A DNA stretch of 64,000 nucleotides from Amphirosellinia nigrospora (lineage: Eukaryota; Ascomycota; Sordariomycetes; Xylariales; Xylariaceae): contig SCHM01000003.1 in NCBI GenBank assembly GCA_004123355.1, positions 2,747,058 through 2,811,057 of the forward strand. The letters are read 5' to 3'. The position numbers and the translations under genes were made by a program. Of the stretch, positions 1 through 64,000 are shown piece after piece (the first letter of the stretch is position 1; each line of letters begins with the position of its first letter). The notes beneath the pieces are model-generated. The model was not told the DNA's origin. It worked only from the letters and a program-made list of their open reading frames with translations, and made no database searches.

Positions 1-3000
1 TTATAAATTAAAAAATAATAATAATATATTTATTATAATAAACTATAATAATATTTATAAATATTATAATAAAATATTTAATTCGATATATATATAAAAT
101 TAATATATTTATATATATAATATATAATTAATCGAATAAATTATATTTTAGTTTTTTACGTAAAAAAATAAATAAACGTATTTATATTATGTTATTTTAT
201 TTTTATTATAAAATATATTATTTTATTATTTCGAGTTTTATACGGCTAAAAATTTTATATAGCTATTTAAATAAAATAACGTTTTTATAACGTAAAAAAA
301 TACGCTTAAAAACGTTTAAACTAAATTAACTTTAATTTTATTAATAGTTATATAAGCGCTTTTTAAACTATACGAAATAAATAATAATAAAAAAGTTTTT
401 TAATAATTATTTTTATATTTAAAAGTTAATATTTATGCTTAATAAAATAATAAAAATATTATTATTTGTTTTAATTTTAAAATAAAACATAATATTATTA
501 TACGTAAGCTTTTAAATATTTTAAAAATATATTATTATATATTATAAAAATAAAATAAAAAACATTAAAAAAAAAAATATAATATAATATTAAGCTATAT
601 TTTTTTATTATATTATAAAAAAACGCTAATAATTTTTTTATTTTAATAATAGTTATTAAATTTATATAAATATTCGAAAATAATATTAAGCTTAAAATAT
701 TATTAAATAATAATTTTTTAATTTATAGGAAGCTATAATTAATTATAAAAATTAGCAAATAATATTCGCTAATATAAATAACTACGAAATACTTTTTAAA
801 GTATATTTTTTTGCGTAATTATATATATATAAATAATTTTATTTAAAAATATATTATTTAAACTTAAATATATTATTAAAATATTAATTATTTATATATT
901 TTTATTATTTAATCGAGATTTTATTTTTAAATTTTTATATAAAAATAATATAGCTATTATTATTAAGTTTATTATATTATTAGCGGTAATTATAACTAAC
1001 TTTTATTAAAAAAAATAATATTAAAAAATACTTATATTAAATTATATTTTAAACAAATTAATATTAATTTTAAACTTATAATATAAAAAAATTACTTAAA
1101 AACTATAATAATAGCTATAGCTATAACTATAGTTAAAAAATTAAATTTAAATATAAACGTTTTTTAATTAATAAATATTAATTTTATTAATAATAAAATC
1201 GTTAATATAAAATATAGGTTTTAATTAATTTAAAAATATTTATAGCTTTTAGCGTTAATAAAAGTTTTTTAATAATTTTTACGTTTAAAGCGATCGTTAT
1301 TAAAATATATTTAACTATTTAAAAAAAAATATAATAATAATTTTAACTAATATAACTAATATTATTAATATATTAAAAAAATATAATATATTTTATAAAA
1401 AAAAAAAAATTTTTATATTAAATATAATTTATTTTATAATTAAAAACGTAATATAAAATAAAATTCTAGAAAAAATATTTAATAATAAATAAAAATTTAA
1501 AATTTTTAATATTATTTCGATTTCGGTATTTATAAATTAATTAAAATTAAAAAAATAATTATATTTAATAAATCGATTATTTATATTAAAAATAATTTAA
1601 AAGCTATTAATATTTTTAAACTAATTAATAATATATTTAAAATTTAAACTAATTAAAAAATTATTAATATATTTATATAATAATAATAAAATTTTTTTAA
1701 TAAATAATTAGTAAAAAATAAAGCTAAATAATTATTTATATTCGTTATTTATTTATAATTAAAAAATAATTAATATTATATTCGATAAACTATATAATTA
1801 ATATTATATAAAATAAATTAATAGTTTAATTTTTTTATATATTTTATTTTTATTATATAAATTTAAAAAAAAAAAATAATTTTATTTATAATTAATAGTT
1901 AATTATATATTTTAAATAAAATAATAATTTTAAATAATTATTTATTTTTATTATAATTTAAAATTATTAAATTTATTATAATAAACTTTATAAAATAATA
2001 ATAAATATTAATTTTTTTTTTTAGTTTAGCGTTTATTTTAATTATTATAATTATTTTATAATAATTAACTATTAAAAAATTAAATAATTAATAGTTATTT
2101 TAATAAATTTTTATAATTTATTAATATTTAAATAATCTTTTATAAATAAAAAATTTTAATTTTTTAAAAAATTTATTATATATTTATTAATAATATTATT
2201 ATTTTTTTATTATTAAAAAGTATTTATTATATTTATATATTATTTTTAAAATATTTTGTTTTTATTATATTTTATTATTTTTAAAAAAGTTTTTTTTTTA
2301 TTTATTTTTTATTAATTTATTAAGTTTTTAAATAAACGTTTTTAACTATTTAATTATTATTAAACGATTAATTATTTTTTAAAACTTAAAGTTTTTAAAC
2401 TAGCTTAAAATATTAAAATAATATTTTAATAATAATAAATTTTATATAATTTTTTTTTATATTATATATAATATATAAAACTTTTATAGCGTTAAAAAAT
2501 AAAATTATTTATAAAAAATATAAATTAAATTATATATTTATAAATAATTTTAAAAAATAATAAATTTATTATTAATTTATTTATTATAAACTAATTAAAA
2601 AAAAAAGTTTTTATTTAAAATTATATAAAATTTAATTTATAGTTATATTTTTTTTATTATTATAATTTAGTTTAATAATTATTTATATAAATAAATAAAT
2701 TTTTTAAAAAAAGTTTTAATATTATAATTTTTATTTAAATAAAAACTATTAATAAAATTTTAATATATTTATTTTAAATATTTAAATATTATTAATTATA
2801 TTTTAAATTATTATTTTATAAATATTAAATTATATTATAAACTTTTTAAATTAAAAATTATATATAATATAAATATATAAAAACTATATATTATAATTAA
2901 AACTATATAAAACTTTATTATAATATTAATTAATTATTTTATAATTAAAAATATTTTAAATTAAACTAAGCTTAATATAATATTTAATAATTAAGCTAAT

Positions 3001-3619
3001 AAATATTTTATTAATATTTTATTTATTTATTTTAATATAAATTATAAATATATTATTTATTTAATAAATTAAATTTTATTTTTAATATATTAAATTAATT
3101 TTATATATATTTAATTAAATAAATAATAATAATTAAATTAAATAATTAAATAAAAAACTTATTTTAAATTAAATTTAATTAGTTAAATTATTATAAAAAT
3201 AATTTTTAAAGCTATATTTAATAAAATAATAAAAATTAAAATTATATTAATTATAATAAAAACTTTAAATATTATTATATTATATATATTATTTATAAAA
3301 ATAAAACTTATTAATAAAATATTTTTATATTTTAGCTATTTATTTATAATTATTAAAAATTTATTTTATAATATAAATAAAAAAAATAAATATAAACTAT
3401 ATATATTTTAATAAATAAATATATAAGTTTATATAAATAGTTTATAATAATAAATATTATTTCGGTATATAATATATATTAAAAAAATTAAAACTTTATA
3501 TTATTTATTTAAAAACGTATAAAATAATAATTTATATTAAATATTATAATAATTATAAAATATATATTATTAATTATAAAAAATTTTATAATAATTATTA
3601 ATTTATTTATTTTAAAAAA

Positions 3620-3888
3620 GTTACGGATCTGCGGGCTCTGGTGGCTGTGCCCCACCACTAGCCACAGCACCCGTAATCTCCACTTGCAGTAACTGCCACT
3701 TGCAGTGAATGCAGTGCAGTGAATGAAGGCAGGCACTGGCAGTGAATGCAGCTGCCCCACGCAAGTATTTAAGCAGCTGCCTGTATTGTAAACTTAGACC
3801 TTCCTTCCTTCTTACTCTATCTGTAGATTTTATATGCAATATATTATATATGCTGGAGCCTTGTCTCTTTAAGTGTGTGAAGCGTAAC
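3620..3888. mobile_element. Solo LTR-like fossil, about 269 bp
   Basis: A sharply bounded block of normal base composition sits inside the RIP desert. It begins GTTACGG and ends CGTAAC, a short inverted terminal pair of the kind seen on fungal LTRs. Internally it has direct repeats of a CAGTGAATG-type motif, a TATA-like TATTTAAG near 3,766 followed by a pyrimidine-rich stretch, and an AT-rich tail, an order that fits an LTR promoter. No internal retroelement domain adjoins it, so it would be a solo LTR. Its clean base composition implies that it is younger than the flanking RIP, or too short to be recognised by RIP. The family is not identifiable, and it could be some other short non-autonomous repeat. 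Confidence 0.5.
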
Positions 3889-6589
3889 TAAAAATATTAA
3901 GTTTATAAAAACTATTTTATTTAATTTTATTATTAGTTTATTTAAAGTTTTTTTAATAAATATATTTTAATAAATTAAAAATTATAATATATTATAATAT
4001 ATTAATATATATATATATTATTTTAAAAAAAACTTTATTTATTTTAAATAATAAAAAATATATTATAAAAAATTAAATAATATATTAATTATATAGCTAT
4101 TATTAAATAATTAAAAATTATTTATTAATATTATTTTAAATTAAAATTATAAATTTATTTTAAATTTTTAAAAAAGTTTATAAAAAATATAAAAAACTAA
4201 ACTTTTTATAATTATTATTTATTATTTTTAAAAAAATAGTTTTTTAAATAAAAAAATTAAACTATAAAAATTATTATTTAATATTATAATTTTAAATTTT
4301 AAAAATAATTAAATTAATTTATTTTTATTTTTATAATAAAATTTTAATAATATTTATTTAAATTTTATTAAATTTTTATTTTATAAATAATTATTTAATT
4401 TTAATTTTTTAAACTTAATAATATATTAATAAAAATTAATATTATTAAATATAAAACTTATATTTTATATAAATATTTATATAAAAATATTAAATTAATT
4501 ATAAATTTTATTTTATTAAAAATTAAATAATATTATAACTAAAAATATAAACTAATAAAATTTAAAAAAAAAATAAAATATATTTATAGCTATATTATAA
4601 TTATTATTTTTTAAATAAGCTTTTTAAAAAGTTTTTTTAATAATATATTAATTTTTAAAAAATTAAAAATTAAATTAAATATTTTATTTATAAACTAAAT
4701 TTTTTTAAAACTTTTAAAATATATTTTATTATTTTTATTGTTTATTTATTTTTAAATAAAATAAAAAAAATTTTATTAATAAATTTTTTTTTAGTTTAAT
4801 TATTAATAATTAATTTAATTTTAAAAAAATAATAATTTTTTAAATAAAAACTATTTTATAATATTAATTAAACTATAATTATATTAGTTTTAATATTTAA
4901 TAAAATAAAAAAGCTATAGTTATAAAAATAATTAATAAAAATTAAAATAATAATTAAAAAATTTTAAAAATTTAATTAAAAAATATTAATTTTAAATAAA
5001 TAATAAACTTAAAATCGAAAAAAAAAAAAAAAACTATAGTTATTATAGTTTAACTTAATAAATAACTTTATAGTTATTTTTAAAAAATAAATTTCGCTAT
5101 AAAAATAGTTAAATTAAAATAATTTATATTAATAAATATTTTAATATTATATATTAGTTTAAATATAATATTAAAATTATTAAAAATAATAATAGTTTTT
5201 TTTTAAAGCTAATATTTACTATATTTTAATAAAAAAATAACTTTATAAAAGGTTTTTATTATAAAATAAAACTTATTTTATTAATAAATAAAGTTTAATT
5301 TTATAAATTAAATAAAAAAACTAAAAATTAAATAAATTTTTTACTTTTAATAAAAGTTTTATTTAATATTTGCTTTTTTTTTATTATATAATATAAACTT
5401 AATATTATATTATTTTAGTTAAGCTTACTATAAAGTTTATTTAAGTTATTTTTTTTAAATAATTAGCTTTTTTAATAGCTTTTTTTAAAATATATTTTTT
5501 AGTTTTAGTTTAATTATAAATAAAATAAAAAAATATTTAACTTTTTAAGTTCGATATTAATATTTATAATATATTTAATTATTTATATTAATTTTTTAAT
5601 ATTAAAATAATATAACTAATAATATTAAAAAATTAGCTTATTTTAAATTTTAAAAGTTATTTTTATTTTTTTTTTTAATAATAATTTAAATAATAATTTT
5701 TTAACGTTTTAATTTTATTTATTATATTTAGCGTAAATTTTTATAGCTTTTTTAAAGTTAATATATTATATAAAGCTTTTTTTTTTATATATTTATAAAA
5801 AAAACTACGTTATTAAATATTAAAATTTATAATAATTATTTTGCGGCTATTTTTTATAATATATTTATTTAAATAATTTTTTATTTTATATAATTATTTT
5901 TTTAAAAATATATTTAATAAAAATAATAAAATAAATAAAATATATTTTATGTTTATATTACGTTTATTTTTATTAAAAGTTTTAAAGTTTTTTATAATAG
6001 TGTTAATTTATTTTATTTATATAAGTTTATTTTTTATATAAACTATATATTTTTTATTTTTTTAGTTAGATTTATTATTAATTTTTTTTCGAAATTAGTT
6101 TTATATTATATATTTTTATATTCAACTTTATATTAAATAAAATATAACACTTATAAGCTAAAATATAATAATTTTTTAAAATATAAATATATTTTAAAGT
6201 ATTATTTTTTATATAATAATTTTAATATTTAGTCCGTTATTATTAATAATTTTAATATTTAAATATTTTTTTAACTTAAGTTATTTAAAATTATTATTAA
6301 AAGCAAAAATATAAAAATAAATATAATTAAAAGTATTATATATAGTTTTTTATTTAATAACCGGCTTAATAATCGGTTTTAAATTATTTTTAGATTTATT
6401 ATTATTAAAGCTAGCTTTTGTTTAATAAAAAAGTTTATTATTTTTCGATTAATAAATAGGCTTATTATAATAAATAAGTTTATAGTAGTTTTTTTTTTTA
6501 TAAAAAAGTTTATAATAATTTTTTTATAAATAAATCTACTATTATTTTTTTTTAGCTTAATATAATTATTAAAGCTAAAGCTATTTTTT

Positions 6590-6690
6590 AAGTTAAAATT
6601 TTTTAAGTTAAAGTTTTTTAAATTAAAGTTTTTAAATTAAAGTTTTTTAAATTAAAGTTTTTTAAATTAAAGTTTTTTAAGCTATAATAA
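6590..6690. repeat. AT-rich tandem repeat, about 17-18 bp unit
   Basis: About six consecutive near-identical units of the form AAATTAAAGTTTTTT lie here within the RIP desert. Unit length varies by a base or so. It looks like a minisatellite, or the mutated remnant of a repeat array inside a former transposon. Confidence 0.7.
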
Positions 6691-8479
6691 CTTTTTAGCT
6701 TAAAGTTATTTTATATAATATAGTTTTATTTATAATTAATAATATTATAGTTATTTAAAATAAAAAAAAATAAACTAAATATAAAAAAAAATAATATTTT
6801 ATAGTTATAAAAATTTATTAAACTTTATAAAATGTTTATATTTATATAAACAAAATAACTAAAATTATTTTTAAAGCTTATAAATAGTTTTTAATTTTTA
6901 ATAAGCTTATTATAAATATTATAAATTTTTAATCGTTTAAAGTTTTAATTTTAGTTATTATTATTTATTAAAATAATTTTTAGCAATATAACTTTATTAG
7001 TTATATTTAAAATATTTAAGCTTTTTTTTTTATTATAATTTTTTTTTTAAAGTTAAATTTAAAGTTCGATTTATAATTTTTGTTTTTATTATTACTTTTA
7101 TTATAACTTTTATTTTTATTAATAATATTATTATTAAATTTTTTTTTTATAATTTTTTAATTCGGGTTTTTTTTTATATAGTTTTTAAAGTTATTATTAA
7201 ATTTATTAATTAAATTTTCAATATAGTATTTTTTATGCTTTATAACTTTAATAGTAATATTATTATTATATTATTGTTTTATTTTTATTATAGCTATAAA
7301 TATTATAATTTATTAGTTTATATTTATTTATTTTTTTAGTTTTTATATTATTTTATATTTTTAAAAAATTTAAATATAAAAAATATAAGATTTTTTTATC
7401 GTATTTATAATTAATAATATTTTTATATATTTTTTTAATATATTTAGCTTATTATGCTATAAATTTATTAAAAATTTTAATATATATAACTTTTTTTAAT
7501 ACTTTTAATTAGGTTTAAAAAAGCTAGTTTTAACGTATTAATAATTATTTATATTAATATTAGTTTTTTATACGAACTAATAAAGTTTTTAAAATTATAT
7601 TTAATAGTTTTTATAATAAAATATAAATTATATTAATATATTAATTAATTTTAAGCTTTTTTTAAATAGTTTTTTATTAAGTTTTAGTTTAAATTTATAT
7701 TATTTTAGTTTTTAGTTTTATTTAAATAAAAGCTTTTCCGAGTTTTTTTATAATAAATAATATTTATATTTAATATAAATATTATTAAATTTTTTAAATC
7801 TAATAATAATAATAAATCTAATAAATCTAGGTTTAAATTAAAAATAAAAATAACTTTTTTTTTTTTTTTTGCTTTTAGATTTTTTTTTAGTAAAATTACG
7901 CTTCGGTTTTTTTTATTAAAATCGATCGATTTAAACTTTTTAAAAAACTTATTTATTTTTACTACTTTATTTAAAAAGTTTAATATTTTTTAATTATTTA
8001 AAATAATATTTTATTATTAAATACTTCGAATATAATATTATTAGCTAGATTAATTTAATTAACTAAATTAACTAAATTAATTAAAATTAACTTTTTATTT
8101 AATTTGTTTAACTTTTTTAAATTATCGATAATTTCGTTAAATTTATTTTTATAAGCTTTATTTTATATTTATAATTAATAAATTATTTTTCGATTTTTTT
8201 TTAAAGTTCTTAATAACTTTATTATATTTTTTTTTTCTAGTATAGCTTGTTATATATTTTAAAATTATATATTGTTATTTTTAGTTATTATTAAGTATTA
8301 ATTTATTAATTAGTTATTTTATTAAGTAAGTATTAATATTTTATTATTTTAATTTTTAAATTTATAATAATTTTTTTAAATTTTTTTTAGTTAATATTTA
8401 TTAATTTAAATTAATAATTAAAAATAGCTAAAATACATTAATTAAACGTTTTAAAAATCGATTAATCGTAAAAATACGC

Positions 8480-8695
8480 TAATTATTATATAAAAATAAT
8501 ATTAATACTAAAAAATAATATTAAATTAGTTAGTTTAATTAATATATTTATATTATTATATACTTTTAGTTTTTTAGTTATAAACTAAATAAGCTATTTT
8601 TTTACTAAATATTAAAAAATCTATTTAAATAGCTATAATAGCTTAATATTTTTTTTATCTTATATAAAAAAGGCTTTTTTTACGCGTGCTACGCA
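8480..8695 (+). repeat. Left arm of an inverted repeat pair
   Basis: The sequence here, including TACTTTTAGTTTTTTAGTTA and GGCTTTTTTTACGC, recurs in reverse complement at about 11,465-11,680 with good overall identity over about 200 bases. The pair encloses about 2.8 kb and looks like the terminal or subterminal inverted repeats of a RIP-mutated DNA element. The outer limits are blurred by mutation, and no target duplication could be fixed. Confidence 0.65.
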
Positions 8696-9029
8696 ATATT
8701 TAGCGCATATATAAAGCTATATACCATTATGCTATATAACCACCTAGGCACTAATAATTACGTAATTTATTACTAGGCTAATTAAGTATTAAATCTATAT
8801 ATTAATATTATATATATTAATTATAAAATAAAAAAAGTTATAATATTTTATATAAATAATTTTTTAATTATAAAACTTAATTTAAATTATTTAAAAATAT
8901 TGCTATAAAAATTAATAAAATAGTTTTAATAAACAATTTAAGCTAAACTAACTAGTTTTTAAACGTATAAATTATAAAAAATAAAATTAATAATAATATA
9001 AGCTTTAATTAAAAATAATATATAATTAA

Positions 9030-9846
9030 AATAACATACTATATAAACATCCTGGCCACATAAATATCCTGGCCATTTAAGCTTAACATTTTATTAAAAT
9101 TATAATAACTTTACGGAACTAAGCTTAATCGGGAAATAATTTATAGGGTTAATATATAACTATATTTAGTATATAAATATGATTTTTTTTAATTTTTTAC
9201 GCTAGCTTAATAAAGTTATAAACCCCGGTTTTTAAAATAAGCTAAAAAGAAAACTAAAATAAAATCCTAGTTAGTACTAGCGTATAATTTTATTTAAAAT
9301 TTCAAAAAAATAAAGTTAGATTTAGTACGTTTTTTATACTATATATTTTTTTCGAATTTTTTAAGCTAGGTTTAATATTTCTTTTTATTTTTTAAAGTAT
9401 AAAATATTATTATTTTTTATTATTTTTATTTTTTTTTATTTTTTTTTATTTTTTTTTTTTTATTGATTTTTTATACTTTAAAAAATAAAAAGAAATACTA
9501 AACCTAGCTTAAAAAATTCGAAAAAAATATATATAGTATAAAAAAACGTATCAAATCTAATTTTATTTTTTTGAAATAAAATTATACGCTAGTATTAACT
9601 AGGATTTTATTTTACCTTTTTTTTAGCTTACTTTAAAAACCGGGGTTTATAACCTTATTAAGCTAGCGTAAAAAATTAAAAAAATTATATTTATATACTA
9701 AATATAGTTATATATTAACCCTATAAATTATTTCCCGATTAAGCCTAGTTCCGTAAAGTTATTATAATTCTAATAAAATGCCAAGCTTAAATAGCTAGGA
9801 TACTTATGTGGCCAAGATGCTTGTGTGGTACGTTATTAAACTTTAT
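9030..9846. mobile_element. Fold-back palindrome, arms about 380 bp
   Basis: The left half reads outward-in from ATAACATAC at 9,030 and the right half is its reverse complement ending GTACGTTATT at 9,846. The arms share long matched blocks, for example TTACGGAACTA near 9,113, CGGGAAATAATTTATAGGGT near 9,130 and ACCCCGG near 9,222. The arms meet at a T-rich loop near 9,420-9,470. Both arms carry RIP-like changes, but different ones. This is a fold-back or palindromic MITE-like element, and it lies inside the wider inverted-repeat pair 8,480-11,680, so it is probably a nested insertion. Confidence 0.8.
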
Positions 9847-11464
9847 TAGTTTAAATTTAATATATAAATATTTTATATTTATAAATACTAAAAAGATAAT
9901 TTATATTATAAAATATAAAAAAAGCTTATTTTTAAAAATAAAATATTTAATTATATTTTTTATTTAATAAGTTAAGTTTTTTATTTAAATTATAAAGCTT
10001 AATATAAGCTTTATTATTTTTATTTAAATAAAATTTATAATAAATTTTTTTAATAAATATATTAAAAATATAAAATAATTAACTAAATATATAAAAAATA
10101 TTTTAAATATATAAATTAAATATAATAAACTAAAAAAAACTATTTATATAAAATTTATAATAATATAAGTTTATTTGTTATTATTAATATTATTTTAATA
10201 TTAAACTTATAAAATAATAAATTATTAATAAAATATATTATATTTTTAAATAGCGCGCTAATATTATAATATTTTAAATTATAATTAGTTATAGTAAAAA
10301 ACTTTATTAAAAATAAATATATTATAATAAATAAAACAATAAATAATTTAATATAAATAAAAAACTTTTTAAATAAACTTAAAATATTATTAAATAGTTT
10401 TATTATTTTTTTATATAATAATATAAAAGTTATAAATTAATTTAAATATATAATTATATTAAAATAAAAAAAATATATAAAAATAATATATTATTATATT
10501 AATTAAAAAATATAAGCTAATTATATTAAGCTAATATATATAAAATTAAAAAATAATCTAGCTAATAAATTAATTAAACTACTAAAAAAACTAAATATTA
10601 AAAGTTTTTATTTTTATTTAATTTATAAGTTAAAAAAATTAATAAAAAAAAAATAAAACTAAGCTTTTTTAAAACTTTATATAATAAATAATTAATAGCT
10701 TAAGCTTGTTTATTATTATTAAAAAAAGAAATTATTAATATATTAATTTTTTAAAAAATAATTAATTTAATATTTTAATATTTATAATATTTTAAAACTT
10801 ATAGATTTATATAACTAATTTAATTTATTTTATTATACGATTAATAAGCTTATTAAATATTAAAAAAAATAATATTTAGCTAAAAATAACTAGTATTATT
10901 TATTTATTTTTTAAATTTAAAAAGTTTTAAAAGTTTAAATCTAAAAAAAGTTTAAAATTTTAAAAAAATAGCGCTATTTAATTATTTATCTAATAAATAC
11001 TTAAATAAGTATAAAAAAACAATATTATTTTATTTTATATATTTTATAAAAAATAAAATATTTTAAAAGTTTTTTTTTAAACTTTAAAATAAAAAAAATT
11101 ATATTAAAATTATAATAATATAAAAACGTTTATAAATAATAATTTTAAACTAAATAAAAAAATAAATCTATTTTAAAATAAAATATATAGTTTATATATA
11201 TATATAAATATTATATTTAGTTTAATTAATTAATTATATATTTTTAGTTATAAAAAAAAGTTTAATTATAATATTAAATTAATTTAAAGTGTTTTATTAT
11301 TTTTTTTTAAAACTTATAATTATAATATTTATAACTAAAAAAAATATTAATATATAAATTTAATACTTAATTAGCTTAATAATAAATTATATAATTATTA
11401 ATATTTAAATAATTATATAGTATAATAATATATAGTTTATATATATATTAAATATATATAGTAT

Positions 11465-11680
11465 ACGTAAAAAAAGCCCTTTTTACGCGGGATAAAAAAA
11501 ATATTAACCTATTATAGCTACTTAGGCAAATTCTCTAGTATTTAATAAAAAATAACTTATTTAATTTATAACTAAAAAACTAAAAGTATATAATAACATA
11601 AATATATTAATTAAGCTAACTAACTTAGTATTACCCCTTAATATTAACATTATTTTCCACACTAATATAAAATAAAAGGG
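11465..11680 (-). repeat. Right arm of an inverted repeat pair
   Basis: This is the reverse-complement partner of 8,480-8,695. It is less mutated than the left arm and keeps CCC and GGG runs (for example ACCCCTTAA near 11,633), so it gives the better view of the parent sequence. Just outside it is a short GCTA tandem run (11,708-11,724). Confidence 0.65.
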
Positions 11681-11747
11681 TATTATAATACATTATAATA
11701 TTAATTAGCTAGCTAGCTAGCTAAGCATATAAGCGCGGATAATAAAC

Positions 11748-11917
<170 letters not shown>

Positions 11918-12956
11918 AAAATTACTTATTATTGTTATTATTATAGAGGGCAAAGGCATTATTATATATACAAAGTTGTAGTAAGATTAGCTTTTTTTTT
12001 TTAGCCTTTTAGAACTTTTTAAAAGCTAGGTTTTTTTTAATAAATAACTTCTAGCGAACTTTTATAAAATTCTAATAGTTTAATATTATTATATAAATAA
12101 TAATACGTTTAGTTTATATATTTAAAGCTTTATAAAAAGTACTTTTTTTATTAAATAATTATATATTTTCGAAATAATTAATTTTTAAAGCTTTATATAA
12201 CTAATTAATTATTATAATTTTTTTAATAATATTATAATTTATATAATAATATTTAGCTAAACTTTTATTAGTTTTTTTGTTTATAAAATAATAAAACTAA
12301 TATTAAACGATATAAATCGTTCTTAAGATTAACTAGCGTAAATTTTTTTTTTAATATTTTATTAAAATAAATAACTTAAAAGTTGTTTATTTTGGCTTAA
12401 ATATTAAGAAATTTGCTATTTTTTCGATTATTTTATTAAAATCCTTATAAAATAATAAATATATTAAGTTTAATATATATTAATAAATTTAGCATATAAA
12501 ATATATTTATAATAATTTATTAAAGCTTAAAATAACGTTTTATTTTAAAACTTTTTATATAAAACTAATATAACCTATTGTTTTTATTATATATTTTAAA
12601 GTTAGGGTTAACGTTATCGCCGAAAATCTTTTTAAGCAAAAACTTAAATTTCGAGTTTTTTTATTCGCTATAAAAAAATATTTTTAACGGACTTTTATAT
12701 TTAGCTATTAATATATAATTTATATAATTTATAGCTATATATATTATATTATTAGTAGTTAGTTTTGATTTGTTTAAACTACTAGGGCTATAATTTTTTT
12801 TTCTTTAATATTAATAATAATTCGTTTTTTGCTTTTGCTTTTATATTTATAACGTTTATTAGTTAAAACTTTTTTTTGTTTAGTTTAGTTTATATTAGTT
12901 TATATTTTGTTTTGTTTATTATATTTATAGTAATAACTTATAAGCTTAAGGGGCAA

Positions 12957-12982
12957 AGTTTTTTTTTTTTTTTTTTTTTTTT
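12957..12982 (+). repeat. Poly-T run
   Basis: An uninterrupted T run of just over 20 bases lies in the RIP desert. In opposite orientation it would read as a poly-A tail, but no recognisable LINE or SINE body precedes it. Confidence 0.8.
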
Positions 12983-13550
12983 ATTAGTTATAATAAAAGC
13001 TAGTTTAAAAATAAGCTATTTATTACTATATTAGCTTTAAATTATTAAGTTTATATATAAGTTATATATATATAATATTAAAAAGTTTATTAGCTAATTA
13101 TTATTTATAGCTATTATTATTTGCGTATAAAGCTTTAAGTTTAAAAAGCTAGGATTAAAGTACTTTATAATAAAATAAAATAAGATAAAATAAAACAAGA
13201 TATAGTAAATAAAATACAATATATATAAATAAATATTAAAAAATAAAGCGTAATAATATAAAATAAAAAATAATTAATTATTTATTATAATAATTTAACG
13301 GCAGTAAGCGGATTAGCGGTAGTAAAAGTATAAATAACTATAAGACTTATAAAAAAAAAAAAAAAACTTAAAAATTTTAAAAAGCGGATTATTCTATTAA
13401 ACTTAAACGTTTATTAAAAATCTAAACGTTTATTAGCTTTAAACGTTTAATTAGCTTTAAACGTTTAAAATTATAAACGTTTTTTTTTATAGCGTTTACT
13501 CGGTTTAAATCATTTATATATAGTTAACAAAAAAAACTATTAATCAACGG

Positions 13551-14716
13551 TTTATAAAACTACGCAAAACCTAGTACGGTATGCATCGGTAGTTATTAAA
13601 GCGAATCCGACTGGACAGAGCTTGAGCGTCTCAGCCTTTATTAATCCATGGTTGCTTTCTTTGAAACAAGAGTGGTGGCAAAGTTGCGAAAATTTCGCAT
13701 TCTTTGCTGTAGGTTTAATAATGCACCGATTTGAACTGGATGCTATAGTCGATAGTTTGGACGCCCATCTGCCGAGGACACCTGGCAAGAAAGAAGAAAG
13801 CCCTGACGCAACCTAGATCTAAATCTCATGGATAAGAAGAGTGTAAAATGCCGCAACCAGAAAGAGGCCACGGGATAGTGAGAGCCAGCGAGGGTTGATA
13901 CCAGTCGGAAATGGCTTCAACGTCCCCCGTTGCTGACAGACATTCGAAAATGGTTGGCACACTACGACATGAGCCCATAGTTATACCCCAAGGCAGGCTC
14001 CCGAACCGCCCGAGGTTAGGTCGATAATTATATGCCTCAAAGAACAAAACTTAAACCAGCAGCTCTTGCCGATCAAGTGACTGTCGGATGCACCCTGACT
14101 TGCTTCCCCTGTCATTAGCCGGCCAGATATTTACAACTGTTCTACTTGTATGTATGTACCTGCTGTAGGTATAATTTCCCCCCTGAGCACAGCTGGCGGG
14201 GTCCCCCGCATGATGCTTGCGCCCCAGCCAAGTGCCCCGCATGTCTGTCGCATCGTAAGAGCTCGGCTCATGCTCTCTCACCTTGATTGTCGTATCATTC
14301 GATGCCCAAAACCTTTCCTTTTTCCCGGGGGCATTTTATGCTCAACTACCACGTACAGAAGGCAGGCTACAGCTGAGGCAGTACCTACTCCAGATCGAGG
14401 TACCCAAGCCTAAACGCGCACGCGGGAAATCCATCCACTACGACGTGGGGGCTAGCATGCATGCTTCGCATCTAGTATCTCTTATAAGAGCTCCATCGTC
14501 CCCATCATGCGTTCATCGTGGACCCCAGCACCTCCTCATTGACTTCCATGTAATTACTTTCGAAGCGCCGGTTGAACTACATCTGCCCTGCCTCTATCCA
14601 AACTCGTAGTAGTCAGGCAGACTCGGAGCTTAGTAGCATACAATATACACTACGAGAGCGACTTACACAACTGGGACTGGTACTCTCAACCTCACCGTCA
14701 CGGAGCAAACAACAAT
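13551..14716. other. Gene-free stretch at the desert boundary
   Basis: Base composition returns to normal here. Open frames on both strands are short, overlap one another and show no recognisable protein. There is scattered CTA/TAG-rich sequence, so it may be an old degraded repeat plus the upstream region of the small gene at 14,717. I see no RNA gene. Confidence 0.5.
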
Positions 14717-15150
14717 ATGTCTTCATCAACATCCCGCCCTTTCTCAACTACATCCCATGTCCACCCAAGCCACCTACCGACGTTGTATAAGTCAGGTCGG
14801 TTGGAGAAGAAAATGTGAGATAGTTCCTGCCACATTTTTCATCACGCGAGCAGGAAAAGCTTACGAACCTCTCCTATAGTGCTACTGCCACTGTTGCTGT
14901 GATAGGCATTGGTTAGTGACACAACCATATAAGTCGAGCTTTCAGTCGCACATGGACTAACCGGTCGTACAAAGGCTACGGGGTGTCCAAGTACAAAGAG
15001 TTCAGGGAGCAACAACAATACTACAGCGCCGAGGTCGCAGCAGCCTCACGGCGACAATCCGAAGTGATGATGGACGCCTATGCCGGCCGATCAAGCCTAG
15101 CCGAGCTTGAAGCCGCTGTGAAAGCCTATGACACACACCAAAAGAGCTGA
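14717..15150 (+). CDS. Small spliced protein of unknown function, 100 aa
   Basis: Exon 1 runs 14,717-14,814 (MSSSTSRPFSTT, ending LEKK). A GTGAGA...TTTCAG intron of 131 bases follows (14,815-14,945), and exon 2 runs 14,946-15,150. Only this join keeps phase, and it gives exactly 101 codons including TGA. The product starts with a Ser/Thr-rich segment, has a Tyr/Lys-rich middle (NRSYKGYGVSKYKEF) and ends in a probable amphipathic helix (SSLAELEAAVKAYD). There is no signal peptide, membrane segment or Cys pair. The amino-acid make-up is protein-like, but I recognise no family. No indels are needed. It lies alone, about 1.8 kb upstream of the Mpv17-like gene. The splice sites and the absence of any recognised relative are the main uncertainties. 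Confidence 0.5.
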
Positions 15151-16979
15151 ACTCTTGGGCACTCTATTTACTTTTACTGTTTTTCATGCGGGTACTACAA
15201 AAGCGAAGGGGGAGTTGCACGGGGCGTTTGACAAAGGGACACAGTTTTTCTCTGGTGCAGGTGTACGGTATGTTTCGGCTACACGGTAATGAAATCACGA
15301 CCCAAACGGCGTACAAAAAGGTCATGAGATGCCACTGGCGGCACAGGGGCCACGCATGTTTTTCCTTTATTGGTTCAGGAAAGAGGGGCAAACACATCGG
15401 ATTCTGGCTTGTTGGAGTTTCTGTTTCGCAAGTTGGGACCATTAACCAAGAATTATTCTCAATTCAACCGTGATGTACCTCGGCAAATCCTAGCCTGTCG
15501 GCTTCGGCGATTTTACGAGGTTGCCCCGGAATCTCACGGACGTTATGGGGCGTCGGATGATATTGAACATCCGACACGGGTTGTGCCGTCGGCAGGGACC
15601 GGTTCCCCCAAACCTCTTTGGAGATTGTTTATTGGAGATCACATCGGGAGTTTTCAATACTTTAGATGGGAAAATTAAATCTATGGGGTTCAAGAAGACC
15701 AATAGATAGAATAAGGCCGTCGTTAGTTAAAGTCAGGCACTGCCTACTTTCTACGATTAAATCATTCCTAGCTACTCGTACAGCGCATTCTTCTATTTAC
15801 TCACCTAAGCACTTCATTTTAAGCCGAATCTGTATTCTATCTATATTTTACCAATCTCGTATCGCGTCATTTATTCGAAGTGTCAAAATGGATAAATACG
15901 TGACATGTAGTGTACCTCACATGCTTACTCCACAAAACCCGCCATCTTCTTCACGGGAGAGCTAAAGCTGCAAGGGCAGTGCATCATCCGACAAGTGAGC
16001 CGAGGCGCCGCGCTTAGCCTCACTTCCTCACAACGTCTATGCTTTATTTAAGGGTTGATGAGTTCGGTGTGACTTCGTAGGTATGGTAAGTTCCCGCAGC
16101 TACTTAGCTACTGGCTGTGCCAGTGAACACTCACCTCTGATCATCTGGTCAGTTTATTCGCTTAACAAATATTATGTCGTCATCCGACACCTCTTCTTTT
16201 CCCCATTTCTTTAGAAGGGAGAGAACTGGGAATAGTGTAGCGTCTAAATAAGGAGGATTATCATCAGGTCTTTTGGGATAAGGCAATGCAAATCTGGCAA
16301 ATGGCCCGAACCACGTGCCAGCTCGCGAAGAAGATAGACAGCAAGTTCCTCTGACGAAGTCGTTCGGATCCGCCAAACCAACTCTGGAATGCCAGACAGT
16401 ATAACAACTGCACTAGGACTGCCGTCAAAATGTCAGTGTTCGCGATTGATCCGGACTTCATCCACAGAGATGTCTTGGAGGAGCTTTTCACCTGTGCATG
16501 GGACGTGTTTGGTATCAAACATGTAGAATATCTCTTTCCCCCCTGACCTACCATCATGACCCCTGAATCGATAAATGACTGTCAGTATATTCACATTTGG
16601 AGGCTGAGACCAGTGGGTCTCTTATGTGCTGTAGGATGACTTGGCGCCCGCGATCTGGCATTGGCCCACGTCTTTTAGTGCGCTCCGCATTTGGACTTAG
16701 TACGCTCTTAATGTATTTCCGGCCTTAGCCGACTGATCCCTTTATTTCCAAAAATACCGCGATTATGAGTTGTCGCAAATTACGACAAATCACGACTAAG
16801 CTATCTATCTCCGCCGACGTTGGGCACACCTCTCGCTCGTCGTTGAAACCTACAACATGGAGCTCGTATAGGGTCAAAATACCAGCTTTTGTGCTTCATA
16901 ATCGATCTGACTATAAAGAAACGAGAGTTAGGTCAGGGACAACGGCCTTCGACTACACACCGAAAAAGGACTTCTTCCG
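15151..16979. other. Intergenic stretch, no gene seen
   Basis: Several overlapping short frames exist on both strands, but none has a recognisable domain or a convincing splice structure. The part next to 16,979 should hold the promoter of the Mpv17-like gene. Confidence 0.5.
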
Positions 16980-17991
16980 ATGCCTAGGACACTTCTTCTA
17001 CGAGCGACCGCACGGGGTCTACCATGCAGGCCCAGGCGGCCGAACACCGGTCGCGTTTTGCGGCGGCATCAGTCATCGACCCCGTCGCCGACATCGTCAT
17101 CTCCCTCGTTCAGTCTTAGAAATCTCTCGAAAAACGTAGCCCAGGCGCAGGCGGAAGCCGGGCAAGCCGCATCGATAACAACGAACCCGATCCCCGCTCC
17201 GAACATCATCGCCCCCTTGTCGTTCTGGCAACGCCTCGGTCCGCTGACGCGAGCGGGACAGGCCTATGCGCGGGCACAGCGCGCGCGCCCGTGGGCTACG
17301 CAGGTCGCTAGCGCGTTGCTCGTATACCTGTGCGCCGACTTTGGGGCCCAGCGCATGGGTTCCGGCGGACAGCAGGATGCGCCGGCGGGGGACAGACCGG
17401 TAGGCGAAGAGGAGGAGGAGGGCGGCGGCGGCGCCGAGACGAGGAGAAGCCACGACTGGGCACGCACCGCGAGATCCTTGGCCATCGGGGCACGGCGGCC
17501 ATCCCGGGATACATATGGTTTTCCTTCCTGGCCCGTTCCTTCAACTACTCCTCGACGGTGTCTCGATTGGCGTCAAGGTCGCCGTGAACCAGCTCACGTT
17601 CGTCACGCCGCTGTTCAACGTCTACTTCTTCGGGGCGCAGGCGCTCCTCTCGGGCGACTCGGCCGCCGAGGCCTGGCGGCGCATCTGCGACACGGTCCCC
17701 GTCAGCTGGGTGAACTCGTGCAAGCTCTGGCCGGCCGTCACGGCCTTCAACTTCGCCTTCATCCCCTTCGAGTACCGCAACATATTCGGCGGCGTCGTCG
17801 CCGTCGGCTGGCAGACGTACTTGAGCTACCTGAACGGACGTGCGGAGAGATTGGAGGCGCTGCGTCAGAAAGAGCTTGCGACGGCTGATGAGCCGAAACA
17901 GTTGAAGACAGCGCCGTCGGAGCAGCAGAAGTCGCCCATGGTGACTATGATGCAAGTGCAGCAACTGGCCACTGGAACCAGGTCGCCCTGA
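16980..17991 (+). CDS. Mpv17/PMP22 family mitochondrial inner-membrane protein
   Basis: The N-terminus (MPRTLLLRATARGLPCRPRR) is Arg-rich and acid-free, like a mitochondrial presequence. After it come a first helix with ALLVYLCADFGAQR, an acidic/Gly insert (EEEEEGGGG), the family motif DWARTARSLAIG, then IPGYIWFSFLARSFNYSS, VKVAVNQLTFVTPLFNVYFF and the C-terminal signature with LWPAVTAFNFAFIPFEYRN and W-QTYLSYLNG. This is the Mpv17/Sym1-type four-helix family, linked to inner-membrane channel or metabolite homeostasis. The reading frame changes twice: once at a run of four G near 17,487 and again near 17,558. In both places adding one base restores family sequence, so I treat them as base-call losses. 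The tail after the last helix is hydrophilic. The acidic loop is longer than in yeast Sym1. Family assignment is firm; the exact paralogue is not. Confidence 0.85.
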
Positions 17992-18563
17992 GCTAAGAGC
18001 GGAGGTAGAGAAGGGGGGAATTCGCCAATCACGGACATATGATCATTTTCAATCAGCGTTCATGCACACTTTCATTTGTCATTATAGAACCGATAGACAA
18101 ATAGACAATCCGGGGTAGATACAGGTGGCGCTACACAGGTTACACCACGGCGTTTCTGGGAAGAAGAAGTCTGGCATTTACTCTTGATAGATAGATACCT
18201 TTGACAGCACTGGCTAGACTTTTCTTGGCTCACGATTATAGAATTATACTTTAATTTTCTCCCATGTTTAAAACAATTGTCCATGTTTCTGGGAAGTGGT
18301 AATCGGCCTACAGAAACGAATAGTCCTGTTGGCGTCGTCCCTTGTCTACGAAACGAAGGGTACGAAGCAATGAGTCGCCATATTTACGAGTGGGGTGAAG
18401 AAACCAGCGTTACATGCCTACATGGTATCTGGTAATTAGATTCGTGTGTTTTAGAATCCAAAGCACATGGGCCAAAATGAAGCTTTCGTATAGTATGTTA
18501 TTGATCATGTCTATATACAGGACACACATATATACAATTCCCGGCTTTTCTCCCCAGAAATGA
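17992..18563. other. 3' intergenic region between convergent genes
   Basis: This is the shared downstream region of the Mpv17-like gene (+) and the cellobiose dehydrogenase gene (-). Only short, uninformative frames are present. Both transcripts must terminate here. Confidence 0.6.
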
Positions 18564-21500
18564 TTACACGCACTATTTTTTACATCCAGTTAGTAAAAGG
18601 TACTTGGAAGCTGGTGCCGAACGAGTCACTTACCTGCCAGTAGTAATCGTTCTGATACGTGCACGTGTATGGCGCCGCGCACTGGAAGCTACCCGTGTAA
18701 TTCAGCCCACCACATTGCGCGTACTGCGCCAGTGCCTTCGACGGGGTCAATGCGAGAATGCGCTCGGCCGCATGTTCGGAGGCGATCACGATGTAGGCTG
18801 AGGGGTTGGTGGAGACATGGCCCGGGAAGATACTCGCGTCGACGACGAAGAGGTTGTCTGTGCCGTACACCTGCGTGTTCAGGTCGACGACTGCGCTTCC
18901 GCCATTACGGCCGTCGTCGGTTCCAAGTTTGCTGGTTCCTGCGATACGTAAGTAACCGTGGTTTCGGATAGAATGAGGGAAAGCCTACCGATCCAGTGAT
19001 TCGCCCGTCGGTTGGAGTAGGACACCACCATCTACAAGACGTCAGCCCGATAGTCTCACGGAGCTAGAGGAGTGCGGCTCACGTTGTTCACAAAGTCCTC
19101 AACAGTTGTATTGGCCGGAGGCAAATCCCATGTGAGGTTCTTGACGTTCTTTAGAGCGGCCTGGAGGTTCTTGATACCCTGAATGACAGCCGCTACATCG
19201 TTCTTGTCTTGTAAGTAGGGTACCGTAGACACGATGGTGGTCAGGGCCTTCGTGATCGTCATGCGACCCCTCGACACGGATCCACGCCCGAGATATTGAC
19301 TCATGGTCATGGCGTCTTTGGCAGTCAGCAACAAACCCATATCAACATTCGGATGTAACTTACTCCCATTCTCGGTACCGCCGCTGCCCTCGACTCTTGC
19401 TGTCCACTCAAGTTGTCGAACGATCCCATCTGCACCCGTGATCTCATCGAAAAACCTACGGCAGTTAGTTAAGACAATCGAGCACTTTTCCTTCAAAACT
19501 TACATTGGACCGATATTTGGTGCGGCTTGAGCCAGGATACCGGATCTCTTGTCTTGAGTAAAGTTAGCTTGGTTGATCTTACCAAGGCTCTGCTTAGATT
19601 TCAGTCTTACTCAGGTATAAATTGACATCGGTAATGTTAGGGTCATCGTAAGCTTCATAGAAGTCGTAGAAAACGACATCAGGGTGACTAATAACGGTAT
19701 CGGTCTACAAAGATTAGCAATTGTTTTATGAGGGTACGTTGAGGACAACAGACATTGACATGATCGTTCAAATTATATCCAACCGGAAGCGTAATCCAGG
19801 AACTATTCGAGATCATAGTGGGCCCATCCGTCGAGCTCTGCACTACGGCTAATTGATCTTTGGGACCAATTCCGCCTATTATAATTAGCATTGTTAACTC
19901 CGTCGGCTTGAATCTGGATTGGTCTTACTTCGCATCAGAAGCTTCGCCGAGCCAAAAGTACCTGCGGATAGGATTACCCGGCCGGTAGTAGTAGTGACAT
20001 TCACCACACCAACATAACCTCCGTCTTTGTATGCTTCGACCTCAACACCAGTGATATGCCGCCAGTCCGGATAACCCGCTTGACTGAGGTGCCCGTCCAT
20101 AACTTAAAGTTAGAGCGCGCATTGGCGGTCACAAGGTAGGTGGCCATAGGCCCGCCTCGCTCTCCATTAGAAAACATAAAAGGAGTATGCGAAAAGGTAT
20201 GATTTTCTCATCGGGGACATTATTAGCAGTAACATTTTTCCAGCCGGCAGAAGCCAGACCGCCTGAGATCACATCAAAGCCTGTTGCAGATAGCGATTGC
20301 CGTCTTTGGATGGCGTGTCAGTGCCGGGGATACGCGAGAAGACTCTGGACGTTGCTCCGGTCATGTCTGTCGACTTCCAACCAGTAGGGAAGTTGTAATC
20401 CCAGTCTAGGCCATAAGGCTAGGAACGTGTTAGTGATTGTTTAACTTCCCATCCTTTCACTACTGACCTTCCACCATAATCCTGCATTGATTGCGGTACC
20501 TCCACCAAGCACGCAACCAGCCATCTGGTCAGTGTCAGTGCAAGAAATACCGGCTGAATCTTCCAGATCTCGTTGCAAAGCCCAGGCACGTCAAACCGGG
20601 TTAGATTTGTGCCTTCGGTCCACTCTGGACCAAGCGTACCTCCCATCGTCCTGAGCTTGGAGGCCCTTCTCGATGAGCAAAACCTTCTTCCCGCTTCACT
20701 CAGCTTATCTGCGATAGGAATACCTCCGGCTCCCGCGCCAACAGAGTAGTATGTAACGGGAACTCCCGTAGGCGCAGCGTAGGGTTGTCGTAGTGTGGTG
20801 GTCGTCCCCCCAGCTTCCAGTCACTGTGCGGTAGCCTTGGCTGCCCACTGAGAATATGATGGTTCGCTGCGTTGCTGTCTAGAACGGCTCCAAAAATGCT
20901 CTGGCCGTTGTCATGTTGGACGATGGAAACATCGTCTGGGCAACTCGGTTACCTGGAGATGGGAAAGCATTGCACCAGCCTAGGACCAGAAATCCGCCGC
21001 TTGTCGATGCGGACCCTGTTGCGCCTCCTTGATCCCACGATAAACAATTCTGGCAGCGGAAGATGACAGAGTAATGTGTTGAGTTCACCGTGGACGAAAT
21101 CTGAGTCAACTTGGCGTCTCCTGTGTACACATCCGGATTGTCGTAGCCGGTCGCATATTTGAAGGATGTGAGAACTTGGGTTTGGTATGGGTAGGCCATG
21201 AGAAGCAGGCTATTCGTCATAGGACCGGCCAAGGAAATACCACACCCCGTTAACGTCGTGCTGTTCGAGGGGCATTGCTATCAGTCCTGTCAGCAGAGGG
21301 CATTTGCACAGAGAAAGAAGCGGACGCTAACCAAGTACCCGATGAACTCCGTCGCGTCAGTGGTCAAAGCATTTTCAGGAAGAGCGATTCCGATAGTCAT
21401 GCCCCCAAGTCGTGGTGCCAGAGGCACCCGTGGCCGTGTCCGGCACAATCCATGTGTCAAATGTGATACCGGTCTTGCTATCCGTATAAACAGTCGGGTG

Positions 21501-21633
21501 CTCGATTGTCCAAGACATAGCCTAATATCTGCATCTCGTCAGTAATACTTCACTCGATGGTCTGTAGAAAGCAGTCCTCACTTAAGCTAGCTGTCAGAAG
21601 CAGCGTCACAAGAAACCCGAAACGACCCATCAT
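18564..21633 (-). CDS. Cellobiose dehydrogenase (AA8 haem + AA3_1 flavin + CBM1)
   Basis: This is a secreted haemoflavoenzyme that oxidises cellobiose and passes electrons through its cytochrome domain to lytic polysaccharide monooxygenases. The protein starts MMGRFGFLVTLLLTASL, a signal peptide. The cytochrome domain follows (about 21,000-21,530) with FDTWIVPDTATGASG, the likely haem Met in PMTNSLLLMAYPYQ and a likely haem His in VQHDNGQSIFGA. The GMC domain starts at VTYYSVGAGAGGIPIADKL (FAD-binding GxGxxG). It ends with the catalytic His of NHWIG and Asn of STNPSAYIVIASEHA. A fungal cellulose-binding module (QCGGLNYTGSFQCAAPYTC) closes the protein. Its last codons are split by an intron (18,573-18,633) that supplies the final Cys-Val-stop. 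At least six further introns are evident. About ten single-base losses, mostly in G, A or C runs, break the frame while the amino acids on both sides stay conserved. This is a class II ascomycete type with CBM1. Confidence 0.92.
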
Positions 21634-22957
21634 GCCAACAGTGCCTTCAGTCACGACAACCAGGGAAGCTACAAAGACCAACGAATAAACTCCGGGTGGA
21701 GGGCTTATATGCTTACGACCTCGACCACGCTCTTCCCCAGGTAGCTCCTCCGCCGCCTCCATACCTCTAATGGTGAGCGGTGCTGGTTACACATCAACAA
21801 CGGTTTATCAGGCTTGTGCATCCGAATGGCAAGGCGACGTGCTCATAGGAGGATAAGTGACCCTGGGCCACGGTAGCGAAGCGGAAGCCATGTCTGGTAC
21901 CGACCAAGCTAGCTGGCCCAGGTATTCATCGATAACGGATCATGTGAATGAGGAAACCCGGTACAAAACCCAGGGAAAGCCTGGGAGGGGGAGATCCCAG
22001 TGTACTGAGACGGCACCATTTCCGGGACCATATTTCAACCCTTGATATGAGTTCTAACGTAGGCCTTTTCCCCAACGACGTTTCACCGAATCTGTGATCA
22101 ACAGGGCAGCCTGCATTGGGTGCTACCCAATCGCCGTGCAGACAGTACGGAATATTTCCCGGCGCTGGCAAGCTGGCGTCGCTTACGCACGTGCTGGCGG
22201 TTTTCTCGTTTCAGCCATAGTCGAGAGTCGAGCGCTGCCGCCAAGCGCTCGATGAGACGCTCGATGGGGTGCGGTGATCAGAATCGTCGTGACGGCGTTA
22301 CTTGCCCGTTTTTCACGGAGCAGTAGGCCAACGACCGGATTGATGGTTCCGGGCGGCCCGAAATGGCGCCCAAGTTGGATGCAATGGCCCGATCCTGCGA
22401 GGAGTGCGACGGAAACGAACAAATGCCTGCCATCGCGCCAGCTCTCGACCCCGGCCCGTATTCCGAATGATCCATGTTAATAGAACGAGTGAGCATGAGG
22501 ACGTGTTTCTCAAACTTGTCATGGCTGAAGAGTCCTGCGTTTCTACCAAGATGTGAATTCTACGATCTACTTGATTGAAATGTGCTATAGTTTTACCTGA
22601 GCCATGCCAGCATGAATACTATGTCCTAATAGAACGAGCAGGGTCCGGTTATTGATGTTGTAAATGAATGGGGCAATTGTCACGGCAGTCTCCGTGAGGG
22701 GTTGTTGTATACCAGGTTGTATACCGCTAAGTACCACGTTTGATACCTATGCGGCTGCACTTGTCTCCAGGGCTGTTGGTTAACTCCGAATCGCAAACAG
22801 CTAATTATCAGGTAGACTTGTAAATCGTGGTCAATCTTATCGATACAATTATCTATACCGAAAACACTTGGAGACTGACTATCTGGTCACTGGATCTCTA
22901 CTCGTTCACGCCTCATAGATCGATGGCAGCGTACAATATTGTGCCAGTATTTGCGAT
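21634..22957. promoter_or_regulatory. Divergent upstream region, CDH and zinc-knuckle gene
   Basis: On the minus strand a TATA-like ATATAAGCCC lies about 70 bases before the cellobiose dehydrogenase start, near 21,705, and is its probable core promoter. The rest holds no supportable gene; frames are short on both strands. The right part should serve the plus-strand gene that starts at 22,958. Confidence 0.45.
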
Positions 22958-24408
22958 ATGGTTTCACATTATCCTCTAAACAATGTCGACCTCGACTTTC
23001 GACGCTATGCACACCGACCTTTTGGAGGACGCGAGATCTTGATTAACAGGCTCGTGGAAGACTTGCTAAACCCCGCCGCGTCCCACCAAGGACATATCTC
23101 CAGCTCGATCACCATCCCGGCGGCTTCGGGCCTGTGAAATCACAGGATCGTGAGCTTGGTCTCGACATGCAAGTCATGTGCCAACTACTCCAGATGGAGT
23201 GGTCTATCTGTCTCCGGCATATCTCGTCGTCAACATTCCTGCCGTCCTGGACGCGGCTGACTGGGTTTGCTAGGATGATCTTGGAGTATGGGTATGCTAG
23301 AGAACCAATCACCATCCAACAAGCCGTCATCGAGCTTGTCCGATGCATTATTTCGAGTCCGATCCCTGGGTTCACGAGGTAAAAAAACGGTTAAACTTCG
23401 AGGTTATGATCTCAGGGCTGCTTCGGATTGGAAACCCGACATGATCTCTCATCTAGCTTTATTCCAGAAAGCACTCCTATTCCATCACCGCCTTTGGTTG
23501 TTTTCGGGCAACACCCAGTTATTGGGCGACGACCGCTCTGAAAGGTCAAAGTCGTTGCTCGGCTCCTGCTTCGAGGACTTAGATTTGATGCAAGACTCGG
23601 ATGTAAAGCAATTAATCCTCTCGACTACGGTGAGATCTCACAACAGCAACCACCACCAAGTCTCTCGACGGTCCCAGAGCTTACCAAACCTGGAATACTG
23701 GGACTTTGGAAGGCTATCTCCTAAGGATGGCCCCGGAGCGGCAATGGGGACCACGTGTGTGGCCTTCTTTCCTCACAAACCCCTTTCCGAGCTGGACAAA
23801 CTCTCCCGTCGGAGAAGCCTGAGTCGCTCGCACATTCGAGCCATGTTCACCAAGACGGTCGAGTGGGCGCCCGGTTCGACGAAGAAGCGGCCCCGTGCCA
23901 AAGCACACCCATGTTCCAACTGCGCCGAGTACACGCATGCCACAAAAGATTGTGAGTGGGACTGCGGATACTGCTACTCCAACGAGCACAGGGCTCGCAA
24001 TTGCACCGTGAAGGCTTCGAATCGTTGCAAATGCAAGCCGTTCCACAGTTCCATCGAGCATCAAAATGTTACGTTCAATGTAGTCGGAGATGTGGCTCAC
24101 CACACCCCCCTGGTAGTTACAAGCATCTGAACGCAATGCTATGTTCCGATAGGTGCTGTATGTGCGGTATGAAGGGCCATAGCGGTATCAAGTGCTCGTT
24201 GAAGAAGTGTCCGTGTGGGGAGCAACACCTTACGCAAGACTGCCGGTGGAAAGTGGAATGTAGTGCGAAGGGTTGCTATTACTACTTATGTTCTCTTCAT
24301 TGTAAGGAATGTGGCATGAAGAGACAGAAGGGTTCGGAGAATGCGTTTGTTGGCCGGACTGTCAAACTGTCTGAAGAACGGTCTTTCGACCTCAGCACGA
24401 GCACCTGA
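22958..24408 (+). CDS. Multi-zinc-knuckle (CCHC) protein of unknown function
   Basis: I place the start at 22,958 (MVSHYPLNNVDLDFRRYAHR). The N-terminal two thirds (about 300 residues) is a helical region I do not recognise, with MQVMCQLLQMEWSICLRHIS and a basic stretch RRRSLSRSHIRAMF. The C-terminal third is packed with Cys: CSNCAEYTHATKDC, CGYCYSNEHRARNC and CCMCGMKGHSGIKC all fit C-x2-C-x4-H-x4-C. Further variant fingers follow, such as CPCGEQHLTQDC and a final CSLHCKECG, implying single-stranded nucleic-acid binding. A 37-base GT-AG stretch at about 23,381 may be an intron, though it is very short. The frame needs small adjustments elsewhere, as in neighbouring genes. No reverse transcriptase, integrase or LTR adjoins it, so I favour a host gene over a domesticated retroelement Gag, but cannot exclude the latter. 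Confidence 0.6.
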
Positions 24409-25040
24409 TCCCCCATCTTAAGACCCTTCCCCCTCCTATCCTCCCAGGCCAGATGCCATTTATCGTGATATCCGTATAATTTTCTAATTTGTAGCAAAAC
24501 TAACTGTCCTCTCGATCTAGTGACCATTAAAAAAAAGGTTACCTGGATATTAGATAGTGCTAGAAATGGCATGGCAATAGTCGCACTTGTATGAGGACGG
24601 CAACAACAGATGTATCTCCATTTAATTTGATATATATACCCCGATATCTAATAAGTAAGGTTGCTTTAACTCTTCACTATTTGTTCGACTACACTTAAAT
24701 CCATTTGCTAAGGAGACAAGGTGCATGAGATGTTGGGGCAACTTCCCTAGAACAAAACTAGTTGTTTATGGCTAGAAGCAATGATTCCAGGCGTACTTCA
24801 CCAAGAAAATTCGATACTTAGGATGGAATTACGAGCGACCATGAACGAGGTGTGAAAAATGAGGTTGGGGCAGGGCGCTTCTTTGTTACTCAATAATTTG
24901 GACTATAGCAGACAGTTTTCACTTCGCTGAGGAGTCTCTCGATTCATATCCGAGCTTGGGTTATCTTCTAAGCCTAAATTTTGCTATCAATATGATATAG
25001 AATGCAGACAGTTTGCTTTGGTTCGCATTCTTATTCTCAA
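24409..25040. other. Intergenic region between convergent genes
   Basis: This is the downstream region of the zinc-knuckle gene (+) and the MIT/coiled-coil gene (-). It is moderately AT-rich and contains only short frames. Confidence 0.5.
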
Positions 25041-26617
25041 TTAGGCCAGATTTGGTGACTTCATTCCATCGTCGACGATACCAGAATTGCCCTGAGTACT
25101 ACCAGCTCGGCGAGCCTTTGCGCCCGCTTTGAGCTGGTCCCATTTCTCCCTGTATCGTACAAGATTGGCACGGGCTTTGGTGTAGCTCTTCTCAAGCTCC
25201 TCATTCTGTTGAAGCAAAACTTGGTTCTGTTGCTTGAGCTCGCTAATCTCCCTCGCAATTGCTTCTTCGGAAGCTCCGGACTTGCCTGCTGACAATTGAG
25301 GTGATCCGGGGCGCATCAAGCGCATGCTTTCTGCTAATCTCATCCCGGAGTTTTGTGACATTGACTCGAATGCATGTAATCGTTTGCTGAGTATGTCGAT
25401 CATGTCCTTGAGACTCTTATTCTCTAGGTAAAGCTCCTCGACTATGTTGTCGGTGCTGCCTTTGCCTGATTTTCTCCTAAGTGCTGGCGAGTGAGCGATT
25501 TGGGATTCCTAGCATCCACAAAATCATCCTCTTCAGGGTCCTCTGGCAAATTCCTCAAGGTCGTATGCGTTGAAGCCTCCATTCGACGTTTCTCCTTATC
25601 AGCAAAACTCAGTATGCTTGCATAGGAAGCAGTGTGACCACTGGTGGGAACCACATAGAAAGAGTCATTCGTTGACTGCCCTCTCGAGCAACGGCGCGAA
25701 GGGCAGCTTTCGAGTACAGCTTCTGTATATCTGGTTCCGTAGAGTTGGAACCAGAATGCCTGACCCTAATTCGCTTCTGGGTCGACATCTCAGGTGGCGG
25801 GGTGGGGTTTGTTCCTCGGGGGTTTGCTCTTCACTGACTAATGGGAGCCCAGCAAAGGCTAGCGGGGCCGAGATTCTGTTAATGATGTTTCCAAAAGCGC
25901 TATAGAACCTTGAGAACCCCTCATCGCTCGAGGTGGTTGATGTCTTTGATATTCCTCTTGAAGACGAGTCTTCAACCGACCCAGTAGTTCGATCGGGAGA
26001 AGATGTGGTATTCGTCTTGTCCGAGTTGTCCAGCATATCTTGCATCTTGGACCGTGGCGCAGCCTTCTTCAACATACCGTCCAAGTTTCCCGGTGCCTCG
26101 GTGTTGGAGACGCTAGGGCTGAGGGGCTGCGACCGATATTTCGAGCGAATGCCACGGCAGAGGCTAGGTTACTGGCGATAGAAGCGCCTAGATCTCGCGC
26201 GGGATATCTAGGCTGCTTGAGAAGAGTTGGTTTGGGCGCATTCTTTTCGTTCAACGATTTCGCGTGGTCGGAAGCCGAATGAACCGCCTCTTTCTCATCT
26301 TCTTGGGACTCGTTTTCGGCAGCGGCTTGTGATGAGGGCGGCTTCAATGGAGCCTGGAGTAATTCGGATAGTCTCCGATGATGTTCCTCAAGCAACTTGA
26401 GAGTCCGCAAAGCCTCGACCGAAGTGGTTTCCTTGGCAGCACTGGCAAACTCGCCGGCAGCTCTAGTATGCTCGTTGATGGCGACTGTAGTATCCGCCGT
26501 ATGGGTTGCGGTGGATGCGGCTCTGGCATGATCGTGGGCCTAGAAATTGGTGTTCGGTCAGTTTGACCGGCGAATCGGGACTGGTGACCATACCTTGATC
26601 AGTGGCGAAGACTCCAT
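25041..26617 (-). CDS. MIT-like / coiled-coil protein, Atg38-NRBF2-like
   Basis: Exon 1 is only eight codons (MESSPLIK, 26,594-26,617). A 54-base intron follows (26,540-26,593), and exon 2 begins AHDHARAAST. The first 70 or so residues form a helical bundle like an MIT domain, including VAINEHTRAAGEFASAAKE and LRTLKLLEEHHRRLSELL. Next come a Ser/Thr-rich linker, a conserved patch (MSTQKRIRVRHSG, DIQKLYSKAALRAVAREG) and a C-terminal coiled coil (VEELYLENKSLKDMIDILS, then ISELKQQNQVLLQQNEELEK). An N-terminal MIT plus C-terminal coiled coil is the plan of Atg38/NRBF2, which links subunits of the autophagy PI3-kinase complex. The match is by architecture only. Three or four single-base losses shift frame, for example in an A run near 25,470. 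It is divergent from the LAM-family gene. Confidence 0.6.
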
Positions 26618-27634
26618 TCTCGAGGTATTTGGGGTGTTGCTGTTCAACAAAGGACGAAATCGGTGGGCAATCAGCGATTTGCTCGGGAGGAGAGAAACGG
26701 CGTGAAATTTGCGCAAGGTTATCTGAGATGTAGGCACATGGGTATCTCATCCGTCACAAGAAAAGGGTTTCCGGGTTTGCCTAACAGAGTGTGCAATTGA
26801 AATGGTGTTGGGTGGTTTCTGGAAGGTTGGAAGGTTAGAAGGCCGATACAGGTGCACTACGCTAAAGATATGCCGTAGCGGGGTTATCAGGGTTGTCTTA
26901 CTGTAATTTACGGCCCCTCTTTACCTAGAATGTCCTATCTCCACTACCTAACCTACCAGCAACCATTAATTGCTAAAGGCATAGTCACTACTTGCGACGT
27001 TACCCAGGTGGGTAATGACCTCCCTCATACTGCTGCACTGTCTGGTCTAGACCGAACGACTGAGGTTCGCAGGGGCAGTCAGGGCGTCAGGGGCAGAAAG
27101 GGGAGCTACCGATGGATTGGCAAAAATCCCGTTACGAATCTGAAGCAGTGGCCGAGGGTTGCGAGGGGTTCCGAATCTGTGGCACCTACTAGACTTACTT
27201 ATAGTCTAGTACATAGGTAGCAGGTGATCTGTTACCATCGATGGTGATGTCACACCAAATACTTCTACCGCACCGTCACAGTTATTTTCCCCTGGTTTAG
27301 TATCTCGCGCTCTTATTCTTCTTGTCAAAACGGAATTTTGACTATTTTGACTTCGACACCCTTCCCGCCGTGCAGCACACAGGAGTCCGACTGCAATACA
27401 TCATACATTTTGGTGTCGCCCATCAAACACTATCGTAGATTTTGACGGCACGTAGGTTAGACAGCTGTGCTTTGTCTCAAGCGTTTCTTAGGCCTTTGGT
27501 TTTACTGCAGAACCTTGGCTGTGTACCATAAGCCATCCTTACTTCAATACAATCCAATCCAATCCAATCCTGCATCTGGATTAAAATACACGTCTTCCAA
27601 GTTCCATGCACGTTAGCCACGAGCAGCGGCCGTC
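26618..27634. promoter_or_regulatory. Bidirectional promoter region, MIT gene and LAM gene
   Basis: About 1 kb separates two divergent start codons. It contains a short pentamer repeat (ATCCA, four copies, about 27,549-27,569) shortly before the LAM start, and several CCTACCTA/TAGGTA motifs. No gene is supported. Confidence 0.5.
27549..27571 (+). repeat. ATCCA pentamer microsatellite
   Basis: Four tandem copies of a CCAAT/ATCCA pentamer lie about 65 bases upstream of the LAM start codon. They create a run of CCAAT boxes in the plus orientation (each unit reads CCAAT), which could act as CCAAT-binding-complex sites. Confidence 0.7.
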
Positions 27635-30600
27635 ATGGATGATGCCAGCACGAGTCACAGCCTCAGCAAAAGGGCTGCCGTCAAGCTGATCCCCAAAAAG
27701 CTTGCTGCTAAGGGGCTCTGGAAGAAACATCCCTCGGACGAAAGTTTCGCTTCATTAGTGAGCACGGAGAACGAAGAATATTCTCGTGGGCGCCAACCCA
27801 GCACCCGCGAGAGTGAACAGGAGCGAGACGGATCTAGACCCGGCTCCCTGTCAACGACACAGTCGAACGAATCGGCCGTCAACGATGGCGGCGACACTGA
27901 TGATGTTGAGTGCGCAGAGGGTGTTGAGGTGGACAGTACTGATTATGATATTACTCCAGGTCAAGAACATGAATCGTGAGTTGTCTGCATTCTCACCATC
28001 TTCCCCCTCGACTTCTTATATCCATACCCTTGATGACTATAATGTCGTCGTCAGCCAATGACACCAAGCTACAGCTTACAGCACAGTACAGCACAGCTTT
28101 GCGCATTCTCCTACAACCTATCGCCAGCCGTTGCCTGCAGTCAATGAAGTCTCGTTGACCCTTTCTCCCGCATTTTGCCTACTATTTGGTTTCGTCATCT
28201 CCTATCGTCATCTACCTCGTATACCCAGCTACTGTACGTCTGGGCGAACATGGGCTAGGTGCGCCGTGTACTTTCTCGGGAGTATCCTTGGCGTCTCAGT
28301 ATCGCCTAGCCTAGTCTCTAGGGTGGACTGGGATCCATCTTTTTGGCTATTGGACATTGCACCGCCGCCTTCGTAATCCCTAAATCACACGCCGTCATCC
28401 CGTTCTTGACACCAGGCTGGCTAGTTAGGGTAACCTAGGCAGCTAGGTTAGCCTTGTAACCTCATTCAGCACCCCCTCTACATTCAGATGTTCGATGATG
28501 ATATAACCATCATTGCCTCCGTATCCCACTCATTCCTCACCCACAGCCTGGATTTCTCCTGTCCCTTGGTCTATGTCCATAGTTTATTATTACTCGTCTT
28601 AACACTCGTATGAACATTATATCGTGAGACCAAGTATTCTAATTTGTCCATCCAGCCGGCCCGCTGTGCCCTCAACCCATCCGTCCCAGATTGGTCATTT
28701 GACCACCTCGTCGCCCATCATTCAAGCCGATCATCTTCCTGAGGCCCAATCTTTGGACCTGCAAGAGTCTCTGAGAGCTTGTCACGATCTGCTACCTTCT
28801 CCGTTGCCTCTGGTGACCAATCCCACGACCCAGCTCGTACACTGTCAACTAGCAAGACTGGCCTACTTCCTCCCTTCGACTCATCATCACGCCGCTCAAT
28901 ATCGCCCGCTGGTAGGATCAAGAACGCCTTCAGAGGCAAGAGGGGCACGAGTGCTACACCGAGCACCAGGTCCCAAAACGACGACCACCAAAGTCAAGAA
29001 ACCCTAGTCAATTCAGAGTCCCGGTCCAGCTCGGCAATAACTTCGCAGTCTGAGACACATGAATCCGATTTACCCCGCGGATCATGGAGAAAGAAGAGCC
29101 AACCAGCCCTTGAAATATCGGTCCGTCCGCATACTCCGCCGTCTACCGAACCCAGCCGCCCAGTAATCGTCAACACTCCCCCAACTCCAGTCGACTCATC
29201 TCCGAAAGGCAGAAACTCCCCCGTCACCAATCCCAATGTGATTGTGTCACCATCAGGTAACATGATATCGCATAGAAGGGCAAGATCAGGTTCAGCAGCA
29301 AGCATCGGCCCGAGCAAACTTTCTAACATCATTTCGGCTCCTCTGACACCCACACCTGAGAACGCCGTCCGCCTACGCCAGGGGCCGGCTTTTTCTCCAG
29401 TGTGTTGTCTGCAGCACAGAACGCTGCCAGCACCTTGAGCAGCACCATCACAAATACTAGTATGAGCCCGGCTGGTAATAGGCCAAGATCGAACGGTTCA
29501 AAGGAAATACAACCTGCCAACGACGATAGGGTCGAAGTTGAGTCACCTGCAGAGGAATTGAAGGATTCAAGCATGAGTGGCAAGGAACCGGCAGTTAAGA
29601 CTTTGGGTATGGGTGATCTGAGTCTCAGCCAACTAGGATTCCAAGAGACAGCAAGCACAGCCCTACTCCCACAGCTTCAAGGTTCGCGAGAGTGGCCAAG
29701 GAGGCCCGGGGACGTTCCGAATCAGCGCCACCTGATCCCGAAATATTGCCTGCTCACAGCGACGGTGCTCCTGATGACTCGGGTGCCGAACGACCTAGAT
29801 CCTTGTATGAATATGCAAATACAACCCGCCGACCAGTGTTTACGAAGGTGGGGCCGGCGTTAATCGCACCTCCAGCATACGAAGCGCCATCTCCAAGACG
29901 AAGCGGCGCAAGCGCGGTAGTACAGGTGGGACAGCAGGTACTGGAACCACCATCGGAGCCGCGATCGCCGCAGCCAATGCTTCAGTAGCCCACCCTACGG
30001 CAGCTGGTAGCGCCCCTAAGCTCACAGGGTTTGCTGTCGCGAGTAAGAAACGCAATCGGGATTTCCATGCCCTATTCAAAAGCGTCCCAGACGATGATTA
30101 CCTCATTGAAGACTATAGTTGTGCCTTGCAACGAGAGATTCTCGCTCATGGGAGGCTCTACGTCTCTGAAGGACATCTCTGCTTCAGCAGCAATATTCTG
30201 GGATGGGTCACCACCCTGGTGATGAGTTTCGACGAAATTGTATCAGTAGAGAAAAGGAGCACAGCTCTAGTTTTTAAAAATGGTCTAATGATTTCAACAT
30301 TACATGCGAAACACGTGTTCGCAAGTTTCGCTAGCCGCGATTCCACTTACGATTTGATCGTTGACATCTGGAAGCTCGGTCATCCAACGTTGCGCAGCTC
30401 GCTCAACGGTGTTTCACTAGACGAGACAGGCGGTGATAAAACTGAGAAAATTGACGGGGAAGATGCCCCTGGCAGTCACAGCGGTTCTGGGTCTGAAGAT
30501 GACGACAGCGAAGAAGACGACGAGGTGTACGATGAGGACCTAGAAGATGATGATATTCCTGCAGAGACTCAGCCGACAGATTCAGGTGCGACGGAGACTG

Positions 30601-31951
30601 ACGGAGAGAGAGCCGTGTCAAGGAAAGTGTCTGGTGCTGCGGCACTCAATGGAGCGGCCGCTGACAAGTCAGATGCTGCGCCATCATCAGGCGTCGCTGA
30701 TTTTCCGGGCCCTGCCACTCATGGTCCAACTGACTGTGGTGATTCGGATGGTCACTTCGAAGTCGCCATTGGAGACGATACTATCACTGCTCCTTTGGGC
30801 AAAGTTTACAATTTCATGTTCGGCCCTGCATCTGTCACATGGATGTCAAAATGGTTAACCAACGAGCAAAAGTGTACTGATTTACAGATGGAGGACAAGA
30901 AGGGATTGACGCAGGAAAATAAGAGTCGGGTTTACTCATACATTAAGCCTCTATACGCCTCGTTAGGGCCGAAGCAGACCAAGTGCATTGTTACTGAGAC
31001 AATTGAAAATCTTGACTTTGAGAAAGCGGTCAATGTACTTGTCACCACGCAGACACCTGATGTGCCGAACGGAAACCTCTTTAGTGTCAAGACCAAATAC
31101 TGCCTTTTTTGGGCCGATAATAACTCAACTCGTGTAACGATCAACTGTACTATTGAATGGACTGGTAAAAGTTGGCTGAAAGGTAAGGGCTTGATCTTTC
31201 TATATGGAATTCAATTAATTAACTTATTACAACAGGCGCGATTGAGAAAGGCGCCAAGGATGGCCAAATAACGTTTTGGAAAGATCTTTTCACTAGTTTG
31301 AAGACTGCTGTGTCTTCGCGGCCTCGCACCACTACCCTCAGTGGGACGGTTCGAGGCAAGAAAAAGAAAGCGAAGGGCAAACTGAACCGGGCCTCCAAGG
31401 ATAATCTCAAGGGGCCAACCGACTCGACACCCAAGCCTCATGACTGGGGCCTATTCGAACCCCTCCACGGCATTTTGGGGCCAATCTTCGATATCCTTAA
31501 ACCAGTCATGACCGGCAATGTAGTATACGGCCTCCTTGTTGGACTACTGGTTTCGACGTGGTTCGGGTTTGGCTTCAATAGCCAAAATAGGGGTATTGGC
31601 TACGGACGAGGGGTAGCGTTCTCCAGTTACCCTGAGCGTGCTGTGGCGTATGAGGAAATATGGAGACGAGAAGAAAGTGAGCTGTGGGACTGGCTGGAAG
31701 AAAGAGTTGGCCTTCACCGTATGCACGAGGGCGGAACACCCATCCGGAAACGCGTAACTGAGCCCCGGACAGTAGTAGAAGAGAAGTTACAAGAGGAGCG
31801 TATGAGTGAGAGGGAGGTCGATGAAGCAATAAGGATAACGGAAGAGAAACTTGACATCCTCAAATCCGTAATTGACCGCAAAAAGGATATTTCCAAGGAC
31901 AAATCCGAAGGATATGGCAAACCAACCACCAACCCCACAGCTGACAGGTGA
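27635..31951 (+). CDS. LAM/Ltc family GRAM-VASt sterol transfer protein
   Basis: This is an ER-anchored protein of membrane contact sites that moves sterol between membranes. Exon 1 is 27,635-27,975 (MDDASTSHSLSKRAAVKL). Its donor GTGAGT joins an acceptor at 28,655, making an unusually long 680-base intron with matching phase. Exon 2 carries a long Ser-rich disordered region. A GRAM domain follows (about 30,085-30,400; REILAHGRLYVSEGHLCFSS) and then an acidic linker. The VASt domain starts at HFEVAIGDDTITAPLGKVYN and continues to WTGKSWLKG. A 53-base intron (31,183-31,235) interrupts just before AIEKGAKDGQITFWKDLF. One transmembrane segment (VVYGLLVGLLVSTWFGFGF) and a coiled coil close the protein, about 1,195 aa. 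There is a single VASt domain, as in yeast Lam5/Lam6. About four single-base losses shift frame in the disordered part (C or T runs near 28,745, 29,396, 29,662 and 29,840). Confidence 0.9.
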
Positions 31952-34189
31952 CGATTTGCCTTGCTGTCTTGCCAAAGGGATCTGTGTGGAAGAGCAGTAG
32001 TACATGGCAGCAGTGTCTGGCATTCGTCACCAAACCTACCTACAATAACCGACCACACGACGCCACGACGAAGCATATTTTGTTGAGTACTTGTTTACCC
32101 TGTATAATAATTTAGCAAGATCTTACTGCCAGCCGACTCATGCCTCATTGTGAATATGCCATATGAGCACAAATGTGTGATTTTGTAAATTATTTGTTGA
32201 GTAAATCTTACATAACGTCATCGCCACATTGGCTTCCCTCGACAGCTCCATATATTATCCAAAACTATAGGTGGTATGTAAGTAGGGGTATATCTTCTAG
32301 TCTCCGTCACAACTGCCCTGCGAGCAAATTCTTAATCCTAATTCCACCCATTAACTTTTTATTTGCGAGGTATTCATTCAACAATATACACTATGCTCCT
32401 ATAAAGCTAGAATGGGAAAGCAATAGTAGCCATGCGACAACACAATAAAGACTACGACAGCGTCCCAGAACCATGAAGTGCTTAATGAGCTATAATAAAA
32501 TTTATAACAGCTTAATCGTTTTAAAACTACTCTCAACTTAATAACCACCGCAGCAAGCTAAACATACTAGTTTCAAATCAAAGTTAGGGTACACAACCAT
32601 TTACCGCGGAACAAGTAAACTACCTTTATATCTTGCTCGTAAAAACCACATGTCTAGAAATTCTACAGCCCTCGCGCAACAAGACCTATTTGTAATGCAG
32701 TAGAATCTCATTTTAGAGGATGACCGAAACTTAGAATAACTATCATAATACTCCTCTAAGCGGCTGGTCTTGTACTTATACCTCTACTATCGCGCAGAGA
32801 CCGGATCACCCCTAACTTAGTTCCCCAACGTCCTTCTCCTCTGCCCTTGCTTAATTGGCGTAACCTTTATTCTGCAATACTTGGGTATATAGCACCGGTA
32901 CACACAGGATTCCTTCGCTAGTATTCTGACACTCAAGCCATTAGGATGCTTTTCAATCGGCAATTTATATAGTTGGTTTATCGCATAAGGAGACTGCGGA
33001 TTCGATTTGCTTCCAAAGGGACAACATCGGTATTACTTAAGAAGTAGAGGTACACAAAGCCTAGGTTATGGTGTTATGCTTCGAACGACTAGTGCTGAAG
33101 TTCAGGGCGGATGCTCAGTTAGTACGTTTACTAAGAGCTTTCATTGTCGACCGCGATGCTAAGACTAGGTCTACGCAGCTAACCGAGAGGGCCATGTTAG
33201 CTTCAATGGTATCAAGTAGCGTGTAGCATTATCTAGTCTAAGATAGTCGGAGTCAGTCACGTAGTAGATGGGCGAGGAAAACTAGGTGTTAGTGCATACT
33301 ATACCATTATTTCCATACAGCTCATATATATCATAACTTACTACCTCCAGTAATATCGGCTGCTTACCGAGTTTACCTAGAACTATCTTTATAGCTTAGA
33401 TCTAGTAGAGACTCAACGATCTAAATATACTCAGCAAAATTTACTAAGATCAACTATTTGAGTCTACTAACTGATATTACTAGACTATTTTCTAGGACTA
33501 GGTGTGTCCAATTTGTAGATATTAGGGAATAGGGGTGCCCTATCAACCAGCCCTATCCTAATGCCGTAGGGCGAAAACGGCAAAAACGTCGTCTGCCGTT
33601 ATGCACGCGAAGAACACGAGGGACAATAAGAAGATTGTAGAGTAGCAGTCAAAACAGGTTGGGCTACTTATTAACAGCAGCTAGATGACGAGACGTAGAT
33701 CATAGCTTAAAAGAGCGCCATATAAATTTATCCTCATGTCAACCACAGGCCAACAAGAAATCTCCATCGTTACGAGTCGAATAAACTATTCATACAACCT
33801 CATCTCAGAGAGCGCCAGTATCTTCAATGAAGATATCTTAGAGTCACCGGCGAGCTTTTTCGTGTATCGCGTGGTCACAGACCATAAGTACTAATATCTT
33901 TATCATGTTGCCGAGAGGTAACACTCATAGCTATTTAAGTAAGTTCCTCCATCTCCATTGATAGTACGTATACCGTGCTGCAAGGACTTATTGCTTCTCG
34001 AATATGTAACACATGATGAATCGCGTGGGAACCCTTGTTCATTGGCAGCCCCCTTACTTACTACCTGTGAGGGCTGAGCCTCTGTTGTTCGAGAATGCCT
34101 CTGCTCTTTTTGATAGTGATGCTTCCATCTGCGTTCACTAACAGCAACATCGGCCACACGGAGTGATAGGCTGGCATGATTTGAGAGCT
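31952..34189. other. Gene-free region with degenerate TA-rich core
   Basis: Both flanking genes end toward this region. From about 32,450 to 33,900 there is no frame longer than a few dozen codons on either strand, and CTA/TAG/TTA triplets are very frequent, giving stops in all frames. That is the look of an old, only moderately RIP-mutated repeat. No terminal repeats were found. The parts next to the genes are ordinary 3' sequence. Confidence 0.5.
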
Positions 34190-37100
34190 CTAGTCCTTCG
34201 CACTCCATCCAACCCAAGTGCGCGGCATCACTCGCCAGATCTTGACTTCTCCGCTCCTCAAGTCTTCCAACTTGAAGCTCTCCTGTTTCACTTTCTTATT
34301 TTCCCGGCCCTGCTCCCATGCACGCACCTTCTTTTTCGTACCATCCCATTCGGCGACAATAGCAACGTGATCTGGCTTACCGACTTCCATCGTATACTTG
34401 GCATGCATTGGCCCATGTTTCCCTTGAAATTTAGCGTTCCGAATGGACATAATATCGCCAGGTCTGATCTCGTCATTCAGCTGCGTTGATGCGTTGGCCA
34501 TATTAGCGTAAACCAGCGCGCCGTATGCGCGAGTGCCAACTGGTAGCAGGGCTTCCTTGAGAGGCAAGAGAAGCTCCTGAACAAGGGCGTGTGGTGTTCC
34601 ATCACCAACGACCGAATCTTTCTTAGAAGCAACGGCATGAGCAAGTCGCCGTCCAAATTTTTCGTACGCTTCTTCCAACTCATCCTGCCGCAAGGTTCGG
34701 GGGTAGTTCGTGTCGTTGGTCCAACTCAGTTTGAGAAGGATCATTGGGGTCAAATCGAACAGTGATTATAGTCTGAGAATAGTCCTGAAAAAGGATTAAG
34801 ATTTGCTTTGTCACGAATTGCCGACCGTCTTCAATAGATTTCGACTCATTACTCTCTGTATAGATATCCTTCCGCCCTTGGAAGACTGGTGGCACCCCAT
34901 TTTGTGAAAGCCACCATTGCGTGTAGCTAGCCAAGTCAATCTCGTTCGCCATAAAACCAGTCTCCAAAGATAAAGAGTGCCGGCTTATATCTACCGATCG
35001 TTTGCCGACGGACGGCCTAAGAATATCAGAAGATTTTCTTAGAGGCGCTCTTGGACCCGTTGGTGTGATAGGAGGCGCTCGACGGTCTGCCAAAGGGGGC
35101 GGTGGAGGAGGTGGAGCTTGATACGACGCGTATCCTTCCTCTTCCTCGTGCACGGGTGTACTCTGAGACGGCATAGGTGGGGTCTGGATGGCATTGTAGT
35201 TGTAAGGATCATAATCATCATACGTATTTAGAACTGGTTTAGGTGGAGGGGTGGCGGAGCTGCTCGAGGAATATCTACTGAGGCCCTTGATCGCGGAGTA
35301 GGTTGGCTAGGAATCGGGGGTGGCATAGCTCGCGGGACGTCTACCGAAGTCCTGAAATTCAACGCAAGTGGAGTAGGAATTGGAGGTGGACCAGCTCTGG
35401 GCGCAGGACTACTTGGGACTGGAGGCGGGACTATAGGTGGGAATTCAGTAGCTGGAGAGCGTACTGAAGAGTTGCCATCAAAGCTTGACCCTCTGGCATG
35501 ACCTTTCAGGGCATCCTTATGGTGCGCGGAAGGCGCGATATCAGTGTCATAATCGCCTTCATATTCGGTAGCCTCTTCTTCTTCGCCATTATCCAGCCGG
35601 CCAGGTTTCATCGGTGTTCCCGTTAGCTCATCAGCCGTAGAAGCACGGCTGAGCGCGTTGCTAGGAGGGAGCGGTGGTGGCGGTCTGGTCTGCATTGGCG
35701 CTGGAGGAGCGGCCCCAGGAATCGGAGGTGGCGGCCGACTGTTCCTTTTGCTGAGTTGCGGAGATGATGCTGGCGAGGCTATCGACACCTCCTCCCCTAC
35801 ATATGAGCGGCGATTTTCGCTCGAAAAGCGAGGTGACGTTGGTAAGGGAGGTGATGCCATAGGTATTGATGGTGGCTCACGGTTCGCCGGCGATAATTTG
35901 GCTTGGGGGACTTCAAGAGGTTTGGAAGCACCCTCAGACATCTCATCATCAGATTCTGATCCAACGCTAGGAGAAATTACACCAGCTGGTGGCGGAGGGG
36001 GAGGCGGCCGGGCTAATGACACTCAGTATATAGTGTTTTGATAATATAATGTTTCGGGGTCTTACAGTCTGTAGGTATAAGTGGCGGCGCTGGGCGTCCT
36101 GCGGGGACTGGTGGCGGCTCCTCGGTCACTTGAGATGTTGCTATGTTGTGTCAGTTAAACCGTCTCAGCGTTGAGTATGTGTTTGGGCGTCCACTCACAC
36201 TCAGGCTCCAAAACAGTACTATCAGTCATGGGACCAGGTGTGGTCTCTTCTTTGGCCTTATCTTGTTTTGGTTCGGGATCATGAGCTTCCACCGGTTGTC
36301 TCTGCTTCCCCATACCTGGAAGTGCCATCATTGTGGGTATCGGCGGAGCCGTCATTCTTGGAGACGACGATCCTCCAGACATCCCACTGGGACGCCGTTC
36401 AACCGGAATAGGAGGTTTGGGCTTCTTGCTAGGTAGACCACCTAAACCTATTCCTGGCGGTCCAAACATACCAGCCATGCCCATGCCACCACTCATCTTT
36501 GCCATACGCGCACGAAGCTCCTCTTTCCGCCTAACTTCTGGATCGATGTCATCCTCATCATCCTCGTCCTCCGCTTCGTCTTCTCCGGGCGTCTGCTCTT
36601 CGGGCACGGTGTTTTCACGCAAAGTTGGTTTTTCAAGCTTCTCGTCGTTGTCGTTGTGTGTGGTGGGGTCCTCTTGATTTTCCGTGGTGTCGCCGGCCCC
36701 AGACATGTCTGCTTCATTTCCATCGTTGTCAACAGGGCCGGTGGGTACGCGGCTGATGATCAAAGGCTGCATTGCTAAACGACGCTCATCTATTGAGTCC
36801 TTGCTCGTAACATCAGCCGAATCTTTTCGATCCAGAGGGGGTGGTGCGCCCGTTGCTTGATCTGCTTCCGCAGGTGCCTCCCGCGGACCCTCGCTATCTA
36901 TGCGCTTCTTTGGTGGCCGCGCGGGCTTTTCTTTTTTGGCGACAGCTTCTACATGTCGCTGAGCAGCTTCTGCTTGTTGTCTTTGCAGGAGTGCGATTCT
37001 TTCTTTTAGCGTGGTGGGCTTGGGTTGATCCTCGTCTTGGGGTTCGGAGCTTGCGGTAGGAATAAGCTTAGGTTTCTCGGGAGTGTCAATGGGGTCCGCC

Positions 37101-37923
37101 TGTGTTTCTTTCATCCCAGGATCCTCCTCTCGGCGATAGATTCTCGCGACATTATTATCTCGTGGTGGAGGCACGTAAGCGTGTCTGCTCGGCGGAGGCG
37201 CGACGAATGGCTTCTTGATGAAGCCAGAAGACCCAGAACCAAGCCCACTAGGTTTGAAGGGGGCTATCGGCGGAGCAGCAGGCTTATTGAAGGCAGCAAT
37301 CCGGTCTCTGAAAGAATTACTCGAGGGCTTTTGGTTTACCGGTGGTGGAGCGCGCGCTTGGGCCGGAGGCGGAGACTTCGGTTGCGGAGGAGTATCGACA
37401 CTCGGGGAACCGACTGAATCGACATCTTTAGTCTCGATAGGGGCTGGGGCTGGCACTGGCGCAATCTCAGGAGGATTGGCAACGGGAACGGCGGGGCTTC
37501 AGTCAGATGAGATTGGTCGGTTGTCGAGGCCTGGGGCGTAGCAACAGGTAGTTCCTCGTGAGCCTCTTCTAATGGTGTCTCGGCAGGCGCCTCTGCCGGC
37601 GCCTCTTCAACTTGTGGTTCAGGGGTGCAACGGCAACAGGTGGAGGAGTAGGAGGAGAAACAGGTGCAGGAGGAGCGGGTTCTGGGTCCTTCTTCCGAGC
37701 TCGAACTGGACGCGGCGGTGCAGTGGTTCGAACTTCTCGACAAAATTCCGAGGGAAGATGCCTTCCTGCTTCACACCCGTGTCGTCGACGTACTCGCCCC
37801 GTACCATTCGGTATCCTCCTCATCGGTCACCGTGATGATCTGGCCGACCTGGAAAGGAAGGTCGTCTTCATGGTTCGACACGTACTCATAGATGGCCTTG
37901 ACCTTAAACGAGACGGTAGCCAT
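34190..37923 (-). CDS. BBC1: Bbc1-like SH3 actin-patch protein
   Basis: The start is at 37,923 (MATVSFKVKAIYEYVSNHED). An N-terminal SH3 domain spans about 65 residues (FQVGQIITVTDEEDTEWY, GIFPRNFVEKFEP) and is the type that binds type I myosin and Las17/WASP partners at endocytic actin patches. A very long Pro-rich, acidic and basic disordered middle follows, with repeated PPPP and IPP motifs and a coiled segment (LKERIALLQRQQAEAAQR). The C-terminal folded domain (SYTQWWLSQNGVPPVFQGRK to VKIWRVMPRTWVGW) matches the conserved Bbc1 tail. Two introns are clear with matching phase: 36,141-36,198 and 36,013-36,065. The total is about 1,210 aa, in family range. Roughly eight frame changes at C or G runs look like base-call losses, for example the four-G run in the SH3 domain near 37,801. 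Its promoter is shared with RTR1, now 8.4 kb further away because of the inserted element. Confidence 0.88.
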
Positions 37924-39050
37924 TGTGTCCTTGGCCGTGGGCAGGGCGCAGCTGGAGACGGCGAGACAGATATTAAGCTTTACACGGCAATGGGACGTCT
38001 GTCACAGCAGGTGGCGAGCCGGAGGCGACACGATCGCGCCTACGCAGTGAGATGTTGTTCTGAGGCAGAGGTAGACTTGAGTATTAAAGTTAGGGGCGTC
38101 AATGAGGACGAGGGACGGGAGACGAAGAATGGGGTTTTGAAACAATGCGGAGGGAATGTAGCGGGATGATCGCGATGCTCAAACTGAGACGGGTCGGCTT
38201 GAGGCTGAGCAATGGCAACTGACTACTCCTGGCCTGTGAAAGTGTGGAAGCTCACTCACAACTAGCCAAGCAGGCCGACGTCAGCGCATGAATATGTGAC
38301 AGCCGTTTCGGGGCCTGGACACTGGCGAACGGGGAGTTCGCACATACAGCAAGCGGTACGGAATGGGATCTAACAGGCTGCCAGGCCACCAGGCTACGAC
38401 GACAGACGAGTAGACGCAAGCCTGACTCGTCTGGGTGGAAGGGGTGTGGGGTGCGGAGGCTAAGCTGTATATGCCTCGGATGTGTAGGTTGCAATTATGA
38501 AGCGAAACATGTGTAGTGTACACTGAGCACGGGAGCGGCAGGGTTGTAATTGAGTCGTGCTAGATGGTAGATAGTAGATGGATGGTATGTAGACGTATAG
38601 ACGTATGGACGTATTCAGACGACAACCAGGTAAGAAGGCATTAAGGCTAGGCTAGACTACAGCTGCTGCACAGCATAATGTGGATTATAGTGTAATGACC
38701 GAGAATGGATAATGGATTCCCATCAAGGCTCCAGCATGAAGGTGTGTGGTGTGTTAGTTAGTAGCAGTTCGGAATTTGGTCCATCAGATGAAGGGCGGGT
38801 CGTAGGATGCGGCAGTACCTAGTGCGTTGTGCTCATTGGCGGTGACGCCACTCCCACGTACAGCAGAGTACCAACGGCAGGGTACAGTACTACCTAACCG
38901 TCTAACGTTAGGTACCTAGAGGTTACCTTTGGTATGTGCTTAACTAACCTGTGGCGTCATGTTTGATTAGGTAAGCGTCCTGTCCAAATTGACTTAACCA
39001 AGGGAGGAAACTTCCCTTCCACTTGGCCAAAAGACAACCTTTGATTTCTA
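37924..39050. promoter_or_regulatory. BBC1 upstream region
   Basis: About 1.1 kb lies between the BBC1 start and the inserted element. It is the left part of what was a single BBC1/RTR1 divergent intergenic region. It includes GTAGA/GTATA-type simple sequence near 38,560-38,640 and TAGGTACCTAG-type motifs near 38,910. No gene is seen. Confidence 0.55.
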
Positions 39051-41060
39051 CCCGGGTAGGGTAGTCCATAGGGACAAAGAGGACAAAAGTCCAAGTGGCG
39101 CCTGGCAAATCCCTTGCCAAGGGATTTTAAGTAGAACTCACAGTGCTTAATATATCATAGTTTATTTATAATTAAATTTTACTTCGTACGGAATATTTTT
39201 TATTAATTTATTTTATTATTTAGGTAAAAAAATATTTATATAATTATATTTATTTTTATTTAATCGGAATTAAAAATTTTATAAATATCGTACTTTTAAT
39301 ACTTTTAAACGCTAGATTTATTAATCGTACCGCTTAAAAGCTAATAATAAACTTTTTGTACTTTTTTTTATTTTTTTTATAAAACTATTTATTATTTAAA
39401 TTATTAATAATAAACGTATAGCTTTAATTAGTATTATTAATAAAACTACTAGTTTTATTTTAGTTATTATTATTTTTTTTATTATTTAAGTTTAGATTAA
39501 ATATTTAGCTTTAGTTTTTTTTTTTAATAAAAAGTTTCGGCTTAATAATAAAAAACTAAAATTATAAAAATAATCTATTATAATAGCGTAATTAATTATT
39601 ATAGCAATATAGCTAATTATATAGTAAGTAAACTATAATTCTTACTATAGTTAGTTTATTTATAATTAATATTAATTTATTTAATAGCTAATAGTTATAG
39701 CAATATAATAAAAAAATAGCTTTGTTTATTTATTATTATTAATAGTTATTTATATTATATATTTTTAAAAAATATAGCTTATTAAACGTTATAAATATAA
39801 ATAAAAAAACTATTAATATATAAAAGCTAATAAACAATTATAATTTATTTTTAATTAATAAAAACCTAGCGTATATATAATAATTTAACGGCCGGAAAAA
39901 CTATAACTATTTTTAAAAAGCTATATAATATTAAACCGCTAATTTTAAAAAAAATATAACTAAAGCCTATTATTATTAATAAAAAAATATATTTTATACG
40001 TATTACTATTTAATATTTAATTAATCTTTTATAAAAAATAACTATTTAATAAATAATTAGCTTATTATAAAAATATATAAAAAAAGTCATAAATATTTAA
40101 ATAAAAACGTTTATTATAAATACTAGCTATATATTTAAATTAATATATAATTAAAAATTTATAATTTTATTATTAGCTTAAAAATATTAGCTATTATATA
40201 TAAAGCTATAAAATTATAAGTTTAATATATTAATTAATTATATGCCTTATTTTACGCTAATAAATAAACTTCCGTTAAAAAAACTATAACTAAATTAGCA
40301 ATAAATTATAAAGCATAAAATAAAATAATATACATACGCTATAATATATAATGCTTATTTAAGCGCAATAATATTAGTAAATAAAATAGCTAAACATAAA
40401 AAATTAAAAGCGTAAAGGTTAGCAGCGTAAAAATTAAAAAAAATTAAAAAAAAAATATAAACTATAAGTTAAAAAATACTTAAATAAATATATATATTTA
40501 AGTTATAACTATTTATAACTATAGTTATTATAGCTATAGCTAATAAATATAATAATTATAATAATAGTAATAATAATATTATAATAGCAATAGTAATAAT
40601 AATAGTATATAATTATACGAGCTATTTAATATTAAATAAAAAAAAAAAAAAAAATTATACTTTTTTATTAAATATATACTTATATACTTTTTTTTATACT
40701 TTTTTAAATAATAAATTATTTTTAGCTATTATATTTAAAAATATTTTTATTATAATTATTATATAATAAAAGTTTTTTAAATAATATATTTTTTAAAACT
40801 CCTTTTTTTTTCTTTTTTTATAAAATTTTTTTTTAATATAAAAATAGCTATAAAAATAAACTAAATATAAATATTATACGCTAATATATATTTTTTATAT
40901 TTTATAAATCTTAAAAATATATATTACTAAATAATTATTATATAATATATAGCTAAAAACTTTTTTATTTTTAATATTTTTAATATTTTTAATTTAACGT
41001 TTTAAATTTTATATAAAATATATATTTAAACTATTATTAATTTATAAAAACTATTTTTAT
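39051..41060 (+). repeat. Left terminal inverted repeat arm
   Basis: Blocks such as AGTTTATTTATAATTAAATTTT (39,159), CTTTTAAACG (39,302), AAAGCTAATAATAA (39,337) and TAAACCGCTAATT (39,933) recur in reverse complement in the right arm in the same order. Alignment fades after about 41,060. Confidence 0.8.
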
Positions 41061-44000
41061 TATATTATAAATTTAACTTTAAACTAAAAACATATAATTT
41101 CTTTTAATTTATTTATTTATAGTTCGTATAAACTTTTTTTATAAACTATTTAATATTCGTACGTAATATAAAAATAATAATAATAATTATTTAATAATAA
41201 TCTATTTTTTAATTAATATTATTAATATAAGATTTTTAAAATAACGCTATAAATATAAATAACTATAATATTTATATATAACTAATATTATATAGCTATA
41301 ATTTTTTACTAATTTATATTCTTTTAGCGTATAATTAAAAGTTATAAGTTAAGTTTCTTAGTTTATACGTTAAAAATTACTATATAATTTAATAATAATA
41401 TTAAAAAAAAAAAATAATAGCCCATTTATTTTTTCGTACGGTTAAATATATAAAATAATTCTTAAATATTATATATTAATCTTAATAGCTAATAATATAA
41501 CTTATAGCAAAATTAATAGTTAATATTTTTATAATATAAAATATAATATATAAAAATATAAAATAAATCTATTATTATAAAAAATTATAAGCTAGTTCGA
41601 AAGCTTTTATTATTAATTAATAAATTTTAAAAAAAAATTAATATTTTTATATAAACAAACAAATAAAATAAAATACTTTATAATATTTTGTTCGTTTATA
41701 TTAAATATAATATTAAAATTATATAGCTTAAAAATAAAAAATAAATTATTAAATATTAAAGTTTAAAGCTATAATATTATATAAAAAATATACTAAATTA
41801 AAAAAAAAAAATAAAAATAATTGGGTATTAGTTTATTATTAATAAGCTTTTTTATTTAATAAGCATATAATAAAAAATCTATAATATTATAAATTTTTTT
41901 ATAGTTTATTTCGTATAATTATTATTTTTTAAGTTTTAATAATATTTTATATTAGTTACTTTTTTATAATTTAAGCTAATATTATAATTAAATTTAATAA
42001 TAAATAATAAAAAGTTATATATAATAATAAGTTTATAATTTTTTTAGTTTATATTATTTTAGATCGTTAATTATTTATATATTTTAGCGTTATTTTTAAG
42101 CTTAAAATATTATATAAAATATTTAACTTATTTTTATTTTTATTTTAAAGCTTTAAATTAAATATTTTATTTAAATTTTTTTAATTAAATAATAATAATA
42201 GTATAATATACATAAACTTTATAAAAAAGCTATATAATTATTTAGCGTTAATTAAAAATAATTCAATAATAGCTAAAGTTAAAACGTTATATAAATATAA
42301 TAAAAAAATAATAATAATAAATCTTAAAATATTAAACTTAAGTTAAAAAATAGCTTAAAAAGTTTAACTAACTAATTAATTATAAATAAAGTTATTTATT
42401 TTTATTAGCTAAAAAAAAATATAAATAATTTATAAAGTATTTATTATATTTATTATATAAATAAAAATTAATATTTATAAGCATATTTTATATAAAATAT
42501 TTAAAGAGTTTTATTTAAAAATTAAGCTTTATTATTATTAGTAATAATATCGATAAAAAAAAGAATTTATTATATATAGATTTAACTAAGTTTTTTTTAT
42601 TAATAGCTATAATAAACTTAAATATTAAGGTATATATATATATAATATTAATAGCTATTCGCGTTATATAATATAATATTATATTAGTTATTATAGAAAT
42701 ATAGCTATTATAACTTTAAAGCAATATTTTATATTATATAAAAATTTAAATATATTTTTTATATAATTTATACTAACCGTAAAAAAAAAATGCTTTTATT
42801 AGTAATAGCTTATTAGCTATTTGTATAATATAGATATACTAATAAAAATAGATTATTAATTAAATTTAAGGATTGTTTTTTATATAAACGAAATATAAAT
42901 AATATTTATATTAAACATTAATAATTATAATTATTAAAAACTTGTTTAATGTAATAAATTGTAAGTAAATATTTTTATATTTAAGATTATAATTAATGTA
43001 TGAAGACTATATTCGAATAAATAAAATAATATCGATTATAAATTTATAAAAAGCTTATATTAAAAATTGCTTTTTTAGCAGTTTATATACTTATTATCCG
43101 AATTAAGGTTATATTTTTTATATAATAATAAAATATACTATATTTAAGCTTAACTAAATAAAGCTAATTCTATTAAAAAACGCCTATATAAAAATTACTT
43201 TATTTTAAATCTAGCTATAGCTTTTTAATAAAAGCTATTAGTTAATATTAATATTTTATCCAAACTTAATAAGTTTATTAATAATGTTAATATTAATGTT
43301 TATTTGCTTAAGCTTACTATATAATAATATAAAGCATAATTATAAGCTTTTAGTTTTAATTGTATAAAAAAAAATAACTATAAATAGCTATTTATACAAT
43401 ATTATATATAGCTTTATATAGCAGTTTAATTATATTTAAAACAAAATAATAAAGCAAGCTTATTTTAGCTTATTAAGCTTATAACTAATAAATTAAACAA
43501 ATTATAGCAATAGTTTATTACCTTTAAAAGCTTCGAGTTTATTTAAAGTTTAAAAACAGCTATATAAATATAAATAAAACTAAAAAATAACTAAACTTTA
43601 AAATTATATATTTAACAATAGTACGTTATATAATATAAATTTAAATAATCTTGTTTAAAAACTAAGCTTAGCGTTTATTAAAAGCTTTAAAAGCTTTATA
43701 AAAACTATAAGCAAAACTATTATATATAAAGGCAAACTATAATATTTAATAAACAAATAGCTATTTATAATTACTTTAATAATCTAATAGTATAATATAA
43801 TATTCTAACCTTTATATAAATAAATACTTATTATTTTTAGATTATTTAAACTTTATTTTTATATAATATATATAAAAATAAAAATTATATAATAAAAATA
43901 TAAAAAATATTTATTAATATTAAAAAATATTAAAGTTTTAAGTTTAATTTTTAACTAAAGCAACAAGTTTTTTTTTATTTTTTTTTTATAAAAATATTAT

Positions 44001-45479
44001 TATACGAAAAAAAAAACTATATTTTTTTTAAATACTTTTATTTTTTACTATAATACTATATAAAACAACAAGCTTTTTATTAAATAATTAATTTATTAAG
44101 TTTTTTATACGTATAGCTTCTTTTAAAACTAACTATATTTCTTTAATAAACAAATTAAAAGCTTTTTCTTTAGTCCTAGTTTTTATACTACTATATAATA
44201 TTATAAGCGAATATATAAGCGTATAATATTAATTATCCACTTTTTTTTTAAATCCTATTTTATTTTAAAAAGATTTTTATATCAGAGAACTTTTATTTTA
44301 TTTTATTTAATATAAAAAAAGTAAACTTTAGCCAATAAATTAATAAAAATAAAAATTAAAAAATAAAAGCTTTTTATTTAACTATAAGTTTAAACAACTT
44401 TTTAATTTTTAAAGTTTAAAATTTAGCTTTAATAATTAAACTATTTAAACTAAGTTCTATATACCGCTCGATTTTTAAATTTTTTAATAAATAATATATA
44501 TATTTAAAATTTAAAAAATTTCGATTAATTACCCGGCGTAAATAATAACCTATTCTATAACTAGCGAATAAAAATAACATAAATAATTTTATATAATAGC
44601 TTTATAAAAGTATTCTTTCTATCGATTTTATAAAAAAACTTAATAAAAAAACTAATAATTTAAAGTTATAAAATTTATATACCCGTACAAAGTTCTTAAA
44701 TCTAAACCGGTCTTATTAATCCTAAGCGTTAATAATTAGTCCAACTTTATATATAGTTTTATAAAAACTAATAATTTATTTTAAATCTTTAATATATAAA
44801 AACATAAAAATTAAATCGTTATAGTTAATATTTATTTATTAGTACTAATTTTAATTATAAACTTTAAATATTAAAAAAGTTTAACGTTTAATTAAATAGC
44901 TTTAATAAATTTATTTTTAATTTAATTTAATATTTAATAGTATCAATAAAAAATAAAGCTTAAAATAAAGCTAAAATTATTATATTCGGTATTTTATATA
45001 ACGGCGTTTTTTTTTAATATATAATATTAATAAAAATAATATAAAATAAAAAAAAATATTATATATTTATCGGCATTTATATAAAAGTTAGCTAGTTTAA
45101 TTTATTATTTAAGTATAAAAACTAAACGTTTAATAATAATAGTATTATTATTATCGTTAATAATTAAAGCGTTAACTTTTTAGCTTTCCGTATAAAAAAT
45201 AAAAAAATATTATAATAAAAGCAAAAACTAAAGCTTTATGTTTTTATAGCTATATAAAAAGCTTAAAAAGCTTAAAAAAAAAATAAATATTTGCTATTTT
45301 AATTATTAAAAATAAATAATTAATTTTTATATAATAAATAAATATAAAAAAAAAATAATATAAAAAAATTTTTATCGGCTATTATATTAAAAATTATATA
45401 TAGCTACTATATAAAAATTAAATACGCTATATTATATAAGGTTAATATAAAATTATTTACTTTTATTTTAATTTTATAG

Positions 45480-47444
45480 CCGAAAAAAATAATTTTTATA
45501 AATTAATAATAGTTTAAATATATATTTTGTACGAAGTTTAAAACGTTAGGTTAAAAATATTAAAAAATATTAAAAATATAAAAAAATTTTTAGTTATATA
45601 TTATATAGCAAATTGTTTAGCAGTATATATTTCTTAAGATTTATAAAATATAAAAAATATATATTAGCGTAATATTTATATTCGGTCCGTTTATAGCTAT
45701 TTTATATTAAAAAAAAATTTTTATAAAAAAAAAAAAAAAGAAAAAGTTTTAAAAATATACTACTTAGAAAACTTTTATTATATAACAACTATAATAAAAA
45801 TATTTTTAAACATAATAGCTAAAAAATAATTTATTATTTAAAAAAGTATAAAAAAGTATATAAATACATACTTAGTAAAAAAGTACGATTTTTTTTTTTT
45901 TTTTTATTTAATATTAAATAGCTCGTACGGCTATATATTATTATTACTACTATTGCTATTATAATATTACTACTACTACCACTATAACTATTATACTTAT
46001 TAGCTATAGCTATAATAGCTGTAATATAAATAGCTATAACTATAATATATATAATAATTTAATTTTTTTTAATTTATAGTTTTATTTTATTTTATTTTTG
46101 TTTGCCGCTAATTTTTACGCTTTTAATCTTTTATATCCGGCTATTTTATTTATTAATATTACTACGCTCAAATATATACTATATATTATAGCGTACGTAT
46201 ATTATTTTATTCTTTGTTTTATAATTTATTGCTAATTTAGTTATAATCCTTTTAATAAAAGCTTATTTACTAGTGCGTAGCTAGGCGCGTAACTAAGCGC
46301 ATACTTAATTAATATATTAAACCTATAATCTTGCAATTTTTTATATAATAGTTAATATTCTTTAGGCCGATAATAAAATTATAAATCTTTAATTATATAA
46401 TAATCTAAATATATAGCTAGTATTTATAATAAACGCTTTTATTTATATACGCTTACGATTTTTTTTATATATTTTTATAATAGTAGCTAATTATTTATTA
46501 AGCAGTTATTTATTGCAAAAAAATTTAAATAGTTATATATATAAAATACGTTTTATTATTAATAATAATTAAGTTTTAATTATATTTTTTTTAGAATTAG
46601 CGGTTTAATATTATATAGCTTTTTAGCGAATAATTATAGTTTTTTAGCTATTAAACTATTATATATACGCTAAGTTTTTATTAATTAAAAATAAGCTATA
46701 ATTATATACTAGTTTTTTATATTTATTTATATTTATAGCGTTTAATAAGCTATATTTTACTAAAAATATATAATATAAATAACTGCTAATAAAAACGGAC
46801 AAATAAAGCTATTCTTTTATTATATTGCTATAATTATCGGCTATTAAGCAAACTAAATATAATTATAATAGACTAATTACGGTAAAAATTATAGTTTATT
46901 TGCTATATAATTAATTATACTGCTATAATAAATTATTTTATAATTTTAGCTCCTTTTATTATTATAAAGCTAAACTTATTATTAAAAAAAAAGATTAAAG
47001 CTAAATATTTAATTTAAACTTAAATAATAAAAATAATAATAATAACTAAAATAAGGCTAATAGTTTTATTAATAATATTAATTAAAAGCGTACGTTTATT
47101 ATTAAAAACTTAAATAATAAATAATTTTATAAAAATAATAAAAAAAAGTACGAAAAACTTATTATTAGCTTTTAAATAGCGAAAATAATAAATAAAGCGT
47201 TTAAAAGTGCTAAAAATAAATATTTATAAAATTTCTAGCTTTAATTAAATAAAAATAGCAAATAATTATACCCTAAAATAAAAATAAATTAATAAACAAA
47301 TACTCCGTATAAAATAAAATTTAATTATAAATAAACTATAATATATTAAACACTATAAGTTCCACCTAAAATCCCTTAGCAAAGAAGTACCAGCTGGCCC
47401 ATTTGGACTTTTGTCCTCTTAGTCCCTACGGACCACCGTACCGG
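45480..47444 (-). repeat. Right terminal inverted repeat arm
   Basis: This is the reverse complement of the left arm. It retains slightly more G and C than the left arm in places (for example near 46,260-46,320), so the two arms have decayed independently. The tip ends 72 bases before the RTR1 start codon. Confidence 0.8.
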
Positions 47445-47516
47445 GCTCTGACAGGTTTTCTTTCTTGCGTAGGATGGGCATCCAATTGCACTGGGTTCAT
47501 AGGCACGAGACGCAAC

Positions 47517-48409
47517 ATGTCAAAAGAAATCAGCAAGCCTAAGAGCATTCTCAAAAACAAAGGCACCCCCACGCCACCTTCCACCCAACAGAATGCGCCT
47601 GATCCCCGCGAGGTCGCCATCAAGCATGCCGAATCATCCACTCACGCCGCGAGATCGAAGACCAGATTCCGATTCTATGATCGAGTTATCTAAGTTCCCC
47701 ATTAGCCGCGACGCACCTTACGACGCCTCCCACCCGCGCCAGCTGACGCCGAGTCCTTCAAGAATTTCGTCCGCCTATACCAGCCTAGCGATTATGACGA
47801 TCTCATCGAGGAGCGCAACGCCAACGGACTATGTGGATACACGCTGTGCCCGAAGAAACGATCGCGCGTCACCAGCGGCGGCACCTTCAAGCTGGTGAAC
47901 TTCGGTCGCAAGGACTTCAACATTGTCCCAAGCCGGAGCTAGAGAAGTGGTGCTCCCAGAAGTGCGCCAAGCGGGCCATGTATGTCAAGGTGCAGCTGAA
48001 TTGAGACGGCCGCATGGGAACGCGCGGGCATTCCTTCAATACAACTCGAGCTATTCGAGAAGAGCACGGCCCCGCGGTTAGCGACTCTACCGACCAACTG
48101 GCAAAGGACGTCGAGAATATGAGAATCGAGGCGCAGGAGAAGACTGCTCAAAATGCGCGCGACCTCGCTCTGGAGAGGGGGACACCACTGAGAACGGGAA
48201 AATACCAAAACGCATCAAATTAGCTATCAGGGAAAAAGCCGGTCAAAGCACCTACAGCGCCATCATTAGACCCAGCCAGTCAAGGCCATTTGGTAACAGA
48301 GGGCTACAGGACAACTTTCGACCCGATTTCGAAGACGGTGAGCCAAGAGGCTGAGTTTACAGGTGAAGCAGAGAAGAGGCCGAATGAACCACCTTCAGAA
48401 GCGTTATAA
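47517..48409 (+). CDS. RTR1: Rtr1/RPAP2 family RNA polymerase II CTD phosphatase
   Basis: The protein begins MSKEISKPKSILKNKGTPT. The family zinc-binding core follows: FKNFVRLYQPSDYDDLIEER, then GLCGYTLCPKK, FKLVNFGRKDFNIVPKPELE, and KWCSQKCAKRAMYVKVQLNE with an AAWERAG motif. The Cys pairs CGYTLC and CSQKC would bind zinc. Rtr1/RPAP2 proteins act on the polymerase II C-terminal domain (Ser5 phosphate) and help import the polymerase. The tail is low-complexity and ends at TAA 48,407-48,409, giving just under 300 aa without introns, the usual fungal size. Several one-base frame changes occur, including one extra T near 48,001 and losses in short runs, but the amino-acid match resumes each time. 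The start codon lies only about 72 bases from the right tip of the 8.4-kb element, so the 5' UTR or core promoter must be partly element sequence or very short. Confidence 0.88.
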
Positions 48410-48844
48410 AATAGAGCTGCTATGCATCACGAGGAGCTAGCCCTGTCGTTAAAAGATACCCCACAAAGACCACATGACTTTGCTTGCTAGCTCACGCGGA
48501 ATCATCCGTCTGTCCTTAAACAGCATTTCATATTGACGTGTGCTTGCAAGTAGTATACCTACCTATTGTCAAAGCGTCGATCAAAGGGCAGTTGGGCTTA
48601 ATGACGTGTACTGACGCCGTAGTCCATGCAGACATATCGTCACGCTGCTACGTGGGGAACGAAACTTGGCCATCAACCATTACCTCAGGCGTAAGCCCGA
48701 GACTCAGGGACACCTTGTTCAGAAATCTCTCGTTTTGTTTTCGTAACCTAGTGTGGGTACTACCATCCATTTAGACGCCGTGAAGTCATGATGAGCCCAA
48801 TGTAACCCCCGAACCCTTTAACCATCCATTCCTGCAATGTACAT
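48410..48844. other. Intergenic region between convergent RTR1 and RPS17
   Basis: Both genes end here. Only short frames are present. Nothing else is recognised. Confidence 0.6.
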
Positions 48845-49523
48845 TTATCGAGGGGGCGGTCGCCGAATCGGCGGGGTCCGCTCGGCGGTCTGTTTGCTGG
48901 ACAACAGGCACAACGTTGACGGGGATGGTATCGAACTATGGAGGGTGAGTATTAAGCCAATTCCAGCGAGTAGAGCGAGTGTCTATACGTACGCCCAAGT
49001 GCTTAAGTAGGTCCTTGGTCTCGCCATCGACATCGAGCTGGCCGCTCTCGGTGGTTCTGGGTGAAGTCGAGAGCCGATACCTCGGGAACGTACTGTCCTT
49101 ACGTTCTCTCTCCTCTTCTTGCAACTTGAAACTGATACCACGAACTGGGCCGCGCTGGATACGCTTCATCCTATGCGTAACAAGAATGGTGAGTGATCGC
49201 ACGGGGTAATGATGCAGACGGGACAATTTACAAGTGGGTGACATAGCCAGCAATCTTGTTTCGCAGTCTACGCGAAGAGATGATGGCAATCTCGTCACAG
49301 ACGCGCTTGTTGGTATCGAAGTCCAGGGTCAGGCGAGGCTGTCAAGGTTAGTTCGCTGGAAAGTGCACGTAAGGCACCTGGATAGCCTCACATAGAATCG
49401 CTCGCTAGCTTGAAGTCAGTCATCGCCAATTTTGGGTGAGCCTTATAAGGCCAAGAAAATAGCAAAAACTCACATAATGCCCTTGGCGGACTTCTTGACT
49501 GTCTTTGTGCGAACGCGACCCAT
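48845..49523 (-). CDS. RPS17: 40S ribosomal protein eS17
   Basis: The start is at 49,523 with the family N-terminus [16 protein letters not shown]. Five exons are evident: 49,474-49,523; a 13-base micro-exon 49,392-49,404 (IERFY with flanking bases); 49,232-49,338 ([18 protein letters not shown], then [10 protein letters not shown]); 48,993-49,170 ([20 protein letters not shown], then [12 protein letters not shown]); and 48,845-48,935 ([14 protein letters not shown]). The introns are 53-69 bases with GT-AG borders and matching phases. Two single-base losses lie in exon 4 (near 49,086 and 49,048), and one frame choice in the last exon leaves the final 15 residues uncertain. The protein belongs to the small ribosomal subunit. 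Its mRNA should be strongly expressed; the upstream region has no unusual element. Confidence 0.93.
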
Positions 49524-50101
49524 GTTGACGATTTAGCGGATGATTTGGTGGTTGGATGGGTTGACCGAGAGCGTTGTGGCAATGAGACCAAGGAAAGATA
49601 TCGCAGGACGAGAATAGCAATTGGAGTTCAGATATCGAGAATCTTGTGTGGGGGAGATTTTTCGGTAAAATTAATTGCGGGGTCCTAGGGCAGCTGCGTG
49701 AAGGAGATAGGTACTTCGGATTAGGCTAGCCCAACCTTATCTGACAGCTGATAGGTATTGACTGACAGCTGGTCATACTGTACTCATTCTTCCCCTACTA
49801 CCTAATGTTCCTATTCGCTGTGGGGTCTACAAACGGACGCTAGGGTATAAGGGCATATTGCTGGGGATCTGGACCCACCTTCTTCCCCTACACTTTACCT
49901 AGTCACAGCTAACTAGGGCACTCGCTGGTCGAGTCGTAATACACACTCATTTACCCCTCTGTGTGTTCATCACCGTCCTACCTTGGGGTACCTCTTAGTA
50001 GGTAGGTAACGCTCAACCGGGTTATACTTTTGGAGAGCTGGATAGTTGCACTAATATTTGATCATATGCGAGGAACAGCGGTATTGGTTGTATTTTATTT
50101 G
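49524..50101. promoter_or_regulatory. RPS17 upstream / MRP51 downstream region
   Basis: It holds several short TACCTA, GGTACC and TAGGTAGGTA motifs (for example near 49,990-50,008) that are common in promoters of this window. No gene is seen. Confidence 0.45.
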
Positions 50102-51597
50102 TTACAAATCCAATAATACAGCTGACCCGGTCGTCACCAGGGTATATCGACCTATGCTAGGGGCTATAATGTACACATTGGAGCGTCGAGATACCCTACA
50201 AGTTGTCCCGACCCAGGCCATAGCTTGTCCTGCTGCCCCGTATATAACTCCCTTGCGAGGGCCGGGCGTTATCTCAGGAGATATTCTGGCTGCCGAGCCA
50301 TCCTGTATAGAGGTCGAATATGCATCCATTTTCATGCCGTCCTCTCCCAGTAACTCCTTTACTACTAATTCCGCTTCTGCGTTCCCGGGATCCGACATGG
50401 TGAGAAGGACTTTACCACCAGAATCAATAGTGGCAGAATCGAGCTGATAGTAGAGCTTTGCGCCACCGCGTTTCTCAAGCTCTAGGCGTGAGAGCGCATT
50501 TGTTCTTATATTAGTTCCTATGCCACGCCCAAGGAGTGGCTGATCAACAAGGCGGCCCGCCACAAAACCGGCAACACCAAGGACCGGTTCGTGGACACCT
50601 GTACCAATATTTCTAGGCTTTAGCACCCGGGCCTTGACCACGAAATGGTATTTCTGAGGCCGTAGATAGGGTGATTGTCTACATAGTTGGATGTTCGCAA
50701 GTATGATAAACCGGCGGAAGGATGTGTGATTGGTGGCCCTTTCTCACCATATGGGTTCTGCTTATCAAACTGCTGAGCTCGGCCGAGCTTCATGGTAGCG
50801 ATGTACCGGCTCTCGGTGGTCAGAGGTGCGAGGTCGAGAAAGCTGCTAACGAATCGGAACAGGTGTAGGCGATCCTGGCGAATATCCCTCAAGTAGGCCA
50901 TAAACTGAGCGTCTGTGATGTCGTCGGGCGTCACTTCCGGCGGTGCAGGCAATTGATCTCGTATCGCCTGGTTTCTTTGGTCTTTTGTGAGGTCCTTGGC
51001 GTATATTTCCTTTAGATAAGCTCGGAACTCGGTTCGTCTAGTCCGCGCGTTCTTTTCCAGCCATTCTTTGAATTCGCCATCGGTCATGGCAGCAAGCCAA
51101 GGGCCCTTAAACTTCCATCGCTTATTCGCAGTGGCCTCGGCTTCCTTGGGATCCAGCGCTGTGATATCTCCGTCCTCCTCGAACACAGACTTTAGGAACC
51201 GTGCAGAATTATCACCGCCGCCGTCACGCGGTACCGGTACTGACATGGGCAGGTTGAGCTCCTGGAATTTCCTAAGGGTTATTGTGTGATCGGATGCCGA
51301 CTGAAAATCAGTGACATGCTCTATGGAGTCCATCTGCCGTACGCGCACGAGTGGGAATGTTTGCTTTGTGGTTGTCTTTAGGGGTAGAGGTCTCTTGAGC
51401 CCCCAGTCACCGTTGGCACGAGAGGTCGCCGGGGTGGTGATGGTCAAGTGGGTTGGGAAGGGAGCCGTCGCCGTCGCAGAGTGGTGTTTTGTCGCAGACG
51501 AATAATCGCCCGGAGGTGCAGGTATCGGGTTCGGCATTGAGAACATGCGAGATGATCTGAGCAGCGCGGCCCCGGGAGACACGCTCCGAGCCGCCAT
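50102..51597 (-). CDS. MRP51: Mitochondrial ribosomal small-subunit protein Mrp51 (bS1m)
   Basis: The start at 51,597 gives MAARSVSPGAALLRSSRMFS, a presequence-like N-terminus. The hallmark block follows: TAPFPTHLTITTPATSRANG, DWGLKRPLPLKTTTKQTFPL, RVRQMDSIEHVTDFQSASDH. Further on are WKFKGPWLAAMTDGEFKEWL and FMAYLRDIRQDR--LF-FVSSFLDLAPL. After NPYGEKGPPITHPSAGLSYL the frame steps once at a GGCC run near 50,656, and the protein continues YHFVVKARVLKPRNIG and ITPGPRKGVIYGAAGQAMAW. The total is near 500 aa, typical of filamentous fungi. The protein sits at the mRNA exit side of the mitochondrial small subunit and supports translation of mitochondrial mRNAs. It is intronless. A lone end of the RIP element family begins about 120 bases upstream of its start. 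Confidence 0.9.
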
Positions 51598-52375
51598 TGT
51601 GGAATTTGAGGCCGTAACCCGACGCTCAAGAGTGGACTTGAACTGGGAGTATGCTTCTCTAGAACGAGAGCTTCAGAGTGACAATTTTCGACAAGAGTCA
51701 ATTGGTTGGGCAAGTGGGGACTAAGAGGACAAAAGTTGGAGTGACACCTAGCAGATTCTTTGCTAAAGGATTTTAGGTAGAATTTATAGTGCTTAAAGTA
51801 TTATTAAGTATATATATAGTTTTTTTTTGTATGTAAAAGTTTACGCGGGGCTAGGGTAATAGAGCTCTATGTACGTAGGTTTATTAAGGTTTATATATAT
51901 GTTTGTAGGTTTATAAAAGTTTGCATGTATCTTTGTAGGTATATGTTTGTGGCACCTGTGTGGCACCCAGGTAATGGGCGCCACAGTGAATGGTTGCCTG
52001 GCAAGCAAGTCTTTGTACAGCCCAGTGCCGTACTTAGGTACCTAATGTCAGGGTAGTGCTTGCACCGCCACAGGCACTGAGTGGACATGCAGTAGGCAAG
52101 CCACCCTCGTCCCAGTGCTGCGCTACCTACCTAAACTGAACTGTCATCCAATCGAAAGTTGAGTATGCCACACACCGTCCTATTCTTACAGTCGTACTCG
52201 CCAGGTGGATTGTGGTGTGGACGGGAAACCATGACTTAGGACTTAGAGCCTTAGGCAATCATTCTACTTGTATTCCGGCCGAATCCTTGATGTAGTAGCC
52301 AGCCTTCTTCAACGAATATCCCGACTTCGCTACCCCATTCCCCCCTGTCTATAGTCCGGTTACGCAGAGCACAAG
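51598..52375. promoter_or_regulatory. MRP51/NECAP divergent promoter region
   Basis: This is a divergent intergenic region holding the lone transposon end at about 51,718. A block rich in GGCACC/GGTGCC and TACCTA motifs lies at about 51,950-52,140. No gene is supported. Confidence 0.5.
51718..51850 (+). mobile_element. Lone end of the 8.4-kb element family
   Basis: The sequence from GGGACTAAGAGGACAAAAGT through GGATTTTAGGTAGAATTTAT to AGTGCTTAA matches the tips of both arms of the 39,051-47,444 element in order and spacing over about 110 bases. It then diverges. No partner end is visible downstream or upstream in the window. It is a truncated or non-autonomous fossil copy. It carries TG-to-TA and C-to-T type differences from the other tips. 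Confidence 0.8.
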
Positions 52376-53349
52376 ATGGAGTCGATTGACCCAGCCACGG
52401 GCCAGCCTTTGCCATCAGACGCCATTCAGCGTGTGTTATTCGTCGTCGGGACCGTCCATGTCTACAATATCCCACCCATGACGCCGGGGAGGGCCACGTC
52501 GCGGCCACGGTGAGTGCCTACTAAGTAGATTCTAGCCATCTGCACATGTATTGGGTTAGACTCTTCCAGTGTTGTCTGTTTGGTATTGGCCTTTCATATT
52601 CCTACAACATAAGGAAAGGAAAGGCCCACTGCGCTTCTCTGCTTCTCTGCTTCTCTGCCGCAGGAGACCACCGAAGAAGGCAGTAGTCACTGACTCACTA
52701 CGCACAGTGGACCGCCGAGGGAAACCAGCGGCAGATCTTTACTGCGCGGCTCCGAATACTCGAGACAGCCATCCCAGAGGCTTCTGGCGAGGAGAAAGTA
52801 AAGGCCGACATTGTGTTGGAAGACCAGCGCAATGGCCAGTTATTTGCCGCAGCCCCGTACACGGCCGCAGCAGTTGTTGAGTCCGCCTCTGATAGTTCGC
52901 GGTTCTTCGCCCTGCGCGTCCAGGATGACGCAGGCAGGAAAGCGACACTGGGCATCGGCTTTGAAGAGAGAAGTGACGCATTCGATTTTGGTGTGTCTTT
53001 ACAGGAAGCTCAGAAGACGCTCGATTGGGCGCAGGGTGGTCCACCAGGCAAAAAGCCTGCGGTGGAGAGAAAGGATAGCGTTGAGAAGCGCGACCTCAGC
53101 CTCAAAGAGGGAGAGACTATCACGGTCAACCTGCCTGCAAGGTTTGGCAGGCGCAAGCCCCAGACTGGAGAAGAAGTATCTAGCGCCAGTCTCTCGTCTT
53201 TCTCATTAAGCCCACCTCCGTCTGCGTCGTCTAAAGGAGGAGGCATACTTCCCCCGCCACCGCCACCACCATCGACAAGCTCAAGAGCGAAGCGACTATC
53301 CGCAGCGAATTTAGGCTTTGACGATGGAAAATTTGGCGAATTTGCCTAA
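52376..53349 (+). CDS. NECAP family adaptin-ear-binding coat-associated protein
   Basis: Exon 1 (52,376-52,509) encodes MESIDPATGQPLPSDAIQRV and the PH-like start VGTVHVYNIPPMTPG. A 198-base intron follows (52,510-52,707). Exon 2 resumes WTAEGNQRQIFTARLRILET, then LEDQRNGQLFAAAPYTA, SSRFFALRVQDDAGRKATLG and IGFEERSDAFDFGVSLQEAQ, all hallmark NECAP sequences. The tail is Pro-rich (PPPPPPPPST) and ends in a short acidic motif with FDDGKFGEFA, which resembles adaptor-ear-binding peptides. NECAP acts in clathrin-coated vesicle formation with AP-2/AP-1. One G is missing from a G run just before the donor (near 52,489); restoring it gives EGHVAAT, as in relatives. The length is about 258 aa, as in the family. 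Confidence 0.92.
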
Positions 53350-53933
53350 CACCATCTACGGTGGATCACAATTCTGGACTCGAACCTTGAGACTTGACAG
53401 ATCATTGAATGGTAAAAAGCCAGAGTTCATCACGATTCAGTCCATTTCGCGCACAGAAGGTTTCTCGTCACAGAGTCTTCCCAATGGCCCTTGTTCAACT
53501 CACCTTGTGGGAATGTACGATTGTCTATCATGACCACCGTAACTCATATCTATGTGAGGCCTAGCTGTTATCCGTAATTTCCTCCCCACTGCAATATTTG
53601 CAGTTAGTAATTGCCAACTTCAGCGTGATACATAAAGTGAGTAGCTCGGACGCGAAGGATGTTTGTTCTTGATACATGTTCATAGCCTTTTGTGAAATAG
53701 ACCCGGGCAAGAAAACCATAGTTCTGACATGAATTGCCTCAATTCGCTCACGAGAAACTCCACCGTCTCATATTCGACGGCACCTTGGTAGTGATAGCCA
53801 AGATTGCCAACTGCCGTCTCCCATATCGTCACTGGTCACTTCCTATCCATTTCCACCATATAGTCTTCTTGTCCTTGTCAGTGTACCGATTTAGCACGTA
53901 TGTTCTTAGTGTATTAGGTTACCAATTGAATGC
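53350..53933. other. Intergenic region between convergent genes
   Basis: Only short frames are present. A possible donor GTGAGC at the end of the minus-strand gene (about 53,936) leaves open a further 3' exon here, but I could not follow one. Confidence 0.45.
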
Positions 53934-54969
53934 TCACCTCTGCCAGCTTGGTCTGATGCTCGTCCCCATGCCACGGCCCCCATCCGCATGCTCGTTCGGT
54001 AATTCACAGTCTTGAGCTCCAGACGGAGGATGCTGGAAGTGGTTTTGATAGCGGCAGTCATGTCTTGACAATATCGAAGAGTCTCTGAAGTCTAAGTCCG
54101 ACAGGGACAGGGACAGCTCTTGGCTGTGCCTGGCGTCAACATCATCGTGACTACTGGGTTGATGCAGGTACATATGGGGGTGTGATAGCATATTTTGATC
54201 CGGATTTTGATGCCATGGCCATTGTTGGTATGGAGTGTAATTAGGTGGAAACCTATTGTAGCCGGGTCGGGAAGCATGCAGCATCTCCAACCGTTCCCGC
54301 TCAACTTGGCATAAACGTTCTCGGCATCGGGTCTCGACATGCAACTCGCCGAGGCGCATAAGGATGTCGCGCTCCCTGTCCACGGTGGCCTCGATCTCTT
54401 GACGAAGCCAGAGACGCTGGCGGTAAGCAGCCTGAAGCTTCTCCTGGTTCTTCTGGGTCTCCTCGGCTTCTTCTTTTCTCGCCTGATCGTTTATCTCGCT
54501 TACCGGGACCCCGTCGACTTTCACTTCCACCTTGGTGTTTACGCGATATCGGTCGTGTTGCTGGTATGCGTGCTGTTGACGATGCTGGACGTTTTGCCAA
54601 TGGTCAATATCCGCCTCGACGACAGATAATTCTCGAAATTTCTCTAGAGCCCAGCTATCCTGTGCTTGCAGCGCGTTGAGAAAACTCTGTCGTTCGGCGT
54701 GCAGTTCATCGAATGTTCGAGGACGCAGAGCGAGCCTGGGGGTTCAGGTAGACGAGGAGACCATGGGGCATGTTGAATGAGTCTCGATAGCCGTAGTTAT
54801 ATTCCGGTTTATAAGCACGAGGGCGATTTTGATGGTGATGCTTGGAACCCTTGCCACAATAGCGCCGTGGTCCTCGCCAGCGCCGCTTGGAGTTGTGATG
54901 ATTTTGATGTTCTCCCAGGTCAGGCGCAGTGGGCGTCATGTGATTGGTGTTATCACGATGACGATACAT
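53934..54969 (-). CDS. Predicted coiled-coil, His/Gln-rich protein, unknown function
   Basis: The first in-frame Met is at 54,969 (MYRHRDNTNHMTPTAPDLGE). A basic, His-rich N-terminus (KRRWRGPRRYCGKG) follows, with DSFNMPHGLLVYLN. A frame step at a C run near 54,739 leads to RTFDELHAERQSFLNALQAQ. A long charged helix then runs through VVEADIDHWQNVQ and VEVKVDGVPVSEINDQARKE, with a heptad-like stretch rich in Glu/Arg (LRQEIEATVDRERDILMRLG). The C-terminus is His/Pro/Gln-rich and disordered. The overall length is about 345 aa. I recognise no family. There is no signal peptide or membrane segment. Start and end are uncertain; a donor-like GTGAGC follows the last codons. Confidence 0.6.
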
Positions 54970-55700
54970 CTTTGGAGAACTCGCGTACTCCTCGAACTTT
55001 CTCCGGCTTCATGGTATTATAACCTCAGTCGGTTCCTTTCTTGTTTATGACTATCGACAACTATATAGTAAAAGTTGTGACGCTTCTAGGCCTCCAATGA
55101 AACTTCTGAGTGAGTACCTGTAAGACAAGGATGCACAGGTATCTTTGAACAAAATTTGCTAGACAAGGAACACTCTTAGTCGGCTATGGTGTTCTTGCTC
55201 GGAAATCTAGCAGGAGCTGGTCGTTCGTAGATGGGGGTTTGAGGCCGTCAGGTTTAGTTTTCATGACCTGTCTTTGTTTCTATTGGGCGGTTGAAGTTGA
55301 TAGAAGAATGCTATAGGCGAAGACATAAACCTTTATTGGATTGTTGGGAAGTCCTAATCTTAGACAACGATTTATCTTACGTCTCACTATCTATATAGTA
55401 GTTGCCTACATCACTGCAGTTAGTAGTGTGGTCAATTTCATGCACTTTAGTCGCTTTATCTCATGTGGGCACGAAGTTTCAGGTACAGAATATGGCCTGA
55501 CAAATTTCACAAGGGGTGGGAGTCTCTGTTCACAAGAGGCTTCACAATATGAAATCTTGCAACCGATGGGCTATCTTCATACAATATACAGAAGGAATTG
55601 AAATTGAAGGTATCTAGAGCAGTTTATTAAGGCACACAGTGGTGCTACTAAAATATCCTATGTAATAATGACTTCGCTGCTCATGTCCGCTATAATTATG
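54970..55700. other. Intergenic region, no gene seen
   Basis: The sequence is moderately AT-rich. Frames are short and unconvincing on both strands. Confidence 0.5.
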
Positions 55701-56418
55701 CTAAGCAGCGCAAATGGGACAAGGGAGCCGTTTCCTATCCTGTTGGTGTGTCCATGTTTTTGATTTCAATACTAGGGGAGGCAAATGTAGAGGCTCGGCG
55801 GTTTCCTCCCTCTCTAACATGGCGATCTGCCCTCGAACTTCGTAATAGAATGACGCTTTCACATCTTCCAACAATTGGTTTAAAATTAACCCATCTCGGG
55901 TAGGGTCCGCGAGGCCTAATTCGCCAATACTGGGGCTATCGTCGGATGGGGTTGTATTATCGGTGACCAAGAACACCTCATCGACTTCTGGGAAGCTCTG
56001 AATGAGAACATATTTGTTGTAGGTCTCCCAAGGTCGTTTGATGGAAGGGGGACGTAATCAATCGCAAGATGGACAATGTAATCAGCATCCCCAATCAACT
56101 CGGCAAATGACCTCGCGAAGTCGTCATAACCCATAAACGGCGGCCGTGGTATGTATAACGTGTCCAGCTCGCGGTTGAAGTATATTCTCGGCTCATGAGT
56201 GCCGGTGCCAAATGACCTTCTATATATCCGCAAAGCTTCGTAGCGAGACTCGTGACATGCGTGTAGGACGGCAGGGACTGGTGCCGTCGTGCTACAGCGA
56301 TCGTTTTCATGGTCATAGGACAACTCGACAACTCGTCGATGGCATGACAGCCGCCAGATCTGAAGTCTTAGCTCGGGGGTAGCAAACTGAATATTGTAAA
56401 TAGAGTAAGAGACGGCAT
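55701..56418 (-). CDS. 2EXR domain protein
   Basis: The start at 56,418 gives MPSLTLFTIFSLLPP. After one missing C in a five-C run (near 56,378) the sequence continues ELRLQIWRLSCHRRVVELSY, the F-x-LPPELR-IW signature of the fungal 2EXR domain. Next come VPAVLHACHESRYEALRIYR and RIYFNRELDTLYIPRP, also domain hallmarks. A second missing C near 56,050 leads to PSIKRPWETYNKYVLIQSFP and EVDEVFLVTDNTTPSDDSPS. The protein ends in a helix and KRLPCPICAA. The length is about 240 aa. 2EXR proteins form a large expanded family in Pezizomycotina with no known biochemical role. It has no introns. Confidence 0.85.
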
Positions 56419-57706
56419 GATTCAGGAAAGAAGAGTATGGGCGATGAAAGGGGTCAGCGTTGCGTTGAAAGTAGCATCGTCAGCCTAGACGATTAGGATA
56501 GATATATAAGAAGAAAGCAAGATTGCACAAATAATAATTGATCAGCTATAAACCATCTCCCTTGCCGGAAGAAAAAAAAATGACAGGTCTTGGGTTAGTA
56601 GAAGTAGAGTCCTAGGGTTGCAACGATTGCTTGCCACATTGGCAAATGCTGTGCAGGGCATCCCTTATTAGGATGTCAAGCAAACTTAGACTCGCTCCAT
56701 TGGGCTAGGCAGAAGGGGCAGCCGGGATGTCCATGATTCGCGGATGAGGGCATAGAATATGGGTAAAACCGCGGCGTAAATAGGGACGGGCGATTTCTGA
56801 GACGGGACTCATGGCGAGCTACCACTGCTAAAGGGGTTGGGTTGGAGAGGCCGTTGGGCTCGAGGCTAATATGATACAGTCATGCAAGAATTACGACAGA
56901 AACACTTGCCGATCCACACGCAGCATAGACTACAGCATCTACTTGTAGTGTGCAGCCCTGTTTGCGGTTCTCGTCGTGTACATACTAAGGCGTGCGTGTA
57001 GTAAGAACGATGTAGGCAGGTAGTTGTTGACAAGGATAAGCTTACCCGTACAAGTACGTTGCAAGATACGCTGCAAAATAAGCTGCTCCGGTCTGGAATT
57101 TGGATCAAGGTGTGGAAATGGTCCAGTAAAGAATCGGCAGCATTTTCGCTTTGCAGTCAAGATCATACGACTTTTTTGGAGCCGGGACTTGTTACCAATA
57201 ATAACTTAAGCTGGGGATGATTTGCGAGCCCGAACAATTCCGCAAGGTAGTTAGCAGTCGCCAGGAACGAAAAAAAAAATTCAGGCCAGCTCGTGATTCC
57301 TGGCCTGGCCCCTGCTGGTCCGGATTTGGCCTAGAGCTCCCGTGTTTCCATGCTTAAAGGGAAGGCGAGCGAAAAGACGGGAATGAGTCGCAATTACATA
57401 GTACATGTAAAATATCTTAGGTACCTAGGTAGGTAGTAGGTATAGGCTAGGTCCACACAAGCCTGCTCGCAGCTGGCACTTGGTTGGCAAGGACCCAAAA
57501 GAAATTCGCCCAGCCCAGCCTGCAGTCTTCAGTCTTGGCCATCGTGCTGTATTGAAGCGTGCGGCATCACCAAACCCTTGTTTGAGCAAAGTACACCTCC
57601 TCTGTCATTTGAGATAGAATCAAACATATGATTCACTCCCTCATCATTTCAACCCCACGGTCCTTGTAGTTTATCACTTCCCTCATGTTAATGCTGTGAA
57701 GCTGTC
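56419..57706. promoter_or_regulatory. Divergent upstream region, 2EXR gene and TGT gene
   Basis: This 1.3-kb region separates divergent start codons. It contains a TAGGTACCTAGGTAGGTAGT cluster at about 57,419 that is partly palindromic, and short A runs (56,572; 57,270). No gene is seen. Confidence 0.5.
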
Positions 57707-59082
57707 ATGTTCAGGAGGCTGAGCACTATAGCGTCTGCCTCGTCTGCGGCTCTTACTTTTGATCTTGTTGCTCGCTGTTCTGTAAGTAGCTATCTAGGTA
57801 TAATACGACAATACTTTTTTCGGTGATACTAATTAGTCATCCTAGACGACTAGGGCTCGTGCTTCTGTTTTGACTCTTCCACATGGCCCTGTCCAGTTGC
57901 CTATATTCATGCCCGTTGCAACCCAAGCATCGCTGAAGGGTCTGACTCCGGAGCAACTAGAAGAGACCGGATGCCGTCTCTGTCTTAACAATACCTACCA
58001 TCTCGGACTTAAGCCTGGTCAGGAAATACTCGCCGCCATTGGTGGTGCTCACAAATTCCAGGGGTGGAACCATAACCTTCTAACAGACAGCGGAGGGTGA
58101 GTTACCCCTGTTGGCTCAATAGCCACCCTTCGAGCACCCTCAATAGTTTCTAACCGTTTGGTCTAGTTTTCAGATGGTCAGTCTCCTCACTCTTGCCAAC
58201 ATTACAGAGGAGGGTGTTAAGTTTCTCAGCCCGCATGATGGCACACCCATGCTTCTCACGCCAGAGCATTCTATTTCTTTGCAAAACACAATTGGTAGTG
58301 ACATTATAATGCAACTTGACGATGTGCTAGTCACCACCTCTCCAGACCATAAACGTATGCGGGAAGCCATGGAACGAAGTGTCCGATGGCTTGACCGATG
58401 CATCGCTGCGCATAAGAATCCAAACACGCAAAATCTCTTCTGCATCATTCAGGGTGGCCTAGACACCGAGATGCGGAAGCAGTGCTGCGAAGAGATGGTC
58501 GCCAGGGATACGCCGGGAATAGCGATCGGTGGTCTTAGCGGCGGAGAAGCGAAGCCTGATTTCTGCCGTGTTGTCAAGACGTGCACTGAACTTCTCCCCG
58601 AGTTGAAACCTCGGTATGTCATGGGTATTGGCTATCCTGAAGATTTGGTCGTGAGTGTCGCATTGGGTGCCGACATGTTCGACTGTGTCTGGCCTACTCG
58701 AACTGCCCGGTTTGGCAGCGCTATCACGAGGCACGGGGTCATCAAGATAAAAAATTCAGAATATGCAAGCGATTTTGGCCCGATAGAAGAAGGCTGTGGC
58801 TGCGCTTGTTGTAAGAAAGGCGGGCTCGGCATCACTCGAGCGTTCGTCCATCACAATGTAGCTAAGGAGACAGTTGCGGCACATCTCCTTACCATACATA
58901 ACGTATGGTACCAACTCAACCTTATGAAAGAGGCCCGTGATGCCATCATTGCAGACGAGTTTCCCGCATTCCTGCACCAGTTCTTTTCCAACATATACCC
59001 CGATAAATCTGATTATCCCGAGTGGGCTGTAGATGCTCTCCGTGGAGTCGGCGTAGATTTGCTGTCAGATAACAATATATGA
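57707..59082 (+). CDS. Queuine tRNA-ribosyltransferase catalytic subunit (TGT/QTRT1)
   Basis: The enzyme exchanges guanine 34 of Asp, Asn, His and Tyr tRNAs for queuine. The exons are 57,707-57,781, 57,846-58,096 and 58,167-59,082, with introns of 64 and 70 bases and matching phases; the total is exactly 414 codons including the stop. No indels are needed. Key residues are visible: Asp106 in DSGGFQM, GGLSGGE (from 230), [13 protein letters not shown], the nucleophile Asp281 in [13 protein letters not shown], and a zinc site made by the Cys cluster CGCACC (319-324) with His353 in TIHN. Three extra residues between the Cys cluster and the HH motif are unusual. The N-terminus [20 protein letters not shown] is Ser/Ala/Arg-rich and could be a weak mitochondrial signal, fitting QTRT1/QTRT2 association with mitochondria. 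Fungi must salvage queuine from outside, and many yeasts lack this gene. Confidence 0.96.
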
Positions 59083-60829
59083 GTTTCAATCTCCAAGATG
59101 ACCATGGTTGAATAGCAATCGTTATTTTTATATAGACCACGGAGTGTTTTATATATCTAACATATCGCACGAAATTGTTGGAACCCCTTTCGCGCAGTCA
59201 GCCCTCAAGGTTTATCTCAGGCGCAGTGCTAATAGAGATGCACTCTGAAGACAGTCAGATTCGCGAGGGCTTAGTACACCGTCTTGCGCTAATGATGTTG
59301 TAATAAGGTAGGTGTAAATTCTCCTGGTCAGATAAGCCATCGTGAAAGATGATTTTCTACGTTAAGATCTTTTAGGAGACGACTATCGGTTGTTAACTAG
59401 TTATATTGATGGAAATTTTGCTTCAGTGCGTATCACGAGCGCCGAGAGGATAATGCTGAGAGATTGACTTACTAGCATAGTCTGTTTTTAGCATCCTGCT
59501 AGCCAGTCGCTTTCCATATCATCCACCTTCTGCTAAAAATGATCTCTTTTCTTCGCTATAGGTTCGACGTATTCCAGTCGCTAGGAATTCTCACATAGAA
59601 TTTATGACGCCCTCCACGACTAGTTATAGCGAGCTTATATGGTACGTCCTCTTATCCAGTAAATCCATGAATCTTTACATAATGTCGTTCAGCTTCTCGC
59701 ATTACCACGAGTTCTTTTACGGTAGGCACAGGCGATTCATGTAACTCCTTCGTTGCTGAGACACTTGCATACTGGGATCACTGCATCAATCAGACATTGA
59801 GTAAATCGTAGGAAATTCCGTGACACCGATATCATATAGTAGTCATTAGGATAGCTGATTGCAGCTAGAGCTACCTTTTACATCAACATATAAGAACTCG
59901 GAGGACCAGACCAAACGTGGTTATCACCACGAGCCCGTATATATATGGAGGGCACCGAGGAAATGAACCAACAGGTTCGACGCACAAGGAACTTTGTTGT
60001 TTCTTGTGTGTCTATCTGCTATTGCCACATTAAGTCAGCGTTGTCATTCCTATAACACCTCAGATAATAAAGGCAGATTCGTGAGAGTCACGCAGCTGAC
60101 GAAGCTAACTAACAAGATGGCATCATCTAGAATTAGCTGTGTTTGTGTATATAGACAGCTAGCTCATAACGTATTCAACAAGAACTCTCTGCTGACCCTA
60201 AAGTATAGCCGCGCGATAACCAATGAGATCATCTCATACACTATTTGGCTGCTAATTCAAGGCTACCCGATAGAGCTACTTCTTTCACGAACTCTTGTTT
60301 AAAGTTATATACTTCAATGGTAACTTTATTATTCAAGACCGCATTTATTTTCATAATTCAAGTATCACTATTTACGGTACGGAAATACCAACTTTTACTG
60401 TTTTTTATTCATTATTAGCTAGTCGGCTATCAATTTCTGTAAGTATTCTAGCTTAAAACAGAAGGATGCTAATAGACGGTACTATCTGCGAGGGATCTCA
60501 ACCATGACAACGAAACAGTAGACAGGAGTATAGCGTGATTGAGTTGAAGCTTTATGCAACCCATTAGTACACTGCCTTGAGCAGATAACTATGAGAAGTG
60601 CCTTTTTGCATTGATGTGTACCCATTATATCATTTTAAACAACGCACAGTTTGAACTTAATATAATTTCCTGGCGGGAAACAGACCGATACGAAATTCTT
60701 AAGCAACTAAACATACCTAAACAATATTTAAACATACAACTTATTGAACCAAAAACACCTCAATGACTTCGAGCAATGGTTCCCCCCTGACAGTTAACAG
60801 TGATTTAACCTTCCGTCCATGTCGATTAC
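59083..60829. other. Long intergenic stretch, no gene seen
   Basis: About 1.7 kb with only short frames. TAG/CTA/TTA triplets are frequent in the middle (59,300-60,700), similar to 32,450-33,900, so an old weakly RIP-mutated relic is possible. A TATA-like run (GTATATATATGG near 59,937) is present, but no downstream coding sequence that I can support. Confidence 0.45.
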
Positions 60830-61276
60830 CTACACCCTGGGCGAGGAAGGTGGGGCTGGGCTTCGGGCTGGGCTTGGGGCGTTTGATTTAGCCAGTTCCA
60901 CCAACTCGAATAGAACACATACGAATACGCCAATCCAGCACATCACGATAAAAGCGATAGTAAACTTAGTGAAGTAGAACAGACCGAAGATGGTAAGAGC
61001 GGGCTCGAAAGTGGTACCGAAGGCTTCGGTAATAAAGTTTACCGCCGACTGGGTTACGTATCTTTTAGCCAATAACAGAAGGGTAAAAATAGTCCAAAGA
61101 AGGCAGATTCTGACCGAATATGCGAAAATTAATTGGAGCCAAACGGACATGGGAACATGATTATAAGCCGAGTAAAACGCAAACAGAGGAATGCTGCTCA
61201 TGATTTTGGTCGCCAAACGTTGAGAGGTAAGAAAACGAAGTTGGTCTCGGACGGCCGTGGAAGATGAGTTATCCAT
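60830..61276 (-). CDS. Small multi-helix membrane protein, 148 aa, unknown
   Basis: A single uninterrupted frame starts MDNSSSTAVRDQLRFLTSQR. One strong hydrophobic segment lies at about residues 45-70 (VWLQLIFAYSVRICLLWTIF) and a long one at about 92-126 (LTIFGLFYFTKFTIAFIVMC) that could form one long or two short helices. The C-terminal tail is Pro/Ser/Ala-rich (APSPARSPAPPSSPRV). There is no signal peptide, since the N-terminus is hydrophilic. I recognise no family. The region immediately upstream of the start is a 13-bp minisatellite, so the 5' UTR would consist largely of repeats. It could be a genuine orphan gene or a chance frame; its length, clear helix pattern and intactness favour the former. 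Confidence 0.5.
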   Translation of the reverse strand: MDNSSSTAVRDQLRFLTSQRLATKIMSSIPLFAFYSAYNHVPMSVWLQLIFAYSVRICLLWTIFTLLLLAKRYVTQSAVNFITEAFGTTFEPALTIFGLFYFTKFTIAFIVMCWIGVFVCVLFELVELAKSNAPSPARSPAPPSSPRV

Positions 61277-61974
61277 GCTGATACTGATGGCTGATATTGA
61301 TTGTTGATACTGGTTGCTGATACTGGTTGCTGATACTGGTTGCTGATACTGGTTGCTGATACTGGTTGTTGATACTGGTAGTCGAATGTTGGTGATATTT
61401 GACTAGAGACTAGGTATGAACGGGATGTATTTATACTATTTACCTAAATTAACAAATTCCAGTGTGCATCTACTGCCTTGTTCGAGCTAGTGATCTTTGC
61501 CCCTTTCATGGGCTGATTATAAAAGCCATTGTTTTCTTTATTTTTTCTTTGAAGGATCATACTGAAAAAGAGCATATTGTCAAAAGGAAACTTTATCCTA
61601 GATATCACAAGTCTATGGAAGCAATAAAGAGTGACGTTTTAGTATTGGATCGTGGGGAAGCGGGATGCCAAGTGTGAAGGTACCCCTCTGTTATAACTCT
61701 CTACCCCACATACATCCGGATCCTTGATGCCAATCATCATATCCAATACCTATAATCAGACCATTCATTGTTTCGCAGGCGTCACATTGAACCCCAGTCT
61801 TGTATTAGACACCTCGATCTTCCTTAGCACTTCTAAGGTTCTCAAACAACTCATCATCAATCAACACGTCGAACGTAATCGATTTGCCTGCGAGACGAAG
61901 AAAGTCTGCCCCCTAAACGCATCTTGCCTCCTAGTGCAAGTGCCTCAACTCAGAGACAACTACTTGTAGGTCCT
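61277..61974. promoter_or_regulatory. Divergent upstream region, membrane protein and coiled-coil protein
   Basis: It begins with the minisatellite 61,301-61,378. Beyond it only short frames occur. The sequence from about 61,680 carries CT-rich and CACC elements that could be the promoter of the gene at 61,975. Confidence 0.45.
61301..61378 (+). repeat. 13-bp minisatellite, six units
   Basis: Six tandem copies of TTGYTGATACTGG lie here, with degenerate units continuing left to 61,277, just upstream of the start codon of the 148-residue membrane protein. Y varies between T and C. In the minus orientation the unit reads CCAGTATCARCAA. Confidence 0.92.
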
Positions 61975-62538
61975 ATGGCATCTGCAACATCACAAGCGAC
62001 AAAAGCAGTGTCGAAACTGTCGCTCGACCCCACACCACAAGCCTCATCCTCGTCCAAAGCGAAGGCGAAACCTAAACCGAAGAAGAAAGCTGTGGCCGAC
62101 TCTTGGGAGGACGAAGACAGCAGCGCTTCCGAGGCTGAACCGCCGACACCATCCACACAACCCGGCAGCACCAGTCAAGGTGGCGTAGATGCGCCACCGC
62201 CGACACCTTTATCACCTTCTTATGCGCGCCACGGTCCCAATGGTAACATTGGCAATAATGCACCCTGGCTGACGAGCAGTAGTACCGACGGGGGTAACGG
62301 CTACCAGGAGGCTCAGAGCGATGGTGCAGCGAGAAGACCCGAGAAGACAGATGCGGTGGCAAGACGCATGATTGCTAGTGCGCTGGGCGTGCGTGCGCCG
62401 AAGGCGACTGAGGAGCAGCGAGCGTACGATCGCGCTGTGCGCGAGAAGGAGCGGAAGAAACGTGAGGAAGAGCGCGACATGGAGCGGAGGCGAAAAGAAG
62501 AGGCAGAGAAGGCTAAGGCTGCAATATGGGACGATTAG
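61975..62538 (+). CDS. Conserved basic coiled-coil protein, 187 aa, unknown role
   Basis: The first in-frame Met is at 61,975 (MASATSQATKAVSKLSLDPT). A Lys/Pro-rich stretch (KAKAKPKPKKKAVADSWEDE) is followed by an acidic WEDED motif and a disordered Ser/Pro linker. A conserved C-terminal module (RPEKTDAVARRMIASALGVR, TEEQRAYDRAVREKERKK) runs into a charged single helix ending KAAIWDD. Tryptophan-acidic motifs stand at both ends. I think similar proteins are widespread in Pezizomycotina, but I know of no assigned function. The frame stays open 51 bases upstream of this Met, without another ATG. No introns or indels are needed. Confidence 0.8.
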   Translation: MASATSQATKAVSKLSLDPTPQASSSSKAKAKPKPKKKAVADSWEDEDSSASEAEPPTPSTQPGSTSQGGVDAPPPTPLSPSYARHGPNGNIGNNAPWLTSSSTDGGNGYQEAQSDGAARRPEKTDAVARRMIASALGVRAPKATEEQRAYDRAVREKERKKREEERDMERRRKEEAEKAKAAIWDD

Positions 62539-62910
62539 GTTGTTGTCTGACGACCGTCATAACGCCTCGCCGGGACCGCTTCCGCCGAAATGCAAAGTAG
62601 CCTAGGACAGCGTTGTCTTACATCGTGTTTATTCCCCTCAAAAAGCGACTACTTGGCTCTCGATTGGTGTTGGTAGGAATAGGGGTTGGGTTTCTGTCGT
62701 GTTATTGGGTATGGGTTATTGGCTCCGAAGGGTTATGGATGAGATCGTGAAAACTCCTTCCCGGGTAGCTTCTTCTCGATTTGACTATGGACTTACTTCC
62801 TTTTGCGGGCTGCCAACTCTGTCCTTCGCTGTATAGCCCGCCATGGGTCTACTTGTATACTGATTTCTATGTTGCTATATGCTGAGTCTACGTTTGTATC
62901 CACTCTAGTT
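62539..62910. other. 3' region between convergent genes
   Basis: This is shared downstream sequence of the coiled-coil gene (+) and RRG7 (-). No gene is seen. Confidence 0.6.
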
Positions 62911-63699
62911 TTATACACTGGGCTCTGTAATCCCAAGCTCCGCCTCCGGAGAGGGCTTCGGAGGCCCGTAACGTCGTCCCTTCCAGGTTAATACAAGACG
63001 TTGTGCGTCTCCGTGGCGGTCCCCATCCGAGAGCTTTGCCGCAACACCCATGCCCTCAAGACCTTCCTCCTCGGCTCTTCGGTTCCACAGCATTTGCTCG
63101 AGCACACCATCTCCAGAGCACGAGACATAGCCCAAGGGCCAGCGGCTGTTGGCCAACGCTTCCCTAACGCCCTTCGTAGCTGGGCGCTGGGTGACGAGAA
63201 GCGCCAAGATGCCGGAGCCGCGCCATCCAGACGGCGCACCTACATAGGCACCCTCGAGCTCACGGATAAACCGCGGACCGATCCTGGCGGCTTTGGTTGT
63301 AGAATATGCCTTGCATTGGATAAGCACGCGCAGCGGAAGGTGGTCGGGCGTAGAGGGCACGCTCCATGTCCCTAGGAGGTCAATGCCTTTATCTGACTGT
63401 CCACCTATGCGCCGTAGGTCGAAGCCCAGTGGACGTAGTGTCGAGGCTACACTATACTCGTAGTGTGTGCCGATGAATACTTTGGATTCCACGTCCAGGC
63501 CAGTGCGCTCTGCATACGCGATGTATGAGGCGGTATCATGGTGTTGGTCTTTGCTGGGTGCTTCAGGGTAATGAAGGGTACCTGATGTGAAGAACCGCGT
63601 TGAAGATGAATATGATCCATTGATGAGAAAATGGCTACTATGACGCTTGATGGGGAGCGAGACAAGCCTACCCGCAATGCAGACTGGGTATCGCCACAT
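62911..63699 (-). CDS. RRG7: Rrg7-like mitochondrial protein with nuclease-like fold
   Basis: The intact frame encodes 262 aa. The N-terminus MWRYPVCIAGRLVSLPIKRH is Arg-rich and fits mitochondrial targeting. The DUF2034/Rrg7 core follows: FIGTHYEYSVASTLRPLGFD, RRIGGQSDKGIDLLGTWSVP and LPLRVLIQCKAYSTTK, then RFIRELEGAYVGAPSGWRGS and ATKGVREALANSRWPLGYVS. Asp107 of GIDLLG with Gln128 and Lys130 of QCK, plus Glu81, form a PD-(D/E)xK-like pattern, as in Mrr-type restriction-endonuclease folds. In yeast the gene is needed for respiratory growth and mitochondrial genome maintenance. Whether it cuts DNA is unproven. No introns or indels are needed. It is convergent with the coiled-coil gene upstream. 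Confidence 0.92.
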   Translation of the reverse strand: MWRYPVCIAGRLVSLPIKRHSSHFLINGSYSSSTRFFTSGTLHYPEAPSKDQHHDTASYIAYAERTGLDVESKVFIGTHYEYSVASTLRPLGFDLRRIGGQSDKGIDLLGTWSVPSTPDHLPLRVLIQCKAYSTTKAARIGPRFIRELEGAYVGAPSGWRGSGILALLVTQRPATKGVREALANSRWPLGYVSCSGDGVLEQMLWNRRAEEEGLEGMGVAAKLSDGDRHGDAQRLVLTWKGRRYGPPKPSPEAELGITEPSV

Positions 63700-64000
63700 T
63701 CCACATCTCCCTTATGCCCGTGGAGGCAATCGTTTTGTTGTTCAAATTGCTTGGATGAGGGATGTACATATGTAGTTGGGAAGGGCTAAATTTAAACTGA
63801 GGTGAACTTGTGCATCCTTGCAGTTGCATTAGTGTAAGTACACAATCTGAACTTGTCAAAATGGCTGTATAATGATCGGATGTTGGGTTAATAGTTGTTA
63901 ACAAATTGATCATATTATTTTAGATGCTAGAAATTATCATCAGCCATTTATCGAATTGTAAGAATAAATTCGTTGTTATTTCACTAGGTAAACTCTTGCG
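63700..64000. promoter_or_regulatory. RRG7 upstream region, window edge
   Basis: AT-rich sequence without a supportable gene. It should hold the RRG7 promoter. Confidence 0.5.

What the first reader, a model, noticed from the sequence alone, without database searches (positions are those of the whole stretch)
39051..51850. One transposon family sits in two neighbouring divergent promoters
The 8.4-kb element (39,051-47,444) separates BBC1 and RTR1, which are divergent. The lone end at 51,718 separates MRP51 and NECAP, also divergent. Both share the tip GGGACWAAGAGGACAAAAGT and the following 90 bases in order. Two independent insertions of one family into divergent promoters within 13 kb suggest targeting to open, nucleosome-free promoter DNA, or that insertions elsewhere are lost.
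Basis: partly seen in the sequence, partly recalled or inferred. Interest (0 to 1): 0.7.

Follow-up and report, generated by a model that had tools for sequence, protein, structure and literature searches.

The report
RIP-wrecked transposon family in divergent promoters
A fungal DNA transposon family, big copies and small derivatives alike, sits mostly in the short gaps between two genes that are read away from each other, which suggests that it chooses promoter DNA when it jumps.

Summary
Window 39,057-47,440 is an 8,384-bp DNA transposon with about 2.1-kb terminal inverted repeats and 5-bp duplications (CCGGG), 76 bp from the RTR1 start codon and 1,133 bp from BBC1's. The lone end (51,717-51,947) is a chimeric miniature derivative (MITE), 119 bp from the MRP51 start. 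The core search found five copies; their 5-bp duplications are exact in four and off by one base in one, and about three quarters of G:C sites in their arms carry RIP-type changes. Ten further places hold MITEs or single ends. At 15 sites with usable host neighbours, 11 of 12 resolved on both sides are divergent pairs, 26 of 27 neighbours face the copy with their 5' end, and the median distance to a start is 268 bp. Flanks compared at 12 sites are unrelated, so the window pair is not a duplication. Un-mutated arms on C9 encode DUF3716. The targeting idea gains genome-wide support, but targeting and selective loss cannot be separated, gene calls are home-made, no independent random baseline was obtained, and the transposase is unidentified.

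The parts
39052..39056 (.). left 5-bp target site duplication CCGGG
39057..47440 (+). 8,384-bp RIP-mutated DNA transposon, L tip at the left, R tip at the right
   Evidence: dinucleotides CA 0.31 and TG 0.21 of expectation
39057..41230 (+). left terminal inverted repeat arm (about 2.17 kb, 81% identical to the right arm)
45327..47440 (-). right terminal inverted repeat arm
39261..40034 (-). approximate counterpart of the DUF3716 reading frame of the un-mutated C9 arm, read towards the tip; no such open frame here
   Evidence: coordinates carried over by hand from L015 through the purine/pyrimidine alignment; domain; frame signal
46463..47236 (+). approximate mirror counterpart in the right arm
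   Evidence: by symmetry; frame signal
41231..45326 (.). core between the arms; a 701-bp piece of it was found at five places in the genome; coding content not recognised
47441..47445 (.). right 5-bp target site duplication CCGGG
51717..51947 (+). R-end half of a MITE of the same family; outermost bases and other end missing
51948..52018 (+). second repeat fused to the MITE half; same fusion in L023 and L024
36158..37923 (-). 5' part of the BBC1-like gene, start codon at 37,923
47517..48173 (+). RTR1/RPAP2 gene, start 47,517; frame split by small indels in this assembly
50623..51597 (-). MRP51 (mitochondrial ribosomal protein), start 51,597
52376..53349 (+). NECAP-type gene (DUF1681), start 52,376

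Best explanation
This is one family of terminal-inverted-repeat DNA transposons with 5-bp target duplications. It has long copies (8.2-8.6 kb where not interrupted, with 2.1-kb inverted arms whose un-mutated relatives on C9 each carry a DUF3716 gene) and MITEs that were probably moved in trans through the shared tips. The family inserts mostly into the upstream region of genes, and so into the gap between divergent genes. Shown: structure, duplications, position bias by predicted genes, RIP-type damage, unrelated flanks. Inferred: that a transposase made by the core (or a partner such as the DUF3716 protein) picks accessible promoter DNA, perhaps through a promoter-bound host factor and a preference for G+C-rich 5-mers; that the copies then met RIP, which destroyed the interior and largely spared the outer 50-100 bp next to unique DNA.
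For: 5-bp TSDs at 5 of 5 big copies: 4 exact (CCGGG, GGTGG, CGCCC, ACCTA), 1 with one mismatch (CCACC/CTACC); one two-ended MITE has AGGGT/AGGGA. 23 of 30 TSD bases are G or C when one version is taken where the two differ (22 with the other), P 0.003 at 50% for 23. Core piece at five places, E 1.6e-201 or better, 85-100% identity; next hit E 1.8e-14 (40 of 50 candidates scored). Sites: 11 of 12 divergent (P 8e-5 if 35% of intergenic DNA is divergent, 1e-3 if 45%), 26 of 27 neighbours 5'-facing (P 2e-7 at 0.5, 1.4e-4 at 0.65), median start distance 268 bp. The unedited automatic calls gave 10 divergent of 11 pairs, and 9 of 9 at two stricter settings. Neighbours include conserved genes: RTR1, MRP51, NECAP, Nop25, CUX1_N, ribosomal S11, Tim44, DAP3, RRS1 (below Pfam's cut-off), MRP-L46, DUF167. 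DUF3716 in both C9 arms, E 1.2e-11 and 2.2e-12.
Against: One of the five big copies (C5:4,160,532) lies between two genes in tandem, 691 bp upstream of a predicted start. Sites are few and neighbours are predictions; for C1, C4 and C5b they were completed by hand after the automatic pass. L025 is 2.3 kb from its neighbour; L019 and L025 have one usable side; the right neighbour of L024 is uncertain. No transposase was recognised; the core gave no coding signal above shuffles. DUF3716 is not private to the family: 4 of its 6 hits in this genome lie elsewhere. No chromatin data.
Confidence: 0.68

Rival explanations
1. Insertion is random and the pattern is what survives: insertions in genes, introns and short tandem or convergent gaps are lost, and long divergent gaps remain.
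For: None of the 15 usable sites lies inside a gene called by the HMM. Selection on positions is well known in fungi; PMC9970103 (passages seen) leaves both readings open for Zymoseptoria.
Against: Convergent gaps should be the safest place, yet 0 of 12 resolved sites are convergent, while convergent gaps made up 23 of about 52 kb of insertion-free intergenic DNA in the same loci (a sample biased against divergent gaps). An insertion 76 bp or 119 bp from the start of a conserved gene is not obviously harmless.
Confidence: 0.2
2. The pattern is an artefact of few sites, home-made gene calls and a search that sees mainly copies with intact tips, which are those next to unique DNA.
For: 15 usable sites; genome-search runs its counts lower bounds and skips common words; several neighbours were completed by hand.
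Against: Pfam families confirm the strand of many neighbours. The core search, which needs no tip, found the same five copies and then only weak hits, E 1.8e-14 or worse.
Confidence: 0.1
3. The two window copies are one insertion plus a segmental duplication of its end.
For: They are 4.3 kb apart and share the tip.
Against: Flanks are unrelated; the lone copy belongs to the MITE subfamily, and its best-scoring relatives are on C1 and C6.
Confidence: 0.02

Closest known systems
Tf1 LTR retrotransposon of fission yeast (targeting only)
   Same: Intergenic, close to Pol II gene starts; PMC7175516 (passages) gives a 100-400 bp upstream window, 83% of reference Tf1/Tf2 insertions nearer the 5' end, and 93% of new insertions between tandem or divergent genes.
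   Different: Tf1 is an LTR retrotransposon; this is a TIR element, and the bias here is mostly divergent.
Ginger2/TDD-4 and TDD-5 DNA transposons
   Same: TDD-4 and TDD-5 make 5-bp TSDs (PMC2836005, passages).
   Different: Ginger2 termini are TGTNR and TIRs about 50-180 bp; here the termini are TAGGG/TACGG and the arms 2.1 kb.
Polinton/Maverick elements
   Same: Long TIRs and short TSDs of 5-6 bp (recalled).
   Different: Usually larger, with integrase and polymerase genes (recalled); none was seen here, but the core was not readable.
Gene-near fungal MITEs, e.g. of Zymoseptoria tritici
   Same: Small, little RIP, near genes (PMC9970103, part of the abstract and passages).
   Different: The passages that I saw describe no divergent-gap bias; here long RIP-hit copies share the same niche.

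Membership tests
TIR (class II) DNA transposon | terminal inverted repeats with a fixed-length TSD | tested here: met
   arms 81% identical over 2.2 kb; 5-bp TSD at 5 of 5 big copies, one with a mismatch
TIR (class II) DNA transposon | recognisable transposase | tested here: inconclusive
   core too RIP-mutated; frame test not above shuffles
Tc1/mariner | TA target duplication (recalled) | tested here: not met
   5-bp TSD outside the TA of the tips
hAT or Mutator | 8-bp (hAT) or about 8-11-bp (Mutator) TSD (recalled) | tested here: not met
   5-bp TSD
Ginger2/TDD | TGTNR termini (PMC2836005) | tested here: not met
   termini TAGGG/TACGG
Transib | 5-bp TSD and CACWRTG-like termini (recalled) | tested here: not met
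   TSD length fits, termini do not
Polinton/Maverick | 5-6-bp TSD, long TIRs, integrase and polymerase genes (recalled) | tested here: inconclusive
   TSD and TIR lengths do not exclude it; genes not readable, and total length is smaller than usual
MITE (small copies) | short, no coding capacity, tips shared with a large element, two ends and TSD | tested here: met
   C5:4,236,934-4,237,392 has both tips and AGGGT/AGGGA; C5:6,814,033-6,814,413 has two degraded ends; the other copies looked at are one-ended
RIP target | C-to-T on both strands, CpA most affected | tested here: met
   CA 92% (1887 of 2043), CC 63%, CG 71%, CT 71% against the un-mutated C9 arm
Tf1-like promoter targeting | insertions concentrated within about 500 bp of Pol II gene starts | tested here: met
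   13 of 15 sites within 500 bp of a predicted start; fresh insertions not available

The most novel reading that the evidence does not exclude
A DNA transposon that reads divergent promoters of housekeeping genes as its landing site through a dedicated targeting protein, the DUF3716 product, encoded twice, once in each inverted arm, so that arms and gene are inherited as one unit.
Probability: 0.12. Interest if true: 0.75.

Novelty: new variant of a known kind. Interest (0 to 1): 0.5.

Why it matters
Promoter-seeking insertion is well known for retrotransposons such as Tf1. A TIR DNA transposon with the same habit in a RIP-active fungus would place 8 kb of mutated, probably silenced DNA within 76 bp of a conserved gene's start. 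That makes a clean natural test of how such genes stay expressed, and of whether promoter choice lets an element pass to offspring in spite of RIP.

Tried and rejected
Segmental duplication: rejected for the window pair by the flank comparison. A TA target site: rejected once several copies were lined up; the 5-bp duplications lie outside the TA. A giant 64-kb or 76-kb element: the C4 copy has matching 5-bp duplications and a core hit (C4:10,768,037) lies inside, so I read it as an 8-kb element with a large insert, of which I saw about 14 of 64 kb. For C9, with arms at 114,310 and 190,200, the right tip is degraded and the 5-mers do not match; the stretches that I saw between the ends (about 30 of 76 kb) hold other mobile genes (DDE_3, DUF3435) and no core. 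C9 was dropped from the counts: its left neighbour is a frame with weak gag-type hits below Pfam's cut-offs. Transposase: not found; the frame test of the core was inconclusive, and its reversed control also scored high. DUF3716 against solved structures: best E 0.38. Papers: DUF3716 with transpos- 0 papers, DUF3716 alone 0; MITE with divergent promoter 0; in the listings of the other searches (titles and abstract starts, not every paper listed) I recognised no description of this family. Random baseline: two control stretches gave three gene calls in all, too few.
Full report
What is there. The window lies at C5:2,747,058-2,811,057 of a 48.1-Mb assembly in 11 contigs, a filamentous ascomycete to judge from its proteins and RIP (inference; the window's MRP51 matches bS1m of entry 6yw5, E 4.5e-88). 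The block 39,057-47,440 has 9-18% G+C per kb in gene-rich DNA of about 50%. Its two ends are inverted repeats of about 2.17 kb, 81% identical, with tips TAGGGTAGTCCATAGGGAC... (L) and TACGGTGGTCCGTAGGGAC... (R). CCGGG flanks it on both sides.

Copies. A 701-bp piece of the core hits five places at E 1.6e-201 or better (85-100% identity); the next of 67 matches has E 1.8e-14 (72% over 190 bases), and weaker, shorter ones, some of higher identity, follow (40 of 50 candidates scored, so a lower bound). Each of the five has an L and an R end: C5 (window), C5:4,160,532-4,168,719 (C5b), C1:12,050,094-12,058,703, C6:7,162,660-7,178,264 (interrupted) and C4:10,758,725-10,822,708 (interrupted). Their 5-bp duplications are CCGGG, CCACC/CTACC, GGTGG, CGCCC and ACCTA. 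Ten further places carry MITE-type or single ends: the window copy and L017-L025. L017 has both tips with AGGGT/AGGGA and L018 two degraded ends; the others are one-ended in the stretches that I looked at. In the window, L023 and L024 the MITE half is fused at about the same point to a second repeat that also occurs alone in L025, so that chimera probably multiplied.

RIP. Contig C9 holds two un-mutated arms. Against the C9 left arm, the ten arms of the five big copies show C-to-T or G-to-A at 60-86% of G:C sites per 50-bp bin from position 150 on, but 9% in positions 1-50, 39% in 51-100 and 52% in 101-150. Rates by context, position 100 onwards, are CA 92%, CC 63%, CG 71%, CT 71%. Transversions, which RIP does not make, are 0.6-2.2% between same-end arms of the window copy and the C5b, C6 and C1 copies, 4-7% for the C4 copy (whose arm alignment probably runs into its inserted DNA), 6.3% between the L and R arms of the window copy, and 2.3% between the window L arm and the C9 left arm. 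The copies were thus closely alike when RIP hit them.

Gene content. Both C9 arms hold an open frame, stop to stop, of 257 and 233 codons with DUF3716 (PF12511, E 1.2e-11 and 2.2e-12), read towards the tip. In a purine/pyrimidine alphabet the window arm is 96% identical to the C9 arm over 1.7 kb, and the highest frame scores of the element lie at that place in both arms, on the expected strands (15.0 and 15.7); 20 block shuffles peaked at 6.4-12.5, while the reversed element reached 13.6, so this signal is supportive, not proof. The core gave at most 9.8. The family PF12511 has 6 hits in the genome, 4 of them outside these arms, so the domain is not private to the element. The transposase is not identified.

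Sites. Genes were called with a codon-usage HMM that tolerates frameshifts, trained on these same loci, because conserved genes here are split by small indels (RTR1 in several frames; DAP3 in two), probably assembly errors. The automatic pass gave 10 divergent pairs of 11 that enclose a copy (the eleventh, C1, called tandem), and 9 of 9 at two stricter settings; C9 was left out, C4 lies on two unjoined stretches, and C5b, L019 and L025 had no called pair. Insertion-free pairs: 3 divergent, 16 tandem, 14 convergent of 33 (9.3, 20.1 and 23.2 kb). This contrast exaggerates, since the neighbour of a divergent gap cannot be divergent. Adding the divergent gaps that hold copies (about 14 kb, summed by hand) makes divergent DNA about 35% of intergenic length, the null used below. 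By hand I then corrected C1 (a DUF167 gene, makes it divergent), and added C4 (Nop25 / a frame that resembles BIG1 by recall) and C5b (Fungal_trans gene upstream, a plus-strand frame without Pfam hit downstream: tandem).

Result. Of 16 sites, C9 was dropped. Of the other 15, 12 have both neighbours resolved (L019 and L025 have one usable side; the right side of L024, 3.2 kb away, is uncertain) and 11 are divergent; with L024 it is 12 of 13. Neighbours facing the copy with their 5' end: 26 of 27 (27 of 28 with L024). P is 8e-5 for 11 of 12 at 0.35 and 1e-3 at 0.45; for 26 of 27 it is 2e-7 at 0.5 and 1.4e-4 at 0.65. Sites with a Pfam family on both sides: SH3 (BBC1)/RTR1, MRP51/NECAP, ribosomal S11/Tim44, DAP3/RRS1, HAD_SAK_1/DUF167; the RRS1 hit scored 21.9 bits against a cut-off of 25. 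Names such as CASP, CWC25, DLIC and bL9m are recalled; the frames I recalled as CWC25, DLIC and bL9m had no Pfam hit at the thresholds used.

Reading. The bias is of the kind reported for Tf1 (PMC7175516, passages). Because none of the 12 resolved sites is convergent, where an insertion should hurt least, I favour choice at insertion over survival, but this is inference. G+C-rich duplications (22 or 23 of 30 bases) suggest some sequence preference. RIP largely spares the outer 50-100 bp, where the homologous DNA ends against unique DNA; whether the neighbouring promoters keep their chromatin state is open.

Known or new. The tips, 5-bp duplications and 2.1-kb gene-bearing arms do not fit Tc1/mariner, hAT, Mutator, Ginger2 or Transib by the features tested, several of which are recalled. 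Polinton/Maverick is not excluded. With the transposase unread the superfamily stays open. I rate it a new variant of a known kind.

Noticed in passing
L036:1141-2652 (C9, between the two un-mutated arms): DUF3435 frames (PF11917, E 1.3e-39 and 4.5e-11; recalled as the captain-type recombinase of Starship elements).
   Followed up: partly
window 47,517-48,173; 52,376-52,900; L021:3304-4864: Conserved genes are split over frames by small indels, which looks like an unpolished assembly.
   Followed up: partly
window 51,948-52,018; L023, L024, L025: A repeat of about 70-110 bp beginning GTGGCACC, fused to the MITE half at three places; 13 short hits to its first 43 bases, 8 of them on C9 and one of them the copy that stands alone in L025.
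   Followed up: partly
arms of the five big copies: RIP-type change is not confined to CpA: CC, CG and CT sites are changed at 63-71%.
   Followed up: yes
window 1-13,500: Very AT-rich block, 3-17% G+C per kb over the first 13 kb, not examined.
   Followed up: no
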